Source: Buxus sempervirens
Taxonomy: Eukaryota; Streptophyta; Magnoliopsida; Buxales; Buxaceae
Direction: 5' to 3'
NCBI GenBank assembly: GCA_947561395.2
Contig: OX387185.1
Span: 16,828,366-16,892,365 of the forward strand
DNA: 64,000 nt
Shown: positions 1-64,000 of the stretch, piece after piece
Position numbering within the stretch: position 1 is the stretch's first letter
How the letters are laid out: every line of letters starts with the position of its first letter
Made by a program: the position numbers and the translations under genes
Notes under the pieces: model-generated
What the model saw: only the letters and a program-made list of their open reading frames with translations
What the model was told of the DNA's origin: nothing
The model's database searches: none

Positions 1-988
1 CTGCCCCGTGCTCCTTTACGGCCTCTCCCTCGGGATGGTCGGCGCTTAGAATATGCCAGAAGGCGCTCGGCCATGTGGCGCGGTCTCTGACCCACGATGG
101 ACTGGAGCTGATACTCCAAGCAGTAGTCCGAAAGATCAGGAGGCAGGTCAGGAGTAGAACCTGGTGAGGAAGCCTCAGTGTAGCGCCCCAGATCCGGGTC
201 TGCCCTATCACGGCATCGACCCGTCCCCGAAACCTACTTATGGGCTCAATAGAACCTGATAAACACAATTTCCTGGGCAATTACAATGTAATTATCAGAG
301 TGCATAAGCTAAAGAAGCATAGAATTAAAAATTTTCCATCCAACAAAAGATTTCTTGTATTACAATCTCCAAAATATGATATTTGTGCGTATACAAAATA
401 CATCTAAGGCATCTAATTTCTCACAAGCTCTTTCCCAAATATACAGACATATACAAAAGGTAACTCCCAAGAGTATAAATCCAAAAGTATTATTTACATC
501 CCATTTCCAACTCACTAACAAAATACAATATCATAAAGAGAGTCCTACTATGGGTAGTAGTAATAGTCCTCGGGTCTATAGTCTGGATCTCCCTCTATGT
601 GTGGCTCACCAGGAGGATCTGAAAACAAATTCGGTAAAACAAAACACGTGTGAGACTTAAAGTCCCAGTAAGCAGCAAACATGCATGGATAGAAACGGTT
701 TATGCAGTTTTATAACATCATGATCACATTCACAAATATAAAATGTAAATCTCAAGTCAAAGCATCTCAATCGAATAATATATGAAATCAATTCGGCAAT
801 TACAATCAAATACTGCAAGTATGTCTTGTTAGGACTCGTGAGTTGGCGTGTCTCTAAATTAGGTTAATGTCCACTGTCCATTTGCCTCCTACACGACTTA
901 CAGAGAGAAGCCTAGCTAGGGACATCTCAGCAAGCGGAGCACCCACGTATGGGTTGTCAAGTGACAACCAAAGTAATAATCAAGGCTA

Positions 989-1385
989 AGTGGAATGCCC
1001 CATCCACTGCCGAACCAAACCATATGAATCATAAGAACTCCCACCGGTTCCCCACGACGGGTGGTTGCCGCAATACCTCTGTTCCCTGAGAGGACCTCAC
1101 TGATTCCCCACAGTGGAAAGCTACATGGACAAGGAAGATTAACGCTAACAAGCCAACACCAGCACACTACTAGACTCACTGTGGATCCACACTAAGAATA
1201 ATGTCTAATTAGACGACTCACAAAACAAACCAATCAAATCAAATACATGAGTAAAACTGGTGCTCAATCCAAGGCCAAGTGGAATACCCCATCCACTGCC
1301 AAATCACAACATAAGCCATGTGGAATTCCCCATCCACTATCACATCAACCGAGGCCAAGTGGAATTCCCCATCGACCGCCAGCAA
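989..1385 (-). repeat. Array of short stem-loops with a CCCCA loop in the LTR
   Basis: At least four stem-loops share a C-rich loop but differ in stem. At 989-1008 and 1278-1297 the arms are AGTGG and CCACT with loops aatgccccat and aataccccat. At 1098-1115 the arms are CACTG and CAGTG around attcccca. At 1041-1064 the arms are CCACC and GGTGG around a loop containing ttcccca. Related but decayed units lie at 1318-1345 and 1353-1380. The array lies downstream of the presumed TATA box, so it should be transcribed in the LTR leader. Confidence 0.7.
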
Positions 1386-2034
1386 AACCATAAGTCAAAA
1401 GTCTTGCCAAATCATATAAGAGTTTTTCAACATCGTTTCCATAAATCCAAGCCAATAAAAACGAGGGTCATAAAATCCTCAAAACACATTTTTGATGAGT
1501 GGGATGATCTTAGGAATCCCAAATAAGTCACCATACCAAAATTCAATGGATTCCGAGACAAAAAGTTTTGGACCTCAAAAATATTCCAAGTCTGATTGAA
1601 AACGTTGACTTTTCGGTGTTGAATTTTTCTAGACAAATGTACAAGGAGTTTGGGGCTCAAATTCTGTTTGTAGTCTATTGGAGGGTCTACAAATCATCTA
1701 GAATTTTCTGGGCTTCTGAATCACTCATTTGGATATCAAACTCAAAAAGTGGTCTTATTTGAAAATCGGGAAAACTGGAAATTTAGGCACAAACTGGAAA
1801 GTTTACTTTTTATTGGTTGGGAATTGGGCCCTAGGAGTATTTTTATTGGTTCCAAATGAGGGGTAAAACCTTATTTACATGTAAAGACTTAAGTAAATGG
1901 AGCAATAAATACACAGGATATTTGTCTTTCATGTAATAAGGGTGCTATGCGAGAGGCTTGGGTTGTTTGAGAAAGGGTTGGAGAGAAAAAAGATGAACAA
2001 CTCAAGAAACAGGGTCCACGATTAACCCCTGGAT

Positions 2035-2225
2035 TAATCGCCCAGGGGAGATTAGCTTTAATGCTTGCGTGCCCAGGTTTGAAGTGCGCGCGCCCATGCT
2101 TAAAACAGGTTCAGCGCGCGCGATAAGGTTTAACGTTCGCACGCTAAGGCTATACACTGGTTGATGCGCGCGCGATGGGGTTGACGTTCACGCTCTAAAG
2201 TTCGCGATTAACCCTGTGATTGATC
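2035..2225. repeat. GC-rich CGCGCG/GATTAATC motif block in the LTR
   Basis: A short block alternates GCGCGCG motifs with repeats of the palindrome GATTAATC in an otherwise AT-rich LTR. Comparable GC-rich blocks sit in the same relative place in the other chromovirus-type LTRs in the window. Confidence 0.6.
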
Positions 2226-2884
2226 GTGGAGTTAATCCTGTCCTTAACAGAAACCTAATTTTTGGGGGTTTGGCTCAGGATTAATCGCAAATTCTCAGGA
2301 TTAATCGCCAAGTCGGGGTTTGAAATATTTTTGGCTATTTTCAACATGAAAACTCCTACAATTCATCCATAACCTTTCCAACCCCAAATTTGATGATCAT
2401 ACATCATCCCAAATCCACAAGAACACAAATTAACACATGAAACCTCATTCCAAACACAAAACTCATACCAAAATCTGGAATATGATTAATCTAGGTTGCA
2501 AACACATAATAATCAATGGAAAACAAACCATGAGTGTTATAAAATCAAAACCTACAAGTTTTAGAAGCAATTACCAACATGCAAGATCATTTCTTCAAAA
2601 TCAATCAAACCCTAGAGAGAGAATACGAATTTTGTAATTCATGTTTGTTTTGAAGGGTTTGCTACTTACATGCTAATGGAGAAGCAAAACTTCTCTTCAA
2701 GCTCTTCTCTCCTTCTTCTTCTTCCTCTTGAAGCTTTTAAGCAAGCTCCCACACTTCCCCTCTTGTTCTATACGACCAAGACAAGAAGGAGTGTTCTCAA
2801 AATACTTAAATAGAAATTAGGGCACCCTTTCATATGCCCAAGCTTTTGGTCTTTCAAATCTGCCCCTAAACAAAGCTTTTAGTC

Positions 2885-4025
2885 AACTAAAACCCTAGGG
2901 GGTACCTTAGTGTTAAGTATGGGTGTACCTTGTGATAAGTAGAGGGTACCTTAGTGTTATTTGCAGGGGTACCCAGGTGTCTTAAAGGGTTTTTCCTTAG
3001 CCATTTCAAAAGGCATACTCTAAGGGTGCTTGGGGTACTTTAATACAAGATGGGATATCCTGGTGTGAAGTGGGAGTACCTTAGTGTTATTGAGAGGGTA
3101 CCTTAACTGTAGAAGGGGTTATACCTTAGGCAAAACAGTGGGGGTTACCTTACTTATACAGGGGTTATTTTAGTTAGACAAAAGGGGGTACTTTGGCTAT
3201 ATAGGGGGTGTACCCTAGGTAAAACAGTGGGGGTACCTTACTTATATGAGAGGAGTACCTCTAAGAAATACAAGGGTGTACCCTAGGTAATGTAAGGGAT
3301 GTACCTTAGTATTAGAAGGGGGTATTCCAGCTATACAAAGGGGGTACCCTAGCTATATAAGGGAATGTACCTTAGGTAAACAAGGGGTACTTTAAGTACA
3401 ACAGTGGGGTACCTTAGTTGAAATAAAGGGACACCTTAGGCAATACAAGTGAAGTACCTTAGGTATAATTAGGAGGTATTTTAGGTATTCGAATGGGGTA
3501 CCTTAGGCAATACGTTGGGATACCTTAGCCAATATGAGTAAGGTGCCTTAGGTAATATAAGGGGGTACTTTGGGCACACATTGGAGTTACCTTGGGTAAT
3601 ACTTGGGTGTACTTTGGGCATACATTGGGGGTAGCTTGGGTAATACTTGGGTGTATTTTGCACATACATTGGGGGTACCTTAGGTAATACTTAGGTGTAC
3701 TTTGGGTAATACTTTGGGGTACTTTGGATAATACTTGGGTGTACTTTGGGCATACATTGGGGGTACCTTACGTAATACTTAGGTGTACTTTGGGTAATAC
3801 TTTGGGGTACTTTGGGTAATAGTTGGGGGTACCTTAAGTATAGAAGTGAGGTATCTTGGGTATACTTAAGAGGTTATTTGGGTATTCTTGGAAGACACTT
3901 AAGGTACAATTGAGAGGTACCTTGGGTATTCTTAAGAGTTACTCTAGGTACTCTTAGGGGATAATTTGGGGTACACTTGGGTATATTCTGAAAGTACATT
4001 AGGTACATTGAGACTAATTGGAGGT
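2885..4025. repeat. Degenerate GGGGTACCTTAGG minisatellite in U3
   Basis: About 1.1 kb consists of diverged tandem copies of a unit built on GGGGTACCTTAG followed by GTAATAC or similar, spaced roughly 20-40 bases. Most units keep the 6-bp palindrome GGTACC or a one-base variant. It lies between the presumed U3 end of the LTR (4232) and its TATA-like box. The short frames read in it are products of the repeat. Confidence 0.8.
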
Positions 4026-6845
4026 TACCTTAGACAATCGAAATTAAGAACATAACATTAACTAAGCTTACCTTAATAACCTTCAATGGAGATCAATTTG
4101 ATTTCCCCCAAATCCTTAAGCGTGATCCACATCCACCTCACCTTCATAATACAAGTACTTAATTAGCCTAATAATCACACTTTAAGTAATTAACTTAATA
4201 ATTAAGGTATAATCCGGGTCGGGGTTTTTACACTCAGGCTCAGTAGGAACCAGCTCAACTGGACCCTCAGCCACAGCGGTCTTCGCTCTCGCAGCTCCAG
4301 AAGGCCCAGCAGTAGCAGAAGAAGGGCCAGGAATAGAAATATCTGGATCAAGGGGAATAAAGTCAGAAATTGAAGCGTCAAAATAAACCAAGGAGAGGAA
4401 ATTAAAGAGAACTTACCAGGGACCTCAGGAGCAGGATCAGGAGCCGCCACAGGAGATGAAGTGCCGGCAGGGTCCGCAGGAGCAGCAGAAACCGAAGATA
4501 CAACCAGATCGGCAACCGAAATGTCTACAAGATCCACAGGAGCCCCAGGATCCGCAGGAGCAGCAAGTGCAGGAGATACAATAGGATCCGGAACAGCAGC
4601 CGTGGCGTCATCAGGATCAGCAGCCCGAGCCGGAGATGGATCAGGAACAGGAAAATTGGGCTCAAAGGCAGCATCCTGATCTGGGAGTAGACCCTGCAAA
4701 AGCCAAAACAATTCATATCAAAACAACAGAAACATGAAAATGAAAGAGATAAAATTATAAAGAACTAGATACCTAGCTAGACCTAAGCTCAGCAATCTGA
4801 GCCTCTAGCTCTCTGATCCGGGCATCTCTCTGGGCCACGACCGCATCATGCTCGGCAATCAAATCATCCACTGCGGCCCGCTGACTCAGGAACCGGTCCC
4901 GAAGAGTATTCAGTTCATATACCTGCCAACAAGAGTGGAATTAGAGTCATGAATGCAGAGTTGAAGAAAATAAGATTAAAAGATCATGAAACTCACACTG
5001 TCATCATGCACTCAGATATAAATCCCGCCAATCTCTGTCACCCCGGCACGAGTGGGTCGATCCATCAGGCACCCAATAGGCACCAATCCTGATCCACTCA
5101 TCATAGTCTCCAACTACTGTAAGCCCCTCTGCCTCCTGATACTGATCAAACTGATCAATATCGAACCCCAGGAAGGAGCGTGTCAGGACCCACAGGAGGA
5201 GGAGGAATTGGGATACGAAGTACGCCTGTGTGCTGATAGTACAGGTGCTCTCCTAAATACATCACCCTACCAAGCCTCCCAAGGAAGCACTAGTAGGGTT
5301 GACGTCGGAGATCTCTGTCAAAAGCATCCTGTACTATCATCTCACGGGCCACCCCAATATCCACATCATCAAAGCGTGCCAGGAGGAGCTGCAAAGAAGA
5401 AAAAGATGGTCAGATACAGACAGGGTATAGGAAAAGAAATAAAAGAGAAAGGGGTGAAGAATTTACATCAGATCGTCGGGCACGGTCCAAGTGAACCCGA
5501 GCAGTACGGGGTTGACTCCTATTTGCATCTCGAACCTAGGCCGACCACCATAAAGCCACAGGGAACTCCGCAACATCATGTACTGGGGACGGGCGGAAGT
5601 AAGTCATATAGGTGTACATAAACACCTGGAAAAAGAAAAATCAGTCAAGGATAAAGAAGATAAAGCCCAAGGAATAAGGCAAGGCTGATGAATTTAGTAC
5701 CTGTAGGATTTGCCAGAAGAATCAGCAGCTAACTCCATCACCTCTCGGAGCGGCCAGGCCTTGAACTACTCGGCACAATCCCGCCAAGATAGTCCCATAT
5801 ATAAGCCAACCCCATGCTAACTGTCGGGTCTGATGGAGATCTCTCAAAGCATCCAGAAAGAGAGGACTAACACTGGTCGTGTCCTTCTGGAAAAAGCAGC
5901 TCCCGAGCATCAGCAGAAACACATGCCGGAAGATGGGTGCAAAGGTTGCATCCTCCACAGTAATGGTCGCGTGTCTCCCCTCATAGTGTCGGGTAAGGCT
6001 CTCCCGCAGCCAGCTAATGGAAATACGACTGCTCCTCCCGTCCCAAGCAGCATCAGGCAGGTCCTGGTATCCCAAGTGAAGGCCGATGTCCGCCATTGAA
6101 GGCCGATCCAGCACGATAGTCCGCCCCATCAGAGGAATACTGGTGATCATCACAAAATCGAAGGGACGGATCCCCAGCTCCACATCCGGCAGATGAAAGG
6201 ACTGAGTCTCCGGAAAATATCGCTCCATCATGGCAAAGATGAGGGGACGGTCAGCTCGGAATGAAGGGATACGAAGAAAGTAGTCAAGATGGCACCGACC
6301 AAACTCGCGCCTGAGTGCTGGGGAAAGCGTCAGAACCAACTCACTGAATCTCGCAGATGGAAAGGAGGATACGGAAGAGGAATGTCAGCCTAGATGTACA
6401 TGGAGGGATGGCTATCCAAACCACTAAGGAGCTCTGTATCATGAAGAGACACTCTCAACTTCGCGGAGACCCCTAGGTGGAAAGCTGCAGCAACACCCTC
6501 CTGGCCTGAAGCACTGACCTGTCCTCGGCCTCTCTCTCTAGCTCGGCCCCTCTCGCCAACTCTATCTCCGCCTCTCTTTCGGCCTCTGCCCTGACCTCGA
6601 GCAGGAGCAACAACGGGCTAAAATTCAAAAGAGAAATGTGAAGGTATGTGTAGGAAGAGAATAGAAGGAAGGAAAAGAAGAATTTGAATCCCTACCTCGG
6701 CAGAACCCTCTCCAGAACTATCTCTGGAATCACCCAGTGGATCAGAAAGGGTGGCACTTTGATCAGAATCAATCCGAGATCGGGACGAAGAGGGCTGATC
6801 AGCTAGATCAACCTCCTCTCGCACATGAGAACGACTCCTAGCCAT

Positions 6846-8227
6846 CTACACAGGGAAGTGTTTTATGAATTTCAGTGCAAATTTATCAGAAATTTTACCT
6901 TGCTCTAGGTTTCAGTTCAAATTTCTCTGGAATCTCACCTTGGTTTAGGTCTAGGTTTCGGTTCTAATTCATCAGGGATCTTACATGATTTTTTTGCGCC
7001 TTGAGGGAATTTTGTTCTCTGTTTTAGTTTGAAGTTTTTCAGGAAATGTTTCTATTTTGGTCCTAAAGCATTTTGCCCTAAAAGATATCTACAAGGCTTA
7101 ATATCTGCTAATCAAATTCAGGACGTCTACATGAAAGCAGGACAATGGTGCAAAAACAAAAGATCTTAGCTGTGAAACCCGAGAGCCGAGCAGAGAAAAG
7201 TTCTGGCAGTCAAAGCACCACTTTGGTCAAAAAAGAACAAATCATAGCCTGGCATGCGAGTATGCAATTTCTCACCACCGGCAATTCAAAAAAAAAAAAA
7301 ATCATGCAACTCAGCGGGAAAATGTCACAGGCAATTAGTCTCAGGGAATTGGCAAATTAAAAAGGCAAACCACAGCATGAGAAACAAAGCAAGCATGCAA
7401 CAGCAAGAGCGAAGTGAATAAAGAATTTATGGTGGTTCAATGATCGAAACAAGATTTGCAGAATTCTAATCATAGAAATAAAGAGGCATTAGAAGGCAAG
7501 CTTGCTCCAACAATCATCAAAAGGCAGCAGTAAGAAAGGGCAAACCAGGATTGTCTAAAAATTTTGGGAAAAGTATGACATTACAATCAGATACAAGAAA
7601 TTGTGAGATTCAGAGAATTCAAGCTCAAGTCTGGTAGAAATTCTAGAATGAAGGTTACTGGAAATTGGGCACAAACGTGCTACTCACTTTCAATTTTGGC
7701 AAGAACAGTGGGGAAATGGACAGCTGGTTACAAAGGCCAAATCCAGTCAACAGTAATCCAGGCATATCATAGCACATGTGTAGATAAAATCAAAGCAAAG
7801 AAAAAGACATGCTTGAATGTGGCAATTCGGTGTATAAGATATGCAAGAAAAAATTTGCTTGATTGTGCCGAGTTGCACTTACTGTTTGGGTGGAAATGAA
7901 GAAGTGAGCACCTGATTTGCAAAGTAGGGGAGCGGATTGCCTAAGCTGAGATGAATTCCTTGGAGTGTGTGTGACGACTTTAAGCAGTGAACTGTCGGCA
8001 GGAAAAATGGCCTAAATAAGGGCTTCGTCCCAACAGTGAGCAAGTGGTTGCAGGAGCTAGGGAAGGTCACTGGAACCACCGAAGTTGCCAGAGACGATGG
8101 ACGGTTGTTGGAAATCTCAGAAACAAGCCGGAGTAAGCGTCGGTTGTCAAAGGAGAGGAGGAGATGTAGTTGGGGTTTGTAATCAGAGAAGAAGAAAAGA
8201 AGCGGAAGAGTCGCAGTCGCGCGCGAC
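6846..8227 (-). other. Leader exon and 5' UTR intron of PMD copy 1
   Basis: Transcribed leftwards from the TATA box near 8230, a GC-rich leader of roughly 300 bases ends at CAG followed by GTGCTC (about 7907). The AG of a TGTGTAG acceptor lies immediately before the ATG at 6845. The approximately 1.06-kb interval between them is a predicted 5' UTR intron. Copy 3 has the same arrangement. No independent gene is seen; the short frames here are not supported. Confidence 0.6.
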
Positions 8228-8303
8228 TTATATAAACCAGTGTATCTGACAAATCATGTCGGATACAAATGGAGTCCTTATCCGACAAACTAAGTCGGAT
8301 ACA
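8228..8303 (-). promoter_or_regulatory. Antisense promoter of PMD copy 1: TATA box plus two palindromes
   Basis: On the minus strand a TTTATATAAG box (plus 8228-8237) is preceded directly by two imperfect palindromes. These are at 8241-8267 (TGTATCTGAC and GTCGGATACA around aaatcat) and 8278-8303 (TTATCCGAC and GTCGGATACA). Copies 2 and 3 keep the same order of palindromes, TATA box and GTCGCGCGCGAC-like leader. The CCGAC core equals the core of cold/drought-type (DRE/CRT) elements; whether a DREB/CBF factor binds is inference. Confidence 0.7.
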
Positions 8304-8464
8304 AAAGAAAAACAGAAAAAAAAGAAAAAAAAAGAGAGAAAAGGAAAAGAGAAAAAGAAAAAAAAAGAAAAAGGAAAAGAAAAAAAGAAAGGAAAAGAAA
8401 AGAAAAAAAAAGAAAAAGAAAAAAATAAAAAATTAAAAAAACAAAAAAAAGAAAAGAAAAAAAG
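8304..8464. repeat. About 160-nt polypurine tract on the sense strand
   Basis: The run is almost pure A and G on the element's sense strand. It sits upstream of the antisense promoter and about 400 bases before the 3' LTR. Elements B and D have equivalent tracts in the same place. The lysine-rich frame read through it is not a protein candidate. Confidence 0.8.
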
Positions 8465-8465
8465 G

Positions 8466-8710
8466 TGCTACAAAGTCTGCTATTTTCACAAAAAACCCTA
8501 TTTTTGGCTTAAAATCCATGTCATGACCACGAGAGCTCAGTGGAATTTGGGACAACTTGGGGAAATGTGTTGGTCAAGAGGAAAGTATTCATTTAATTTT
8601 TAACTTGGTTTGATGAAAAAAATCAATTTTCAAAAATCACATTTTGGGCTTAAAATCCACTTCATAGCCACGAGAGCTCAGTGGAATTTAAGACATTTTG
8701 GAGAGATGCC
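8466..8710 (+). repeat. Imperfect tandem duplication with CACGAGAGCTCAGTGGAA
   Basis: Two units of about 120-150 bases each carry an 'aatccac/atgtcat...ccacgagagctcagtgg' core (around 8527-8548 and 8668-8690). The core contains CCAC and GTGG arms around AGCT. The same two-unit arrangement occurs in B and D just before the 3' LTR. Confidence 0.7.
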
Positions 8711-8847
8711 CCCCTTAAAGTTAGGGCTTTTTGGAAAATCTTCACTCAAAAAATTATTTTGCAAAATTAAATTGAACCAAGCAAATCATGGTTAAGGGAG
8801 TGCAATTTGGGCTTGTCTAATCTTTGCAGCTCATTGCTTTGCAACTC

Positions 8848-8864
8848 CCGCAAAGAGGGGCAGT
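8848..8864 (+). other. Polypurine tract (plus-strand primer) of element A
   Basis: CCGCAAAGAGGGGCAGT directly abuts the TGTAGACACC start of the 3' LTR, as expected for the plus-strand priming site. The same tract precedes the 3' LTRs of B and D. Confidence 0.8.
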
Positions 8865-11341
8865 TGTAGACACCCCCAAATTGCACAATAAAAATGATGA
8901 ATAATTGGCAAAAATCATTCTTTCCATTAAAACCAGCACAGAATTTGAGAAATATGCATTTCTTCTTGTATCCGACAACTCAGGTCGGATACAAGCATAC
9001 CTCTTTATATCCGACATAAGTTGTCAGATATAAGCAGCTCTTAATGTATCCGACGACATATGTCGAATACATATAGGTGGTTCTGTATTCGACTTGAGAT
9101 GTCGGATACAAGCTTTTTGCTCAAAATTAGGGTTTTCCGACAGTTTTCACTTTTTACCATCATATCTTTCATTAAAGGAGTGGAAATCTCGGAAATAGCC
9201 TTAGGGTTAAGGTTGGTGGGCTCTAGACATTATTTTGTGTCTACCATCATGCCAACCCTAACCCTAGCCTTTGCCTATAAATAGGAGGCTCCTCCTTAAG
9301 CAAATGGCAAATAAGTTGGAGATCGAAGAGCTTCGAGTGAAGAAGGGAACCGTTGCCGTATTGCTTTCAGAAGCCCAGGTAAGCCTCAAACCTCTCTTTA
9401 TTATTCCATTCTTACATTCTAGGTTTAGTTCTCTTCTTCTACCTTTCTGTAGAATAAGGCCTAATCTGTGTGTATGAAAACCTTTCCTCTACTCAAAGTA
9501 CCTCAAGACTCCCCCTAGCCGTAAAACGTGAAGGCGGGATCCAGGGGAAACGAGACTGAGGATTGATCCTAGTGTTAGAACCTTGTTGAATAAGCCTTTT
9601 GATTCTATGAAAATCGTTTCACATTCAACGTACCCCAAGATTATCTCGAAGAACCGTTAAACGAGGAGAGAGAACTAAGGGAAACAATAATGGAACGGAA
9701 CCCTAGGTTGTTCTAGAACCCCATTTGATTGAGATGAATGCCTGCTATATGTTGTTATATTATTGAAGAATGGATTTTTACACACACACACACATAGCAC
9801 TTGTTTTGTTGGATTCGGCTTATAATTCGGATTTATTGCATTCATTGTGATAGATCTGGAATAAATAGCCCGAAACAATTCTGGGATATTTCTTATTGGT
9901 TTTCAACGTGATTTCAAGCAAGTATTGAAGACCTCTAGGTCTAACCTCTCGGTTTTAGGCATTTTTGCTCAATTTTGGGGGTTTTGGCATATTCTTTCCA
10001 ATCGGAGAGAATGGTGAGCCAAACTTGTTCCCCATTTCTTCCTAGAGGTTCTTAAATATCTTTTGAAAATGATTTTGATTTATCTTGCACGGATTCCACA
10101 GACCCAAGCACTGTTTTGAATTGATTTTCTTTAAAAAGGCTGAAACTGGGTAGTAGCTGTACCCCAAATTCGGACACTCGTAACTTCATCGTCCGGATGA
10201 ATTTTGGAGTTATTATAGAACCATGGGAAATGTGAGGCTGTCTAGTTTATGCCTGTAAAATTTCATTAATTTCTATCAAGCGGAATTTTGACACCTCTCA
10301 GTTGAAGTTGATATGTCAGTTCAAGTCTGATTGTAGAACCTGTCACTTCGACTGAGCGGCATGTGTTCATTTTAAGTCCGATTCGAATGATTCTTGTTTT
10401 TGTGTTTTCCTTTGGAAGTATAGTTTCAAATCCAGTTGGTTTCATAATTTTTTGACTCCATTTGTGTCGTGGGTAACAGATTTACTCAAAACTGCTCAAC
10501 AGCACTTTTCTGGGTAAATCTGTGATCTTCGGGGCCTGTTCGGGAGGTCACCAAAGGCACATCAGAATGAATTTTTGTATGAGGCTAGTTTTATTTGAAA
10601 GATGGTCATACATACTTCATTCACACCAAATTTCATGGATTTATATGAAGCCGATATTTCTAAATGATCTTCCAAACTTGCCCACTTGTCACTTTAACTA
10701 TCTCCAGCAGCAGATTTCAAAGGAGAATAACTCCTAGGATTTTAACCGGAATTAATTGAAAATTTGCATGAGTCTTCTATTTATCATAATCTTTCAAATG
10801 AATTTGGGTTGATTCAATTTAAATTAGATTTGAATAATTTCAAGACAAATGGTTCTTGTTTTTACCGAATTTTCCGAATTTGACTCAACTTGGTTTTGTG
10901 CAACTTTTGCTTTGATTTCCATCTATTGGTGATATTCCAGAAGTGATATTGACATAAAAGAGGATCTGGAATTCATTTGGATTTCTCATGTGAAGGTATC
11001 ACACATTTGTTTAATCCTTTCTCAAGGTTTTTTTTTGATTATTTTAGCAAGCTTTCTCAGTTTTTTGTATGAACAACACTTGGCAACCACCTTGTGTGGT
11101 TGAATGGGGGTGCCTAACACCTTCCCCTGTTCATAATCTAATCCCCTTACCCATTTTTGGATTTGATTTTCAAGTAGAGTTATTTTTACTCTAGTATTGT
11201 CTTTTTAGCTCTTTTTGCTAATTTTGAATCTTTTGGTGTCCATTCACACCCCAAAATTGAATGGTGGCGACTCTCCCATTTTCGTTGAGCCCGTGTGTTG
11301 ACGGAGGGGGAATCATCCCGGTGATTTTTCCATGTCTCACA
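8865..11341 (+). mobile_element. 3' LTR of element A
   Basis: This 2,477-bp LTR starts TGTAGACACCCCC and ends CCATGTCTCACA. It contains four palindromes (8965-9110), a TATA box (9276-9283) and a conserved CAG/GTAAGC splice-donor-like site near 9380. It aligns along its length with the two LTRs of B and, inverted, with the LTR of D. Confidence 0.92.
8965..9283 (+). promoter_or_regulatory. LTR promoter of element A: four palindromes, telo-box-like motif, TATA box
   Basis: Palindrome 1 has 12-bp perfect arms CTTGTATCCGAC and GTCGGATACAAG (8965-8976, 8984-8995) around aactcag. Three more follow to 9110, partly decayed. A CCCTAACCCTAG motif (about 9257-9268) lies just before TATAAATA at 9276-9283. 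All four Ogre-type LTRs in the window keep this order. Confidence 0.8.
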
Positions 11342-12249
11342 CTTTACCTACTATCTTTGCTAGGATACCTCCTCTGTCCATGTGTTGGCTTGGGCGGTAC
11401 CCTCTGTGCTCTCGCCTCCTCGGCTCCCTTGGACTACGTCCTCTCAACAATTGTAGCTTTCCTCACAGACTCGGAGAAAGTACTATTTAGGAACACTTCT
11501 ACTCTGTCCCTGATGTCCTGTCGAATGCCTCTCTCAAAGTGTTGAGTCTTCTTGCCCTCCATATCGACAATGTGTAGAGTGAATCTCGATAACTTAGAGA
11601 ACCTCGACTCATAGTGAGTCACAGACTAGCTCCCCTAAGCTATATGGAGGAACTCTGCCTCCTTCTGTATCCTCACCTCCTCAGGGAAGTATTGGTCGAA
11701 GAACCGATCCTTGAACTCCTCCCAAGTAAGTGGGACTCCAACAACCGCTAGCTCAGTCATCACATACCTCCACTAGAAGTCAGCCTCGTCCTCTAGAACA
11801 TAGGTAGCCAAGCCTACCTTGTTCTCCTCTCTGCATCCTATGGCTGCGAAGATCTTCTCGATCCTCAACAACCATTTCTCCACTTCCATGGGACTAGGAT
11901 GCCCATGAAAGGGAGGAGGAGACATCCTCCTAAACTGCCTCATAGCATCTGCTATCTGGTCACCTCTCTTATAATCGGTCTGATGCTGCCCGCATTGATG
12001 GTTTGCAGCAGCCTACTGCTGGAACAAAGTGGACACCTCTCCCAAGACTCTCTAGACCTGATCTATCTGTCCCTTAGTAACTGGGACATCGGGTGGCGCA
12101 TCAAATGGAACATCTGCAGCAGCTAGAACACCAGCCGGGCTGCAATAGGATCTTCAGCTGGATCAATAACTGGTCCGCGGGATAAAAAACAGGACATAGG
12201 CAGCTGCCGCTGTCGCTCTACGGGGTCTACCCCTCGTTCTAGGAGCCAT
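11342..12249 (-). pseudogene. gag remnant of Del-left
   Basis: The ATG at 12249 opens with MAPRTRGRPRRATAAAA, a basic gag start of the kind seen in Tekay/Del elements. Further in, MTHYESRFSKLSRF and FERGIRQDIRDRVEVFL (around 11434-11622) match the conserved retrotransposon gag domain. Several stops and frame changes separate these pieces. The 3' part is cut off by element A at 11341. Gag would form the virus-like particle; this copy cannot encode it. Confidence 0.8.
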
Positions 12250-12726
12250 AACAACTAAAAATTTAAAAGTACACTCAATCAAAACAATGAATTCCACATG
12301 TATCATTAATTACAAAAAGAAAATAATTTAAAGGAATACTTATGACTTCATCACTACCACTCCCTTCAGTATATCTGCAGCTATACGAAAGTTGGGGTGA
12401 TTGTCATGAAAATTTCCTTTCTAATTACTTCATCAAAAAATATATAGGCATATACTTATTTCATACACAATTTAGCTACTAAGCTATCCCACTTTTATAG
12501 GGTTAATCACTTAGGTATATATTCAGCATTGGTCGATGCTTCACATCACCTAAGTATAACCAAATACATTTGGCACACAAACACAATCACATAAGGTAAT
12601 AGTAATAATTACTCAATCAAAAATAAGGAAACGAATTCCTAAAAACATCCTAAGGATTCTAACTATCGTGCACTCATTCCCCAAAACCAACCTAAGGCTT
12701 TTATTTCTAGGTTTAGGACCTTATTT

Positions 12727-12738
12727 GCTTTGATACCA
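12727..12738 (-). other. Primer-binding site of Del-left
   Basis: The minus strand reads TGGTATCAAAGC five bases inside the LTR edge. It resembles the plant initiator-tRNA-Met site TGGTATCAGAGC. Confidence 0.8.
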
Positions 12739-12743
12739 AAAAT

Positions 12744-13018
12744 TGTAACGACCCGGATCCAGGTCTGCCCATCCAAGGCACTCACCTGTCCTCGGTCATC
12801 ACGGGTTAGTCTTTCGACCCAATAAAAATACAGATAATTTAAAACTTCTCCTAATACAAGTGAATGTGGAAGAACAATTTATGCATATGCATATCAAAAG
12901 TGTATGTATATAGAAATAACAAGTCCCGTGGTGGACTTCAGAGTTAAATACAAAGCTATTATGGTTATTACAAAAGATAGGTATCTAGTCACTCCTCTCA
13001 GTTATAAGGTTTACAATC
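12744..13018 (-). mobile_element. 5' LTR of Del-left, first piece
   Basis: It starts TGTAACGACCCGGATCC next to the primer-binding site (this is the LTR's 3' end in element sense). It breaks at CAATC (13014-13018), the left target repeat of element B. Confidence 0.85.
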
Positions 13019-15135
13019 TGTAGACACCCCAAATTGCACAGTAAAAATGAAGAATAATTGGCAAAAATCATTATCTCCTTTGAAACCAGCACAAAATTTG
13101 AGAAAACAAGCTTTTTCCTTGTATCCGACAACTCAGGTCGGATACAAGCATATCCCTTTGTATCCGACATAAGTTGTCGGATACAAGAAGACCTTAATGT
13201 ATCCGGCAACATATGCCGAATACGTATAGGTGCTCGTGTATCCGACCTGACATGTCGGATACATGCTTTTTTCTCAAAATTAGGGTTTTCCGAGAGTTTT
13301 CACTTTTTACCATCATATCCTTCATTAAAAGAGTGGAAATCTTGGAAATAGCCTTAGGGTTAAGGTTGGTGGGCTCTAGACATTATGTTGTGTCTACCAT
13401 CCCACCAACCCTAACCCTAGCCTTTGTCTATAAATAGGAGGCTCCTCCTTAAGCAAATGGCCATTAACTCTTGCCAAGAACTTTTGCCAAGGTGTTGGAG
13501 ATCAAAGAGCTCCGAGTGAAGAGGGGAACCGCTGCAGTCTTGCTTCCAGAAGCCCAGGTAAGCCTCAAACCTCTCTTTATTTTTCTGTTTTTACATTCTA
13601 GATCTAGATCTCTTCTTCTACCTTTCTGTAGAATAAGGCCTCTTCTATGTGTGTGAAAAACCTTCCCCTACTCAAAGTACCTCGAGACTCCCCCTAGCCA
13701 TAAAACGTGAAGGCGGGATTTAGGGGAAACGAGACTGGGGATTGATCCTAGTATTAGAACCCATTTGAATAAGCCTTTTGAATCTATGAAGACCGTTTCA
13801 TATTCAAAGTACCCCAAGATTATCTTGAAGAACCGTGTTTAACGGGGAGAGAGAACTAAGAGGAACGATAATGGAACTGAACCCTAGGTTGTTTTAGAAC
13901 CCCATTGGATTGATCTAAATGCATGCTATATGTTGTTATATTGTTTTTGAATGGAGTTTTATACACATACACACATAGCACTTGTTGTGTCGGATTTGGC
14001 TTGTATTTTGGATCTATTGCCATCATTGTGGTAGATCTGGAATAAATAGCCCCAATCAAATAATTCTGGAATATTTCTTGTTGGTTTTTAATATGATTTC
14101 AAGCAAGTTTTGTTGAGTATTGAAGGCCTCTAGGTCTAACCTCTTGGTTTTGGGCATTTTTGCTCACTTTTGGGGTTTTTGGCATATCCTTTCCAATCGG
14201 AGAGGATGGTGAGCCAAACTTGTGCCCCATTTCTTCATAGAGGCTCTTCAATATCTTTTGAAAGTGATTTTGATTCATCTTGCACGGAATACACACACTT
14301 GGTCACTGTTTTAAATTGGTTTTACTCAAAAAATGCTTAACTTGACAGCAACTGTACCCCAACTTTGGACACTCGTAACTTCATCGTCTGGATGAATTTT
14401 GGAGTGATTCTAGAGCCATGGGAAAGGTGGGGCTGTCTAGTTTATGTCTGTAAAATTTCATTAATTTCTATCTAGCAAATGTTTGACACCTCTCTGTCGA
14501 AGTTGATAGGTCATTTCAGGTCTGATTACAGAACCTGTCACTTCGACTGAGCAAAAATTTGCATGAGTCTTCTATCTATCATAATCTTTCAAATGAATTT
14601 GGTTTGATTCAAGTTAAATTGGATTTGGATGATTTCAAGACAAATGGTTCTTGCTTTTATCGAATTGTCCGGATTTAACTCAACTTGGTTTTGTGCAACT
14701 TTTGCTTTGATTTCCAACTTTTGGTGATATTCCAGAAGTGATATTGACATAAAAGAGGATCTGGAATTCATTTGGATTTTCGTGTGAAGATATCATACAT
14801 TTGTCCTTTTTCAAGGTTTTTAATGAATTTTTGTAAGCTTTCTTATTTTTTTTAGCATGAACAACACTTGGCAACCACCTTGTGTGGGTGAATGGGGGTG
14901 TCTAACACCTTCCCCCGTTCATAATCTAATCCCCTTACCCATCTCTGGATTTGGTTTTCAAGTAGAGTTATTTTTACTCTAGTATTTGCCTTTTAGCTCT
15001 TTTTGATTATTTTTGAATCTTTTGGTGTCCATTCACACCCCAAAAACTGAATGGTGGCGACTCTCCCACATTTTACGTTGAGCCCATGTGTTGACGGAGG
15101 GGAAATCATGCCGGTGATTTTTCCCATGTCTCACA
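13019..15135 (+). mobile_element. 5' LTR of element B
   Basis: It runs from TGTAGACACC to GTCTCACA (2,117 bp). It lacks about 400 bp that the 3' LTR has (between its 14552 and 3' LTR positions about 37711-38111), which accounts for the length difference. Over the first 280 bases or so I count about four differences from the 3' LTR, suggesting a fairly recent insertion. Confidence 0.92.
13118..13436 (+). promoter_or_regulatory. Promoter of element B: four palindromes, telo-box-like motif, TATA box
   Basis: Palindromes 1 and 2 have perfect 12-bp arms (13118-13129/13137-13148 and 13158-13169/13175-13186). Palindrome 3 has one arm mismatch and palindrome 4 ends at 13263. CCCTAACCCTAG precedes TATAAATA at 13429-13436. 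Transcription would start about 30 bases further on and yield the genomic RNA. Confidence 0.8.
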
Positions 15136-15137
15136 AC

Positions 15138-15156
15138 TGGCGACTTTGCTGGGGAC
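15138..15156 (+). other. Primer-binding site of element B
   Basis: TGGCGACTTTGCTGGGGAC begins two bases after the 5' LTR. This sequence is characteristic of Tat/Ogre elements, in which it is usually attributed to tRNA-Arg. Confidence 0.85.
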
Positions 15157-16888
15157 TTGTGGATTTAAGCCAATTTGTGTATTTGTTCATGCCTTTTTTT
15201 TTTATTTCTGAATACTTGCTATTTTGCCTACTTTACTTGTGTATATTGAATCTCAAATCTGATTTGCATGATTAGAAATTTCACATGGATAAAGGCATGG
15301 GCATGTTGCTTGATTTTGTCTAGAAACTTGTTTAAAGGAAAACCCATATTGTGATATGATTTGGCTATATTATGTAATAGCATGTATTATTTTGGGGTTT
15401 CAATGCCATGAGTTGAACAAAAAAACAAATATTTAAAATCTGGAAATTTAGTGTTAATTTTGGGCATTCAAGCATGTTTCCTGTGAATAATGTTTTTTTT
15501 AGTGCTTAATGTTTGTTTTATGCCATGCTTTGGATTTGGGAGTATAGGATGACATAATTTGAACATGAGAACAATGAGCAATGAGATCTGGAAATTCAAT
15601 AGCTATTTGGAGGGTTTTCAAGCACGTTCTCACCAACAAAACCTTTCTTGGACCATATTGTTAGTTGCTGAATTTTTAAGCATCAATTTGGAGTATAAAC
15701 CATGCACTTTGAGCATAAAATTGAGAGCCCGGAAACCCAGAATTCAATAGAGGTTTTGAGGTTTTTTTCAAGCATGTTTCCCCAACAAAACACCCCTTTG
15801 TACAAAGTGCCTAGTCGCTAAATTTTTAGGCTTCAATTTGGGTAGAAATAATGCACTTTGAGCATGAGGAAAAGAGCATGAAATCTGGAAATTTAGGGGA
15901 TGTTTTGAATTTTACAAGCATGCTTTTCATGATCTAATGGTGATTTGTGCAATATAATGCCATGCTTGTATACTACTTTTTGGGCATGTAATACTTGTGT
16001 GCATATTTAGTTGCTTTGGCTCTCTTGCTTGCTTATGTTTTGCTTTCAATATAATGTCATATGCCTTGGCTTGAAATTGTATGCATGGCTACGAAAAAGA
16101 GTGGCAAGGGGCTGGGACGTTATGAATGCACCTTGAATTTCAAATGCACTTGAGCACTTTAAACTATTTGCACAGCCTACCCATTACCTATAGGAAGTTG
16201 AACCATGAATGTGGGTAGCTTGGCGCACCGAGGTCGATTACTTCGGAAAGCGAAAGTGAAAACATTCACCTTAGAATTTGAGTCAATGATGTGATGACAA
16301 TGGGATCTGTGATTCGATTCCGGGCATCACTAGACTTGAGTTCTAAGTTGCCAATTAAGCCAAAACCCAAAAACCATACGCTTGAAGGTGGAGAAACACG
16401 TTTTCAGCTCAAAATACACAATTGCATTTGGGGAATTGGGTGTAAATGTGGGAAGGCTGTTTGCATGTTCACAAGCCAAGGTATAATATGAATACCATAT
16501 TGAAGGTAACCCAAGGTGGTAAGGTAAAGCCATGTATTCTTTTATCTTCATGTAAATTAAAAACCATGGTGTCCATATGCTTGGGATGAAATTTTTCCCA
16601 AAAATGTTTGTAGCCTAAAGTTGGTGTAACCCATAGGATGAGTTTCCAACTCAATAAAGGTCATCCTACCCAAAGTCCAAGCAAGAGGCAACCAAGTGTA
16701 CAAAGTCCAAAAGTTGGTGTGTAACTTTGGAGGGTACAAGTACCCTCATGAATTTGTGAATTTTAGCAAGAATGATGTCAAAACCCAATTTGGGGCAAGA
16801 TTTAAAGGCCAAGTCAAGGTGAACATAAAGTGGGAATGAAAATAACATAATTTGGTGAAAAAATGAGTCAAAAAGGGCCATTTCGGCA
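15157..16888 (+). other. Untranslated leader with diverged internal repeats
   Basis: No coding region is seen. Between about 15430 and 15930 four diverged units of roughly 140-180 bases share 'aaatctggaaatt' followed by 'caagcatgttt'. They look like an old tandem duplication. The rest is AT-rich non-coding sequence. Confidence 0.55.
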
Positions 16889-17032
16889 TTAACCGACAAC
16901 TCAGGTCGGTTAAACAGAGTTTTATTCGTATCCGACACACTTTATCGGTTACAAAGGCCTATGCGTGTATCCTGTCATTTATATCGGATACAATGAGACA
17001 TAGCCTTAGCCGACATTTCATGTCAGATACAT
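16889..17032 (+). repeat. Internal array of four palindromes
   Basis: Four palindromes lie well inside the leader, away from any LTR. The first has arms TTAACCGAC and GTCGGTTAA around aactcag, the same loop as palindrome 1 of the LTR but with both arms changed together. The others keep TATCC/GGATA-type arms with some mismatches. No TATA box is evident directly beside it. Confidence 0.7.
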
Positions 17033-17360
17033 GCAGAAAATGTGCAAATTGGTTTTTCAGCCCAAATTTTCAAAATAAAATGCCTAAAACACTGTGGATA
17101 ATCCTTAGGCACCCCAAAGAGAATATAAAGATGTTTCAAAAATAAATAAATAAAAATAATAATAAAATATTCTTTCAGGATTTAACCTAATTTTGAAATT
17201 CATGAAGGCAAACTAAGATGTCATATTTTTTGATACTAATTCAATTCAAACAAGTTTCAATCAAGCTCTTGAACTTGAAAACTGAGAAAATTCAGCAACA
17301 AAAAAAAAAAACCTTTGGTTGGATAATTTTTCCAATCAAATTAAAACATTTGTGGGACAC

Positions 17361-18366
17361 TTGGAAGCCCTAGAATATTCCAAGAAACCTTTGGTTGGAT
17401 TTTTTTCCAATCAAATCAAAAAAATTTTGTAGGACATTTGGAAGCCCTAGAATATTCCAAAAACCTTTGTTTGGTCACAAGAACCAATCAAATCAAAAAA
17501 TTTGTGGGACATTTGGAAGCCCCAGAATATTCCAAAAACCTTTGTTTGGTCACGAGAATCAATCAAATCAAAAAATTTGTCGGACATTTGGAAGCCCCAG
17601 AATATTCCAAAAAACCTTTGTTTGGTCACCAGAACCATTCAAAATCAAAATTTTGTGGGACATTTGGAAGCCCCAGAATATTCCAAAAAACCTTTGTTTG
17701 GTCACAAGAACCATTCAAAATCAAAATTTTGTGGGACATTTGGAAGCCCCAGAATATTCCAAAAACCTTTGTTTGGTCACGAGAATCAATCAAATCAAAA
17801 AATTTATGGGACATTTGGAAGCCCCAGAATATTCCAAAAAACCTTTGTTTGGTCACAAGAACCATTCAAAATCAAAAATTTGTGGGACATTTGGAAGCCC
17901 CAGAATATTCAAAAAACCTTTGTTTGGTCACGAGAACCAATCAAATCAAAAAATTTGTGGGACATTTGGAAGCCCCAGAATATTCCAAAAAACCTTTGTT
18001 TGGTCACAAGAACCATTCAAAATCAAAAATTTGTGGGACATTTGGAAGCCCCAGAATATTCCAAAAAACCTTTGTTTGGTCACAAGAACCATTCAAAATC
18101 AAAAATTTGTGGGACATTTGGAAGCCCCAGAATATTCCAAAAACCTTTGTTTGGTCACGGGAACCAATCAAATCAAAAAATTTGTGGGACATTTGGAAGC
18201 CCCAGAATATTCCAAAAAACCTTTGTTTGGTCACAAGAACCATTCAAAATCAAAAATTTGTGGTACATTTGGAAGCCCCAGAATATTCCAAAAACCTTTG
18301 TTTGGTCACGAGAACCAATCAAATCCAAAATTAGTGGGATGCTTGGAAGCCCTAGAATATTCCAAG
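17361..18366 (+). repeat. 75/76-bp tandem repeat with a 378-bp higher-order unit
   Basis: TTGGAAGCCCCAGAATATTCC recurs at 17361, 17438, 17513, 17588, 17664, 17740, 17815, 17891, 17966, 18042, 18118, 18193, 18269 and 18343. Two monomer types alternate: 75-bp A (cacgagaaccaatcaaatc) and 76-bp B (cacaagaaccattcaaaatc). From 17513 the order A-B-B-A-B repeats exactly twice, 378 bp each. All three plus frames stay open for hundreds of residues because the monomer lacks stops; I do not regard these as proteins. Confidence 0.93.
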
Positions 18367-18548
18367 CAAAATAAAAAAAATAATAATAAAGAGAAATGAC
18401 TCCGGACTTGTGTTCACCTAACCTACTTGTCTACATTTATAGGGGTGTGACTCAAGTTAAATGGAAGCTGACATGTTTCTTTGCTTTTCCTTCCCCAGGT
18501 ACACTTACTTGCAATCATTGCTCCTGTGACCAGATTGAAAGCCCTACC

Positions 18549-20556
18549 ATGAATACTGAAGAGGATCAAGCTCAAGCTACCGTACCTGCTCAGGGCTTTG
18601 CTCAGCTGCAAGAGCAAGTGGCCGGATTGGCCAAAATGCTAGGAGACCTACTGGCGGCTCAGGCCCAAGCCCAAAATCAAGCATCAACTTCCCATCAAGC
18701 ACCGCCCCCTCAAGCCTACATTCCGCCTCCGGCTCAACCCATGCCTGAGCCCATCTCTGAACTTGTCCCTGAGCCTATTCTGATCAGGGAAAATATTGTG
18801 GAGTACGAGAAAGAAGTGGAAAAAGAAAAGCTAGAGAGGAAATGGAAAGAAAAATGCTACACAAAATAGAGAGGATCCCGGAGGAACTCAAGGAGGTGAA
18901 GGGGGGAAACAGCTACGGAGGCACCACCTTCGACGACCTGTGCATGTACCCAGATGTATGCTTACCGGCCAAGTTCAAGTGCCCGGACTTTGATAAATAC
19001 GATGGCACGGGCTGCCCAATGAGCCACTTGAAACTGTACTGTGGGGCTTTGTGCCAGTTTGGCAGGGATGACGGCATACTGATTCAACTCTTTCAGAGAA
19101 GTTTGACAGGGTCAGCCTTGAGGTGGTTTGCCACGGTGGACCACGGAAGGATCAGAAGGTGGAAGGACCTAGCCGATGCCTTCTTGGACCAGTACAAATT
19201 TAACTCTGAGATCGTGCCAGACCGGTACGACATGATGAGGATGAGCAAGGGGAAAGATGAGTTTTTACGGCAGTATGCCAAGAGGTGGAGAGAGGCTGCC
19301 TTCCAGGTCAGGCCGCCTATGCTGGAACCAGAGATGATCTCAACGTTTGTGGGCACACTGGGGCAACCCTTCTACAACCATCTGGTGGGGCAGATCACCA
19401 CCAATTTTGCAGCCCTGGTATAGGGGTAGACCGAATCGAGGAAGGGGTCAGGTCAGGAAGGCTCATTGACTATTCTACTTTAACTGGGCAATTTGATTCC
19501 TCCATTTCCCTGGCACAGAAGAAGGGAATTGGGTTCAAGAAGAACAGAGCCAGGAAAGAAGGGGAAGTGAACCTGGTACAAGCTCCTCCTGCCAAGAAAC
19601 CACTCCATGTCAACATATCTGCACCTCAACAAGCCCAGCAGGCCCAGCAGTTGTACCAAGCCCCACTTAATGTCAATTTCTCCCCCTCCGTGCCAGCAAA
19701 TCAGAGGAGGGCCTTTACCAAGGAAGAGAAGGATGCCTGGATGGCAGCAAGGAGGAACAGAGTTTTTACTCCCCTTCTTGTGTCTCTTTCCCAACTGTTA
19801 CCGACCTTGTTGAAAGGGGAGTATGTAACCCTAAAAGAGCCCAACCCAAATGCCTCGAAGGGGAGGAATTTTGATCCAGCAATCACTTGTGACTATCACA
19901 TGGGTGCATTGGGGCACTCTACTGACACTTGTTGGATGCTGAAGCATGCGGTCCAAGACCTGTTGGACCAGAAGGCCCTGGTTTTCAATACTGCTGCACC
20001 TGCCACATCAGGAAATGATATTGGGCAGAACCCTCTGCCTTACCACAATGGGGCAGGCCCGTCTAACTCCATTACTACCATATCCACCACGAGAAGGGCC
20101 TTTGACCCATCTCAACTTATAGCTTCCGTGGGGACCTCGGTCAAGGACCATTTCTTCCAAGAGAAAGAAGAAGAGGAGGTCAATATGGTCTCCCAGAAAA
20201 ATGATAATACTGCTAAGGACATTAGCTCCTCTCTGAACCGGGTCTCCTCCCTCATGGCCCAAATAAATATTGCAAGGCCTCCTCTGGTCTTTAATTGCGG
20301 TTCACCCACCTGCTCTCCAGCCAAGCCACCAAAAGCTCCCTTGGTCATCAACCTGGACCCCACCACCGCCTCCATCACCTCTTCAATTCCATCAGCCCCA
20401 TCTGGGTCCAAACTCCAACCCATGGTTGTAAACATTCCTGCTTCCTACAGTGTCCCTAGACCGGCCCATACATCCCGGTCCAAACTCTGGCAGTTGGTGG
20501 TCAATGTCCCTAAACTAGCCTATTCTGATGCAGCTGTACCATGGAATTACAGCTAG
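18549..20556 (+). pseudogene. gag of element B, two frameshifts
   Basis: The ATG at 18549 begins MNTEEDQAQATVPAQG, followed by a Gln/Ala-rich coiled segment and a Pro-rich stretch. A frame change near 18840-18867 leads into the core domain (FKCPDFDKYDGTGCPMSHLK, LTGSALRWF, WKDLADAFLDQYKFN), typical of Tat/Ogre gag. A second change near 19415 leads to the C-terminal part, ending at 20556. That part has a CDYHMGALGHSTDTC motif similar to the zinc-binding motif of Ogre gag. Gag would build the particle and bind genomic RNA. The breaks make this copy non-functional unless it is rescued in trans. Confidence 0.85.
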
Positions 20557-20855
20557 GGGGGTCACGGCTACAGTTCCAGTGGTCAGAAACCAGAATCAGG
20601 AGTAGGTGAACCTTATGACGAGGTCGGGAAAATGTGTGGAAGGAGTACAGAAAGAAAAAGAGACAGAGGTGGAGAGAGAGAGAGAAAAGAAACAGAACAA
20701 AAGAGAAAAGTGAAAGAAAAAACAAAAGTAGGAGAAGACACCCCTAGGGTGCAGAAAATGAGGCATCAGACCTTATAAAAATAAAAATAAAAAGTGAATT
20801 CAATCTTGTGGATTAGCTGAACAAGGTCCCGGCCCAGATTTCAATACTGGGCCTT
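20557..20855 (+). other. Non-coding spacer with polypurine stretch between gag and protease
   Basis: About 120 bases (20640-20760) are almost all A and G, followed by AT-rich sequence with several stops. Ogre elements are known to carry a non-coding or intron segment within gag-pol; whether this one is spliced cannot be told here. Confidence 0.5.
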
Positions 20856-21551
20856 TTGCTGAATTCTGAAAAGCATAGGGACGCATTTTTAAGGGTGTTA
20901 CAGAGTGCACATGTATCCCAGACCATTGATCCGGACCAACTAGGCAAAATGGTTGGTCAAATCTTGTCACATAATGTGATAAGTTTCTCCGAAGGTGAGA
21001 TAAGCCTAGGTGGGTGTTATCATGTTGACCCTTTGCACATCACAGTGCTTTGTAAGGGCAGTATGATCGCACGGGTTTTAATTGACAATGGGTCGGCGTT
21101 AAACGTCTGCCCGCTAATCACTTTTGTCAAGCTTGGTCTGGATCAGTCGAAGATCAAGCAAAATGGGAGGCTAGTGAGAGCTTTTGACAGCTCTAAGACA
21201 CACTCCCTAGGGAGGCCGTGGATACACTCGGCTAGGGCAATACCATCCATGCTCCACCAAAGGGTGAAATACATAAGAGGGCAAAGGGTGATAACAGTCC
21301 TAGCTGAGAATTTGGTGCCTCCCATTGTGTCACCTGATGTACCCTTGATAAATGTGGACTTAACTGTCGACAAGATTGCATTTCACTCATTTCAGTTTGA
21401 GATGGTTAATTTCATACCTGGGGGGTGTGAGAAAAAAAAAACAAACTACTGCCGAGAAAATGGTGAAGAAAGTGATGCAGAAATACCACTTTCACTCGGG
21501 GAAAGGCCTGGGAATAAATTTGTAGGGAATGGTGGAGCCAATCAGGGCTAA
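20856..21551 (+). pseudogene. Aspartic protease region of element B
   Basis: The frame contains VLIDNGSALNVCP with the catalytic Asp at 21084-21086. The D-N-G-S form is usual in Tat/Ogre proteases, where Asn replaces Thr or Ser of the common D-T/S-G. It is followed by the flap region. The enzyme would cut the Gag-Pol polyprotein in the particle. The upstream start is uncertain because the frame is separated from gag by stops. The end overlaps the next frame by about 20 bases, showing a frame change. Confidence 0.8.
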
Positions 21552-22676
21552 GAAACTGGTTCCTAAAGTAGGGTTGGGGTTTAAACCCAGAGGCTGGAGG
21601 AGGATGAAGCATGAAGAAGGAGAGAACAGAAGCAGAGGAAAAATCCCTCATCTAAGGGACAATTTTCCAAAACCCTCATGTATAATCCAACTATCTCCTC
21701 CTACGGACCAATCCAAACCCCCGTACCAAAACATCAACCCATACCAAAAGCCTTCTGTTCCGACCCTGCAGCCCTATAAGCCATCTCCTATGCTTGGAAC
21801 ATTGGGCGGGCCTGGGCCACAGCCCGGGCAGCAGGTGGATTTCTCCGAAGATGTCGGTGCATTCTTCGCCATGACTGAAGGCGAAAAGATAGTTGGTGAC
21901 AAGGAGCTGCCATTCATTGACTGGGCAGCAGTGAAGATTCCAGATGAGGTCATATCTGGATTGGGCCTCGTAGCAAAAAAGGGCAATACCCACCCGGTGA
22001 TGATGGCATCGGATTCTGGGTTTGAGGAGCAGGCTTGCACAATTTCCCCTGCTCCTGAAAATTTTATATTGAACAATTGGGAGGAAACTCCTCTTACCTT
22101 TGAAGCAGCGTTTGTTCGGCAAACTGACGCGGCTTCCAAAAAAAAACTCTAATAGTGGAATGCCATTTCCCTGAAGGTTCTAATGAGCCTTCGTCTTCAG
22201 GGGAGTTATATTTAGAAGGCTCACAAAAAAACCAAAAAGATTTTTCTATTTTTCTAGAAAATTTAATTTTTTCAAAAAGGTCCAAACCACTTATGAACCA
22301 TATAATCAAACCGAATTGGACCAGGTTGAATATGACTTCGACCTTGAGCTCGACTTTGATCTCATGGGGATCAAAGAAGAGACCGAGATCGAAGAAGAAG
22401 ACGTTCCAAAAGAAATTGAATATCAATGGGAACGTCATGAAAAGGGGGTCCAACCTAATATTGAGGAGACCATTTCAATAAATCTTGGGACTGAAGGTGA
22501 CCCAAAAATAGTGAAAATTGGGGCATGCCTATCTAATGTGCAGCGTGGTGAAATGACACGATTCTTGGCAGACTACAAAGATGTATTCGCTTGGTCGTAT
22601 CGGGACATGCCGGGGTTGGACACTGACATGGTGGTGCACAAGTTGCCAATTTTGCCAGGCGTTAAGCCAATTAAGT
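21552..22676 (+). pseudogene. Protease-RT linker and RT N-terminus of element B
   Basis: Three successive frames cover this segment: to 22152, 22155-22481 and 22316-22678. The first carries a Pro-rich linker ending in VRQTDAASKKKL. The last carries FLADYKDVFAWSYRDMPGL and VHKLPILPGVKPIK, the conserved lead-in to the plant gypsy reverse transcriptase. A TAG stop at 22676-22678 follows, probably a changed Gln codon (CAG or CAA). Confidence 0.75.
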
Positions 22677-22678
22677 AG

Positions 22679-23461
22679 AAGCTGAGAAGATTGAAACCTG
22701 AATGGACTCTAAAGGTCAAGGATGAAGTGGTCAAGCAATTTCAAGCAGGATTTCTGGCAGTCTCCACATACCCCGAGTGGCTCGCAAACATAGTGCCAGT
22801 ACCAAAGAAGGACAGGAAAGTCAGAATGTGCGTAGATCACAGAGATCTGAAGCCGAAAGGATGATTTTCCGCTTCTACACATCGACATCTTGGTGGACAA
22901 CGCTGCTGTACATAGCCTGTTCTCATTTATGGACGGCTTCTCTGGGTACAATCAGATCAAGATGGCTAAAGAAGATCAAGAGAAAACAGTGTTCATCACA
23001 CCTTGGGGCACATTCCACTATACAGTCATGCCATTTGGGCTTAAAAACGCTGGGGCAACATACCAGCGGGCCATGACCGCACTATTCCATGACATGATCC
23101 ATAAGGAGATGGAGGTCTACGTGGACGATATGATTGCCAAATCATGCAAAGAAGAGGACCACTTGATCAATCTGAAGAAAGTGTTTGATCGTCTCAGGAA
23201 GTACAGTCTACGGCTTAACCCGGCTAAATGCGTCTTTGGGGCTACATCAGGAAAGTTGCTGGGATTCATTGTAAGCAGGAGAGGAATTGAAATTGACTCG
23301 GCTAAAGCCAAGGCCATAATTGAAATGCCATCACCCAGAACAGAGAAGGAGATTAGGGGCTTTCTTGGAAGAATTCAATATATAAGCCGGTTCATAGCAC
23401 AGCTCATTGCTATTTGTGAACCTATTTTCAAGCTTCTAAGGAAAGATAACCCGACGGTCTG
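22679..23461 (+). pseudogene. Reverse transcriptase domain of element B
   Basis: After a frame change, the main frame from about 22890 shows FMDGFSGYNQIKMA, VMPFGLKNAGATYQRAM, the YVDD catalytic motif (23118-23129) and LNPAKCVFGATSGKLLGFIVS. This is the palm of a Ty3/gypsy reverse transcriptase, which copies genomic RNA into DNA. A TGA at about 23460, after NPTV, occupies the place of a conserved Trp codon (TGG). Confidence 0.88.
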
Positions 23462-24401
23462 AAATGAGGATTGCCAGCAGGCATTTGATACAATAAAGAA
23501 GTATTTGCTGAACCCACATGTACTAGTACCACCAACTCCAAGAAGACCTCTGATCCTGTACTTGTCAGTGTTGGAAACATCGATGGGATGTGTCTTGGGA
23601 CAGCATGATGAGACCGGTAGAAAAGAAAGGGCAATTTACTATCTAAGTAAAAAATTCATAGAATATGAAGCCAAGTACTCACCGTTGGAAAAGACTTGTT
23701 GTGCTCTAGTGTGGGCGACTCAGAGGCTAAGGCATTACTTCCTTAGTCACTCCACATTATTGATATCCTGGATGGATCCTCTGAAGTATCTATTTAAGAA
23801 GCCGGCACTAACTGGCAGAACAGCAAAGTGGCAGTTACTACTATCTGAGTTTGACCTCACGTACATCACTCAGAAGGCGATCAAGGGCCAAGCCATAGCT
23901 GATCACCTGGCTGCACATCCTTTGCAAGAATACCAACTTTTGAAGACCAACTTTCCTGATGAGGCAATTTTGTTTACTGAAGAGGAGGAAAGAGAGAGTT
24001 CTTGGCAGATGTTCTTCGATGGGGCCACCAACATGAATGGAAATGGAATAGGGGCCGTCTTGGTCAAACCAGATGGTTCACATATCCCGATCGCAGTCAA
24101 GTTGAGATTCCAGTGCACCAATAATATTGCAAAGTATGAAGCATGTATAATTGGGTTGCAAGCCGCCATAGATCATGAAGTAGAGGAACTTGACGTATAC
24201 GGAGATTCGAGTCTTATCATCTTCGAAACAACTGGTGAATGGAAAACCAAGGACCACAAATTGATCCCCTATCACCAGTATTTGGAAGAAATAAGCACAA
24301 ACTTTACTCGAATTTCCTTCAACTATATGCCAAGGGCCAAGAATCAGTTCGTGGATGCTCTAGCAACATTGGCTTCCATGATCAGCATGCCAGAGGGGTA
24401 G
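23462..24401 (+). pseudogene. Dual RNase H region of element B
   Basis: The first half carries the gypsy RNase H (LILYLSVLETSMGCVLGQHD, EAKYSPLEKTCCALVWA), in which the usual first catalytic Asp appears as Ser. The second half carries an additional archaeal-type RNase H with MFFDGATNMNGNGIGAVL (Asp at 24018-24020), NIAKYEACIIGLQAA and LDVYGDSSLI. A second RNase H is a known hallmark of the Tat/Ogre lineage. The domain removes the RNA strand during reverse transcription. The frame is open but is cut from its neighbours by a stop upstream and a frame change downstream. Confidence 0.85.
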
Positions 24402-25734
24402 ACATCAAACCACTAGAGATTGAGGTCAGAGATGAACCAGCTTATTGTCTTGTTCTGGAGGGAGCACCAGAAGAGGAAATACCATGGTTTCAAGATATCA
24501 AAAATTTCTTGAACAACGGAGTTTGCCAGAAAACGCCACTTCTACTAAGAAGAGGACAATACAGAGATTAGCTGGTCAGTTCTTGCTAAGCGGTGGACAC
24601 TTGTACAAGAGATCACATAATGACATTCTGCTCAGGTGTGTTGCTAAAGCTGAGTCAAAAAGGTTGATTGAGACTGTACATGGAGGAGTCTGTGGACCCC
24701 ATATGAACGGACACATGTTTGCAAAGAAGATCCTGCAGTTGGGATATTATTGGTCGACGATAGAACATGATTGCTGTATACATGTCAGGAGGTGTCATCA
24801 ATGTCAGATATATGCAGATAACAAGCATGCACCCCCAAGTGAGTTGCACAACATGTCATCACCATGACCCTTCTCTATGTGGGGCATAGACGTCATTGGC
24901 ATGATTTCCCCTAAGGCATCGAACGGACAAAGATTCATCTTGGTGGCAATCGATTATTTCACTAAGTGGGTAGAAGCAGCCTCATATGCGAATATCACAA
25001 GCAACCATGCTATTAAATTTTTGAAGCACAATATTATTTGTCGCTATAGACTGCCAAGTGCCATAGTATCAGACAACGCTTCAAATATTAAGAACAAGGA
25101 TATGAAGAAGATGTGTGAGTAGTTTCAGATCACCCACCACAACTCAGCTCCATAGAGGCCAAAGATGAATGGGGCAGGGGAAGTAGCAAATAAGAACATA
25201 AAGAAAATCATTCAGAAAATGGTGGTAAGTTACAAGGATTGGCATGAAATGCTGCAACTTGCTCTACATGCCTACAGAACCTCAATCCGGACTTCAACTG
25301 GGGCAACCCCGTATTCCCTGGTCTATGGGATGGAAGCAGTTCTGCTAGTGGAAGTAGAAATCCCATCGCTCAGAGTGCTCATGGAGGCTGAATTGGAAGA
25401 AGTTGAATGGATACAGTCAAGAAGTGATCAACTCAACCTAATAGAAGAGAAGCGATTGAAAGCGCTATGTCATGGCCAATTGTACCAACGGAGAATGACC
25501 CGGGCCTACAATAAGAAGGTGAGGCCCAGAACTTTCCAAGAAGGAAACCTAGTTCTAAAGAAAATTCTACCATTTTTGGAAGACCCTCGTGGTAAGTTCA
25601 AGCCGAATTGGGAAGGGCCGTATGTCGTCAAGAATGTCTTATCAAGAGGTGCACTCATCTTGATAGAAATGGATGGGACAGATTTTCCTGAGCCAATTAA
25701 CTCTGATGCAGTAAAAAGGTATTTTCCTTGAGTG
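24402..25734 (+). pseudogene. Integrase of element B, interrupted
   Basis: The His-His-Cys-Cys zinc finger (VHGGVCGPHMNGH ... CHQCQ) lies at about 24678-24810. The catalytic triad is visible: Asp 24889-24891 (WGIDVIG), Asp 25072-25074 (SDNASN) and Glu 25180-25182 (GEVANK), with the canonical D-x60-D-x35-E spacing. The C-terminal part (PFLEDPRGKFKPNWEGPYVV) ends at 25731. Stops fall at 24865-24867, 25120-25122 and 25153-25155. There is no chromodomain, as expected for Tat/Ogre. The enzyme would insert the cDNA with the 5-bp duplication seen at the element's ends. Confidence 0.87.
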
Positions 25735-26721
25735 AACATTACTAGGAAATGATCCGAGGCCATTTTTCTTTATTTCCCTCAAATTTCAATCCCTAGTCTA
25801 GCCAAGTTGAGCCGTTTCGTTTCCTCGATAAACCTAAACCGGACTTACAGTCTTATATTGGGGCAAGGCCAATTGGGGCAAAAATAAGGAAAAAAGAAAA
25901 AAGAGTGAAAAAGCAATTAAAAATAGGCAAATGAAAGCCAAGTGTGAAAAGAGATGCAAAGAATGCAAATTGGGAAAAAGGGTTAAATTCATCATGACTG
26001 TAAGTCCGGTCGACCTATTTCCACATTTGAAAAATTTTGAGCCTTTAATACATTTTCTTTCATAAACCGAGCCTAGCCTTTGTTTCATCCTATTTCTAAG
26101 CCCTCGGTGATCTTAGCATGTTCATTCAAATTTCAGAGTGAGATTGGTGATGACGGAATGCAGAAGCCGGCCCTAGTGAAAACCGTAACTGGCACTAGGG
26201 GCAATATTGGCAAGAAGAAAAGAAAGAAAAAAATAAAAAAATAAAAAAAAGAAAAAAATCAGTGGTTGAGTTGATCATGGAGATCTGAGCTTGAAGTAAA
26301 ATCATCATGAATATGGAGACTGAGCATAACGGGGTCGAACATGAAGGAAAAGCCATTTGGGGATGACTCTAAAGGTCCTAAGATGGACGGTTTTGATCCC
26401 TCATTATTTTTTCGATTACCCTTTTCATTATTTAACTTGGTTTTAATTCCTTTAATTATGAGTGATTAAGTATATGGACCAAATTTTAAAAAATAAAAAA
26501 ATAAAAAAATATATAAAAAAGAAAAACTATACTTTGGCCAGTGATGATAAATCAAATACTTTTCATAAAACCTTTGTTTTTACAAGCATTTGAGCATTCT
26601 GAGGCCAATAATATAAAAAAATTTATTTTTGAATTAAATCCTTTGTCTTTCCACTATTGAAGTTTGCTTTCGTACAAAGGTATGAAAAAAAAAAAGAAAT
26701 CAAAATGTGCAGGAAACAAGG
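25735..26721 (+). other. Non-coding spacer after pol
   Basis: Nothing coding is seen. The stretch is AT-rich with several A-runs (about 26220-26260, 26490-26525 and 26685-26700). It separates sense-strand pol from the 3' end of the antisense gene at 26722, and so may contain both polyadenylation regions. Confidence 0.5.
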
Positions 26722-28437
26722 CTAGTCTCTGTCTCTTAGCCGCTTCTCAAGTTCCCGAATCCGAGCTGCCTGAGCTGCAATAACTCCAGAAGCCCCCTCT
26801 ACATTGGGATCACTCAAGAAAGAAATGACCTCATCTGAAAGGGTCTGCTTGATCCTCATGCTCCTGAGGCTGGTTAAAGCATCCTGGTGCTTCTGCCTCA
26901 GTGCTCGGACTTCAAAGCAGCGAGCCTGCCTCTGCTCCTCAAGTTGCTTTTCCATAGCAAGACGGCGGGATACCTGCTCTGCAAGTTGCCTCTCCACGTT
27001 AAGGCCTTGTATCCTAAGCTCCTGGGCCTCTCGTACCCATATCTGCTGAAGTCGCTTGTGAGAAGCTCTCTCGGACTCCAGGATGTCTTCAGAAGTAGGA
27101 GCCAAAACTGCAGAAAGATCTTCAGGTACTGGAGCCTGACTCTGTATCTGCTCCTTGATCTAGAAGAGATAGTCCTTCACATGGGACTCTGAGAAGACCG
27201 GGCTCCGCATAAAACGAACATAGGACCACTCCCTCATCAACCAAGCATTCAGCTTCATGGTGGCTGGTGAAAGTGGCCCAAAATGGTCCTCATATCCACT
27301 TGGGATTATAATCCCTTGGGTCGCTCTAAATTGACGAAGAACCCGCAAAGGTAAAGCACAGCATGTCCCAAGCCAGCCAGGACCAAAAAGTTGCGGTCTC
27401 AAAAGCTGATCACCTCTGCATTGGGCTGATAAGTACCAGGCCACCTCACCTGGTCATCCTGGAGTGTAGCCAAGAAAGTAAACCAGCCCTGTTTACCTCC
27501 TGAAATGTCAGGACACCCCCGATTGCTCATCAAAATAGGAACCTTCAAGCTCGGGAAGAAGTGTCGATTGATTTCCTCAATCTGACTCAGGTGGTCAAGT
27601 AGCCAAAGCTGCAAAGGAGGAGGGATATTTCAGTATATTGTAAAAGAAAAAAAAAAGAAAAGCAAGCAAAAAAGAACAAAAGCAAAAAGAAAAAAAAAGC
27701 AAAAAAGAAAAGAGGGAGGAAATTTTTACTTGCAAGATTGGGCCACATGATAGGAAGCGCTTCTTCTTCTTGTAATAACAGTCAGTCAAAGCCTGGTAGA
27801 TCTCCGCCAAAATCATAGGGGCCAATTTCTCCTGCTCCCTAACCTGGCATATAACTGAGATAAGGGCCAAGTCTACCTCATCATCATCTCGTGGAAAAAG
27901 CAGTTGGTTAACCACTATCAAGGTCAGGGCATTGAACCTGGTTTCCTTGTTCGCCCCCCTCAAGAGCTTCTCAGTCAGAAAAGACTTGGACAAAGTCAAA
28001 AGAGTGTCAGAATCCCCTAAATCCTTCTTCCCTATGCCTAGGAAAGTAGAAGCCTCTTTCTTGTAACTGGGCTTAAGGGGTGGGTTCACTACCTTCTCTA
28101 CAAACCTCAAACCCAGGATAGTCTCAACCTCCTCAATGGTGGGGGTCATCTCATGGTTTCCAAAACGAAAAAGGTTTAGGTTCGGTACCCAATGGCCAAT
28201 CATGGCTTCAATAATTTCCCACTTGAATGGGATGGAAGGGATAAGCAAAGTGTGGCCTAAATGAATAGAATCCCATCTGATCTCTTCATCAAGGGTCATG
28301 GAGTTGACCCACCTAGTGTAGAATGAATCTACAGGGTTGTACCTAGTGAGATTAAGGGGTTTTGCTCTAAAAGGTTGTTTTGCAGGGGAGGCTGCGTGGA
28401 CAGACAATGGTAGGGCAGAAGATGATCCGGAATCCAT
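26722..28437 (-). pseudogene. First antisense gene of element B, DUF7745/PMD-like
   Basis: Exon 1 (27730-28437) starts MDSGSSSALPLS and encodes 236 residues, including TRWVNSMTLDEEIRWDSIHL, IGHWVPNLNLFRFGNHEMTP and TIEEVETILGLRF. This resembles the plant DUF7745 family, related to the plant mobile domain. A minus-strand intron (27609-27729) has GT and AG ends and keeps the frame. Exon 2 continues with GCPDISGGKQGWFTFLATL. A frameshift follows near 27395, a stop at 27160-27162, then an in-frame coiled-coil tail ending RIRELEKRLRDRD at 26722. It has its own promoter at about 28548. Its role is unknown; related proteins are linked to transposons and silencing. Confidence 0.75.
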
Positions 28438-28546
28438 TGGAGGTGATGGGAGCAAGCTAAGAATCAATGGGAGGAAGAAAAAGGCGAAAAAGGGGTTTTC
28501 TAAACTCAAAAACTCGTAAAAAATACGCAAATCCCGAGGCTGGTTG

Positions 28547-28705
28547 CATTTATAGCATTTTTTAATGTATCCGATATATCAGATCGGATACAAAAGAGTC
28601 TCTTCATACCCGATAAAATATGCCGGATACAAGGGGATGTTAATGTATCCGACATATCATATCGGATACAAAGAAATATCAGTGTGTCCGATCTGATATA
28701 TCGGA
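28547..28705 (-). promoter_or_regulatory. Promoter of the first antisense gene: TATA box and four palindromes
   Basis: The minus strand reads GCTATAAATG (plus 28547-28556), about 110 bases upstream of the ATG. Directly upstream lie four palindromes, among them 28566-28592 (TGTATCCGAT and ATCGGATACA) and 28644-28670 (TGTATCCGAC around atatcat). It is the same promoter design as in the LTR and the second antisense gene. Confidence 0.72.
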
Positions 28706-28908
28706 TATAAAGAAAAAATGCAAAAAAAAAAAAGAGAAAATGGAGAAAAATCCGAATTTTTTACTTGTTTCATTGTGTACAAGTTATAATTGCATGAAAT
28801 TGAAAAGAAAAGAGAGCCAGACAAGAGAGAATAAATAAAAAAGTTTCTTTTCATATATAAACAAGTCTTTTTGTACAAGGATAAGGAAAAAATGAAAATC
28901 CTAATCTA

Positions 28909-31722
28909 CTACTCCTGTGCAGGATCACCTCGGTGTCCTCTGCCCCGTCCTCCTCTGCAACCTCTATCTCGAGATGGCCGACGACTAAAGACATGGGAAA
29001 TGATACGCGTGGCAGCATGGCGAGGTAACCAACTCACAACGGATTGGATCTGATACTCCAAGCAATACTCCGAAAGGTCTGAAGGCGGGTCAGGAGCAAA
29101 ATCTGGGGAGGAAGCCCCGGGCTCAGCAGGAACGAGCTCAACTGGACCACCAGCCGTACCGGTCTTCGCTCCCGCAGCTCCAGAAGGCCCAGCAATAGCA
29201 GAAGAAGGGCCGGGAACAGAAATATCTGGGCCAATAGAAGAAAAATCAGAAATTGAGGCATCCAAATGAACCAAGGAGATGAAACTAAAGAAAACTTACC
29301 AGGGACCTCAGGAGCAGGATCAGGAGCCGCCATAGGGGATGAAGTGCCGGCAGGAGGAGTAAGAACTGGGTCTGCAACCGGGATGTCTACAGGATCCACG
29401 GGAGCCCCAGGATCCGCAGGAGCGGCATGTGCAGGAGATGCAGATGGATCAGGAACAGCAGCTGGAGCATCCTCGGGATCAGAAGCCCGAACCGGAGACA
29501 AATCAGGAGCCGGAGGATCTGGCCCAAAGGCAGCATCATGATTTGGAATGGGATCCTGCAAAAGTCAAACAGTCATATCAGAATAGCAGAAACATGGAAA
29601 TGAAAGAGATGAAATTATAAAGAAACCAGATACCTGTCTAGCCTGAAGCTTAGCGACCAGAGCCTCCAGCTCTCTGATCCGAGCATCCCTCTGGGCCACG
29701 ACTGCGTCATGCTCTGCGATCATATCATCCACTGCGGTCCGCTGACTCAGGAACCGATCCCAGAGAGCATTCAACTCATGTACCTGCCAATAAGAACAGA
29801 ATTAGAGTCACAAGTACAGAATTGAGGGAAATGAGATAAAAGATAAGGATCATGAAACTCACGGTGTCATCGTGTACCCGGATATAGATCCCGCCGATCT
29901 CTGTCACTCCAGCACGGGTGGGTCGATCCATCAAGCACCCAATAGATACTCTCTGGATCCACTCGTCGTAATCCCCAGCTACTGTGAGCTCCTCCGCATC
30001 CTGATACTGGTCAAACTGGCCAATATCAAAACTATGTTGGAGCGTGTCAGGACCCATAGAAGGAGGGGGAACGGGGATACGAAGTGTGCCTGTGTGTTGA
30101 TAGTACAGGCGCTCTCCTAAATACATCACCCTCCCAAGCCTCCCAAGGAAGCACTGGTAGGGTTGATGTCGGAGATCTCTATCAAAAGCATCCTGTACTA
30201 CCATCTCACGGGCCACCCCAATATCCATGTCATCAAAGCGTGCCAAGATGAGCTGCAAAGAAGAAAAAATGGTCAGATACCATCAAAGTACAGGAAAAGA
30301 AATAAAAGGGAAAGGGGCAAAGAATTTACATCGGATCGTCAGGCACGGTCCAAGTGAACCTAAGCAGTGTGGGGCTGACTCCTATCTGCGTCTCGGACCT
30401 GGGCTGACCACCGCAAGGCAACGGGGAACTCCGTGACACCAGGCACTGGGGATGGGTGGAAGAAAGTCATGTAGGTATACATAAACACCTGGCAAAAGAA
30501 AAATCAGTCAGGGATAAAGAAGATATAGCCTAAGAAATAAGACAGGACAGATGAATTTAATATCTGCAGAATTTGCCAAAAGAACCGGCAGCTAACTCCA
30601 TCACCTCTCGGAGCGGCCAGGCCCCGAACTACCCGGCATAGCCCGGCCAAGATGGTCCCATATATAAGCCGACCCCATGCTAGCTGGCGGGTCTGATGGA
30701 AATCTCGCAGAGCATCCAAAAATAGGGGACTAACACTAGTCTTGTCCTAAAAGAAGCAGCTCCCGAGCATCAGCAGAAACACATGTCGGAAGATGGGTGC
30801 AAAGGCTACATCTTCCACTGTGACGGTTGCATGTCTCCCCTCATAATGCCGAGTAAGGCTCTCCCGCAGTCAGCTAATGGAGATACGACCACTCTGCCCG
30901 TCCCAAGCAGCATGAGGCAGGTCCTGATAGCCCAAGAGAAGGCCAATTTCCGCCACTGAAGACCGATCCAAAACAATAGTCCACCCCATCAGAGGAATGC
31001 CGGTGATCATCACAAAATCGGAGGGGCGGATCCCCAACTCCACATCCTGCAGATGGAATGACTGCGTCTCCGGAAAATATCGCTCCATCATAGCGAAAAT
31101 GAGGGGATGGTCGGCTCAGAACGAAGGGATGCTGAGAAAATAATCCAAGTGGCACCTGCCAAACTCACGCCTAAGTGTCGGGGAAAGCGTCTGCACCAAC
31201 TCACTAAATCTCCCCCAACTGCCTCGCAGATGAGAAGGAGGATATGGAAGAGGCACATTGGCCCGGATGCACATGGAGGGGTGGCTATCCAAACCACTAA
31301 GGAGCTCTGTATCATGAACAGACGCTCTCAGCTCCGCAGAGACCCCTAAGCGTAAGGCTACAGCAGCACCCTCCTGGCCTGAAGCTCCGGCCCGGCCTCG
31401 GCCCCTCTCTCCGGCTCGGCCTCGACCCCTCTCACCAACTTGGCCTCCACCTCTCTCTCAGCCTCCACCACGGCTTCGAACAGGATCAACAACAGGCTAA
31501 AAGCAGAAATGAATAAGTGAAGTCGGTTTCAAGGGAAGCAGGGAAAGGAAGAAGAAGGATTGGGAAGCCTACCTCAGTAGAGCCCTCAGCGGAGCTCTCT
31601 CTGAAATCACCTAACGACTCTGACAGGGTGGCGCTAGAACTCGCCTCTGTCCGAGCCCGCGAGGTAGAGGGCTGATCAGCAAGGTCAGCCTCCTCCCGAA
31701 CACGGGAACGACTCCTAGCCAT
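28909..31722 (-). pseudogene. Second antisense gene of element B, PMD type (copy 2)
   Basis: Exons are 31573-31722, 30564-31496, 30330-30488, 29863-30252, 29634-29783, 29300-29555 and 28909-29225. They sum to 2,355 nt (784 codons plus stop), and introns 1-5 are all phase 0. The product order is an MARSRSRVREE start, an Arg/Gly-rich segment, plant mobile domain, an ILARFDDMDIGVAREMVV region, a coiled coil (RIRELEALVAKLQARQ), a Pro/Ala-rich stretch and an Arg/Gly-rich tail (CRGGRGRGHRGDPAQE). Stops lie at 31116-31118, 30870-30872, 30747-30749 and 30339-30341. The exon 2 donor is AT instead of GT (30562-30563). Host PMD proteins MAIN and MAIL1 act in silencing; an element role is inferred only. 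Confidence 0.85.
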
Positions 31723-32349
31723 CTACAAGTAACAGGGAAGTGTTTCAGTTCAAATTTATCCTACTTTACTTATCAGGAATTTTACCTTGCTTTTGGCCTA
31801 GGTTTCGGTTCATCGGGAATCTTACAGGATATTTTTCAAGTTATCATGAATTGTGTTCTAAGGGAATTTGCATTTATTTTTGTTCTCTGTTTCAGTTCAA
31901 GGTTTTTATTTCTATTCTGGTTCTACAGCTTCTTGTCCTAAGGATATATACAAAGGCTTAATATCTGCTAATCTATTTCAGGGCTCATACATGAAAGCAG
32001 GACAGTGGTGCAAAAGAAAATGGTTTTAGCTAATCAAAGATCAGAATAAGCTGTGGAACCCAAGAACCAAGCAGAGAAAAGTTCTGGCAGTCGAAGCACC
32101 ACTTTAGTCAAAGAAGAACAAATCATAGCCTGGCATTCGAGTATGCAATTTTTCACCACAATTCAAAAACCTGGGAAAATCATGCAACTCAGCTGGAAAA
32201 TGTCGCAGGCAAATTAAAAAAGCAAACCACAGCATGGAAGACAAAGCAAGCATGCAACAGCAAGAGCAAAGTGAATAAAGAATTTATAGTGGTTCAATGA
32301 TCGAAACAAGATTTGCAGAATTCTAAGCATATAAATTAATAAAGAGGCA

Positions 32350-34812
32350 TGTGCGCACCCCATTTTGGGGCCACACGACGAGGTGCATGAAGAAGTGATG
32401 CTCGCCTCGGGACTGGTTTGGAGTGGCAACTGCCTGAGAGGTGCAGGCAGACACAAAAGGGGCACCTATTCGGGCCTAATTATTCTGGTCTGCGGCTTAT
32501 TAGAGTTCTGAGTAAGTTCTCGGTTACGTCTAGGGAAGCCCGAAGACACCCTAGCCCGCCCCGTCGATTGACAGGTCCCGTGGGTCTCCTTGGTTTGAAT
32601 CAACTTTAGTTTTCACCCAATTCCTAAGCTAGCATGCACACTTATTTAGTCTAAGTGGGGACCATTGATGGTGTAGGTTCCCCTTTTATTTGATTTTATC
32701 TTTTCATTATTTAGTGAAGTGAGTCGGTTACGGGCCCTATTGGAAGGCCTGTTGGGATCCAAATTGGGCTTAAGTCAAGCCCAAGGCCCAATTCGGGTTA
32801 TTGGGTAACCCTTGTTGGATTATGGCTATTTGGTTTAAGGGTTTATTTATATTTACAAAGTTAGTGGGTTGAAGTTTTTTAGGGCCCAATGGGCTTGGAT
32901 TTGGCGCAATGGCAATTTAATCATGTGGCCTTGGGTCCATTTTTTCAAAATGGGTCTTGGTTGGGCCAGATGGGATGTGGGCCCTATTGAAGGACCCAAG
33001 AAGCCTTGGTGGGCCCACTTAGGCACACAGTCTCAAAATGGGCTTGGAAAAGTCCAGGAAGCCCAATGGGTCAGATCATGCAAAAATGGGTCGGATTAGG
33101 TCCAACCGGGTCAGAAAAATAGTTTTTTAAGTCACTTTATCGAGTGACCGTATTTAATTCACGGTCTGGTCAGAACCGTAATTTTAATACGGTTCAGGCC
33201 AGACCGTAGATTAACTACGAGCACGCCTGGACCGCCCTGAGTATACGGTTTCTGCTCAATTTCGCCGTTTTGCTCCGATTTTGCTTGGGATCCATTCCGT
33301 GTTTTTTTTGGAACTTTCTATAGCATCTGGGATAGTTCCTCTGCCTTCATGATTTGTAATTTACTTCAAATATCCTCCTTTTGAAGCATTTGTTGATGAA
33401 GCCTTCTCTTTTCCTCTTTTTATCAAGTCATTTCCCATCTCATCTTATGGTATTTAAAAGAAAGGATAGGGGGAAAGAATATTACAAGGGGTAAATTTGC
33501 ATTAGCAAATATAGTTTAAGCAAAACATATCCTTCCTTTGTTCTTTTTGTTCATTTTATGGGTCCACCTTCCTTTTCTTTCACAAATGGACACTCATTTG
33601 TGTGGGAGAATTCCAGCAAGAGTGAAACAAATAGGTTAGTAGAAATGTAAAAAGATAAGAGAAAAAGATACAAAATTGAATGAGGAAATGCACATGTATA
33701 TTGAAAAAGAGATGGGAAACATTACCAAATTACAAGTTCCTTTTTTGGAGGATGTTGGGATTCTCAGGGAATTTCAGCAGTGCTTCTGCGTCTCCTTGGG
33801 TTTCCAAATTGGGTTTTGAAAGGGGTTCTTTGGGTTTTTCTATGCTTAAAGGATGAAAGGGAAGATTTAAGCAGAGCCTAAGGGCATTTTGGACATTTTT
33901 TCGGGTTGGCAAGGTTCCGGCAAGACTTGGGCAGGGGTTGGATGCAGAAGAGTCGAGGAAGGAGAGGGGGAGCAGTTCAGGGGACTGGCTTGTTGAAATG
34001 AGGGGGTGGCCTCTCTATTTATAGGCAAAATTTTCGTGCCCGTATTTGAAGTACGGGCATGCCTTGCCCGTACTTCAAGTACGGGCGTGCTTTGCTCGTA
34101 ATTCAAATACGGGCGAAAAACGCACATTTCCAAATCTCGCAAAATCGGCCGTACGGGATGCGTGTCCCGTCGTACAGCGACACGCGTCCCCTTCTAGAAG
34201 CTCGCCCGTATTTGAAATACGGGCATGCCTCGCTTGTACTTCAAATACGGGTCAGCACGTTTTTTAAATGCTGGATTTGAAACACTTTATTAAATTTGAT
34301 TTTTAAACGGATTTTATTCGATTTTAATGATTATTATATTAAAATATCTTCAGATATTTATTAAAATATTATTAAACAATTATTTTATTTATTTTATTCA
34401 TTTATTCTGCCTTTTTGCTTCTGTTTTGCCACATGGGCAGTTTTCTTGAAACTTCAACTGCCCATAACTTCTTCATTCGGTGTCCGATTTCAGCAAACTT
34501 AGTGTTGTTGGAACCGACTCAGAATCACCTATCCACTGGGATCAAGTTTGGCAGCTGAATTGGGGTTGAGCAAAAAGTCAACTTTTCGCTCCCCAAAAGT
34601 TTGACCAACTCATAACTTTCTCATCCGGACTCTGATTCCAGCAAACTCAGTTGCGTTGGAACCGTGTCAAAATGCTCTTTTTAATGAGATGAAGTTTGAT
34701 GGTAAAATTCACTTGAATCAAAAGTCAATTTTTTAGTCCCCTCAGGGTTTGACTTTTTAATTGAAATTTTCATTTTCTTCATTTTTTGGGGTGCAAAAAT
34801 CAGGTGCTAACA
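32350..34812 (-). mobile_element. Solo LTR of a third family in the PMD copy 2 intron
   Basis: It starts TGTGCGCACCCC and ends AGGTGCTAACA, with perfect target repeats AGGCA (32345-32349 and 34813-34817). Copy 1 shows the empty site. Read on the minus strand it begins TGTTAGCACCTGATTTTTGC, a start common in Tat-type LTRs. Its TATA box is TATAAATA (plus 34016-34023, minus strand). There are no internal genes. Confidence 0.88.
34038..34251 (-). repeat. Palindrome array GCCCGTA...TACGGGC upstream of the LTR TATA box
   Basis: At least five palindromes lie immediately upstream of this LTR's TATA box. Those at 34066-34086 and 34204-34224 are perfect over 21 bases with a single central base (arms GCCCGTACTT and GCCCGTATTT). 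Others are at 34038-34058, 34094-34114 and about 34231-34251. The sequence is unrelated to the Ogre palindromes but the position relative to TATA is equivalent. Confidence 0.85.
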
Positions 34813-35561
34813 AGGCATCAGAAGGCAAGCTCGCTCCAACAATCATTAGAAGGTAGTAGTACAAAAAGGCAAACAAAGATTGTCTAAAAATTTTGGGAAA
34901 AAATATGACATTACAATCAGATACAAGCAATTGTGAGATTCAGAGAGTTCATGTTCACCAAAAACATTCAAACTCAAGGTTTGCAGAAATTCAAGAATGG
35001 AGGAAATTGGGAACAAAGATGCCACTCAATGTCAATTTCGACAGGAACAGTGGGGAAATGGGCAGCCGGTTACAAAGGCCAATCAACAACAATAGAGGAA
35101 GATTATAGCATGATAAAATTTCTTGGATGTGGCAATTCGGTATATAAGATATGCAAGAAAAAAAAATTTCGCTTGATGGTGCCGAGTTGCACTTACTGTT
35201 CGAGTGGCAATGGAAAAATTTTCGCCTGATTGCAAGCAAGGTCGGATTGCCAAAGCCAAGATGAACTCCCCGAAGCTTGTGCGAAGGCGTTGAGCAATGA
35301 ACCGTCGGTAGGAGAAAATGGCCGAAATAAGGGCTTCGTCCCAACAGGAATCAAAGAAGTTGCCGGAATTAATGGCAATCACCGGAGTTCGCAGGAAGTT
35401 GCCGGAGTCAATGGATGCTCGCCGGAAATAGTGGGAGTCGCCGAGGAGCCACCGGAGAAGAAGGAGGAGCAGTCGGGGACGAAGAGAAAACAAGGGTATC
35501 CGGTCTGAGTGTTCGGAGGAGAAGAAAAGAAGAGGAAAAGTCGCGGTCGCGCGTGACTTAT

Positions 35562-35636
35562 AAAAACAGGTGTATCCGAGAAAGCATATCGGATACAAAG
35601 AGAGCTCTTCTTATTCGACGTGTTACGTCGGATACA
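35562..35636 (-). promoter_or_regulatory. Promoter of PMD copy 2: TATA box and two palindromes
   Basis: The minus strand has TTTTTATAAG near plus 35557-35567. Directly upstream are palindromes at 35571-35597 (TGTATCCGA and TCGGATACA with one mismatch region) and 35610-35636 (TTCGACG and CGTCGGA). The layout equals that of copies 1 and 3. Confidence 0.68.
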
Positions 35637-35770
35637 AAAGGAAAAACAGAAAAAAAAGGGGAGAAAAAGAAAAGAAAAAAGGAAAAAAGAGAAAAAGAAA
35701 AAGGAAAAAAGGAAAAAAGGAGAAAAGAAAAAAAAGAAAAAAGAGAAAAAGAAAAAAAAAGGAGCAAAAA
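35637..35770. repeat. Sense-strand polypurine tract of element B
   Basis: About 130 bases are almost entirely A and G, in the same position as 8304-8464 in A and the reverse-complement tract in D. Confidence 0.8.
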
Positions 35771-35774
35771 GAAA

Positions 35775-36030
35775 TGTGCTGCAAAGTCTGCTATTTCACA
35801 AAAAAACCCTATTTTGTCTTGAAATCCACTTCATAGCCATGAGAGCTCAGTGGAATTTGGGACAACTTGGGGAAATGTGTTGGTCAGAAAGGAAGATATT
35901 CACTCAATTTTTAACTTGGTCTGATAAAAAAATCAGTTTTCAAAAATCTTATTTTTTGGGCTTGAAATCCATTTCATAGCCACGAGAGCTCAGTGGAATT
36001 TAAGACGTCTTGGAGAGATGCCCCCTTAAA
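35775..36030 (+). repeat. Duplicated CACGAGAGCTCAGTGG unit of element B
   Basis: Two units (core near 35838-35860 and 35980-36002) repeat the arrangement seen in A and D. They lie between the polypurine tract and the 3' LTR. Confidence 0.7.
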
Positions 36031-36157
36031 GTTAGGGCTTTTTGGTAAATCTTCACCCAAAAATTATTTTACAAAATTGAATTGAACCAAGCAAATCATG
36101 GTTAAGGGAGTGCAATTTGGGCTTGTCTAATCTTTGCAGCTCATTGCTTCGCAACTC

Positions 36158-36174
36158 CCGCAAAGAGGGGCAGT
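36158..36174 (+). other. Polypurine tract (plus-strand primer) of element B
   Basis: CCGCAAAGAGGGGCAGT abuts the 3' LTR start at 36175, identical to that of element A. Confidence 0.85.
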
Positions 36175-38693
36175 TGTAGACACCCCAAATTGCACAGTAA
36201 AAATGAAGAATAATTGGCAAAAATCATTATCTCCTTTGAAACCAGCACAAAATTTGAGAAAACAAGCTTTTTCCTTGTATCCGACAACTCAGGTCGGATA
36301 CAAGCATATCCCTTTGTATCCGACATAAGTTGTCGGATACAAGTAGACCTTAATGTATCCGGCAACATATGCCGGATACGTATAGGTGCACGTGTATCCG
36401 ACCTGACATGTCGGATACATGCTTTTTGCTCAAAATTAGGGTTTTCCGAGAGTTTTCACTTTTTACCATCATATCCTTCATTAAAAGAGTGGAAATCTCG
36501 GAAATAGCCTTAGGGTTAAGGTTGGTGGGCTTTAGACATTATGTTGTGTTTACCATCCCACCAACCCTAACCCTAGCCTTTGACTATAAATAGGAGGCTC
36601 CTCCTTAAGCAAATGGCCATTAACTCTTGCCAAGAACTTTTGCCAAGAAGTTGGAGATCAAAGATCTCCGAGTGAAGAGGGGAACCGCTGCAGTCTTGCT
36701 TCCAGAAACCCAGGTAAGCCTCAAACCTCTCTTTATTTTTCTGTTTTTACATTCTAGATCTAGATCTCTTCTTCTACCTTTCTGTAGAATAAGGCCTCTT
36801 CTATGTGTGTGAAAAACCTTCCCCTATTCAAAGTACCTCGAGACTCCCCCTAGCCGTAAAACGTGAAGGCGGGATCTAGGGGAAACGAGACTGGGGATTG
36901 ATCCTACTATTAGAACCCATTTGAATAAGCCTTTTGAATCTACGAAAACCGTTTCATATTCAAAGTACCCCAAGATTATCTTGAAGAACCGTGTTTAACG
37001 TGGAGAGAGAACTAAGGGAAACGATAATGGAACGGAACCCTAGGTTGTTTTAGAACCCCATTGGATTGATCTAAATGCATGCTATATGTTGTTATATTGT
37101 TCTTGAATGGATTTTTATACACATACACACATAGCACTTGTTGTGTCAGATTTGGCTTGTATTTTGGATCTATTGCCGTCATTGTGGTAGATCTGGAATA
37201 AAAAGCCCCAATCAAATAATTCTGGAATATTTCTTGTTGGTTTTCAATATGATTTCAAGTAAGTTTTGTTGAGTATTGAAGGCCTCTAGGTCCAACCTCT
37301 CGGTTTTGGGCATTTTTGCTCACTTTTGGGGTTTTTGGCATATCCTTTCCAATCGGAGAGGATGGTGAGCCAAACTTGTGCCCCATTTCTTCATAGAGGC
37401 TCTTCAATATCTTTTGAAAGTGATTTTGATTCATCTTGCACGGAATACACACACTTGGTCACTATTTTAAATTGGTTTTACTCAAAAAATGATTAACTTG
37501 ACAGCAACTGTACCCCAACTTCGGACACTCGTAACTTCATCGTCCGGATGAATTTTGGAGTTATTCTAGAGCCATGGGAAAGGTGGGGCTGTCTAGTTTA
37601 TATCTGTAAAATTTCATTAATTTCTATCTAGCGGATGTTTGAAACCTCTTTGTCGAAGTTGATAGGTCATTTCAGGTCTGATTATAGAACCTGTCACTTC
37701 GACTGAGCGCCATGTGTTCGTTTTAAGTCCAATTCAAGTGATTCTTGTTTCTGAGTTTTCCTTTGGAAGTCTAGTTTCAAATACAGTTAGTTTCATAATT
37801 TTATGACTCTATTTGTGTCGTGGGTAGCAGATTTACTCAGAACTGCTCAACAACACTTTTCTGGGTTAATCTGTGATCCTCGGGGCCTGTTCGAGAGATC
37901 ACCCAAGGCACATCCGAATGAACTTTTTTATGAGGCTAGTTTCATTTGAAAGATGGCCATATAGACTTCATTCACACCAAATTTCATGGATTTATATAGA
38001 ACCGATTTTTCTAAATGATTTTCCAAAGTTGCCCACTTATCACTTTTAATTATCTCCAGCAGCAGATTTCAAAGGAGAATAACTCCTAGGATTTTAATCG
38101 GAATGGATTGAAAATTTGCATGAGTCTTCTATCTATCATAATCTTTCAAATGAATTTGGTTTGATTCAATTTAAATTGGATTTGGATGATTTCAAGACAA
38201 ATGGTTCTTGTTTTTACTAATTTGTCCAGATTTAACTCAACTTGGTTTTGTGCAACTTTTGCTTTGATTTCCATCTTTTGGTGATATTCTAGAAGTGATA
38301 ATGACATAAAAGAGGATCTGGAATTCGTTTGGATTTTCGTGTGAAGATATCATACATTTGTCCTTTTTCAAGGTTTTTAATGAATTTTAGCAAGTTTTCT
38401 TATTTTTTTTTAGCATGAACAACACTTGGCAAACACCTTGTGTGGGTGAATGGGGGTGCCTAACACCTTCCCCCGTTCATAATCTAATCCCCTTACCCAT
38501 CTCTGGATTTGATTTTCAAGTAGAGTTGTTTTTACTCTAGTATTTGCCTTTTAGCTCTTTTTGATTATTTTTGAATCTTTTGGTGTCCATTCACACCCCA
38601 AAAACTGAATGGTGGCGACTCTCCCACATTTTACGTTGAGCCCGTGTGTTGACGGAGGGGAAATCATCCCGGAAATTTTTCCCATGTCTCACA
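36175..38693 (+). mobile_element. 3' LTR of element B
   Basis: This 2,519-bp LTR runs from TGTAGACACC to GTCTCACA and is followed by the target repeat CAATC. It contains four palindromes (36274-36419), the telo-box-like motif, TATAAATA at 36585-36592 and the splice-donor-like CAGGTAAGC near 36711-36719. Palindrome 3 is perfect here (GTATCCGGC and GCCGGATAC), while the 5' LTR copy has one mismatch. Confidence 0.92.
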
Positions 38694-39108
38694 CAATCCA
38701 AAATATACAACTACCAGATACAAGAAAATAAAACTCTAGGTGGGACGGTAGTAATCCTCCTCTCTATACCCTGGTGCTTTCTCCTTTCCTCTGTCCCCAA
38801 TCCGGTCCTTTGCACCGGACGTCGACGGCTCTGAAAACAAAACCAATAAAACAACTTATGAGACTAATGTCTCAGTAAACAACACATGAATGATTGATAA
38901 AACACAGTTCATGCTAATATCATTCAGTATAAACCATGGCATGCGGGTAGTTGAAATGCTAGTTAAATCATCAACAATTTAGTGTAATACAATTGGTGTA
39001 GTTTTGTGCTTACGTGTACAAGTCTAGCAACAAAGATCTCACACATAAAGTCGTATGAAGTTATTACCTAGGTGGTTTAATACATATTGCACATGACCCC
39101 ATCTAACT

Positions 39109-39248
39109 CCACCGATTCCTCATGGTGGGCTAGGCATCCAACACCAATTACCCTTGGTGTTAGGCATCCATACGCCAATTACCCTTGACGCAGGGCATCC
39201 ATGCTGATTCTTCGTAGCAATGGGCATCGACTACCAATGTTCCTTGGT
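39109..39248 (-). repeat. Stem-loop array of the Del-left LTR
   Basis: At 39109-39128 the arms are CCACC and GGTGG around gattcctcat. At 39140-39161 they are AACACC and GGTGTT around aattaccctt. At 39233-39248 they are ACCAA and TTGGT around tgttcc. Two weaker units lie between. Stems differ, while loops share an 'att.cc' theme. Confidence 0.65.
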
Positions 39249-39954
39249 GTCGGGATGATACAAGATAATACAAAAGAACCACAGTAACTTGATCATGGCA
39301 TTATATACAAACACACCCACTTAAGTTTTATGGATCCATAACTTATGGTTGTTCATTATGCAATTATTTGTTAGTTCATCATGTATAATATCTCAAGGGT
39401 GGCTCATAGCCTCACCCAAAATAACTTGGGCCACTACCATTCTTACATTAACTCATGGAATTGGGCTAGTGCCTTCCATACATATATCAATATCTGGGCC
39501 AATGCCCTTCATACCACGTATTATCAATTGGGCCAATGCCCTTCACAATATACCATAAGCAATAGAACAATTTAGAACAAATAGTCATGCTCAAGGTAAT
39601 AAACCAAACACTTTTCATACATTATTTGGGCAACTTAGGCCCCAACTCATTAGAGACATGCACAACCTTGTTTTGGCTTTGGTTTCCTACTTCCAAGGAT
39701 CATTTGGAAGGTGCTCCAAGTGGTAAAATTAAATTATACTATTTCTATAGCAATCTGGGACATAAATTTCCCATGAAACCCATTTCAATAAAACGTACCC
39801 AAACTCTTGGTTATTTGGAATTTTGAGGTAATTCCAGTGGGAACACTTCCTAGACACCTAAATCCTATTTGTACATTGGTTGGATTCAAATAAAAACAAT
39901 ATGTAGTTGGATTTGCTCTAAAATCCCAAAATACTCAAAAATATCCCAAGGCTC

Positions 39955-40165
39955 CTGAGTGTGCGCTTAAGCGCTGGCTTGGGTGCCCGGCTTAGCCAAA
40001 AATGTCAACTCTCGGGTTTTGGGTTTTAGAAAAAAAACCATAGGCGGGGCACTCATGATCGCGTTCAAGAGCCCATGAGCGGCCATGCCTATGACTAGAA
40101 ATTAAAATAGGTGCTCAACATTGCGCTCGAGCGCTCTGTTGGGCGCCCTGGCGATTTCCAGGTCG
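39955..40165. repeat. GC-rich GCGCTNGGGCGCC block in the Del-left LTR
   Basis: Repeated short motifs such as gcgcttaagcgctgg and gcgctcgagcgctc occur in an AT-rich LTR. The place matches the GC-rich blocks of the other chromovirus LTRs. Confidence 0.6.
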
Positions 40166-41044
40166 CGAATTTCCCAAATACATGATTTTTTTGGGGTTTT
40201 CTTCAATCTCACTCATTTTCTATGGTTTTTGTCTCTAAAATTTTTCTAGGACGAGTAATTATCTAGTACCCATCAAACCCTTAACATATACATCTCCTAT
40301 TTGTAAAGGAAACAAGACTATACAAAACCCCAATATCTCAAATTTCTTCCAAAAACGAGAAAACAAGAGTTTTGGGTTGGGAGGGTGTTGCTTACCTCTA
40401 GCAAGCAAGCTAGCTCAACCTCTTGCTCCTATAGCAAGCCACGAATAGCACCCTTGTGCTTCCTTGAAGTTTTCTTCACAAATGCCACAAATCTCACCAA
40501 ACAAAAATCCACCAAGTCTTGAGTTCTTCTTCTTATTTGCAAGAGTTTCTTTCCAATAGAAGATGGAAGAGAAGAGTGTGGAAGGAGATGAGAGTGTGGA
40601 AGAGAAGAGTGTGAGAGAGTGCAGAGGAGAAGAGAGTGGAAAGAAGAGAGGGGAAGAGGGTTTGCCTTAGGTTCATACATATGGGGCAAAAACCCCCTAT
40701 TTCCACACTTAACAAATTTCTCCCCAAAGCATTTCCAAGTTTGCCCTTCTCCCTTGAAACACAAGTAATTACCACCTTGCCATTCTCCTCCTATTGCATA
40801 CAACAAATTACAACTAAGCCATTCTCCTATATAAATGAAACCCTATTCAGTAACTTAGAGATTCTATTAAATAAAGGAAATCTCTTACTTTCACACCTTT
40901 GACAAATCTTTGACTTAGCCACTTGATTGGCTTCAAGTCTGGGCTTCTCCCAATTCACCTTCACAATACAATACAAAATTTTAGAGTTATTAAATACCCC
41001 TTGATTAGCACTTAAGCAAATGATCAAGAATCTGGGGTCTCACA

Positions 41045-42203
41045 GGTCCAATGTATTTGAGAAAAATAAAAAAACTGAATAATATTTTTGAGGACAATGA
41101 ATTTAAAAATTGAATGTGTTTTTTGGTAGGCTTGGTTACACAATCATCATTATAGAGGATGTGTGCTCGTCACCAACATGGGATGAAACCGTCCCCATTT
41201 TAAGGCTACATTAGCTCATACAGCACGTTTAGTCTTTTTCACTTTTCGTAAATATTTTATGTGGGCCCATGTAGAAAAACACTAATCGTAAGATACTCAC
41301 TTCAATAGCAAGAACCAATATAGCCCAACTTCAACAACAAAAACCAATATAGCTCAAAAATTGTTTATTTGTGAGTGCTAAGGGGCTAAGGGGATTATGA
41401 CATGAGAGGGTTGAAATCTCATGCAATGTGTTCCTGCATTGCTTTCTGCTGTAGGCATTAGATGCATGGAGCATCTCACCGTTGGTGTTTTTTCATTGTT
41501 ATAAATGTTACGTTAGGCACACTAGAAAAAAACATTGACGTGTGAGTTGCTCCACATGGAAGCATCTCACACCCACAAAAGAAAGCAATGCAAGAAAATT
41601 TTGGACAAGATTGACTTGAAATCTGCTAGAGCCTTTGGTTGGAAGATTTGTTGGTCTAACGGTGAAGGGTGTGTACACTTCTGTGAATGAAGCTGACATG
41701 TACACACCTTCATCATTGGACCAGCAGATCTTCTAGTGTGAGCCCCAACTGATATCGTCTTGACAAGATTTTATCTATTTTGTGACTCCTTAAGAATGTA
41801 AATTAAAAAAGGTGAAAAGGGCACTTGTCCTCAAAACCTTTTTGATTGTCAATGTGACAAAAAGGAGTCATATGGCCCATTCTCCTCCTTGTCTTGCCAA
41901 CATGTCTCTTTGTTTGTGTATAAGGACTAAAATGAAAATATTCGAAGCTACTTGACCCCACCTTTGATTTAGCATTATCCCTTCGCATCTGTCATACCCT
42001 AAAGGTGTGTTTGGAGCCTTGAATTTAGGGAGAGAAGAAAAGAAAGCTAAAAAGGAAAACAAGAGAAGAGAAAAGAAAAGAAAAATATATTTTAGTAAGA
42101 TGATAAGTTGGGGTGGTGGTGGTGGGTGGGTGAGAGTGGGTAGATACTGGTAGGGTGGTGTGGTGGCAACAATGGCAGTGGCGATGGTGGTGGTGGGCCA
42201 GTA
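41045..42203. other. Unassigned intergenic DNA
   Basis: This is the only stretch over 1 kb that I cannot assign to an element. It is AT-rich, with no open frame resembling a known protein and no tRNA or rRNA signature. It contains the foldback at 41642-41733 and a GGTGGTGG-type simple repeat near 42110-42195. Confidence 0.5.
41642..41733 (+). repeat. About 36-bp foldback with a 21-nt loop
   Basis: The left arm (41642-41677) and right arm (41699-41733) pair over nearly their whole length, including GGTGTGTACA against TGTACACACC. Several differences are T opposite G, which would be wobble pairs in a plus-strand transcript. It could be a small-RNA precursor or a MITE remnant; no terminal duplication was identified. 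Confidence 0.5.
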
Positions 42204-43180
42204 TGTAACGCCCTGAATCCAGGTCCATGCCCTAATGCACCAAACCCAAACCCGAAGTAATACTATGGTCCCAAAGCATCTAATACCAGACAATAATCTC
42301 ATATAATTCATCAGAGTGCGGAAAATAAAACATCTAAATCAATAATTAAGCATGGATAATTGAAACCTCAAACCATATCAACAGTAGCCACATAAAACAT
42401 AAGTCTGGTAGTAAGGGTTTCTATCTCACTCTCTCTCATCAATAAAACCAATAAAATGGCAATAATATTAAACAATCTATAAAAACCTCAACAAACTAAT
42501 CTGGGGTAATAATAGTCCTCTACATGGTAATCAGCAAACTCCCCCTATGTATCAATCCCTAGGTCGTCCTCACGTGGATCAACTGAAAACAAAACAAAAC
42601 AAAACACGGATGAGATACGAATATCCCAGTACATGAATAAAACAATTCTCGTATAAGAAAATAGCATTCATCATGATCGGCAAAATAAACTAATAAACAT
42701 GATACAATCTCATCAATAAATCAATATTCAAATGATACAATTCAACATATAAATACTATCTCTACACTTAGGATATTGCCAGCCATCAATATCATGGCAA
42801 CTATCCCATTAAAGAATACTCAACATACAGGCCACATAAATCACTGTATGCATAATGTCAACAATATGTCTTAGCTATGTAAACAATCTCACTTACATAT
42901 ATAACCTCATAACTCAAACCATAACAAATAATGTAGGTCTCATGAAGAAAGAAAGTCTTTGAAAGAATACTCTGCATTTACTGTACCACCTTCTGACTTA
43001 TGAGCGAAGCTAGTAAACACAACTCTCATACCAGAAACTGGGATCTGAAATATGGAGCCTAAACATCGACTTATTACGCAAGAACTCACATACCGGCTAC
43101 AATAATCTCAGTATAGAGTCGGCACGTATCACCCAAGCATGTAGCAACATAAATCTGAACATGAGGATGGCCGCTAATCA
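42204..43180 (-). mobile_element. LTR fragment, chromovirus type
   Basis: It starts TGTAACGCCCTGAATCC, the typical 3' edge of the minus-sense LTRs here, and includes the familiar 'gatgagatacgaatatcccagt' region. It stops at 43180, where a differently oriented LTR begins. The continuation is not seen in the window. Confidence 0.65.
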
Positions 43181-44439
43181 TGTAGAACCCTGGATTTTCC
43201 TAAAATAAAATAAAATAAATAATTATTGAATAAACTAGAGAGATTTGGAAGTGTAAATAAATTTTAAAAGGAAAATAGAAGAGAATATGTAGAATTAATA
43301 TTTAGGATTTAAATTTCAAATTAGAAAGAGAAATTCAATGATTAAGTGTGGAAATTAAAGAAAGGGCATTTTGGTATATTAATTAGTCAAATCCATGAAA
43401 AGAATAAAATAATTAATTTTGAGTTGGGAAACTTAATTAGACCAAAATTTGGTTTAGTTGGATTTAAATAATGAATTTAAGGTTTAAAAGAAGGAAAAAT
43501 GGCCTAATTGTAATTATGCTTATTTAGGAGCTTTAATTTTAGTAATATGGGAGAAAATCAAGTGATTAGTTAATATTTAAAATATGGATGATAAATAGCA
43601 CGAAAATTAGTTAGATTAGAAGTTTCTTATGAGTTAGATTTAAGATAAAATAATTAGGAGAGATAAGATAGGAAAGGTTTCCAAATAGAATTGGGAATCA
43701 TTGTTGGAAATTTTCCTAAACCAATTAGGACTTCTAATTAGGTGAGCCTATAAAAGAAAGGCATTAGGGAAGATTTGGGGTTTCCATTAATTCAAACGTG
43801 TTGAAGAAAAGAGAGAAAAATTCGTGCACAAGGCTGGAAATATAGAAAGAAAGATAGAGAGAGAAGAAAAAGATGTTTTATGAAGAATGAGTGCTGCAGA
43901 ATTCCGACCAACCATATTCAAATAAAGATCTAGAGAGATTAAACCGTTGGATTGGCCTCAAATTTGGAGGTTATGTTCCTGACTCGTGGGGATTCAATTT
44001 GAACATTGGAGATTTAATTTGGAGATGTTTAGAGCGGTGCGAAAAATTTCAGAAGTTGGTGAACATTCGAGTTTCTTGGAAGAAAATTTTCATATGTTAA
44101 GGCAAGTAGCAAACACTTTGAAAACTAGAGAAATTGCTAGTTTCCGTATGATTTAGATGTTTTATCATGGTTTGTTTTGATTTAAATCTTGGTTTGAAGA
44201 GTTGAGAGTTTTATAAGATGGTTTTGCTTTCATATATTTTAAAGAAATCAAGAAAAGCGATGATCATAAGAGAATTAATTAAGTAGAAATTTTTAGATCA
44301 ATGTATGATTGATGAGAATAGTTTAGGGTTGTCTTAGAAATAATTCAGAATAAAGATATGAAAAGTAGAAACAATTAAAACTATAAAAGTATTTTATAAT
44401 TTGGAAAATAAAAAAACCAGAAATTATACTGAAATTGGG

Positions 44440-44605
44440 CCGAGTGTTGACGAGCGCTCGAGCGCAATTGCAGGTATCTCGCTTGTGTATTTTAAAAATA
44501 GAAATAACAGAACCTTGAACTCAACGCGCGGGATGACGCTTAAGCGTGATCCCGAGCAGCTAAGCAAAATTTCATCCAGTAATGGACACCCAACAGGCCG
44601 CTCAA
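44440..44605. repeat. GC-rich GAGCGCTCGAGCGC block
   Basis: Motifs gagcgctcgagcgc, acgcgcgggatgacgc and cgcttaagcgtgatc cluster about 700 bases after the TATA box. The position equals that of the other chromovirus-type LTRs. Confidence 0.6.
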
Positions 44606-45271
44606 GTGCGATGTCGAGGGACCTCTGTCAAAATTTTTCAGATTTTGGATTTTGTGCCCAAATTCAATTTTAATGGTTTTTCTTGGAATTATAATATTGT
44701 AACTCTTGTAATTAGGTGAATTTGAGATCTAGGAAGTGGTGGAATTAAATTTGGATAAAAAAATATTAATTTGGAACGATGAATGTAAAGATGGATTTTA
44801 TAGAGGTGTTTTGAGGAATATGTGGACTTAACCTATTTAGATCTGGTTTTGAGTAACTTTACTTATTCCTAAACTTCACCACAAACCTAAAATACCCTCT
44901 TGAAGGATTAAATGTCAATGTTAATAAGTTTTGGCACCTTAGGTTCTTAAAAGAAGAAATTTGGACATTGTTGAGTAAATTATTGAGACTAACAACCAAC
45001 TAGGAGATGAATTTAAGTAAGACTTAATATATTGAATTAGTAAGTTATCTGATACTTAGATATAAGTAATTTAAGAGTGTTCACATTAATAAATTACTGT
45101 TTAGGCATTTAATGAAAGAATTGGGCATATTTTGGTAAAGATGACATGGGTTTTAAGGTTTGGATGTGTTTTCTATTTATTTTCAGATTTGAGCAATTTC
45201 TTACTTTCAATATTTTATTTCTAGATATTTGCAAATGGTTTCATCGATAAATTAGCAGAATCATTGTTTTC

Positions 45272-45645
45272 CTCCATGTATCTTGGAGTGGTTAAATTCC
45301 TCTCTCATGTATCTTGGGATGAGATGTTTATGGTCGATTGAGAACTTATTTTATTGTTGAGCATATCTTAATTTTGAGACAAGTTATTATTATTAAATGT
45401 TTTTGGTTGTGAGTTGTGTCTAGCAGGCAATGCTTAATATGGATCCATAGCATAGCTAGGAAGTGAAATGGAATTATCTTTGGTAAGTTAAACCTGTCCC
45501 CTAATTTAGCAATCCTGACCCGTCATGTATCTCGACCTGGTCATTAGCCGTGTACCTCGGCATCGGAATATATTAGATTACCCACCATGTATCTTGGTCT
45601 TGTATTCTCCCGTTGTGTCTCTCAATGTGGTTTACTTAAGTTACC
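45272..45645 (+). repeat. Stem-loop array with TGTATCT loop
   Basis: The loop TGTATCT or TGTACCT is closed by different stems. These are CTCCA/TGGAG (45272-45288), GCCG/CGGC (45547-45561), ACCA/TGGT (45584-45598) and GTC/GAC (around 45522-45536). Further decayed units lie near 45302-45325. Confidence 0.68.
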
Positions 45646-45723
45646 ACCATGTGCTTTAATGGAGCATTGGCAAACATGTGTTTTATATTGGCCGTGCTTG
45701 TAGTCCACATATGGCTTGTACAT

Positions 45724-46296
45724 TGTAGACACCCCAAATTGTACTAAAATATGAGGAAATAATAAAAATATGTTCAAAATATATTACTTGAGGTTTAACA
45801 TGAGTTAAAACCTCAAAATCCATAAAAAATGTGATGCCCGTATAGACATTATGGTTCTAACAACTTTTGTTTTGTCCATATATACAGTACGGATGCTTCC
45901 GTATATACCATACGGATGGATTCATCCTTTATTTGTGAGCGCAAGTGGCTACCACGTGTCGACTGAAGGCTTTGGTCGTTAGGCCACATTGGCAGTGCAC
46001 ATGGGAGCATAACTGAATCTCATCTGTAGTACTTGTGTGGATTTCTATATTTTTTCTCTGTTCGTATGTATCATATGGTTTGGGCAAAACCTTATGATAT
46101 ATATCATACGGACAAAACCATTTTAATTATTTTCGTAAAGGCTTGAGATCTAAGCCTTATTTACCTTCTATACCTCTCTCTGGGAAACTTGATCTACCCT
46201 ATTTGCCCTCCGAAACTTGCAGATTTACTTCAATTCATGCCTTAGTCTTGAATTGAAAGAATCTAGAAGTGTATTTTGGTCGACCCTTGGGACTTT
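45724..46296 (+). mobile_element. LTR fragment starting TGTAGACACCCC with a CCGTAT palindrome array
   Basis: The start TGTAGACACCCCAAATTG matches the Ogre-type LTR edge, preceded by TACAT. The body differs. It carries palindromes such as TCCGTAT and ATACGGA around atacc (45898-45916) and several ATACGG/CCGTAT relatives between 45840 and 46115. It is cut at 46296 by another LTR-like start. Confidence 0.6.
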
Positions 46297-46729
46297 TGTA
46301 ATACCCAAAAAATTTCCAGAAATTTTAATTAAATAATAATCAGTATTTTATTGTGGATTTTATTAATGGATTGTAATTAAATATATAGGTGATCACATTG
46401 ATGAAAGAGATCAGGAGTTTGATGCACATCCAACTGTTGGATCATGAAATAAAGGAGTAAGTATTAATTTAAGTCTATTTGCTAATTTGATTGGTTAGTA
46501 GTATAGGATTTAATGGAAGGGAAATACGTGGAATCATGAGATTAAAAATAGGGTTTTATTAAGTGAGTATACGACTAATCAATCGTATACCTACTCATTG
46601 TATTCTCTTGCGGTTGAAAGTAGAAGAAGAGAAGAAGCGAGAGGAGAAGGAACAAACCTTGGAGCTTTGCTGTTTTTGAAGTGTTCTGCATCCCAGGAAG
46701 AGTCTTGTGTTACTGTAAAGGGAGAGATC
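46297..46729 (+). mobile_element. LTR-like fragment with a perfect GTATACGA palindrome
   Basis: It starts TGTAATACCCAAAAAATTTCC, resembling the sense-strand 5' edge of chromovirus LTRs. It contains perfect 8-bp arms GTATACGA and TCGTATAC (46567-46590) around an 8-base loop. It is interrupted by Del-right at 46730. Confidence 0.5.
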
Positions 46730-47274
46730 TGTAACGCCCCGGATCCGCATTGTTCATTAAAGATATAACACGTCTCATAGAGGGTTAGGTAAGGATCCAA
46801 ATAAAAGTGATCCTGGATAATCACGCAATTAATACCATATCAGAGTGCACAATTAAATTCTTATCTAAGAAGTCTAATATAATCTTCAAATAAAATCAAA
46901 TGGTTCCAAACAACTACCTTATTTCATTTCCCAAAACAAATGTATCAAAGTTTCAATCTATAATAAACCTACTAGTCTATGGATGATAGTAATAGTCCTC
47001 CTCTCTATATGTGTTAGTCGGATCTACCCCAGAAGGTGCCTCACCACGAATATCTGAAAAACAAACAACAACGAAGGAATGAGATACGAATATCTTAGCG
47101 AGTAACATATGCATGAAAAAATAGTTATCCACAGTTATAAACATGCTTTGATAAATAACCAACCAATAAACAACCATAGTACCGATAAATCAACGAAAGG
47201 TAAATGTCATGCATATTAATTAAATTGGTTAATTTACATGCCAAGGAGACACTCCACACCTCCATGTACACATT

Positions 47275-47395
47275 TTCGGCCTACTCAGGGTATTGGACAT
47301 TCTGAAATGATGGCTTACTCAGGGTATCGTCATCCAATGCCGGCCTACTCCGGGTATCGGCACTGAAAACCAGGCCTACTCAGGGTATTTGGCTG
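47275..47395 (-). repeat. Stem-loop array with GCCTACTCAGGGTAT loop, copy 1
   Basis: Four units share the loop. The best stem is CAATGCCG/CGGCACTG (47335-47342 and 47358-47365), with one position that becomes a G-U wobble in the sense (minus) RNA. The unit at about 47307-47332 pairs ATGA with TCAT; the outer two are weaker. Confidence 0.75.
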
Positions 47396-48009
47396 CTCTA
47401 CACTGGTCGTGACAACACACAAGGCCATGCAATTACGCTAACAAACAAATACCATCACATTACTAAGCTTAACATGGATCCAAGGGAAGCTAAACTCAAA
47501 ACCAAATTAACAAGTTAACAAAACTCCGTATTTGCAAAACAATAAACCCACACTGATTACCATCCTGTGTATCCCAATACACTCATCACAAGTTGTTCCA
47601 ACCAGAACATCAACTCATATAAATTCAGTAGGTATCCCAACCTCACAACAACAAAACTTATGCAGTAAAATCCTTTTACTCACACAAAACATTTCAATAC
47701 TATTAAGTCCTTTGATATCGAACAAAACCAGATTATACAAATTTAAAATCAGAAATTAGATAAAATATATAACCAAACTAGCTCATTTAATTATAGGATC
47801 ATGAATAGCAACAACCTACCTAGATTCCTTAAATTCACCTTTCGACAAGTTATAGAAATACCCAGAATTTGATTCAATACTCTCCCAAATGTTTTGAACG
47901 GATATAATGTTTCTAATATTCTAATCTAGCCTTTTGGGTAGGAGTTTGTAGTCTCAAAGTATCAAAAATTTGTTAGGATTGGCAAAAACCAACTTTCGGC
48001 AATTTCCAT

Positions 48010-48260
48010 TGGGTGCGCTGACCTCTGGCACTTGGCGCGAGGTTAGTGATACCTCAAACAGCCTCTCGTGCTAACTCAAATTAGTTGGCGTGAACCAAGC
48101 GCGAGCTCGGCGAGACAAGATTTCACTTCGCGCGTGGTTGGCGCAAACTTGGCGATACAAGGAAATACCTCGCACGCGATTGGCGCGAACTAGGCGAGAA
48201 CAAATAACTTAGCTTTGCGCCGACTCTTTCACTTGGCGCTAGGTAGGAGCCGAATCGGCG
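48010..48260. repeat. GC-rich TTGGCGCGA block in the Del-right LTR
   Basis: A motif like 'cttggcgcgagg' or 'gttggcgcaaac' recurs six or more times, about 500-750 bases downstream of the TATA box in element sense. Confidence 0.7.
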
Positions 48261-48912
48261 GATCCTACCTCCGACACACGACTCTCTGTTAATCTCAGAA
48301 CTCCATGACTGACCTTACTTTTGACCTCTGTAACGATTCATCTATGCTTCTACCATCACCCAAACACCTTTAAACTTATTTCGGATTTAATCTAAACAAC
48401 TTAAAAATCACGACTTCTAAACCCATCAAACAACTCACGCTCGAACAGATGTTATTCCGAAAACATGCTTCCGACTAATCATCAGAGATCAAAAACCCAT
48501 CATAAAATCAAAACGATGCTACTCACCTTATACGCTTCCAAGTCTTGCACAGCAACTCCTAGTAGAGCAAAACCAACAGTCGATCGTCACTCCGTTTGTC
48601 TTCGGTTCGCAAGTGGTTTTCTTCTGAACACCCTTGATGCTGAACACTTTGATCGGCAGGAACACCCAGTCTTCTTCTCTCCTAAAACCCTAGATCACTA
48701 GCCGCAACTCATTCAACACAAAGTATGCGAGAACCCAAAACCTACGCGTCTAAATACGCTAACTATTTATACTTACCCAATATACTTTGCCGCTCGACTA
48801 GATTTAAATTAGCTTGATTCGGTGCAACGCTCACCCACCAAGTTTCCTACGTACACAGCTTATAAATTTTATTTTTCCAATAAAATCATGTAGAAAATAT
48901 CGGGATTTTACA

Positions 48913-48931
48913 TTCTCCCCCCCTAAAAAAA
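48913..48931 (-). other. Polypurine tract of Del-right
   Basis: The minus strand reads a purine run ending AGGGGGGGAGAA directly against the LTR start TGTAAAATCCCG. This fixes the element's orientation. Confidence 0.85.
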
Positions 48932-48939
48932 TTTTGTCC

Positions 48940-49150
48940 TCAAGATGAAACGAATAACTCCGGATACTTCTTCTTCATCTCTTCCTCACCTTCCCAAGTG
49001 CATTCTTCTGTGGAATGATTCTGCCATAGCACTTTCACCAAGGGAACCACTTTGGTGCGAAGGATCTATTCACGACGATCTAGGATCTGAACTGGTCTCT
49101 CCTCGTATGTCAAATCCTCCCGAATCACCAAAGGTTCGGGATCTATCACA
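48940..49150 (-). pseudogene. C-terminal chromodomain-like part of Del-right pol
   Basis: In the frame next to integrase the minus strand reads TYEERPVQILDRRE, a stop, then ILRTKVVPLVKVLWQ and EECTWEGEEEMKKKYPELF, ending at 48940. This is the chromodomain-type tail of Tekay/Del chromoviruses, thought to direct integration into heterochromatin. It is separated from integrase by a frame change near 49150. Confidence 0.78.
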
Positions 49151-50552
49151 TGACTGGGATTGGAGATGTATTTACATAACGTAACATAGAAATGTGAAAT
49201 ATGTCATGCACCCCTTCCAAGTAGCCCGGTAAAGCCAAACGATATGCTGCTGGGTTAATCTCCTTCACTATTTCATAGGGACCAATGAACCTAGGTGATA
49301 ATTTCCCTTTCTTCCCAAATCTCCTAATGCACTTGGATGGTGAAATCTTTAGAAAGACCATATCTCCCACTTCAAATTTTAGCTCCTGCTGTCTAGTATC
49401 TGCATAACTCTTCTGACGACTCTGTGCAGTCAATATCTGCTGTTTGATCAATTTTACCTTTTCCATACTGTCTTGAATAATTTCTGGCCCAAAATACTGT
49501 TTCTCCCCAATCTCCACCCAACATACTGGAGATCTGCACACCCTACCATATAAAGCTTTATACGGTGTCATTTGGATGCTAGCTTGGTAGCTATTATTGT
49601 AGGCAAACTCCACTAGATGCAAATACTTGCTCCAACTGCCACCACAATCCAAGACACAACACCTCAACATGTCCTCCAAGGTTTGTATAGTCCTCTCGGA
49701 CTGACCATCACTCTGCGGATGAAAACTGGTACTGAAACTCAACTTGGTACCCATGGCTTCCTGAAAGCACTGCCAAAAGTGAGATTTGAAACGGGAATCC
49801 CTATCCGATACAATAGACACTGGGACCCCATGCAACTTGACTATCTCCCGTGTATATAGATCAACTAATGATGCTAGATTCTGGGTAGTCGAATAAGGCA
49901 AGAAGTGAGCTGATTTTGTCAGCCTATCAACAATTACCCATACACCATTGTGATTCTTAGCTGTAGGCGGTAGCCCATTCACAAAATCCATCGTGATATG
50001 CTCCCATTTCCACTCGGCCACGGGTAATGGTCTCATCAAGCCTGGAGGTCTCCGATGTTCTGCTTTTACTTGCTGACATGTGAGACATTTAGCTACAAAT
50101 TCTGCAATGTCTTTCTTCATACCCGACCACCAATATACCCCCTTCAAATTCCGATACATCTTGGTGCCACCCGGGTGAATTGCATATCTAGACTTGTGAC
50201 TCTCATCAAGTATCACTCCTCTGATCTCATCATCATTCGGGACACAAATCTGACCCTTAAATTTCGGTAGTCCATCCCTAATCTCAAACCCTCTAGCGGC
50301 CTCATCACCCTTTGATACTAACTCCCTGGTATGAGTCAAATCTATATCAGTCAACTGCTTGTCATGAATCCTCTGTATCAACTTAGGCTCCACCTGAACT
50401 CGTGACAAAATCAAACCATGTCCGTAGGTGCTAAACTCTCCTTGCCAGTCTACCACTGTATCAACTAAAGTGCACTGGCTAGCCATGAAAGTAGCTAATG
50501 TGGCCACCTCCTCCTGAGAAACACCCCTACGGCTCAAAGCATCTGCCACCAC
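49146..50552 (-). pseudogene. Integrase of Del-right, one open frame
   Basis: The 468-codon frame begins just after the RNase H ([14 protein letters not shown]). It includes a zinc finger (HPGGTKMYRNLKGVYW, CLTCQQVKAEH), catalytic Asp in WEHITMDFVNGLP, Asp in SDRDSRFKSHFW and Glu in PQSDGQSERTIQTLED. It continues to LEGVHDIFHISMLRY. All three catalytic residues are present. The frame is open, but both ends are separated from the rest of pol by frame changes, so it is part of a defective polyprotein. Confidence 0.88.
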
Positions 50553-50935
50553 ATTTGCCTTGCCGGGTGGTAATGAAGAGTGAAATCATAATCCTTTAGG
50601 AGGTCCATCCATCTCCTTTGTCTCATATTCAGCTCTCTCTGGGAAAATATATACCTCAAGCTTTTATGATCTGAGAATATCTCGAATTGGGCTCCCATCA
50701 AGTAGTGCCTCCATAACTTGAGTGCAAACACAATCGCTACCAACTCCAAATCATGTGTAGGATAATTCCCTTCAAGAGGACGTAGCAACCTCGAAGCATA
50801 TGCTACTACCCGTCTCTGCTGCATCAAAACACAGCCCAATCCTACTCGTGAAGCATCACAATAAATCGAAAATCCCTCACTCATTGATGGAACAATCAAA
50901 ACTGGAGTTGTAGGCAGTTTACTTTTCAACTCCTA
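50534..50935 (-). pseudogene. RNase H domain of Del-right
   Basis: [18 protein letters not shown] carries the first catalytic Asp, [17 protein letters not shown] the Glu and [14 protein letters not shown] the second Asp. A TAG at 50933-50935 stands where Gln is expected (SF-Q-ELK). A frame change near 50540 separates it from integrase. Confidence 0.87.
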
Positions 50936-51645
50936 AAAGCTGGTCTCACACTTGTCATTCCAATCAAACTTCACTGCCTTCTTAGTGAGATTGGATAAAG
51001 GTGCTGCCACTTTGGAAAAGTTCTCTGTGAATCTCCTGTAATATCCAGCCATCCCCAAGAAACTCTGAATCTCTGTCATAGATGAAGGTCTAGGCCATTT
51101 CGCAACAGCCTGCACCTTAGCTGGATCCACTGCTATTCCCTTCCCAGAAATCACATGCCCCAAGAAACTCACCTCTCTCAACCAGAACTGGCACTTACTG
51201 AACTTTGCATACAATCTGTGCTCTCTCAATGTCTGCAATACTGTCTTAAGGTGCTGAATGTGATCCTCTCTACTCTAGGAGTACACCAGAATGTCATCAA
51301 TAAACACAACCACAAAGCTGTCCAAGTAAGGATGAAATACTCGATTCATCAGGTTCATGAAGACAGCCGGGGCATTAGTCAGCCCAAATGGCATAACCAA
51401 AAACTTGTAGTGCCCATACCGTGTGCGAAAAGCTGTCTTCTCTATATCCTTAGGTGCTACTCTTAATTGGTGGTATCCAGATCTCAGGTCGATCTTAGAA
51501 AACCAAGACGCTCCCCTCAACTGGTCGAACAAGTCGTCGATCCGAGGAAACAGATACTTATTCTTAATGGTGACTTGGTTCAACTGGCGGTAGTCTATAC
51601 ACATCTGCATCGACCCGTCCTTCTTTTGAACAAACAGGACCGGTG
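50936..51645 (-). pseudogene. Reverse transcriptase of Del-right, main part
   Basis: The frame shows [38 protein letters not shown] and the catalytic [10 protein letters not shown] stop at 51275-51277 follows, then the in-frame [20 protein letters not shown] and [20 protein letters not shown]. The first part of the domain is displaced to 54199-54519 by the solo LTR at 51651. Confidence 0.88.
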
Positions 51646-52257
51646 CACCCTGTAACGCCCCGGATCCATGTTGTTCAATAAAGATATAACACGTCTCACG
51701 GAGGTTAGGCACGGATCGTTAATCAATTTATGATCGCTGGATAATCATATAGCTATAACCTGACAGAGTGCACATTTCCATTTATGCAAAATTGTAACAT
51801 TTAAAATGAACTAGAATCATATGGTTCAACCCCAATTAAACTTTAATACATCTCAATTAATTCAAAGTTCTCCAATTCCGAACAGATAACCTACTAGTCT
51901 AAGGAAGGTAATAGAAATCCTCCTCCCTATAAGCCTTAGCAGCATCTACCCCAGTAATCGCCTCACCACGAGTATCTGAAAAACAAACAAGACAAACATC
52001 GGAGTGAGATACGAATATCTCAGCGAGTAGCACATGCATGCAGAAATAGTTGATCACAATTTAAACTATGCATCGACAAACACTTAATACGGTTAAACAG
52101 CCAACATCAATTCTCAAATTGAAATCAAGGCTTGTTCTAATCAAACAAACCACATCTCAGTTAAGTACGGCAACACATCGATTGGTCAATGTCATGACTA
52201 TCGTTTAGTTGATAAATTAAACATGCCAAGTAGACACTCCACACCTCCATGTACACA

Positions 52258-52382
52258 GTTCCGGCCTACTCAGGGTTTCGGATACTCTGAAATGACGGCC
52301 TACTCAGGGTTTCGTCATCCAATGCAGGCCTACTCCCCGGGTTTCTGCATTGACAACCAGGCCTACTCAGGGTTTCTGGCTG
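52258..52382 (-). repeat. Stem-loop array with GCCTACTCAGGGTTT loop, copy 2
   Basis: Four units have perfect but different stems around nearly the same loop: TCCG/CGGA (52260-52263, 52279-52282), ATGACG/CGTCAT (52292-52297, 52313-52318), CAATGCAG/CTGCATTG (52320-52327, 52345-52352) and CCAG/CTGG (about 52357-52379). Confidence 0.85.
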
Positions 52383-53004
52383 CTCTACACCGGTCGTGGC
52401 AACACACAAGGCCATGCAATTCCAACAACCAACAATAACATCACATTACTAAGCTTAAACATCTGGATCCAGGACAAGCTAGACCAAAACAGTAAAACAT
52501 CGTATAATCTCAATACCAATATCAAAGAAAAACCATTCATTTCACATCATGTAAAACCCATCACAGTTCATCACCTGTCCCTCTGGACCAAGCAGTATCT
52601 CAAGTACTTTCAGCATTTTCTCATTTTCGTAACACATGCCATTCGGAAACAAAACTCAATTCATTCATACCAAGGAAATCCTCACATTACATTTACAGTT
52701 TCCAAACACGTGAAACCAGAATAGAATAACTCCTCAATCAAAACAGTGTATAAAACAGAGTGAATGTAACTGGTAACTCTTAGTGGTTTGGCATCCGGCA
52801 CAACACTCATAAATAACCTAAATTCAACTTGGATGCTTTTAAGAAGTTAACTAAATTTTCTTCTAATAATTTCATAGGCAAAGTAGATCCCAAAGTTCCC
52901 AAACAAGTGAATAGTGAAGTGGTTTAACCCCTAAGACACCCAATTACTCTTGGCTAATTCAGATTTCCATTTCAGTAAGTAAAATAGGGTAGGCACTCAC
53001 TTCC

Positions 53005-53300
53005 TGAGGTGCGCGCCAGGTGGACGTCGGTCGGCGGTAAGAAAATTAGGGTAAAAGGTTGCTTCCGCTCACTCGACGCTAGGTGAGCGCGAGATAGGCG
53101 CGAGCTGAGCGCCAGGTTCGCGTGAGCCGAGCGGTCTGTTTTTAGGTGCACGCGAGCTGAGCGCCAGGTTCGCGCGAGCCGAGCGGTCTGTTTTCAGGTG
53201 CACGCGAGCTGAGCGCCAGGTTCGCGCGAGCTCGGCGGTAAGTCGAATTTTAACGGGGCGTCTACCTAAGAGGTGAGCGGCAGTGGGCGCCAGGTTCGCG
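53005..53300. repeat. GC-rich array GCGCGAGCTGAGCGCCAGG
   Basis: The unit 'gcgcgagctgagcgccaggttc' recurs at least four times, including near-exact tandem copies of about 60 bases (about 53090-53240). Confidence 0.8.
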
Positions 53301-54198
53301 GATACCCCCTGCGATTTCCAGTTCTCTGTAAATTCGAGATCTATATCTCTGGCTGGTTTGTTTCGGTCTGTTATTGCTCCAATACCCTCCTAGTACTCCC
53401 AGAAGACTTCCCAAACATATTTGGATTTAATCTAACTACATTTAATTTCAAGATAAATTTCGGTCTCCGACTCTGTTTCATGCCATTCCAGAAAACTAAA
53501 AGAAAACTCAAGAGATCATTTAAACTACAACCATGCATCAGAATAATCTCGAGAAAACATAAAACACAAAACCCCAGTTGTAAATGAGTGCTACTCCCAT
53601 GAATGCGCTTATTCCAGAAGCAAAACCTCGGCCGATCACCACTCCGGCCACGCACGCGAATGAAAAATCTCTCCAAACAAAACTTCTCGAGCAGAGAGAG
53701 ATAACCCACTGAAGTTAAACTCCAAAATCCTTCCCTTAGCCCTTGCGATGCTTGTTCTTCACGAGCAGAACCCTAATCGCCACTCCAGCCAAAATCGCTC
53801 AATTCTCCTGATACTCAGACTAGCGAAAAAATGTTTCCGTAAGTAATACGCGTATTTCCTTTAAACCCAAAACCCTACTTTCCCTATTTGTACATTTACC
53901 TTGCGAGATACATACGCCGCTCGATCAACCCTTTTAACCCCTTGATCCTATGCATGCTCGCCCACCGGAAACACTACATGTTCCGCATCCACTTACGTTA
54001 ATAAGAACACAACAATACTTTAATAATAATAATGATAATAATACGATTTTTCAGAAAAATGGCTATATAACGCCTGTACATACGAGTATGGGCTAAGCCC
54101 TCAAACCACAAAATCACCTGATAAACACAGTTATATATATAAGAATAAATAAATAAACAAACAATAAAACTTACCAAAAATCAGGGTTTTACACACCC

Positions 54199-54519
54199 CA
54201 TGGTGACACGCTGGGTCTAATAAAGCCCTTTGCTTCTAGCTCATCCAACTGCTTTTTCATCTCTTGATTCTCAAGTTGTGACATCCATTATGGTGGTATG
54301 GACACAGGTGCCGTACCAAGTAAGAGTCGTATACTAAACTCAACCTCTCTAGATGGTGGTAATCCCGGCAAATCCTCAGGAAATATGTCCTCAAACTCCG
54401 ATGCCACAGGCACACTAGAGAGACTAGGTGCCTCAGACTCTGCCTCCTCAACTTCAATGGAAGCTACAAAACTAATCCGTGTACTCAATCCCTCACAACA
54501 GAAACAGTGCATAGGCTAA
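54199..54519 (-). pseudogene. Linker and start of RT of Del-right
   Basis: The minus strand reads VASEFEDIFPEDLPGLPPSREVEFSI, the conserved lead-in to gypsy RT. It ends with [20 protein letters not shown] at the solo-LTR junction. A frame change lies near 54288. Confidence 0.8.
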
Positions 54520-54951
54520 TCAGGCTGACTGCTGACATACCATAATAGTACCCCGATGACAATCTATACTCACATGATGCCTAAACAGCCAATCAATGCC
54601 CAAGATCACATCAAACTCCCCAAAACTCAACTCCACCAAGTCTCCTGGCAACTCCAAAGAACCTAACCGGATCATGCAATCTCTAAATACAGTCTGTACT
54701 CTAGTCGCCTCTCCCAATGGTGTGTGTACAAGTAACTTAGACTCAAGTGTGGTAGGGATCAAACCAATACGAAGTGCATAAGGAGGAGTAATAAAAGATC
54801 TAGAAGCTCCTGAATCAAACAAACATATAGCTGATCTACCATGTATGAAAAGAATACCTCCAACCAGCTGCGGTACAATCGGCTCGTCCTCACGAGCCTC
54901 CTCAGTAAGTCCCCCCTCTGGCTCATCCTCCTGAGCTGCTACGGCATACAC
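54520..54951 (-). pseudogene. Protease of Del-right
   Basis: The frame contains AICLFDSGASRSFI with the catalytic D-S-G-A, then LVHTPLGEATRV and FDVILGIDWLFRHHVSIDC, typical of Tekay/Del aspartic protease. The frame ends at a stop at 54520, before the RT linker. Confidence 0.85.
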
Positions 54952-55752
54952 CCTCGTCTGCTGCTGAGGGCGTGGGGGTGGGGCCTGCTGCCTCTGCGGT
55001 GCCTGTCTACCCTGATATCCACCACTGCCTTGACCCTGTGACCTCTGTGGTGCTGGTAATGCCGGTGCTGGTCTAGGATACTAGAATCGAGGAGCATGTA
55101 ACGCCCCGGATCCGAGTCACATGAAAACCCGTAACTCGTCTCCAGAGGTTATAATAAATAACAGGATCGCACTACCAAAGTAAGGAAAAACATGAATACA
55201 ACAATGGCTATATAACAGAGTGCGCTAAAATAACCCCAAAGTAAAACTCACATGACCCAAGTAACTACCGTCAAGTATCGAGCTCTCCATGAGTATCTGG
55301 AAACAAAACGAAAACAACGGGGTGAGATACGAATATCCCAGTGAGCAGCACATGCATGCACAAATACATTTAGTTCAGTTCTAAAAACATGCCACGATTA
55401 CAAACCATATACAACGATGATAACACGTATAACCCAACAAAACTTCAACGATCTAATTTACTTCCGTGAGGAAAACCATCGAATAAACCAAGCAGTAAAG
55501 ACGATATAAATCATGCATATAGCCGTAAAGTCACGTATAACCAGGTAGCAACATATCGAAGAAAACATAGTTCAACAACTCAGGTTTTTGAAATACTAGA
55601 GTGTTTATCATGGGCCACTCCGCACCAATAGACCAGCGAATAAAACATACCACGTCAAACAAAATCAAATACCACATTGGTCAATGTCATGTAGTTGCTT
55701 GAATTGGTTAATCGACATGCCAGAGCGACATCCACACCTCCATGTACATAGT

Positions 55753-55872
55753 TCCGGCCTACTCAGGGTATCGGACACTCTGAAATGACGGCCTACTCAG
55801 GGTATCGTCATCCAATGCCGGCCTACTCCGGGTATCAGCATTGACAACTAAGCCTACTCAGGGTTTCTGGCT
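55753..55872 (-). repeat. Stem-loop array with GCCTACTCAGGGTAT loop, copy 3
   Basis: Stems are TCCG/CGGA, ATGACG/CGTCAT and CAATGCCG/CAGCATTG (55813-55820, 55836-55843). In the last, the single mismatch is a U-G wobble in the sense RNA. The fourth unit is decayed. Confidence 0.8.
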
Positions 55873-56029
55873 GCTCTACACCAGTCATGGCAACACTCCA
55901 TGGCCATGCCATTACACCAATAAAACAAAATACATCACATTACTAAGCTTAGACTCTGGATCCAGGACAAGCTAAACCAAAACCGATAAATAACCAAATA
56001 AAACTCCGCATTCAGTACACACATCACAA

Positions 56030-56140
56030 GTTGTTCCAACCAGAACAGTAATTATTCACAAGTGTTCCAACCAGAACATCATCTCACAAGTGTTCCAACC
56101 AGAACATCAACTCACAAGTGTTCCAACCAGAACAGTAATT
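56030..56140. repeat. Short tandem repeat (CACAAGTGTTCCAACCAGAA)
   Basis: Four to five copies of about 27 bases, built on 'cacaagtgttccaaccagaacat', lie in tandem. A single unit of the same sequence occurs in the Del-right LTR (near 47588-47612), so it expanded in this copy. Confidence 0.8.
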
Positions 56141-56467
56141 TTCCACAAGTAAATAATCTTTGCAACATAATTCAACTTGCCATCAAGAAATAGGATTTAA
56201 TAAATCTCAATCAAGTACAGTACAGTGTATAATCCAAAGAACTAAAATAAAGCCCCAGTGTTGGGTATCCCGAACATCACCTAATTATTTCCCTACATCT
56301 ACCTCAGAAGCTCTTACGAAATTCCAAGATCTATCTTCAATATTCTCATAAGTAATTTTATCTCAAATGTTGTAAACAAATACTTTGCTAAGTGATCGAA
56401 GACCTTCTAGCATAAAAAATCCCCTTTGTTTTACTAAATTATGAGATTCAGCAAGAAAATGAACTAG

Positions 56468-56745
56468 GCGCTCACTTCCTGAAGTGGGCGCCAAGTGAGC
56501 ACTGAGTGAGTGGAGCTTATATCATTAAAATAGGGTTGGCGCTCACTCGAGGTAAGTGGGCGCGAGCTCGGCGTGGAGTGGGCGCGAGAAGGGCGCGAGA
56601 TAGGCGTGAGATAGGCGCATCTAATTTAAGTGGGCGCAAGCTGAGCGCCAAGTGGGCGCGAGCTCAGCGCCAGGTCAGTTTTACTATGCGCCTACTTCCG
56701 AAGTGGGCGCCAAGTGGGCGCCAAGTGAGCGGATACTCACTGCGT
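56468..56745. repeat. GC-rich array AAGTGGGCGC / CGCGAGCTCGGCG
   Basis: Motifs 'aagtgggcgccaagtg' and 'gcgcgagctcggcg' recur many times. It is the counterpart of the arrays at 48010 and 53005, with a different consensus. Confidence 0.75.
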
Positions 56746-57632
56746 TTTTCGGTTCTCTGTTAACTCCAAATCTTCGACTCTGGCTGAGATTTTTCAATCT
56801 GTAACTACTTCTCTAGACTCCTAATACCCCCAGAACACATTCAAGCCTATTTTGAATTTAATCTAACCTACTTTTCAATTATCCCCAATTTGTTATACAA
56901 AAACCCTTCGGATCGTCTTCGACCAGAAACCAGCAAAGAAATCATTCGATAAACACATGCATTCATTGAAATCAAATACTATGAATTTCACAACCAGGTT
57001 TAAAACGGTGCCACTCACCTGGTATTGGAGATATTCTTCAAGTTTCCAACCATTTTTGATGAACTCCATTCGAGTCCCAAGCTTCGGCCGCCGCCCTAAT
57101 TTTCGAAGCGGGAACCTTTCCCCCAATCTCTCCGCCTCTTCCCAAAAATTTTTACATTGATTATCTATTTATAGGCATCACTAGGGTTTAATCTGACTCA
57201 CCCTAATTAACCCCCGGAATACCCTTTCTACCCCTTGATGGAACCCGGATTACTTATTTGCTAGCTCCCTATCTAGTACAATACTTTTAAGTTCGTAAAT
57301 AATTTCTTATTAATATTCTACCTCATTTCCTTTGCCACTAATGACCCCAATCTCCAGCAATAATTAAATGTTGATTAAACCTGTCAAAATCCCGTTGTCC
57401 ATTTTCATGTATATATATATTTCTATCAAGCATTATTTCTATTATCATTTATGTTTATAGATATATATATACAATCTAAAATTTTTTTTTTCTAAAAACT
57501 GGGGTTTTACAGAGCATCAACTGATCGGTTGTCCATAGAAGTTGTATTAACGGTCTTCAACAATTGATACGTGGCCGGATGTGGGCATCCTGCCACCCGG
57601 TGACCGTGTTGACCACATCTGAAACATGTCCT

Positions 57633-59958
57633 TGTGAGACATGGGAAAAATCACTGGGATGATTTCCCCTCCGTCAACACACGGGCTCAACGTAAACTAT
57701 GGGAGAGTCGCCACCATTCAGATTTTGGGGTGTGAATGGACACCAAAAGATTCAAAAATAATCAAAAGAGTTAAAAGACAAATTCTAGAGTAAAAATAAC
57801 TCTACTTGAAAATCAAATCCAGAGATGGGTAAGAGGATTAGATTATGAGCAGGGGAAGGTTTTAGGCACCCCCATTCACCCACACAAGGTGGTTGCCAAG
57901 TGTTTGTTCATGCAAAAAAATAAGAAAGCTTGCTAAAAATCATAAAAAACCTTGAAAAAGGACAAATGTATGATATCTTCACATGAAAATCCAAATGAAT
58001 TCCAGATCTTCTTTTATGTCAATATCACTTCTGGAATATCACCAAAGGATGGAAATCAAAGAAAAAGTTGCACAAAACCAAGTTGAGTTAAATCCGGGAA
58101 ATCCGGTAAAAGTAAGAACCATTTGTCTTGAAATCATTTAAATCCAATTTTAAATTGACTCAAACCAAATCCATTTGAAAGATTATGGTAAATAAGAGAC
58201 TCATGCAAAATTTCAATTAAATCCGGTTGAAATCTTAGAAGTTATGCTCCTTTAAAATCTGCTGCTGGAGATGATTAAAAGTGATAAGTAGGCAAGTTTG
58301 GAAAATCACCTAGAAAATTCGGCTCCATATAAATCCATGAAATTTGGTGTGAGTGAAGTTTGTATGGCCATCTTTCAAATGAAACTAGCCTCATACAAAA
58401 ATTCATTCGGATGTGCCTTGGGTGGTTTCCTGAATAGGCCCCGAAGATCACAGATTTACCCAGAAAAGTGCTGTTGAACAGCTCTAAGTAAATCTGTTGC
58501 TCACCACACAAATGGAGTCAAAAAAATATAAAACCAACTGGATTTGAAACTACACTTCCAAAGGAAAACTCAAAAACAAGAATCACTCGAATCGGACTTA
58601 AAACGAACACATGGCTCTCAGTCGAAGTGACAAGTTCTGTATTTAGATCATAACTGACCTATCAACTTCGACAAAGAGGTGTCAAAAATCCGCTTGATAG
58701 AAATTCATGAACTTTTACAGACATAAACTAGATAGTCCCACCTTTCCCATGGCTCTAGAATCACTCCAAAATTCATCCGGACGATAAAGTTACGAGTGTC
58801 CGAAGTTGGGGTACAATTGCTGTCAAGTTAAGCCTTCTTTGAATAAAAATAACTCAAAACAGTGATGAGAGGTGTGTGATCCGTGCAAGATAGATCAAAA
58901 TACTTTGAAAATCATTTAAAGACATTCCAGAATTGCTTGGGGCTATTTATTTCAGATTTATCACAATAAATGCAATAAATCTGAAATATGAGCCTATCTT
59001 GCCAAAATCACGTGCCATGTATGTGTAGGTGTAAAAATCATTCCAACAACATAGCAAAGATAGCATGCATTCATATCAATCAAAATAGGGTTCTAAAAAC
59101 AACCTAGGGTTCCGTTCCATTATCGTTTCCCTTAGTTCTCTTTCCTTGTTAAACACGGTTCTTCAAGATAATCTTGGGGTACTTTGAATATGGAACGGTC
59201 TTCACAGATTCAAAAGGCTTATTCAAAATAGGTTCTAGCACTAGGATCAATCCCTAGTCTCGTTTCACCTAGATCCCGCCTTCACGTTTTACGGCTAGGG
59301 GGAGTCTTGAGATACTTTGAGTAGGGGAAGGGTTTTCACACACACGTCAAGGCCTTATTCTACAGAAAGGTAGAAGAAGAGATCTAGATCTAGAATGTAA
59401 AAACAGAAAATTAAAGAGAGGTTTGAGGCTTACCTGGGTTCTCAAAGTGGTTCCGCAGCGGTTCCTCTCTTCACTTGGAGCTTTTCTTGGCAAAAGTTCT
59501 TGGCAAGAGTTAATGGTCATTTGCTTAAGGAGGAGCCTCCTATTTATAGGCAAAGGCTAGGGTTAGGGTTTGCATGATGGTAGACACAAAATGATGTCTA
59601 GAGTCCACCAACCTCAACCCTAAGGCTATTTCCGAGATTTCCCCTCATTTAATGAAGGATATGATGGTAAAATGTGAAAACTCTCAAAAAACCCTAATTT
59701 TGAGCAAAACGTTTGTATCCGACATGTTAGGTCAGATACACAGGCGCCTTAATGTATTCGGCATATGTTGTCGGATACACTAAAGCCTGCTTGTATCCGA
59801 CAACTTATGTTGGATACGAAGAAAAGTACTTGTATCCGACCTGAGTTGTCGGATACATGAAAAAAACTTGTTTTCTCAAATTCTGTGCTGGCTTCAAAGG
59901 AGATAATGATTTTTGGTAATTATTGATCATTTTTACTGTGCAATTTGGGGTGTCTACA
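57633..59958 (-). mobile_element. 3' LTR of element D
   Basis: This 2,326-bp LTR reads TGTGAGACATGGG at the left and GGGGTGTCTACA at the right. It is the reverse complement of the A and B LTR ends. It is more diverged from the B LTRs than these are from each other. Confidence 0.9.
59541..59857 (-). promoter_or_regulatory. LTR promoter of element D
   Basis: TATAAATA on the minus strand (plus 59541-59548) is preceded, in element sense, by the telo-box-like motif and four palindromes (59714-59857). The last is TGTATCCGAC and GTCGGATACA with one differing inner base region. Order and spacing match A and B. Confidence 0.78.
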
Positions 59959-59976
59959 ACTGCCCCTCTTTCTGGG
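59959..59976 (-). other. Polypurine tract of element D
   Basis: The minus strand reads CCCAGAAAGAGGGGCAGT directly against the LTR start, a close match to the tract of A and B. Confidence 0.8.
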
Positions 59977-60104
59977 AGTTGCAAAGCAATGAGCTGCAAA
60001 TATTAGACAAGCCCAAATTGCACTCCCTTAACCATGGTTTACTTGGTTCAATTTAATTTTGTAAAAATAATTTTAGGGTGAAGATTTGCCAGAAAGCCCT
60101 AACT

Positions 60105-60358
60105 TTAAGGGGGCATTTCTCCAAGAGGTCTTAAATTCCACTGAGCTCTCGTGGCTATGAAGTGGATTTTAAGCCCAAAAATAGGATTTTTTTTTTTGAA
60201 AACTGATTTTTTATCAAACCAAGTTAAAAATTGAGTGGATATCTTCCTTTTTGACCAATACATTTCCCAAAGTTGTCCCAAATTCCACTGAGCTCTCGTG
60301 GCTGTGAAGTGGATTTCAAGACAAAATAGGGTTTTTGTGAAAAATAGCTGACTTTGTA
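60105..60358 (-). repeat. Duplicated CACGAGAGCTCAGTGG unit of element D
   Basis: Two reverse-complement copies (cores near 60138-60156 and 60285-60305) repeat the arrangement in A and B. Confidence 0.7.
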
Positions 60359-60361
60359 GCA

Positions 60362-60518
60362 CCCTTTTTTGCTCTTTTTTCATTTTTTCTTTTTCTTTTT
60401 TTTTCTTTTCTTTTTCCCTTTTTTCTCTTCTTTTTCTTATTTTTCTTTTGTTTTTTTTTCTTTTTTCCCTTTTTTCTTCTTTTTCTCTTTTTTCTCTTTT
60501 TTCTTCTTGTTTTTCTTT
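60362..60518. repeat. Polypyrimidine tract (polypurine in element sense)
   Basis: About 155 bases are almost all T and C on the plus strand. This is the mirror of the polypurine tracts in A and B, upstream of the PMD promoter. Confidence 0.8.
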
Positions 60519-60598
60519 TGTATCCGACATGTTTAGTCGGATAAGAATGGTTCTCTTTGTATCCGACATACCTTGTCGGATACACCTATTTTTATAAG
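60519..60598 (+). promoter_or_regulatory. Promoter of PMD copy 3: two palindromes and TATA box
   Basis: Palindromes at 60519-60543 (TATCCGAC and GTCGGATA) and 60558-60584 (TGTATCCGACA and TGTCGGATACA around tacct) precede TTTATAAG (60591-60598). A GTCGCGTGCGAC leader follows, as in copies 1 and 2. Confidence 0.72.
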
Positions 60599-62088
60599 TC
60601 GCGTGCGACCGTGACTTTTCCTCTTCTTTTCTTCTCCTCCGAACACTCAGACCTGCTACAGACCCTTCTTCTTCTCCGACTACTCTTCCTTCTTCTCCGG
60701 CGATCTCTAGTAGCTCCGGTGCCCTCTATTGCTGCTGGCGATAGCCTGTAACTCCGGCCATTATAGTGATCACCCATTTTCGGCCATGGTCGAGCCCTAG
60801 CTCGATTTCCTCTGATTTTCGGTGATTTTCTCAGCTCAACGCCGTCGCCTTTGCTCCGGTGATTTCCTCAGAGTTCCAGCGACTTGTTCTTCACCTGTCC
60901 GACTTACCTGCTTGTAATCAGGTGCTCCCTTCTTTTATTGCCGTTCAACCAATGAGTAGAATTCGGTACAGTCAAGCATGTTTTTTTTTTCTTGCATAGC
61001 TTCACCGAATCTGCCATATCCGAGCATGCCTTTTTCTTTGCTTTCACCATGCTGGATTATTGTTGATTGGATTTGGTCTTGGTTAACCAGCAGTCCATTT
61101 CTCTGAGCAAACAACATTGGTGATTGGGAGATTTCCTTTTTGCTGTATTTGACTTCCCAATGCATATCAAGAACTAGAGTTTTGTATTTCTGATAATCCT
61201 TGCAACTTGTTTGGATTGTTTGATAGTGCTAATTTCCAACTGAATTGCTCATGGCATGATTTTGCATTTGATAATAGAATTTTCAGACTTAGTAACATGC
61301 CGTATAGCTTACTTTGACTCAGCAAATTCCTAGTCCATGCTTCCTTGGAACTGATAATAGTGACTTATTTATTGCTGAATATTGGCATGATGCCTTGATG
61401 TTTGCAACCATGCTTTCCAATTGAAAGTAACTGAGAATATTGCATTGCTTGCTCTTGCCTTTTGATAGCTTTTGTTGATTGAACCGGGTAAGCAAGCATA
61501 TTTTTGCTGTGTTAAACTTTTGATCACTTGATTGCCTGTACATTGAGGGCATTAATTTCTACCCGGATTGCTGCCTTTCAACAGTTTTTGACCATCGATG
61601 ATAGTGCCATTTTTCCTTCTTTCTATCCATGATTAATAATTCCATAAGATTGGTCACTTAACAGTAACTTTGGTTTCGAACTCTTGACTGGCATTATCTG
61701 ATACCTTCGGATGGTTTGCCGGTGATATATTCCTACTGAAATTCTTGATTATTGCTGGCATGATTCCCAAACCCATCACCATACCCTGCTGTGAGTTCTT
61801 CCAATTCATCTTGACTTTATGACCTGGCTTGTCAACTCTTGATTTGAATTTCTGCAGCTTTGTCTGCAACTCCTGTTTTTTTTTTTTTTATTCTTGATTT
61901 TGCTTTTATTCTGCCTCCCTGCATATATCCTGAATTCACCACAAATTAGGAAATATTAAAGGTGTTTTAGGATCAGAAAACTTTGAACTGAAACAAAGAA
62001 TAAAAGTAAGCCACAATTCATGATGAGATTTCTGATGAATTTGAACCGAAATATAGACCACTAAAATTAAAAACACTTCCTTGTGTAG
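60599..62088 (+). other. Leader exon and 5' UTR intron of PMD copy 3
   Basis: The leader of about 320 bases ends at CAG followed by GTGCTCCC near 60920. The acceptor TGTGTAG abuts the ATG at 62089. The intervening 1.17 kb is AT-rich with no coding region. The arrangement equals copy 1. Confidence 0.62.
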
Positions 62089-64000
62089 ATGGCTAGGAGT
62101 CGTTCTCGTGTTCGAGAGGAGGCTGACCCTGCTGATCAGCCCTCCACTTCGTGGGCTCGGACAGAGGCGAGTTCTAGCGCCACCCTGTCAAAGCCATTAG
62201 ATGTTTCCAGAGAGAGCTCTGCTGAGGTAGGCTTCCCAAATTTTCCTTCTTTCTTTCCCTGCTTCCCTTGAAACCGACTTCACTTATTCATTTTTTTGCT
62301 TTTAGCCTGTGGTTGATCCTGTTCGAGGCCGTGGTAGAGGCCGAGAGAGAGGCGGAGTTAGAGTTGGTGAGAGGGGCCGAGGCCGAGCTGGAGAGAGAGG
62401 CCGAGGCCGGGCCGGAGCTTCAGGCCAGGAGGGTGCTGCTGTAGCCTTGCGCCTAGGGGTCTCTGCGGAGCTGAGAGCGTTTGTTCATGATACAGAGCTT
62501 CTCAGTGGTTTGGATAGCCACCCCTCCATGTGCATCTGGGCCGACGTACCCCTTCCATATCCTCCTTCTCATCTATGAGGTAGTTGGGGGAGATTTAGTG
62601 AGTTGGCACAGTCGCTTTCCCCTGCACTTAGGCGCGAGTTTGGAAGGTGCCACTTGGACTATTTTCTCAGCATCCCGTCATTCCGAGCCGACCATCCCCT
62701 CATCTTCGCTATGATAGAGCGATATTTCCCGGAGACGCAGTCGTTCTATCTTCAGGACGTGGAGCTGGGGATCTGCCCCTCCAATTTTGTAATGATCATT
62801 GGCATTCCTCTGATGGGGCGGACTATCGTTTTGGATCGGCCTTCAGTGGAGGATATCGGCCTTCTCTTGGGATATTCGGACCTGCCTCCTGCTGCTTGGG
62901 ATGGGAGGAGTGGTTGCATCTCTATTAGCTGGCTGTGGGAGAGCCTCGCTCGACATTATGAGGGGAGACATGCGACCATCACCGTGGAGGATGCAGCCTT
63001 CGTACCTATCTTCCGACACGTTTTTCTGCTGATGCTCGGGAGCTGCTTCTTCCAGGAGGATACGACCAGTGTCAGTCCTCTTTTCTTGGATGCTTTGAGA
63101 GATCTCCGTCAGACCCGCCAGCTAGCATGGGGTCGGCTCATAAATGGGACCATCTTGGCCGGGCTGTGCCGAGTAGTTCGGGGCCTGGCAGCCCCGAGAG
63201 GTGATGGAGTCAACTGCCGGTTCTTCTGGCAGATTCTGCAGGTATTAAATTCATCTGTCTTTTTTTTATTCCTTAGGCTTTATCTTCTTTATCTCTGACT
63301 TATTTTTCTTTTGCCAGGTGTTTATGTACACCTACATGACTTTCTTCCGCCCATCCCCAGTACCCGGTGTCGCGGAGTTCCCTGTTGCTTTGTGGTGGTC
63401 GGCCCAGGTCCGAGATGCTGATAGGAGTCAGCCTCGCACTGCTCGGGTTCACTTGAACCGTGCCTGACGATCCGATGTAAATTCCTTCGCCCCTTTCTTT
63501 TTTATTTCTTTCCTGTACCTTGACTGTATCTGACCATATTTCTTCTTTGCAGCTCATCCTTGCACGCTTTGATGACGTGGATATTGGGGTGGCCCGTGAG
63601 ATGGTAGTATAGGACGCCTTTGATAGAGATCTCCGATGTCAGCCCTACCAGTGCTTCCTTGGGAGGCTTGGTAGGGTGATGTATTTAGGAGAGCGCCTGT
63701 ACTATCAGCACACAGGCGCACTTCGTATCCCCGTTCCCCCTCCTCTTGTGGGTCCTGACACTCCTACCGGGTTTCGATATTGATCAGTTTGATCATTTTC
63801 AGGATGCGGAGGGGCTCACAGTAGCTGGGGATTACGACGAGTGGATCCAGAGAGTATCCATTGGGTGCTTGATGGATCGACCCACTCGTGCCGAAGTGAC
63901 AGAGGGCGGGATCTACATTCGGGTTCATGATGACACTGTGAGTTTCATGATTTTCATTTTTCATCCCATTTCCTTCAATCCTGTATTTCTGGCTCTGATT
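62089..64000 (+). pseudogene. PMD-type antisense gene of element D (copy 3), partial
   Basis: Exons are 62089-62226, 62306-63241, 63318-63476 and 63553-63937; the remaining exons lie beyond the window. All visible introns have GT and AG ends. Exon 1 opens MARSRSRVREEADPADQPS. Exon 2 has a long Arg/Gly repeat (RGRGRERGGVRVGERGRGR), then the plant mobile domain (FGRCHLDYFLSIPSF, ERYFPETQSFYLQDVELG, AWGRLINGTILAG). In-frame stops are at 62576-62578 (TGA for CGA of the other copies), 63465-63467 (TGA, shared with copy 2) and 63610-63612 (TAG for CAG). Exon 4 is 385 nt against 390 in copy 2, a frame change. Its function is unknown. Confidence 0.85.

Follow-up and report, generated by a model that had tools for sequence, protein, structure and literature searches.

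Plant mobile domain (PMD) sequences have been described in 57% of Ogre elements (PMC6317226), and PMD extra ORFs are documented for Ogre/Tat Ty3-gypsy elements (Neumann 2019, PMC6317226; Steinbauerova 2011, as cited by others). Vicient 2025 (PMC11963269) names antisense ORFs between pol and the 3' LTR as a characteristic of Retand elements; a term search of that paper hit palindrome in a reference title only and had no hit for PMD, mobile domain or intron. An own promoter has been reported for the accessory gene of Grande (Gomez-Orte 2013). PMDs encoded by Gypsy elements form the clades PMD-A1 and A2 (PMC5418596), TE-made PMDs have already been proposed as counter-silencers (PMC8616336), and in tea PMD genes are described as sources of phased siRNAs (PMC10673657).

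On the host side, genes that main, mail1 and pp7l mutants no longer express are reported to carry the DOWN motif in their promoters (PMC7156037, PMC9899485), and the silencing defects that host pmd mutants show for a subset of TEs most likely result from lower MORC1 expression (PMC9899485). In addition, a Nature Plants paper from 2025 states in its title that PMD protein-DNA motif modules counteract Polycomb silencing. A comparable logic is described for VANC, which binds short motifs that form tandem repeats in the non-coding parts of its own TE, leading to loss of methylation (Hosaka 2017, PMC5735166).

Here we describe a 64,000-nt stretch of Buxus sempervirens contig OX387185.1 (the window, to which all coordinates refer) that holds three related elements, A, B and D, every one of which is broken within the window. 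The sources cited above already cover the PMD ORFs of Ogre-type elements, antisense genes driven by a promoter of their own, and a counter-silencing role for TE-encoded PMDs. What a limited literature search did not find in print is the cis side, namely one regularly spaced palindrome at the LTR, in the leader and at both antisense promoters.

Structure and lineage of element B

The main features of element B are the following.

13019–15135, plus strand: 5' LTR, TG..CA, found by self-comparison with the 3' LTR; TSD CAATC at 13014–13018
18549–25731, plus strand: gag-pol, decayed and with broken frames (ORFs, Pfam)
32350–34812, unstranded: later insert, TG..CA, TSD AGGCA, missing from copy A
36175–38693, plus strand: 3' LTR, TATA at 36585; TSD CAATC at 38694–38698

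Element B thus spans positions 13019–38693 and is flanked on both sides by the 5-bp TSD CAATC. Self-comparison of its two LTRs gave two blocks of 97.3% and 96.1% identity, and the K2P distance between them, 0.032, corresponds to approximately 1.2 My at a rate of 1.3e-8. The gag-pol region contains Retrotrans_gag, RVT_1, RT RNase H and a second RNase H (RVT_3). RT_RNaseH is followed by RVT_3 within a single ORF (23463–24401, Pfam), which places a second RNase H (aRH) after RT-RH; Integrase_H2C2 lies downstream at 24436–24867, where its match (E 2.7e-5, 24.6 bits) is slightly below the cut-off of 25.5, and the Pfam search of element B gave no match to the integrase core. This domain order is the one typical of Tat elements. 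With a second RNase H between RT-RH and INT, and with two TG..CA LTRs enclosed by a 5-bp TSD, element B is a Tat-lineage (Ogre-like) retrotransposon; size, LTR length and the PMD gene, rather than an RT tree, point to the Ogre subclade. The 2.46-kb insert at 32350–34812 is a probable solo LTR.

Two antisense genes of the PMD superfamily

A preliminary description of this locus had placed two genes on the strand opposite to gag-pol, and both exon structure and Pfam searches bear this out. The genes are organized as follows.

26722–28437, minus strand: antisense gene 1, two-exon DUF7745/PMD protein, between pol and the 3' LTR
28437–27730, minus strand: exon 1 of gene 1, 236 codons without a stop
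27729–27609, minus strand: intron of gene 1, GT..AG
27608–26722, minus strand: exon 2 of gene 1, with a frameshift and stops
28548–28554, minus strand: TATAAAT of gene 1, 11 bp from a palindrome array (sequence)
28909–31722, minus strand: antisense gene 2, PMD protein, seven coding exons, between pol and the 3' LTR
31722–31573, 31496–30564, 30488–30330 and 30252–29863, minus strand: exons 1–4 of gene 2
29783–29634, 29555–29300 and 29225–28909, minus strand: exons 5–7 of gene 2

When translated with X placed at stops and at the frameshift, antisense gene 1 matches Pfam DUF7745 (PF24924) with E 2.1e-24 and 86.7 bits (cut-off 26), and it also matches Pfam PMD (E 5.2e-15, 55.9 bits). No paper that names DUF7745 turned up in a literature search. 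Antisense gene 2 has six introns, each of 74–79 bp, and matches Pfam PMD (PF10536, cut-off 34.9 bits) both in element B (E 5.8e-15, 55.8 bits) and in element D (E 2e-14, 53.9 bits). In element B this gene carries six internal in-frame stops and has lost the donor of intron 2, which is GT in A and D.

Direct alignment of the two antisense proteins is weak (E 0.007 over 59 residues), and their kinship is drawn from the PMD profile that both match; by this profile both belong to the PMD superfamily. Searches for relatives of these proteins returned none at E ≤1e-3 with 8000 candidates scored per protein search, in a database where plant proteins are probably scarce or absent, and a PDB sequence search with the PMD protein of D gave no match up to E 1. 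AlphaFold models of two stop-free exon pieces, run without an alignment, had a mean pLDDT of 43.6 and 42.9, a quality too low for a DNA-binding fold to be recognised. By eye, a heptad-like stretch can be seen at the C-terminus of the gene 1 protein and in exon 5 of the gene 2 protein; coiled-coil matches in the Pfam search were sub-cut-off only.

Purifying selection on the PMD gene

The PMD gene is also present in the other two elements, as the preliminary description had noted, and self-comparison and exon structure place it in the same antisense position as in B.

4237–7489, minus strand: copy A, antisense PMD gene with its upstream region (self-comparison, exons, dN/dS)
62059–64000, plus strand: copy D, antisense PMD gene, exons 1–4; element D is inverted and cut by the window end

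In copy A an insertion interrupts exon 7. The DUF7745 genes of A and D would fall outside the window, so that DUF7745 is represented by B alone and the analysis of selection concerns the PMD gene, in three copies from one window. After removal of codons with a gap or stop in either copy, dN/dS in the coding frame was 0.25 for A-B (714 codons, upper bootstrap bound 0.32), 0.20 for B-D (529 codons of exons 1–4, upper bound 0.28) and 0.19 for A-D (523 codons of exons 1–4, upper bound 0.24), while the same columns read in the two other frames gave 0.82–1.88. The A-B total includes exon 7, which is partly misaligned and has a dN/dS of 1.37 over 53 codons. With exon 7 left out, differences are about threefold more frequent at third than at second codon positions. 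Gap lengths in exons were multiples of three only in part, in 3 of 6 cases for A-B, 3 of 4 for B-D and 3 of 7 for A-D, as compared with none of 5, 4 and 3, respectively, in introns. Exon and intron identities were 0.828 and 0.790 for A-B, 0.897 and 0.866 for B-D, and 0.849 and 0.728 for A-D; since exons are only somewhat more alike than introns, the selection signal resides mainly in codon structure.

The PMD gene was therefore under purifying selection in the source lineage before it decayed, and the check for selection that had been suggested gave, among the three copies in the window, a dN/dS of about 0.2 rather than a neutral value. As each comparison is partly one of neutral decay after insertion, constraint in the source lineage is inferred to have been stronger still. 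Each copy has stops of its own and one is common to B and D, which could mean that the gene died before B and D split; the dN/dS of 0.20 between these two copies disfavours such an early death.

These values also bear on the idea that the antisense genes and the arrays described below are functionless passengers maintained by copying. That every copy in the window is broken agrees with it, but a dN/dS of about 0.2 with its frame controls, a core-promoter block common to the three copies and a spacing that stays regular despite unrelated spacers all speak against it, and we regard this explanation as very improbable.

The promoter of the PMD gene

35518–35562, minus strand: core-promoter-like block of antisense gene 2, with TATAAG at 35562–35557, a GC-rich palindrome and a pyrimidine patch
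31723–35196, minus strand: putative 5'-UTR intron of antisense gene 2, interrupted by the insert at 32350–34812

Read along the antisense strand of B, the region consists of the palindrome array, 8 bp, TATAAG, the GC-rich palindrome and the pyrimidine patch, and the core-promoter-like block is common to A, B and D. Array, TATA and pyrimidine patch share 81–85% identity among the three copies, and the 318 bp that follow the block share 53–64%. Further on, past the 5' UTR, the stretch 35199–34960 reaches 87% identity between A and B, above the 82% of their core promoter, and 62–65% in the other two pairs. A donor GTAAGT at 35196 is common to A and B and changed in D, and an acceptor TGTAG directly precedes the PMD ATG in all three copies; a 5'-UTR intron in antisense gene 2 is therefore probable.

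One palindrome at several promoters

TATA boxes and palindromes upstream of both antisense genes, which had been pointed out earlier, were found again, and the palindromes occur far beyond chance expectation. The 27-bp unit has the form TGTATCCGA-N9-TCGGATACA and is repeated at 39-bp spacing in arrays. Such arrays are also present in the LTR and in the leader, beyond the antisense promoters where they had been named.

13120–13263, unstranded: 5' LTR array of element B, 4 units spaced by 39 bp, lying upstream of the LTR TATA at 13429
16888–17031, unstranded: leader array of element B, 4 units at 39-bp spacing, the first unit with 5 arm mismatches
28566–28709, unstranded: promoter array of antisense gene 1, 4 units spaced by 39 bp
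35571–35636, unstranded: promoter array of antisense gene 2, with 2 units and 8 bp between array and TATA
36276–36419, unstranded: 3' LTR array of element B, 4 units at 39-bp spacing, approximately 165 bp upstream of the LTR TATA
8241–8303 and 8967–9110: copy A, pre-LTR array of 2 units 36 bp apart, and LTR array of 4 units
59714–59857 and 60519–60584: copy D, LTR array of 4 units, and pre-LTR array of 2 units

The end point originally given for the antisense region, 35636, coincides with the outer edge of the PMD gene's array. The leader array lacks a nearby TATA: on the plus strand, the nearest TATA-like word outside it, TATAA at 17124, comes 93 bp further on.

Chance expectation was taken from 40 dinucleotide-preserving shuffles of the window. 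With no more than 3 of the 18 arm positions mismatched, the window holds 26 units, compared with 0.05 on average in the shuffles (largest 1); with up to 4 mismatches the count was 29 against 0.175, and with up to 5 it was 32 against 1.275 (largest 7). The half-site GTATCCGAYA has 24 exact matches, where 0.07 are expected. Every one of the 29 units at ≤4 mismatches falls within non-coding sequence of A, B or D, so that, as with the targets of VANC, the motif repeats are concentrated in the element's own non-coding regions. Of the three units added at ≤5 mismatches, one completes the leader array and the remaining two (2/32) fall in gag-pol, probably by chance. The exact form of the palindrome, with Y/R at one position per arm, had no match in viral and prokaryote contigs, which says that it is no common motif there and nothing further. 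An example of the DOWN motif linked to host PMD proteins, CATGCAGTTT, is absent from the window.

All ten distinct intervals in element B measure 39 bp, and copy A has one of 36 bp. Among 14 units of B (excluding the 5' LTR, which duplicates the 3' LTR), agreement between arrays was 82% in arms, 46% in centres and 34% in spacers, and agreement within arrays lay within one percentage point of these values; because units are no more alike within than between arrays, they do not look like fresh tandem duplications. In these alignments the arms keep their sequence and the arrays their spacing, and the spacers drift in sequence and keep length alone. Among the LTRs of A, B and D, divergence was 0.08–0.11 in arms (72 positions), 0.25–0.42 in spacers (36 positions) and 0.06–0.18 in the flanking LTR, that is, the spacers change faster and the arms are not clearly slower than their surroundings.

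The palindromes could also function as hairpins within the sense genomic RNA, serving packaging, stability or export, with the antisense genes being a separate matter. In favour of such a role, all four array locations lie inside the sense element, and a single unit is able to fold into a stem of at most 9 bp. However, the arm sequence itself is kept, beyond mere pairing; the unpaired arm positions of 14 units show no excess of G-U-type mismatches (5, versus 8 of the A-C type); and two arrays are located 8–11 bp from antisense TATA boxes. We consider a hairpin function quite unlikely.

A candidate module acting on the element's own promoters

A conserved regulator-like gene combined with one symmetric motif at the promoters is best read as a module working on the element's own DNA. 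We propose that the element encodes a PMD protein/DNA-motif module that would act on its own promoters, in a manner resembling VANC and the host PMD-motif modules rather than as a mimic of MAIN/MAIL1-PP7L, and to this reading we assign a probability of roughly 0.38. The palindromes would be bound by one or both antisense proteins, probably in dimeric form, given the two-fold symmetry of the site and the heptad-like stretch that each protein has C-terminal to the PMD domain. Through this binding the element would keep its own promoters open to transcription in the face of host silencing. Activation would fall on the LTR, in which the array lies approximately 165 bp from the TATA, and the antisense promoters, with arrays 8–11 bp from their TATA boxes, would be subject to the same control, which may provide feedback. 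A bolder version is possible, if doubtful: the two antisense PMD-superfamily proteins would read the 39-bp-phased arrays at each recognised promoter, exclude heterochromatin and time sense versus antisense transcription, and host PMD-motif modules would have been domesticated from such selfish circuits.

Reading of the palindrome by proteins of the element is a prediction, and a host reader is the main rival. The arrays would then be host transcription factor sites that switch on the LTR and both antisense genes together, and the PMD proteins would act elsewhere, for instance in chromatin, nuclear import or integration. Many LTRs do use host factors, and the same data on array location and spacing fit this explanation too. 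It further agrees with the Grande accessory protein, from the same broad lineage, being described as nuclear and made from its own promoter. On the other hand, a 27-bp dyad every 39 bp is in our judgement longer and more regular than the usual single host-factor sites, and within the window the arrays are confined to this element family. Taken together, we find a host reader rather doubtful.

The preliminary description had gone further and proposed that the element encodes mimics or competitors of the host silencing complex. What stands of this is that the antisense genes are element-encoded, intron-containing and of the PMD family, that the PMD gene has been under purifying selection, and that core-promoter-like sequence is common to A, B and D. 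Mimicry of MAIN/MAIL1-PP7L, or competition with it, goes beyond these findings. In favour of proteins that compete with this host complex and so relieve silencing in general are the shared Pfam family and the counter-silencing role proposed for TE PMDs (PMC8616336). Nevertheless, for a subset of TEs the effect of the host proteins most likely runs via MORC1 expression, which does not account for other TEs (PMC9899485); this weakens a simple mimicry model; PMDs borne by Gypsy TEs fall in separate clades (PMC5418596); and the palindrome arrays are left unexplained. Such mimicry is thus unlikely, and a module on the element's own promoters would fit better than a competitor, because of the MORC1 route and of the promoter motif that host-dependent genes are reported to carry.

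The palindrome array is a concrete candidate target for TE-encoded PMD proteins, which occur in many Ogre elements. If the proposed module is real, retrotransposons would own a sequence-specific anti-silencing system like that of VANC, and a possible origin of the host PMD-motif modules would be at hand.

Comparison with described systems

With the host proteins MAIN, MAIL1 and PP7L and the DOWN motif, and with the PMD-DNA motif modules of the 2025 title, the locus shares the PMD family and a promoter motif as candidate partner of the protein; it differs in that those are host genes with a different motif and with the partner PP7L, which the element proteins are not known to have. Like VANDAL elements and their VANC protein, element B combines short motif repeats in non-coding parts with a gene of its own as candidate reader. 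Unlike them, it is not a DNA transposon and its proteins belong to another family, and the action that is documented by ChIP and EMSA for VANC is inferred here.

Closer in lineage, element B resembles Retand and Grande in having antisense genes between pol and the 3' LTR, but it is much larger and holds PMD/DUF7745 where those elements are described with TRP28. With Ogre/Tat elements it shares the Tat-type pol with a second RNase H, the PMD ORF, the very large size and the large LTRs. A limited literature search did not find in print a palindrome array common to an LTR and antisense promoters, and element B departs from the Ogre/Tat elements as described in three respects: its PMD-superfamily genes stand in tandem, its PMD gene has seven coding exons, and its palindrome arrays link the LTR with the antisense promoters.

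Palindrome arrays and LTRs

When the LTR palindrome arrays of element B, a Tat-lineage (Ogre-like) retrotransposon, and of the related copies A and D were compared (36276-36419, 8967-9110 and 59714-59857, respectively), the spacers between palindromes were found to diverge approximately 2-5 times faster than the palindrome arms. Despite this faster divergence, spacer length is constant at 12 bp in the LTR arrays of all three elements. The repeats at 46729-56880 form a separate, mutually related group. GC skew is strongly negative in most of them, and they contain none of the palindrome units, even when up to 5 arm mismatches are allowed.

The 5' LTR of element B lacks, at 14553, approximately 400 bp found at 37709-38110 of its 3' LTR; this stretch is also present in the LTR of copy A. 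Moreover, the leader of element B carries a many-copy tandem repeat (17306-18365; unit of approximately 76 bp), located after the leader palindrome array and before gag.

Insertions in the PMD gene copies

A later insertion in element B (32350-34812), with TG..CA ends and the TSD AGGCA, falls within the presumed 5'-UTR intron of its antisense PMD gene, and has no counterpart in copy A. The PMD gene of copy A is itself broken in exon 7 by an insertion at 175-4236.
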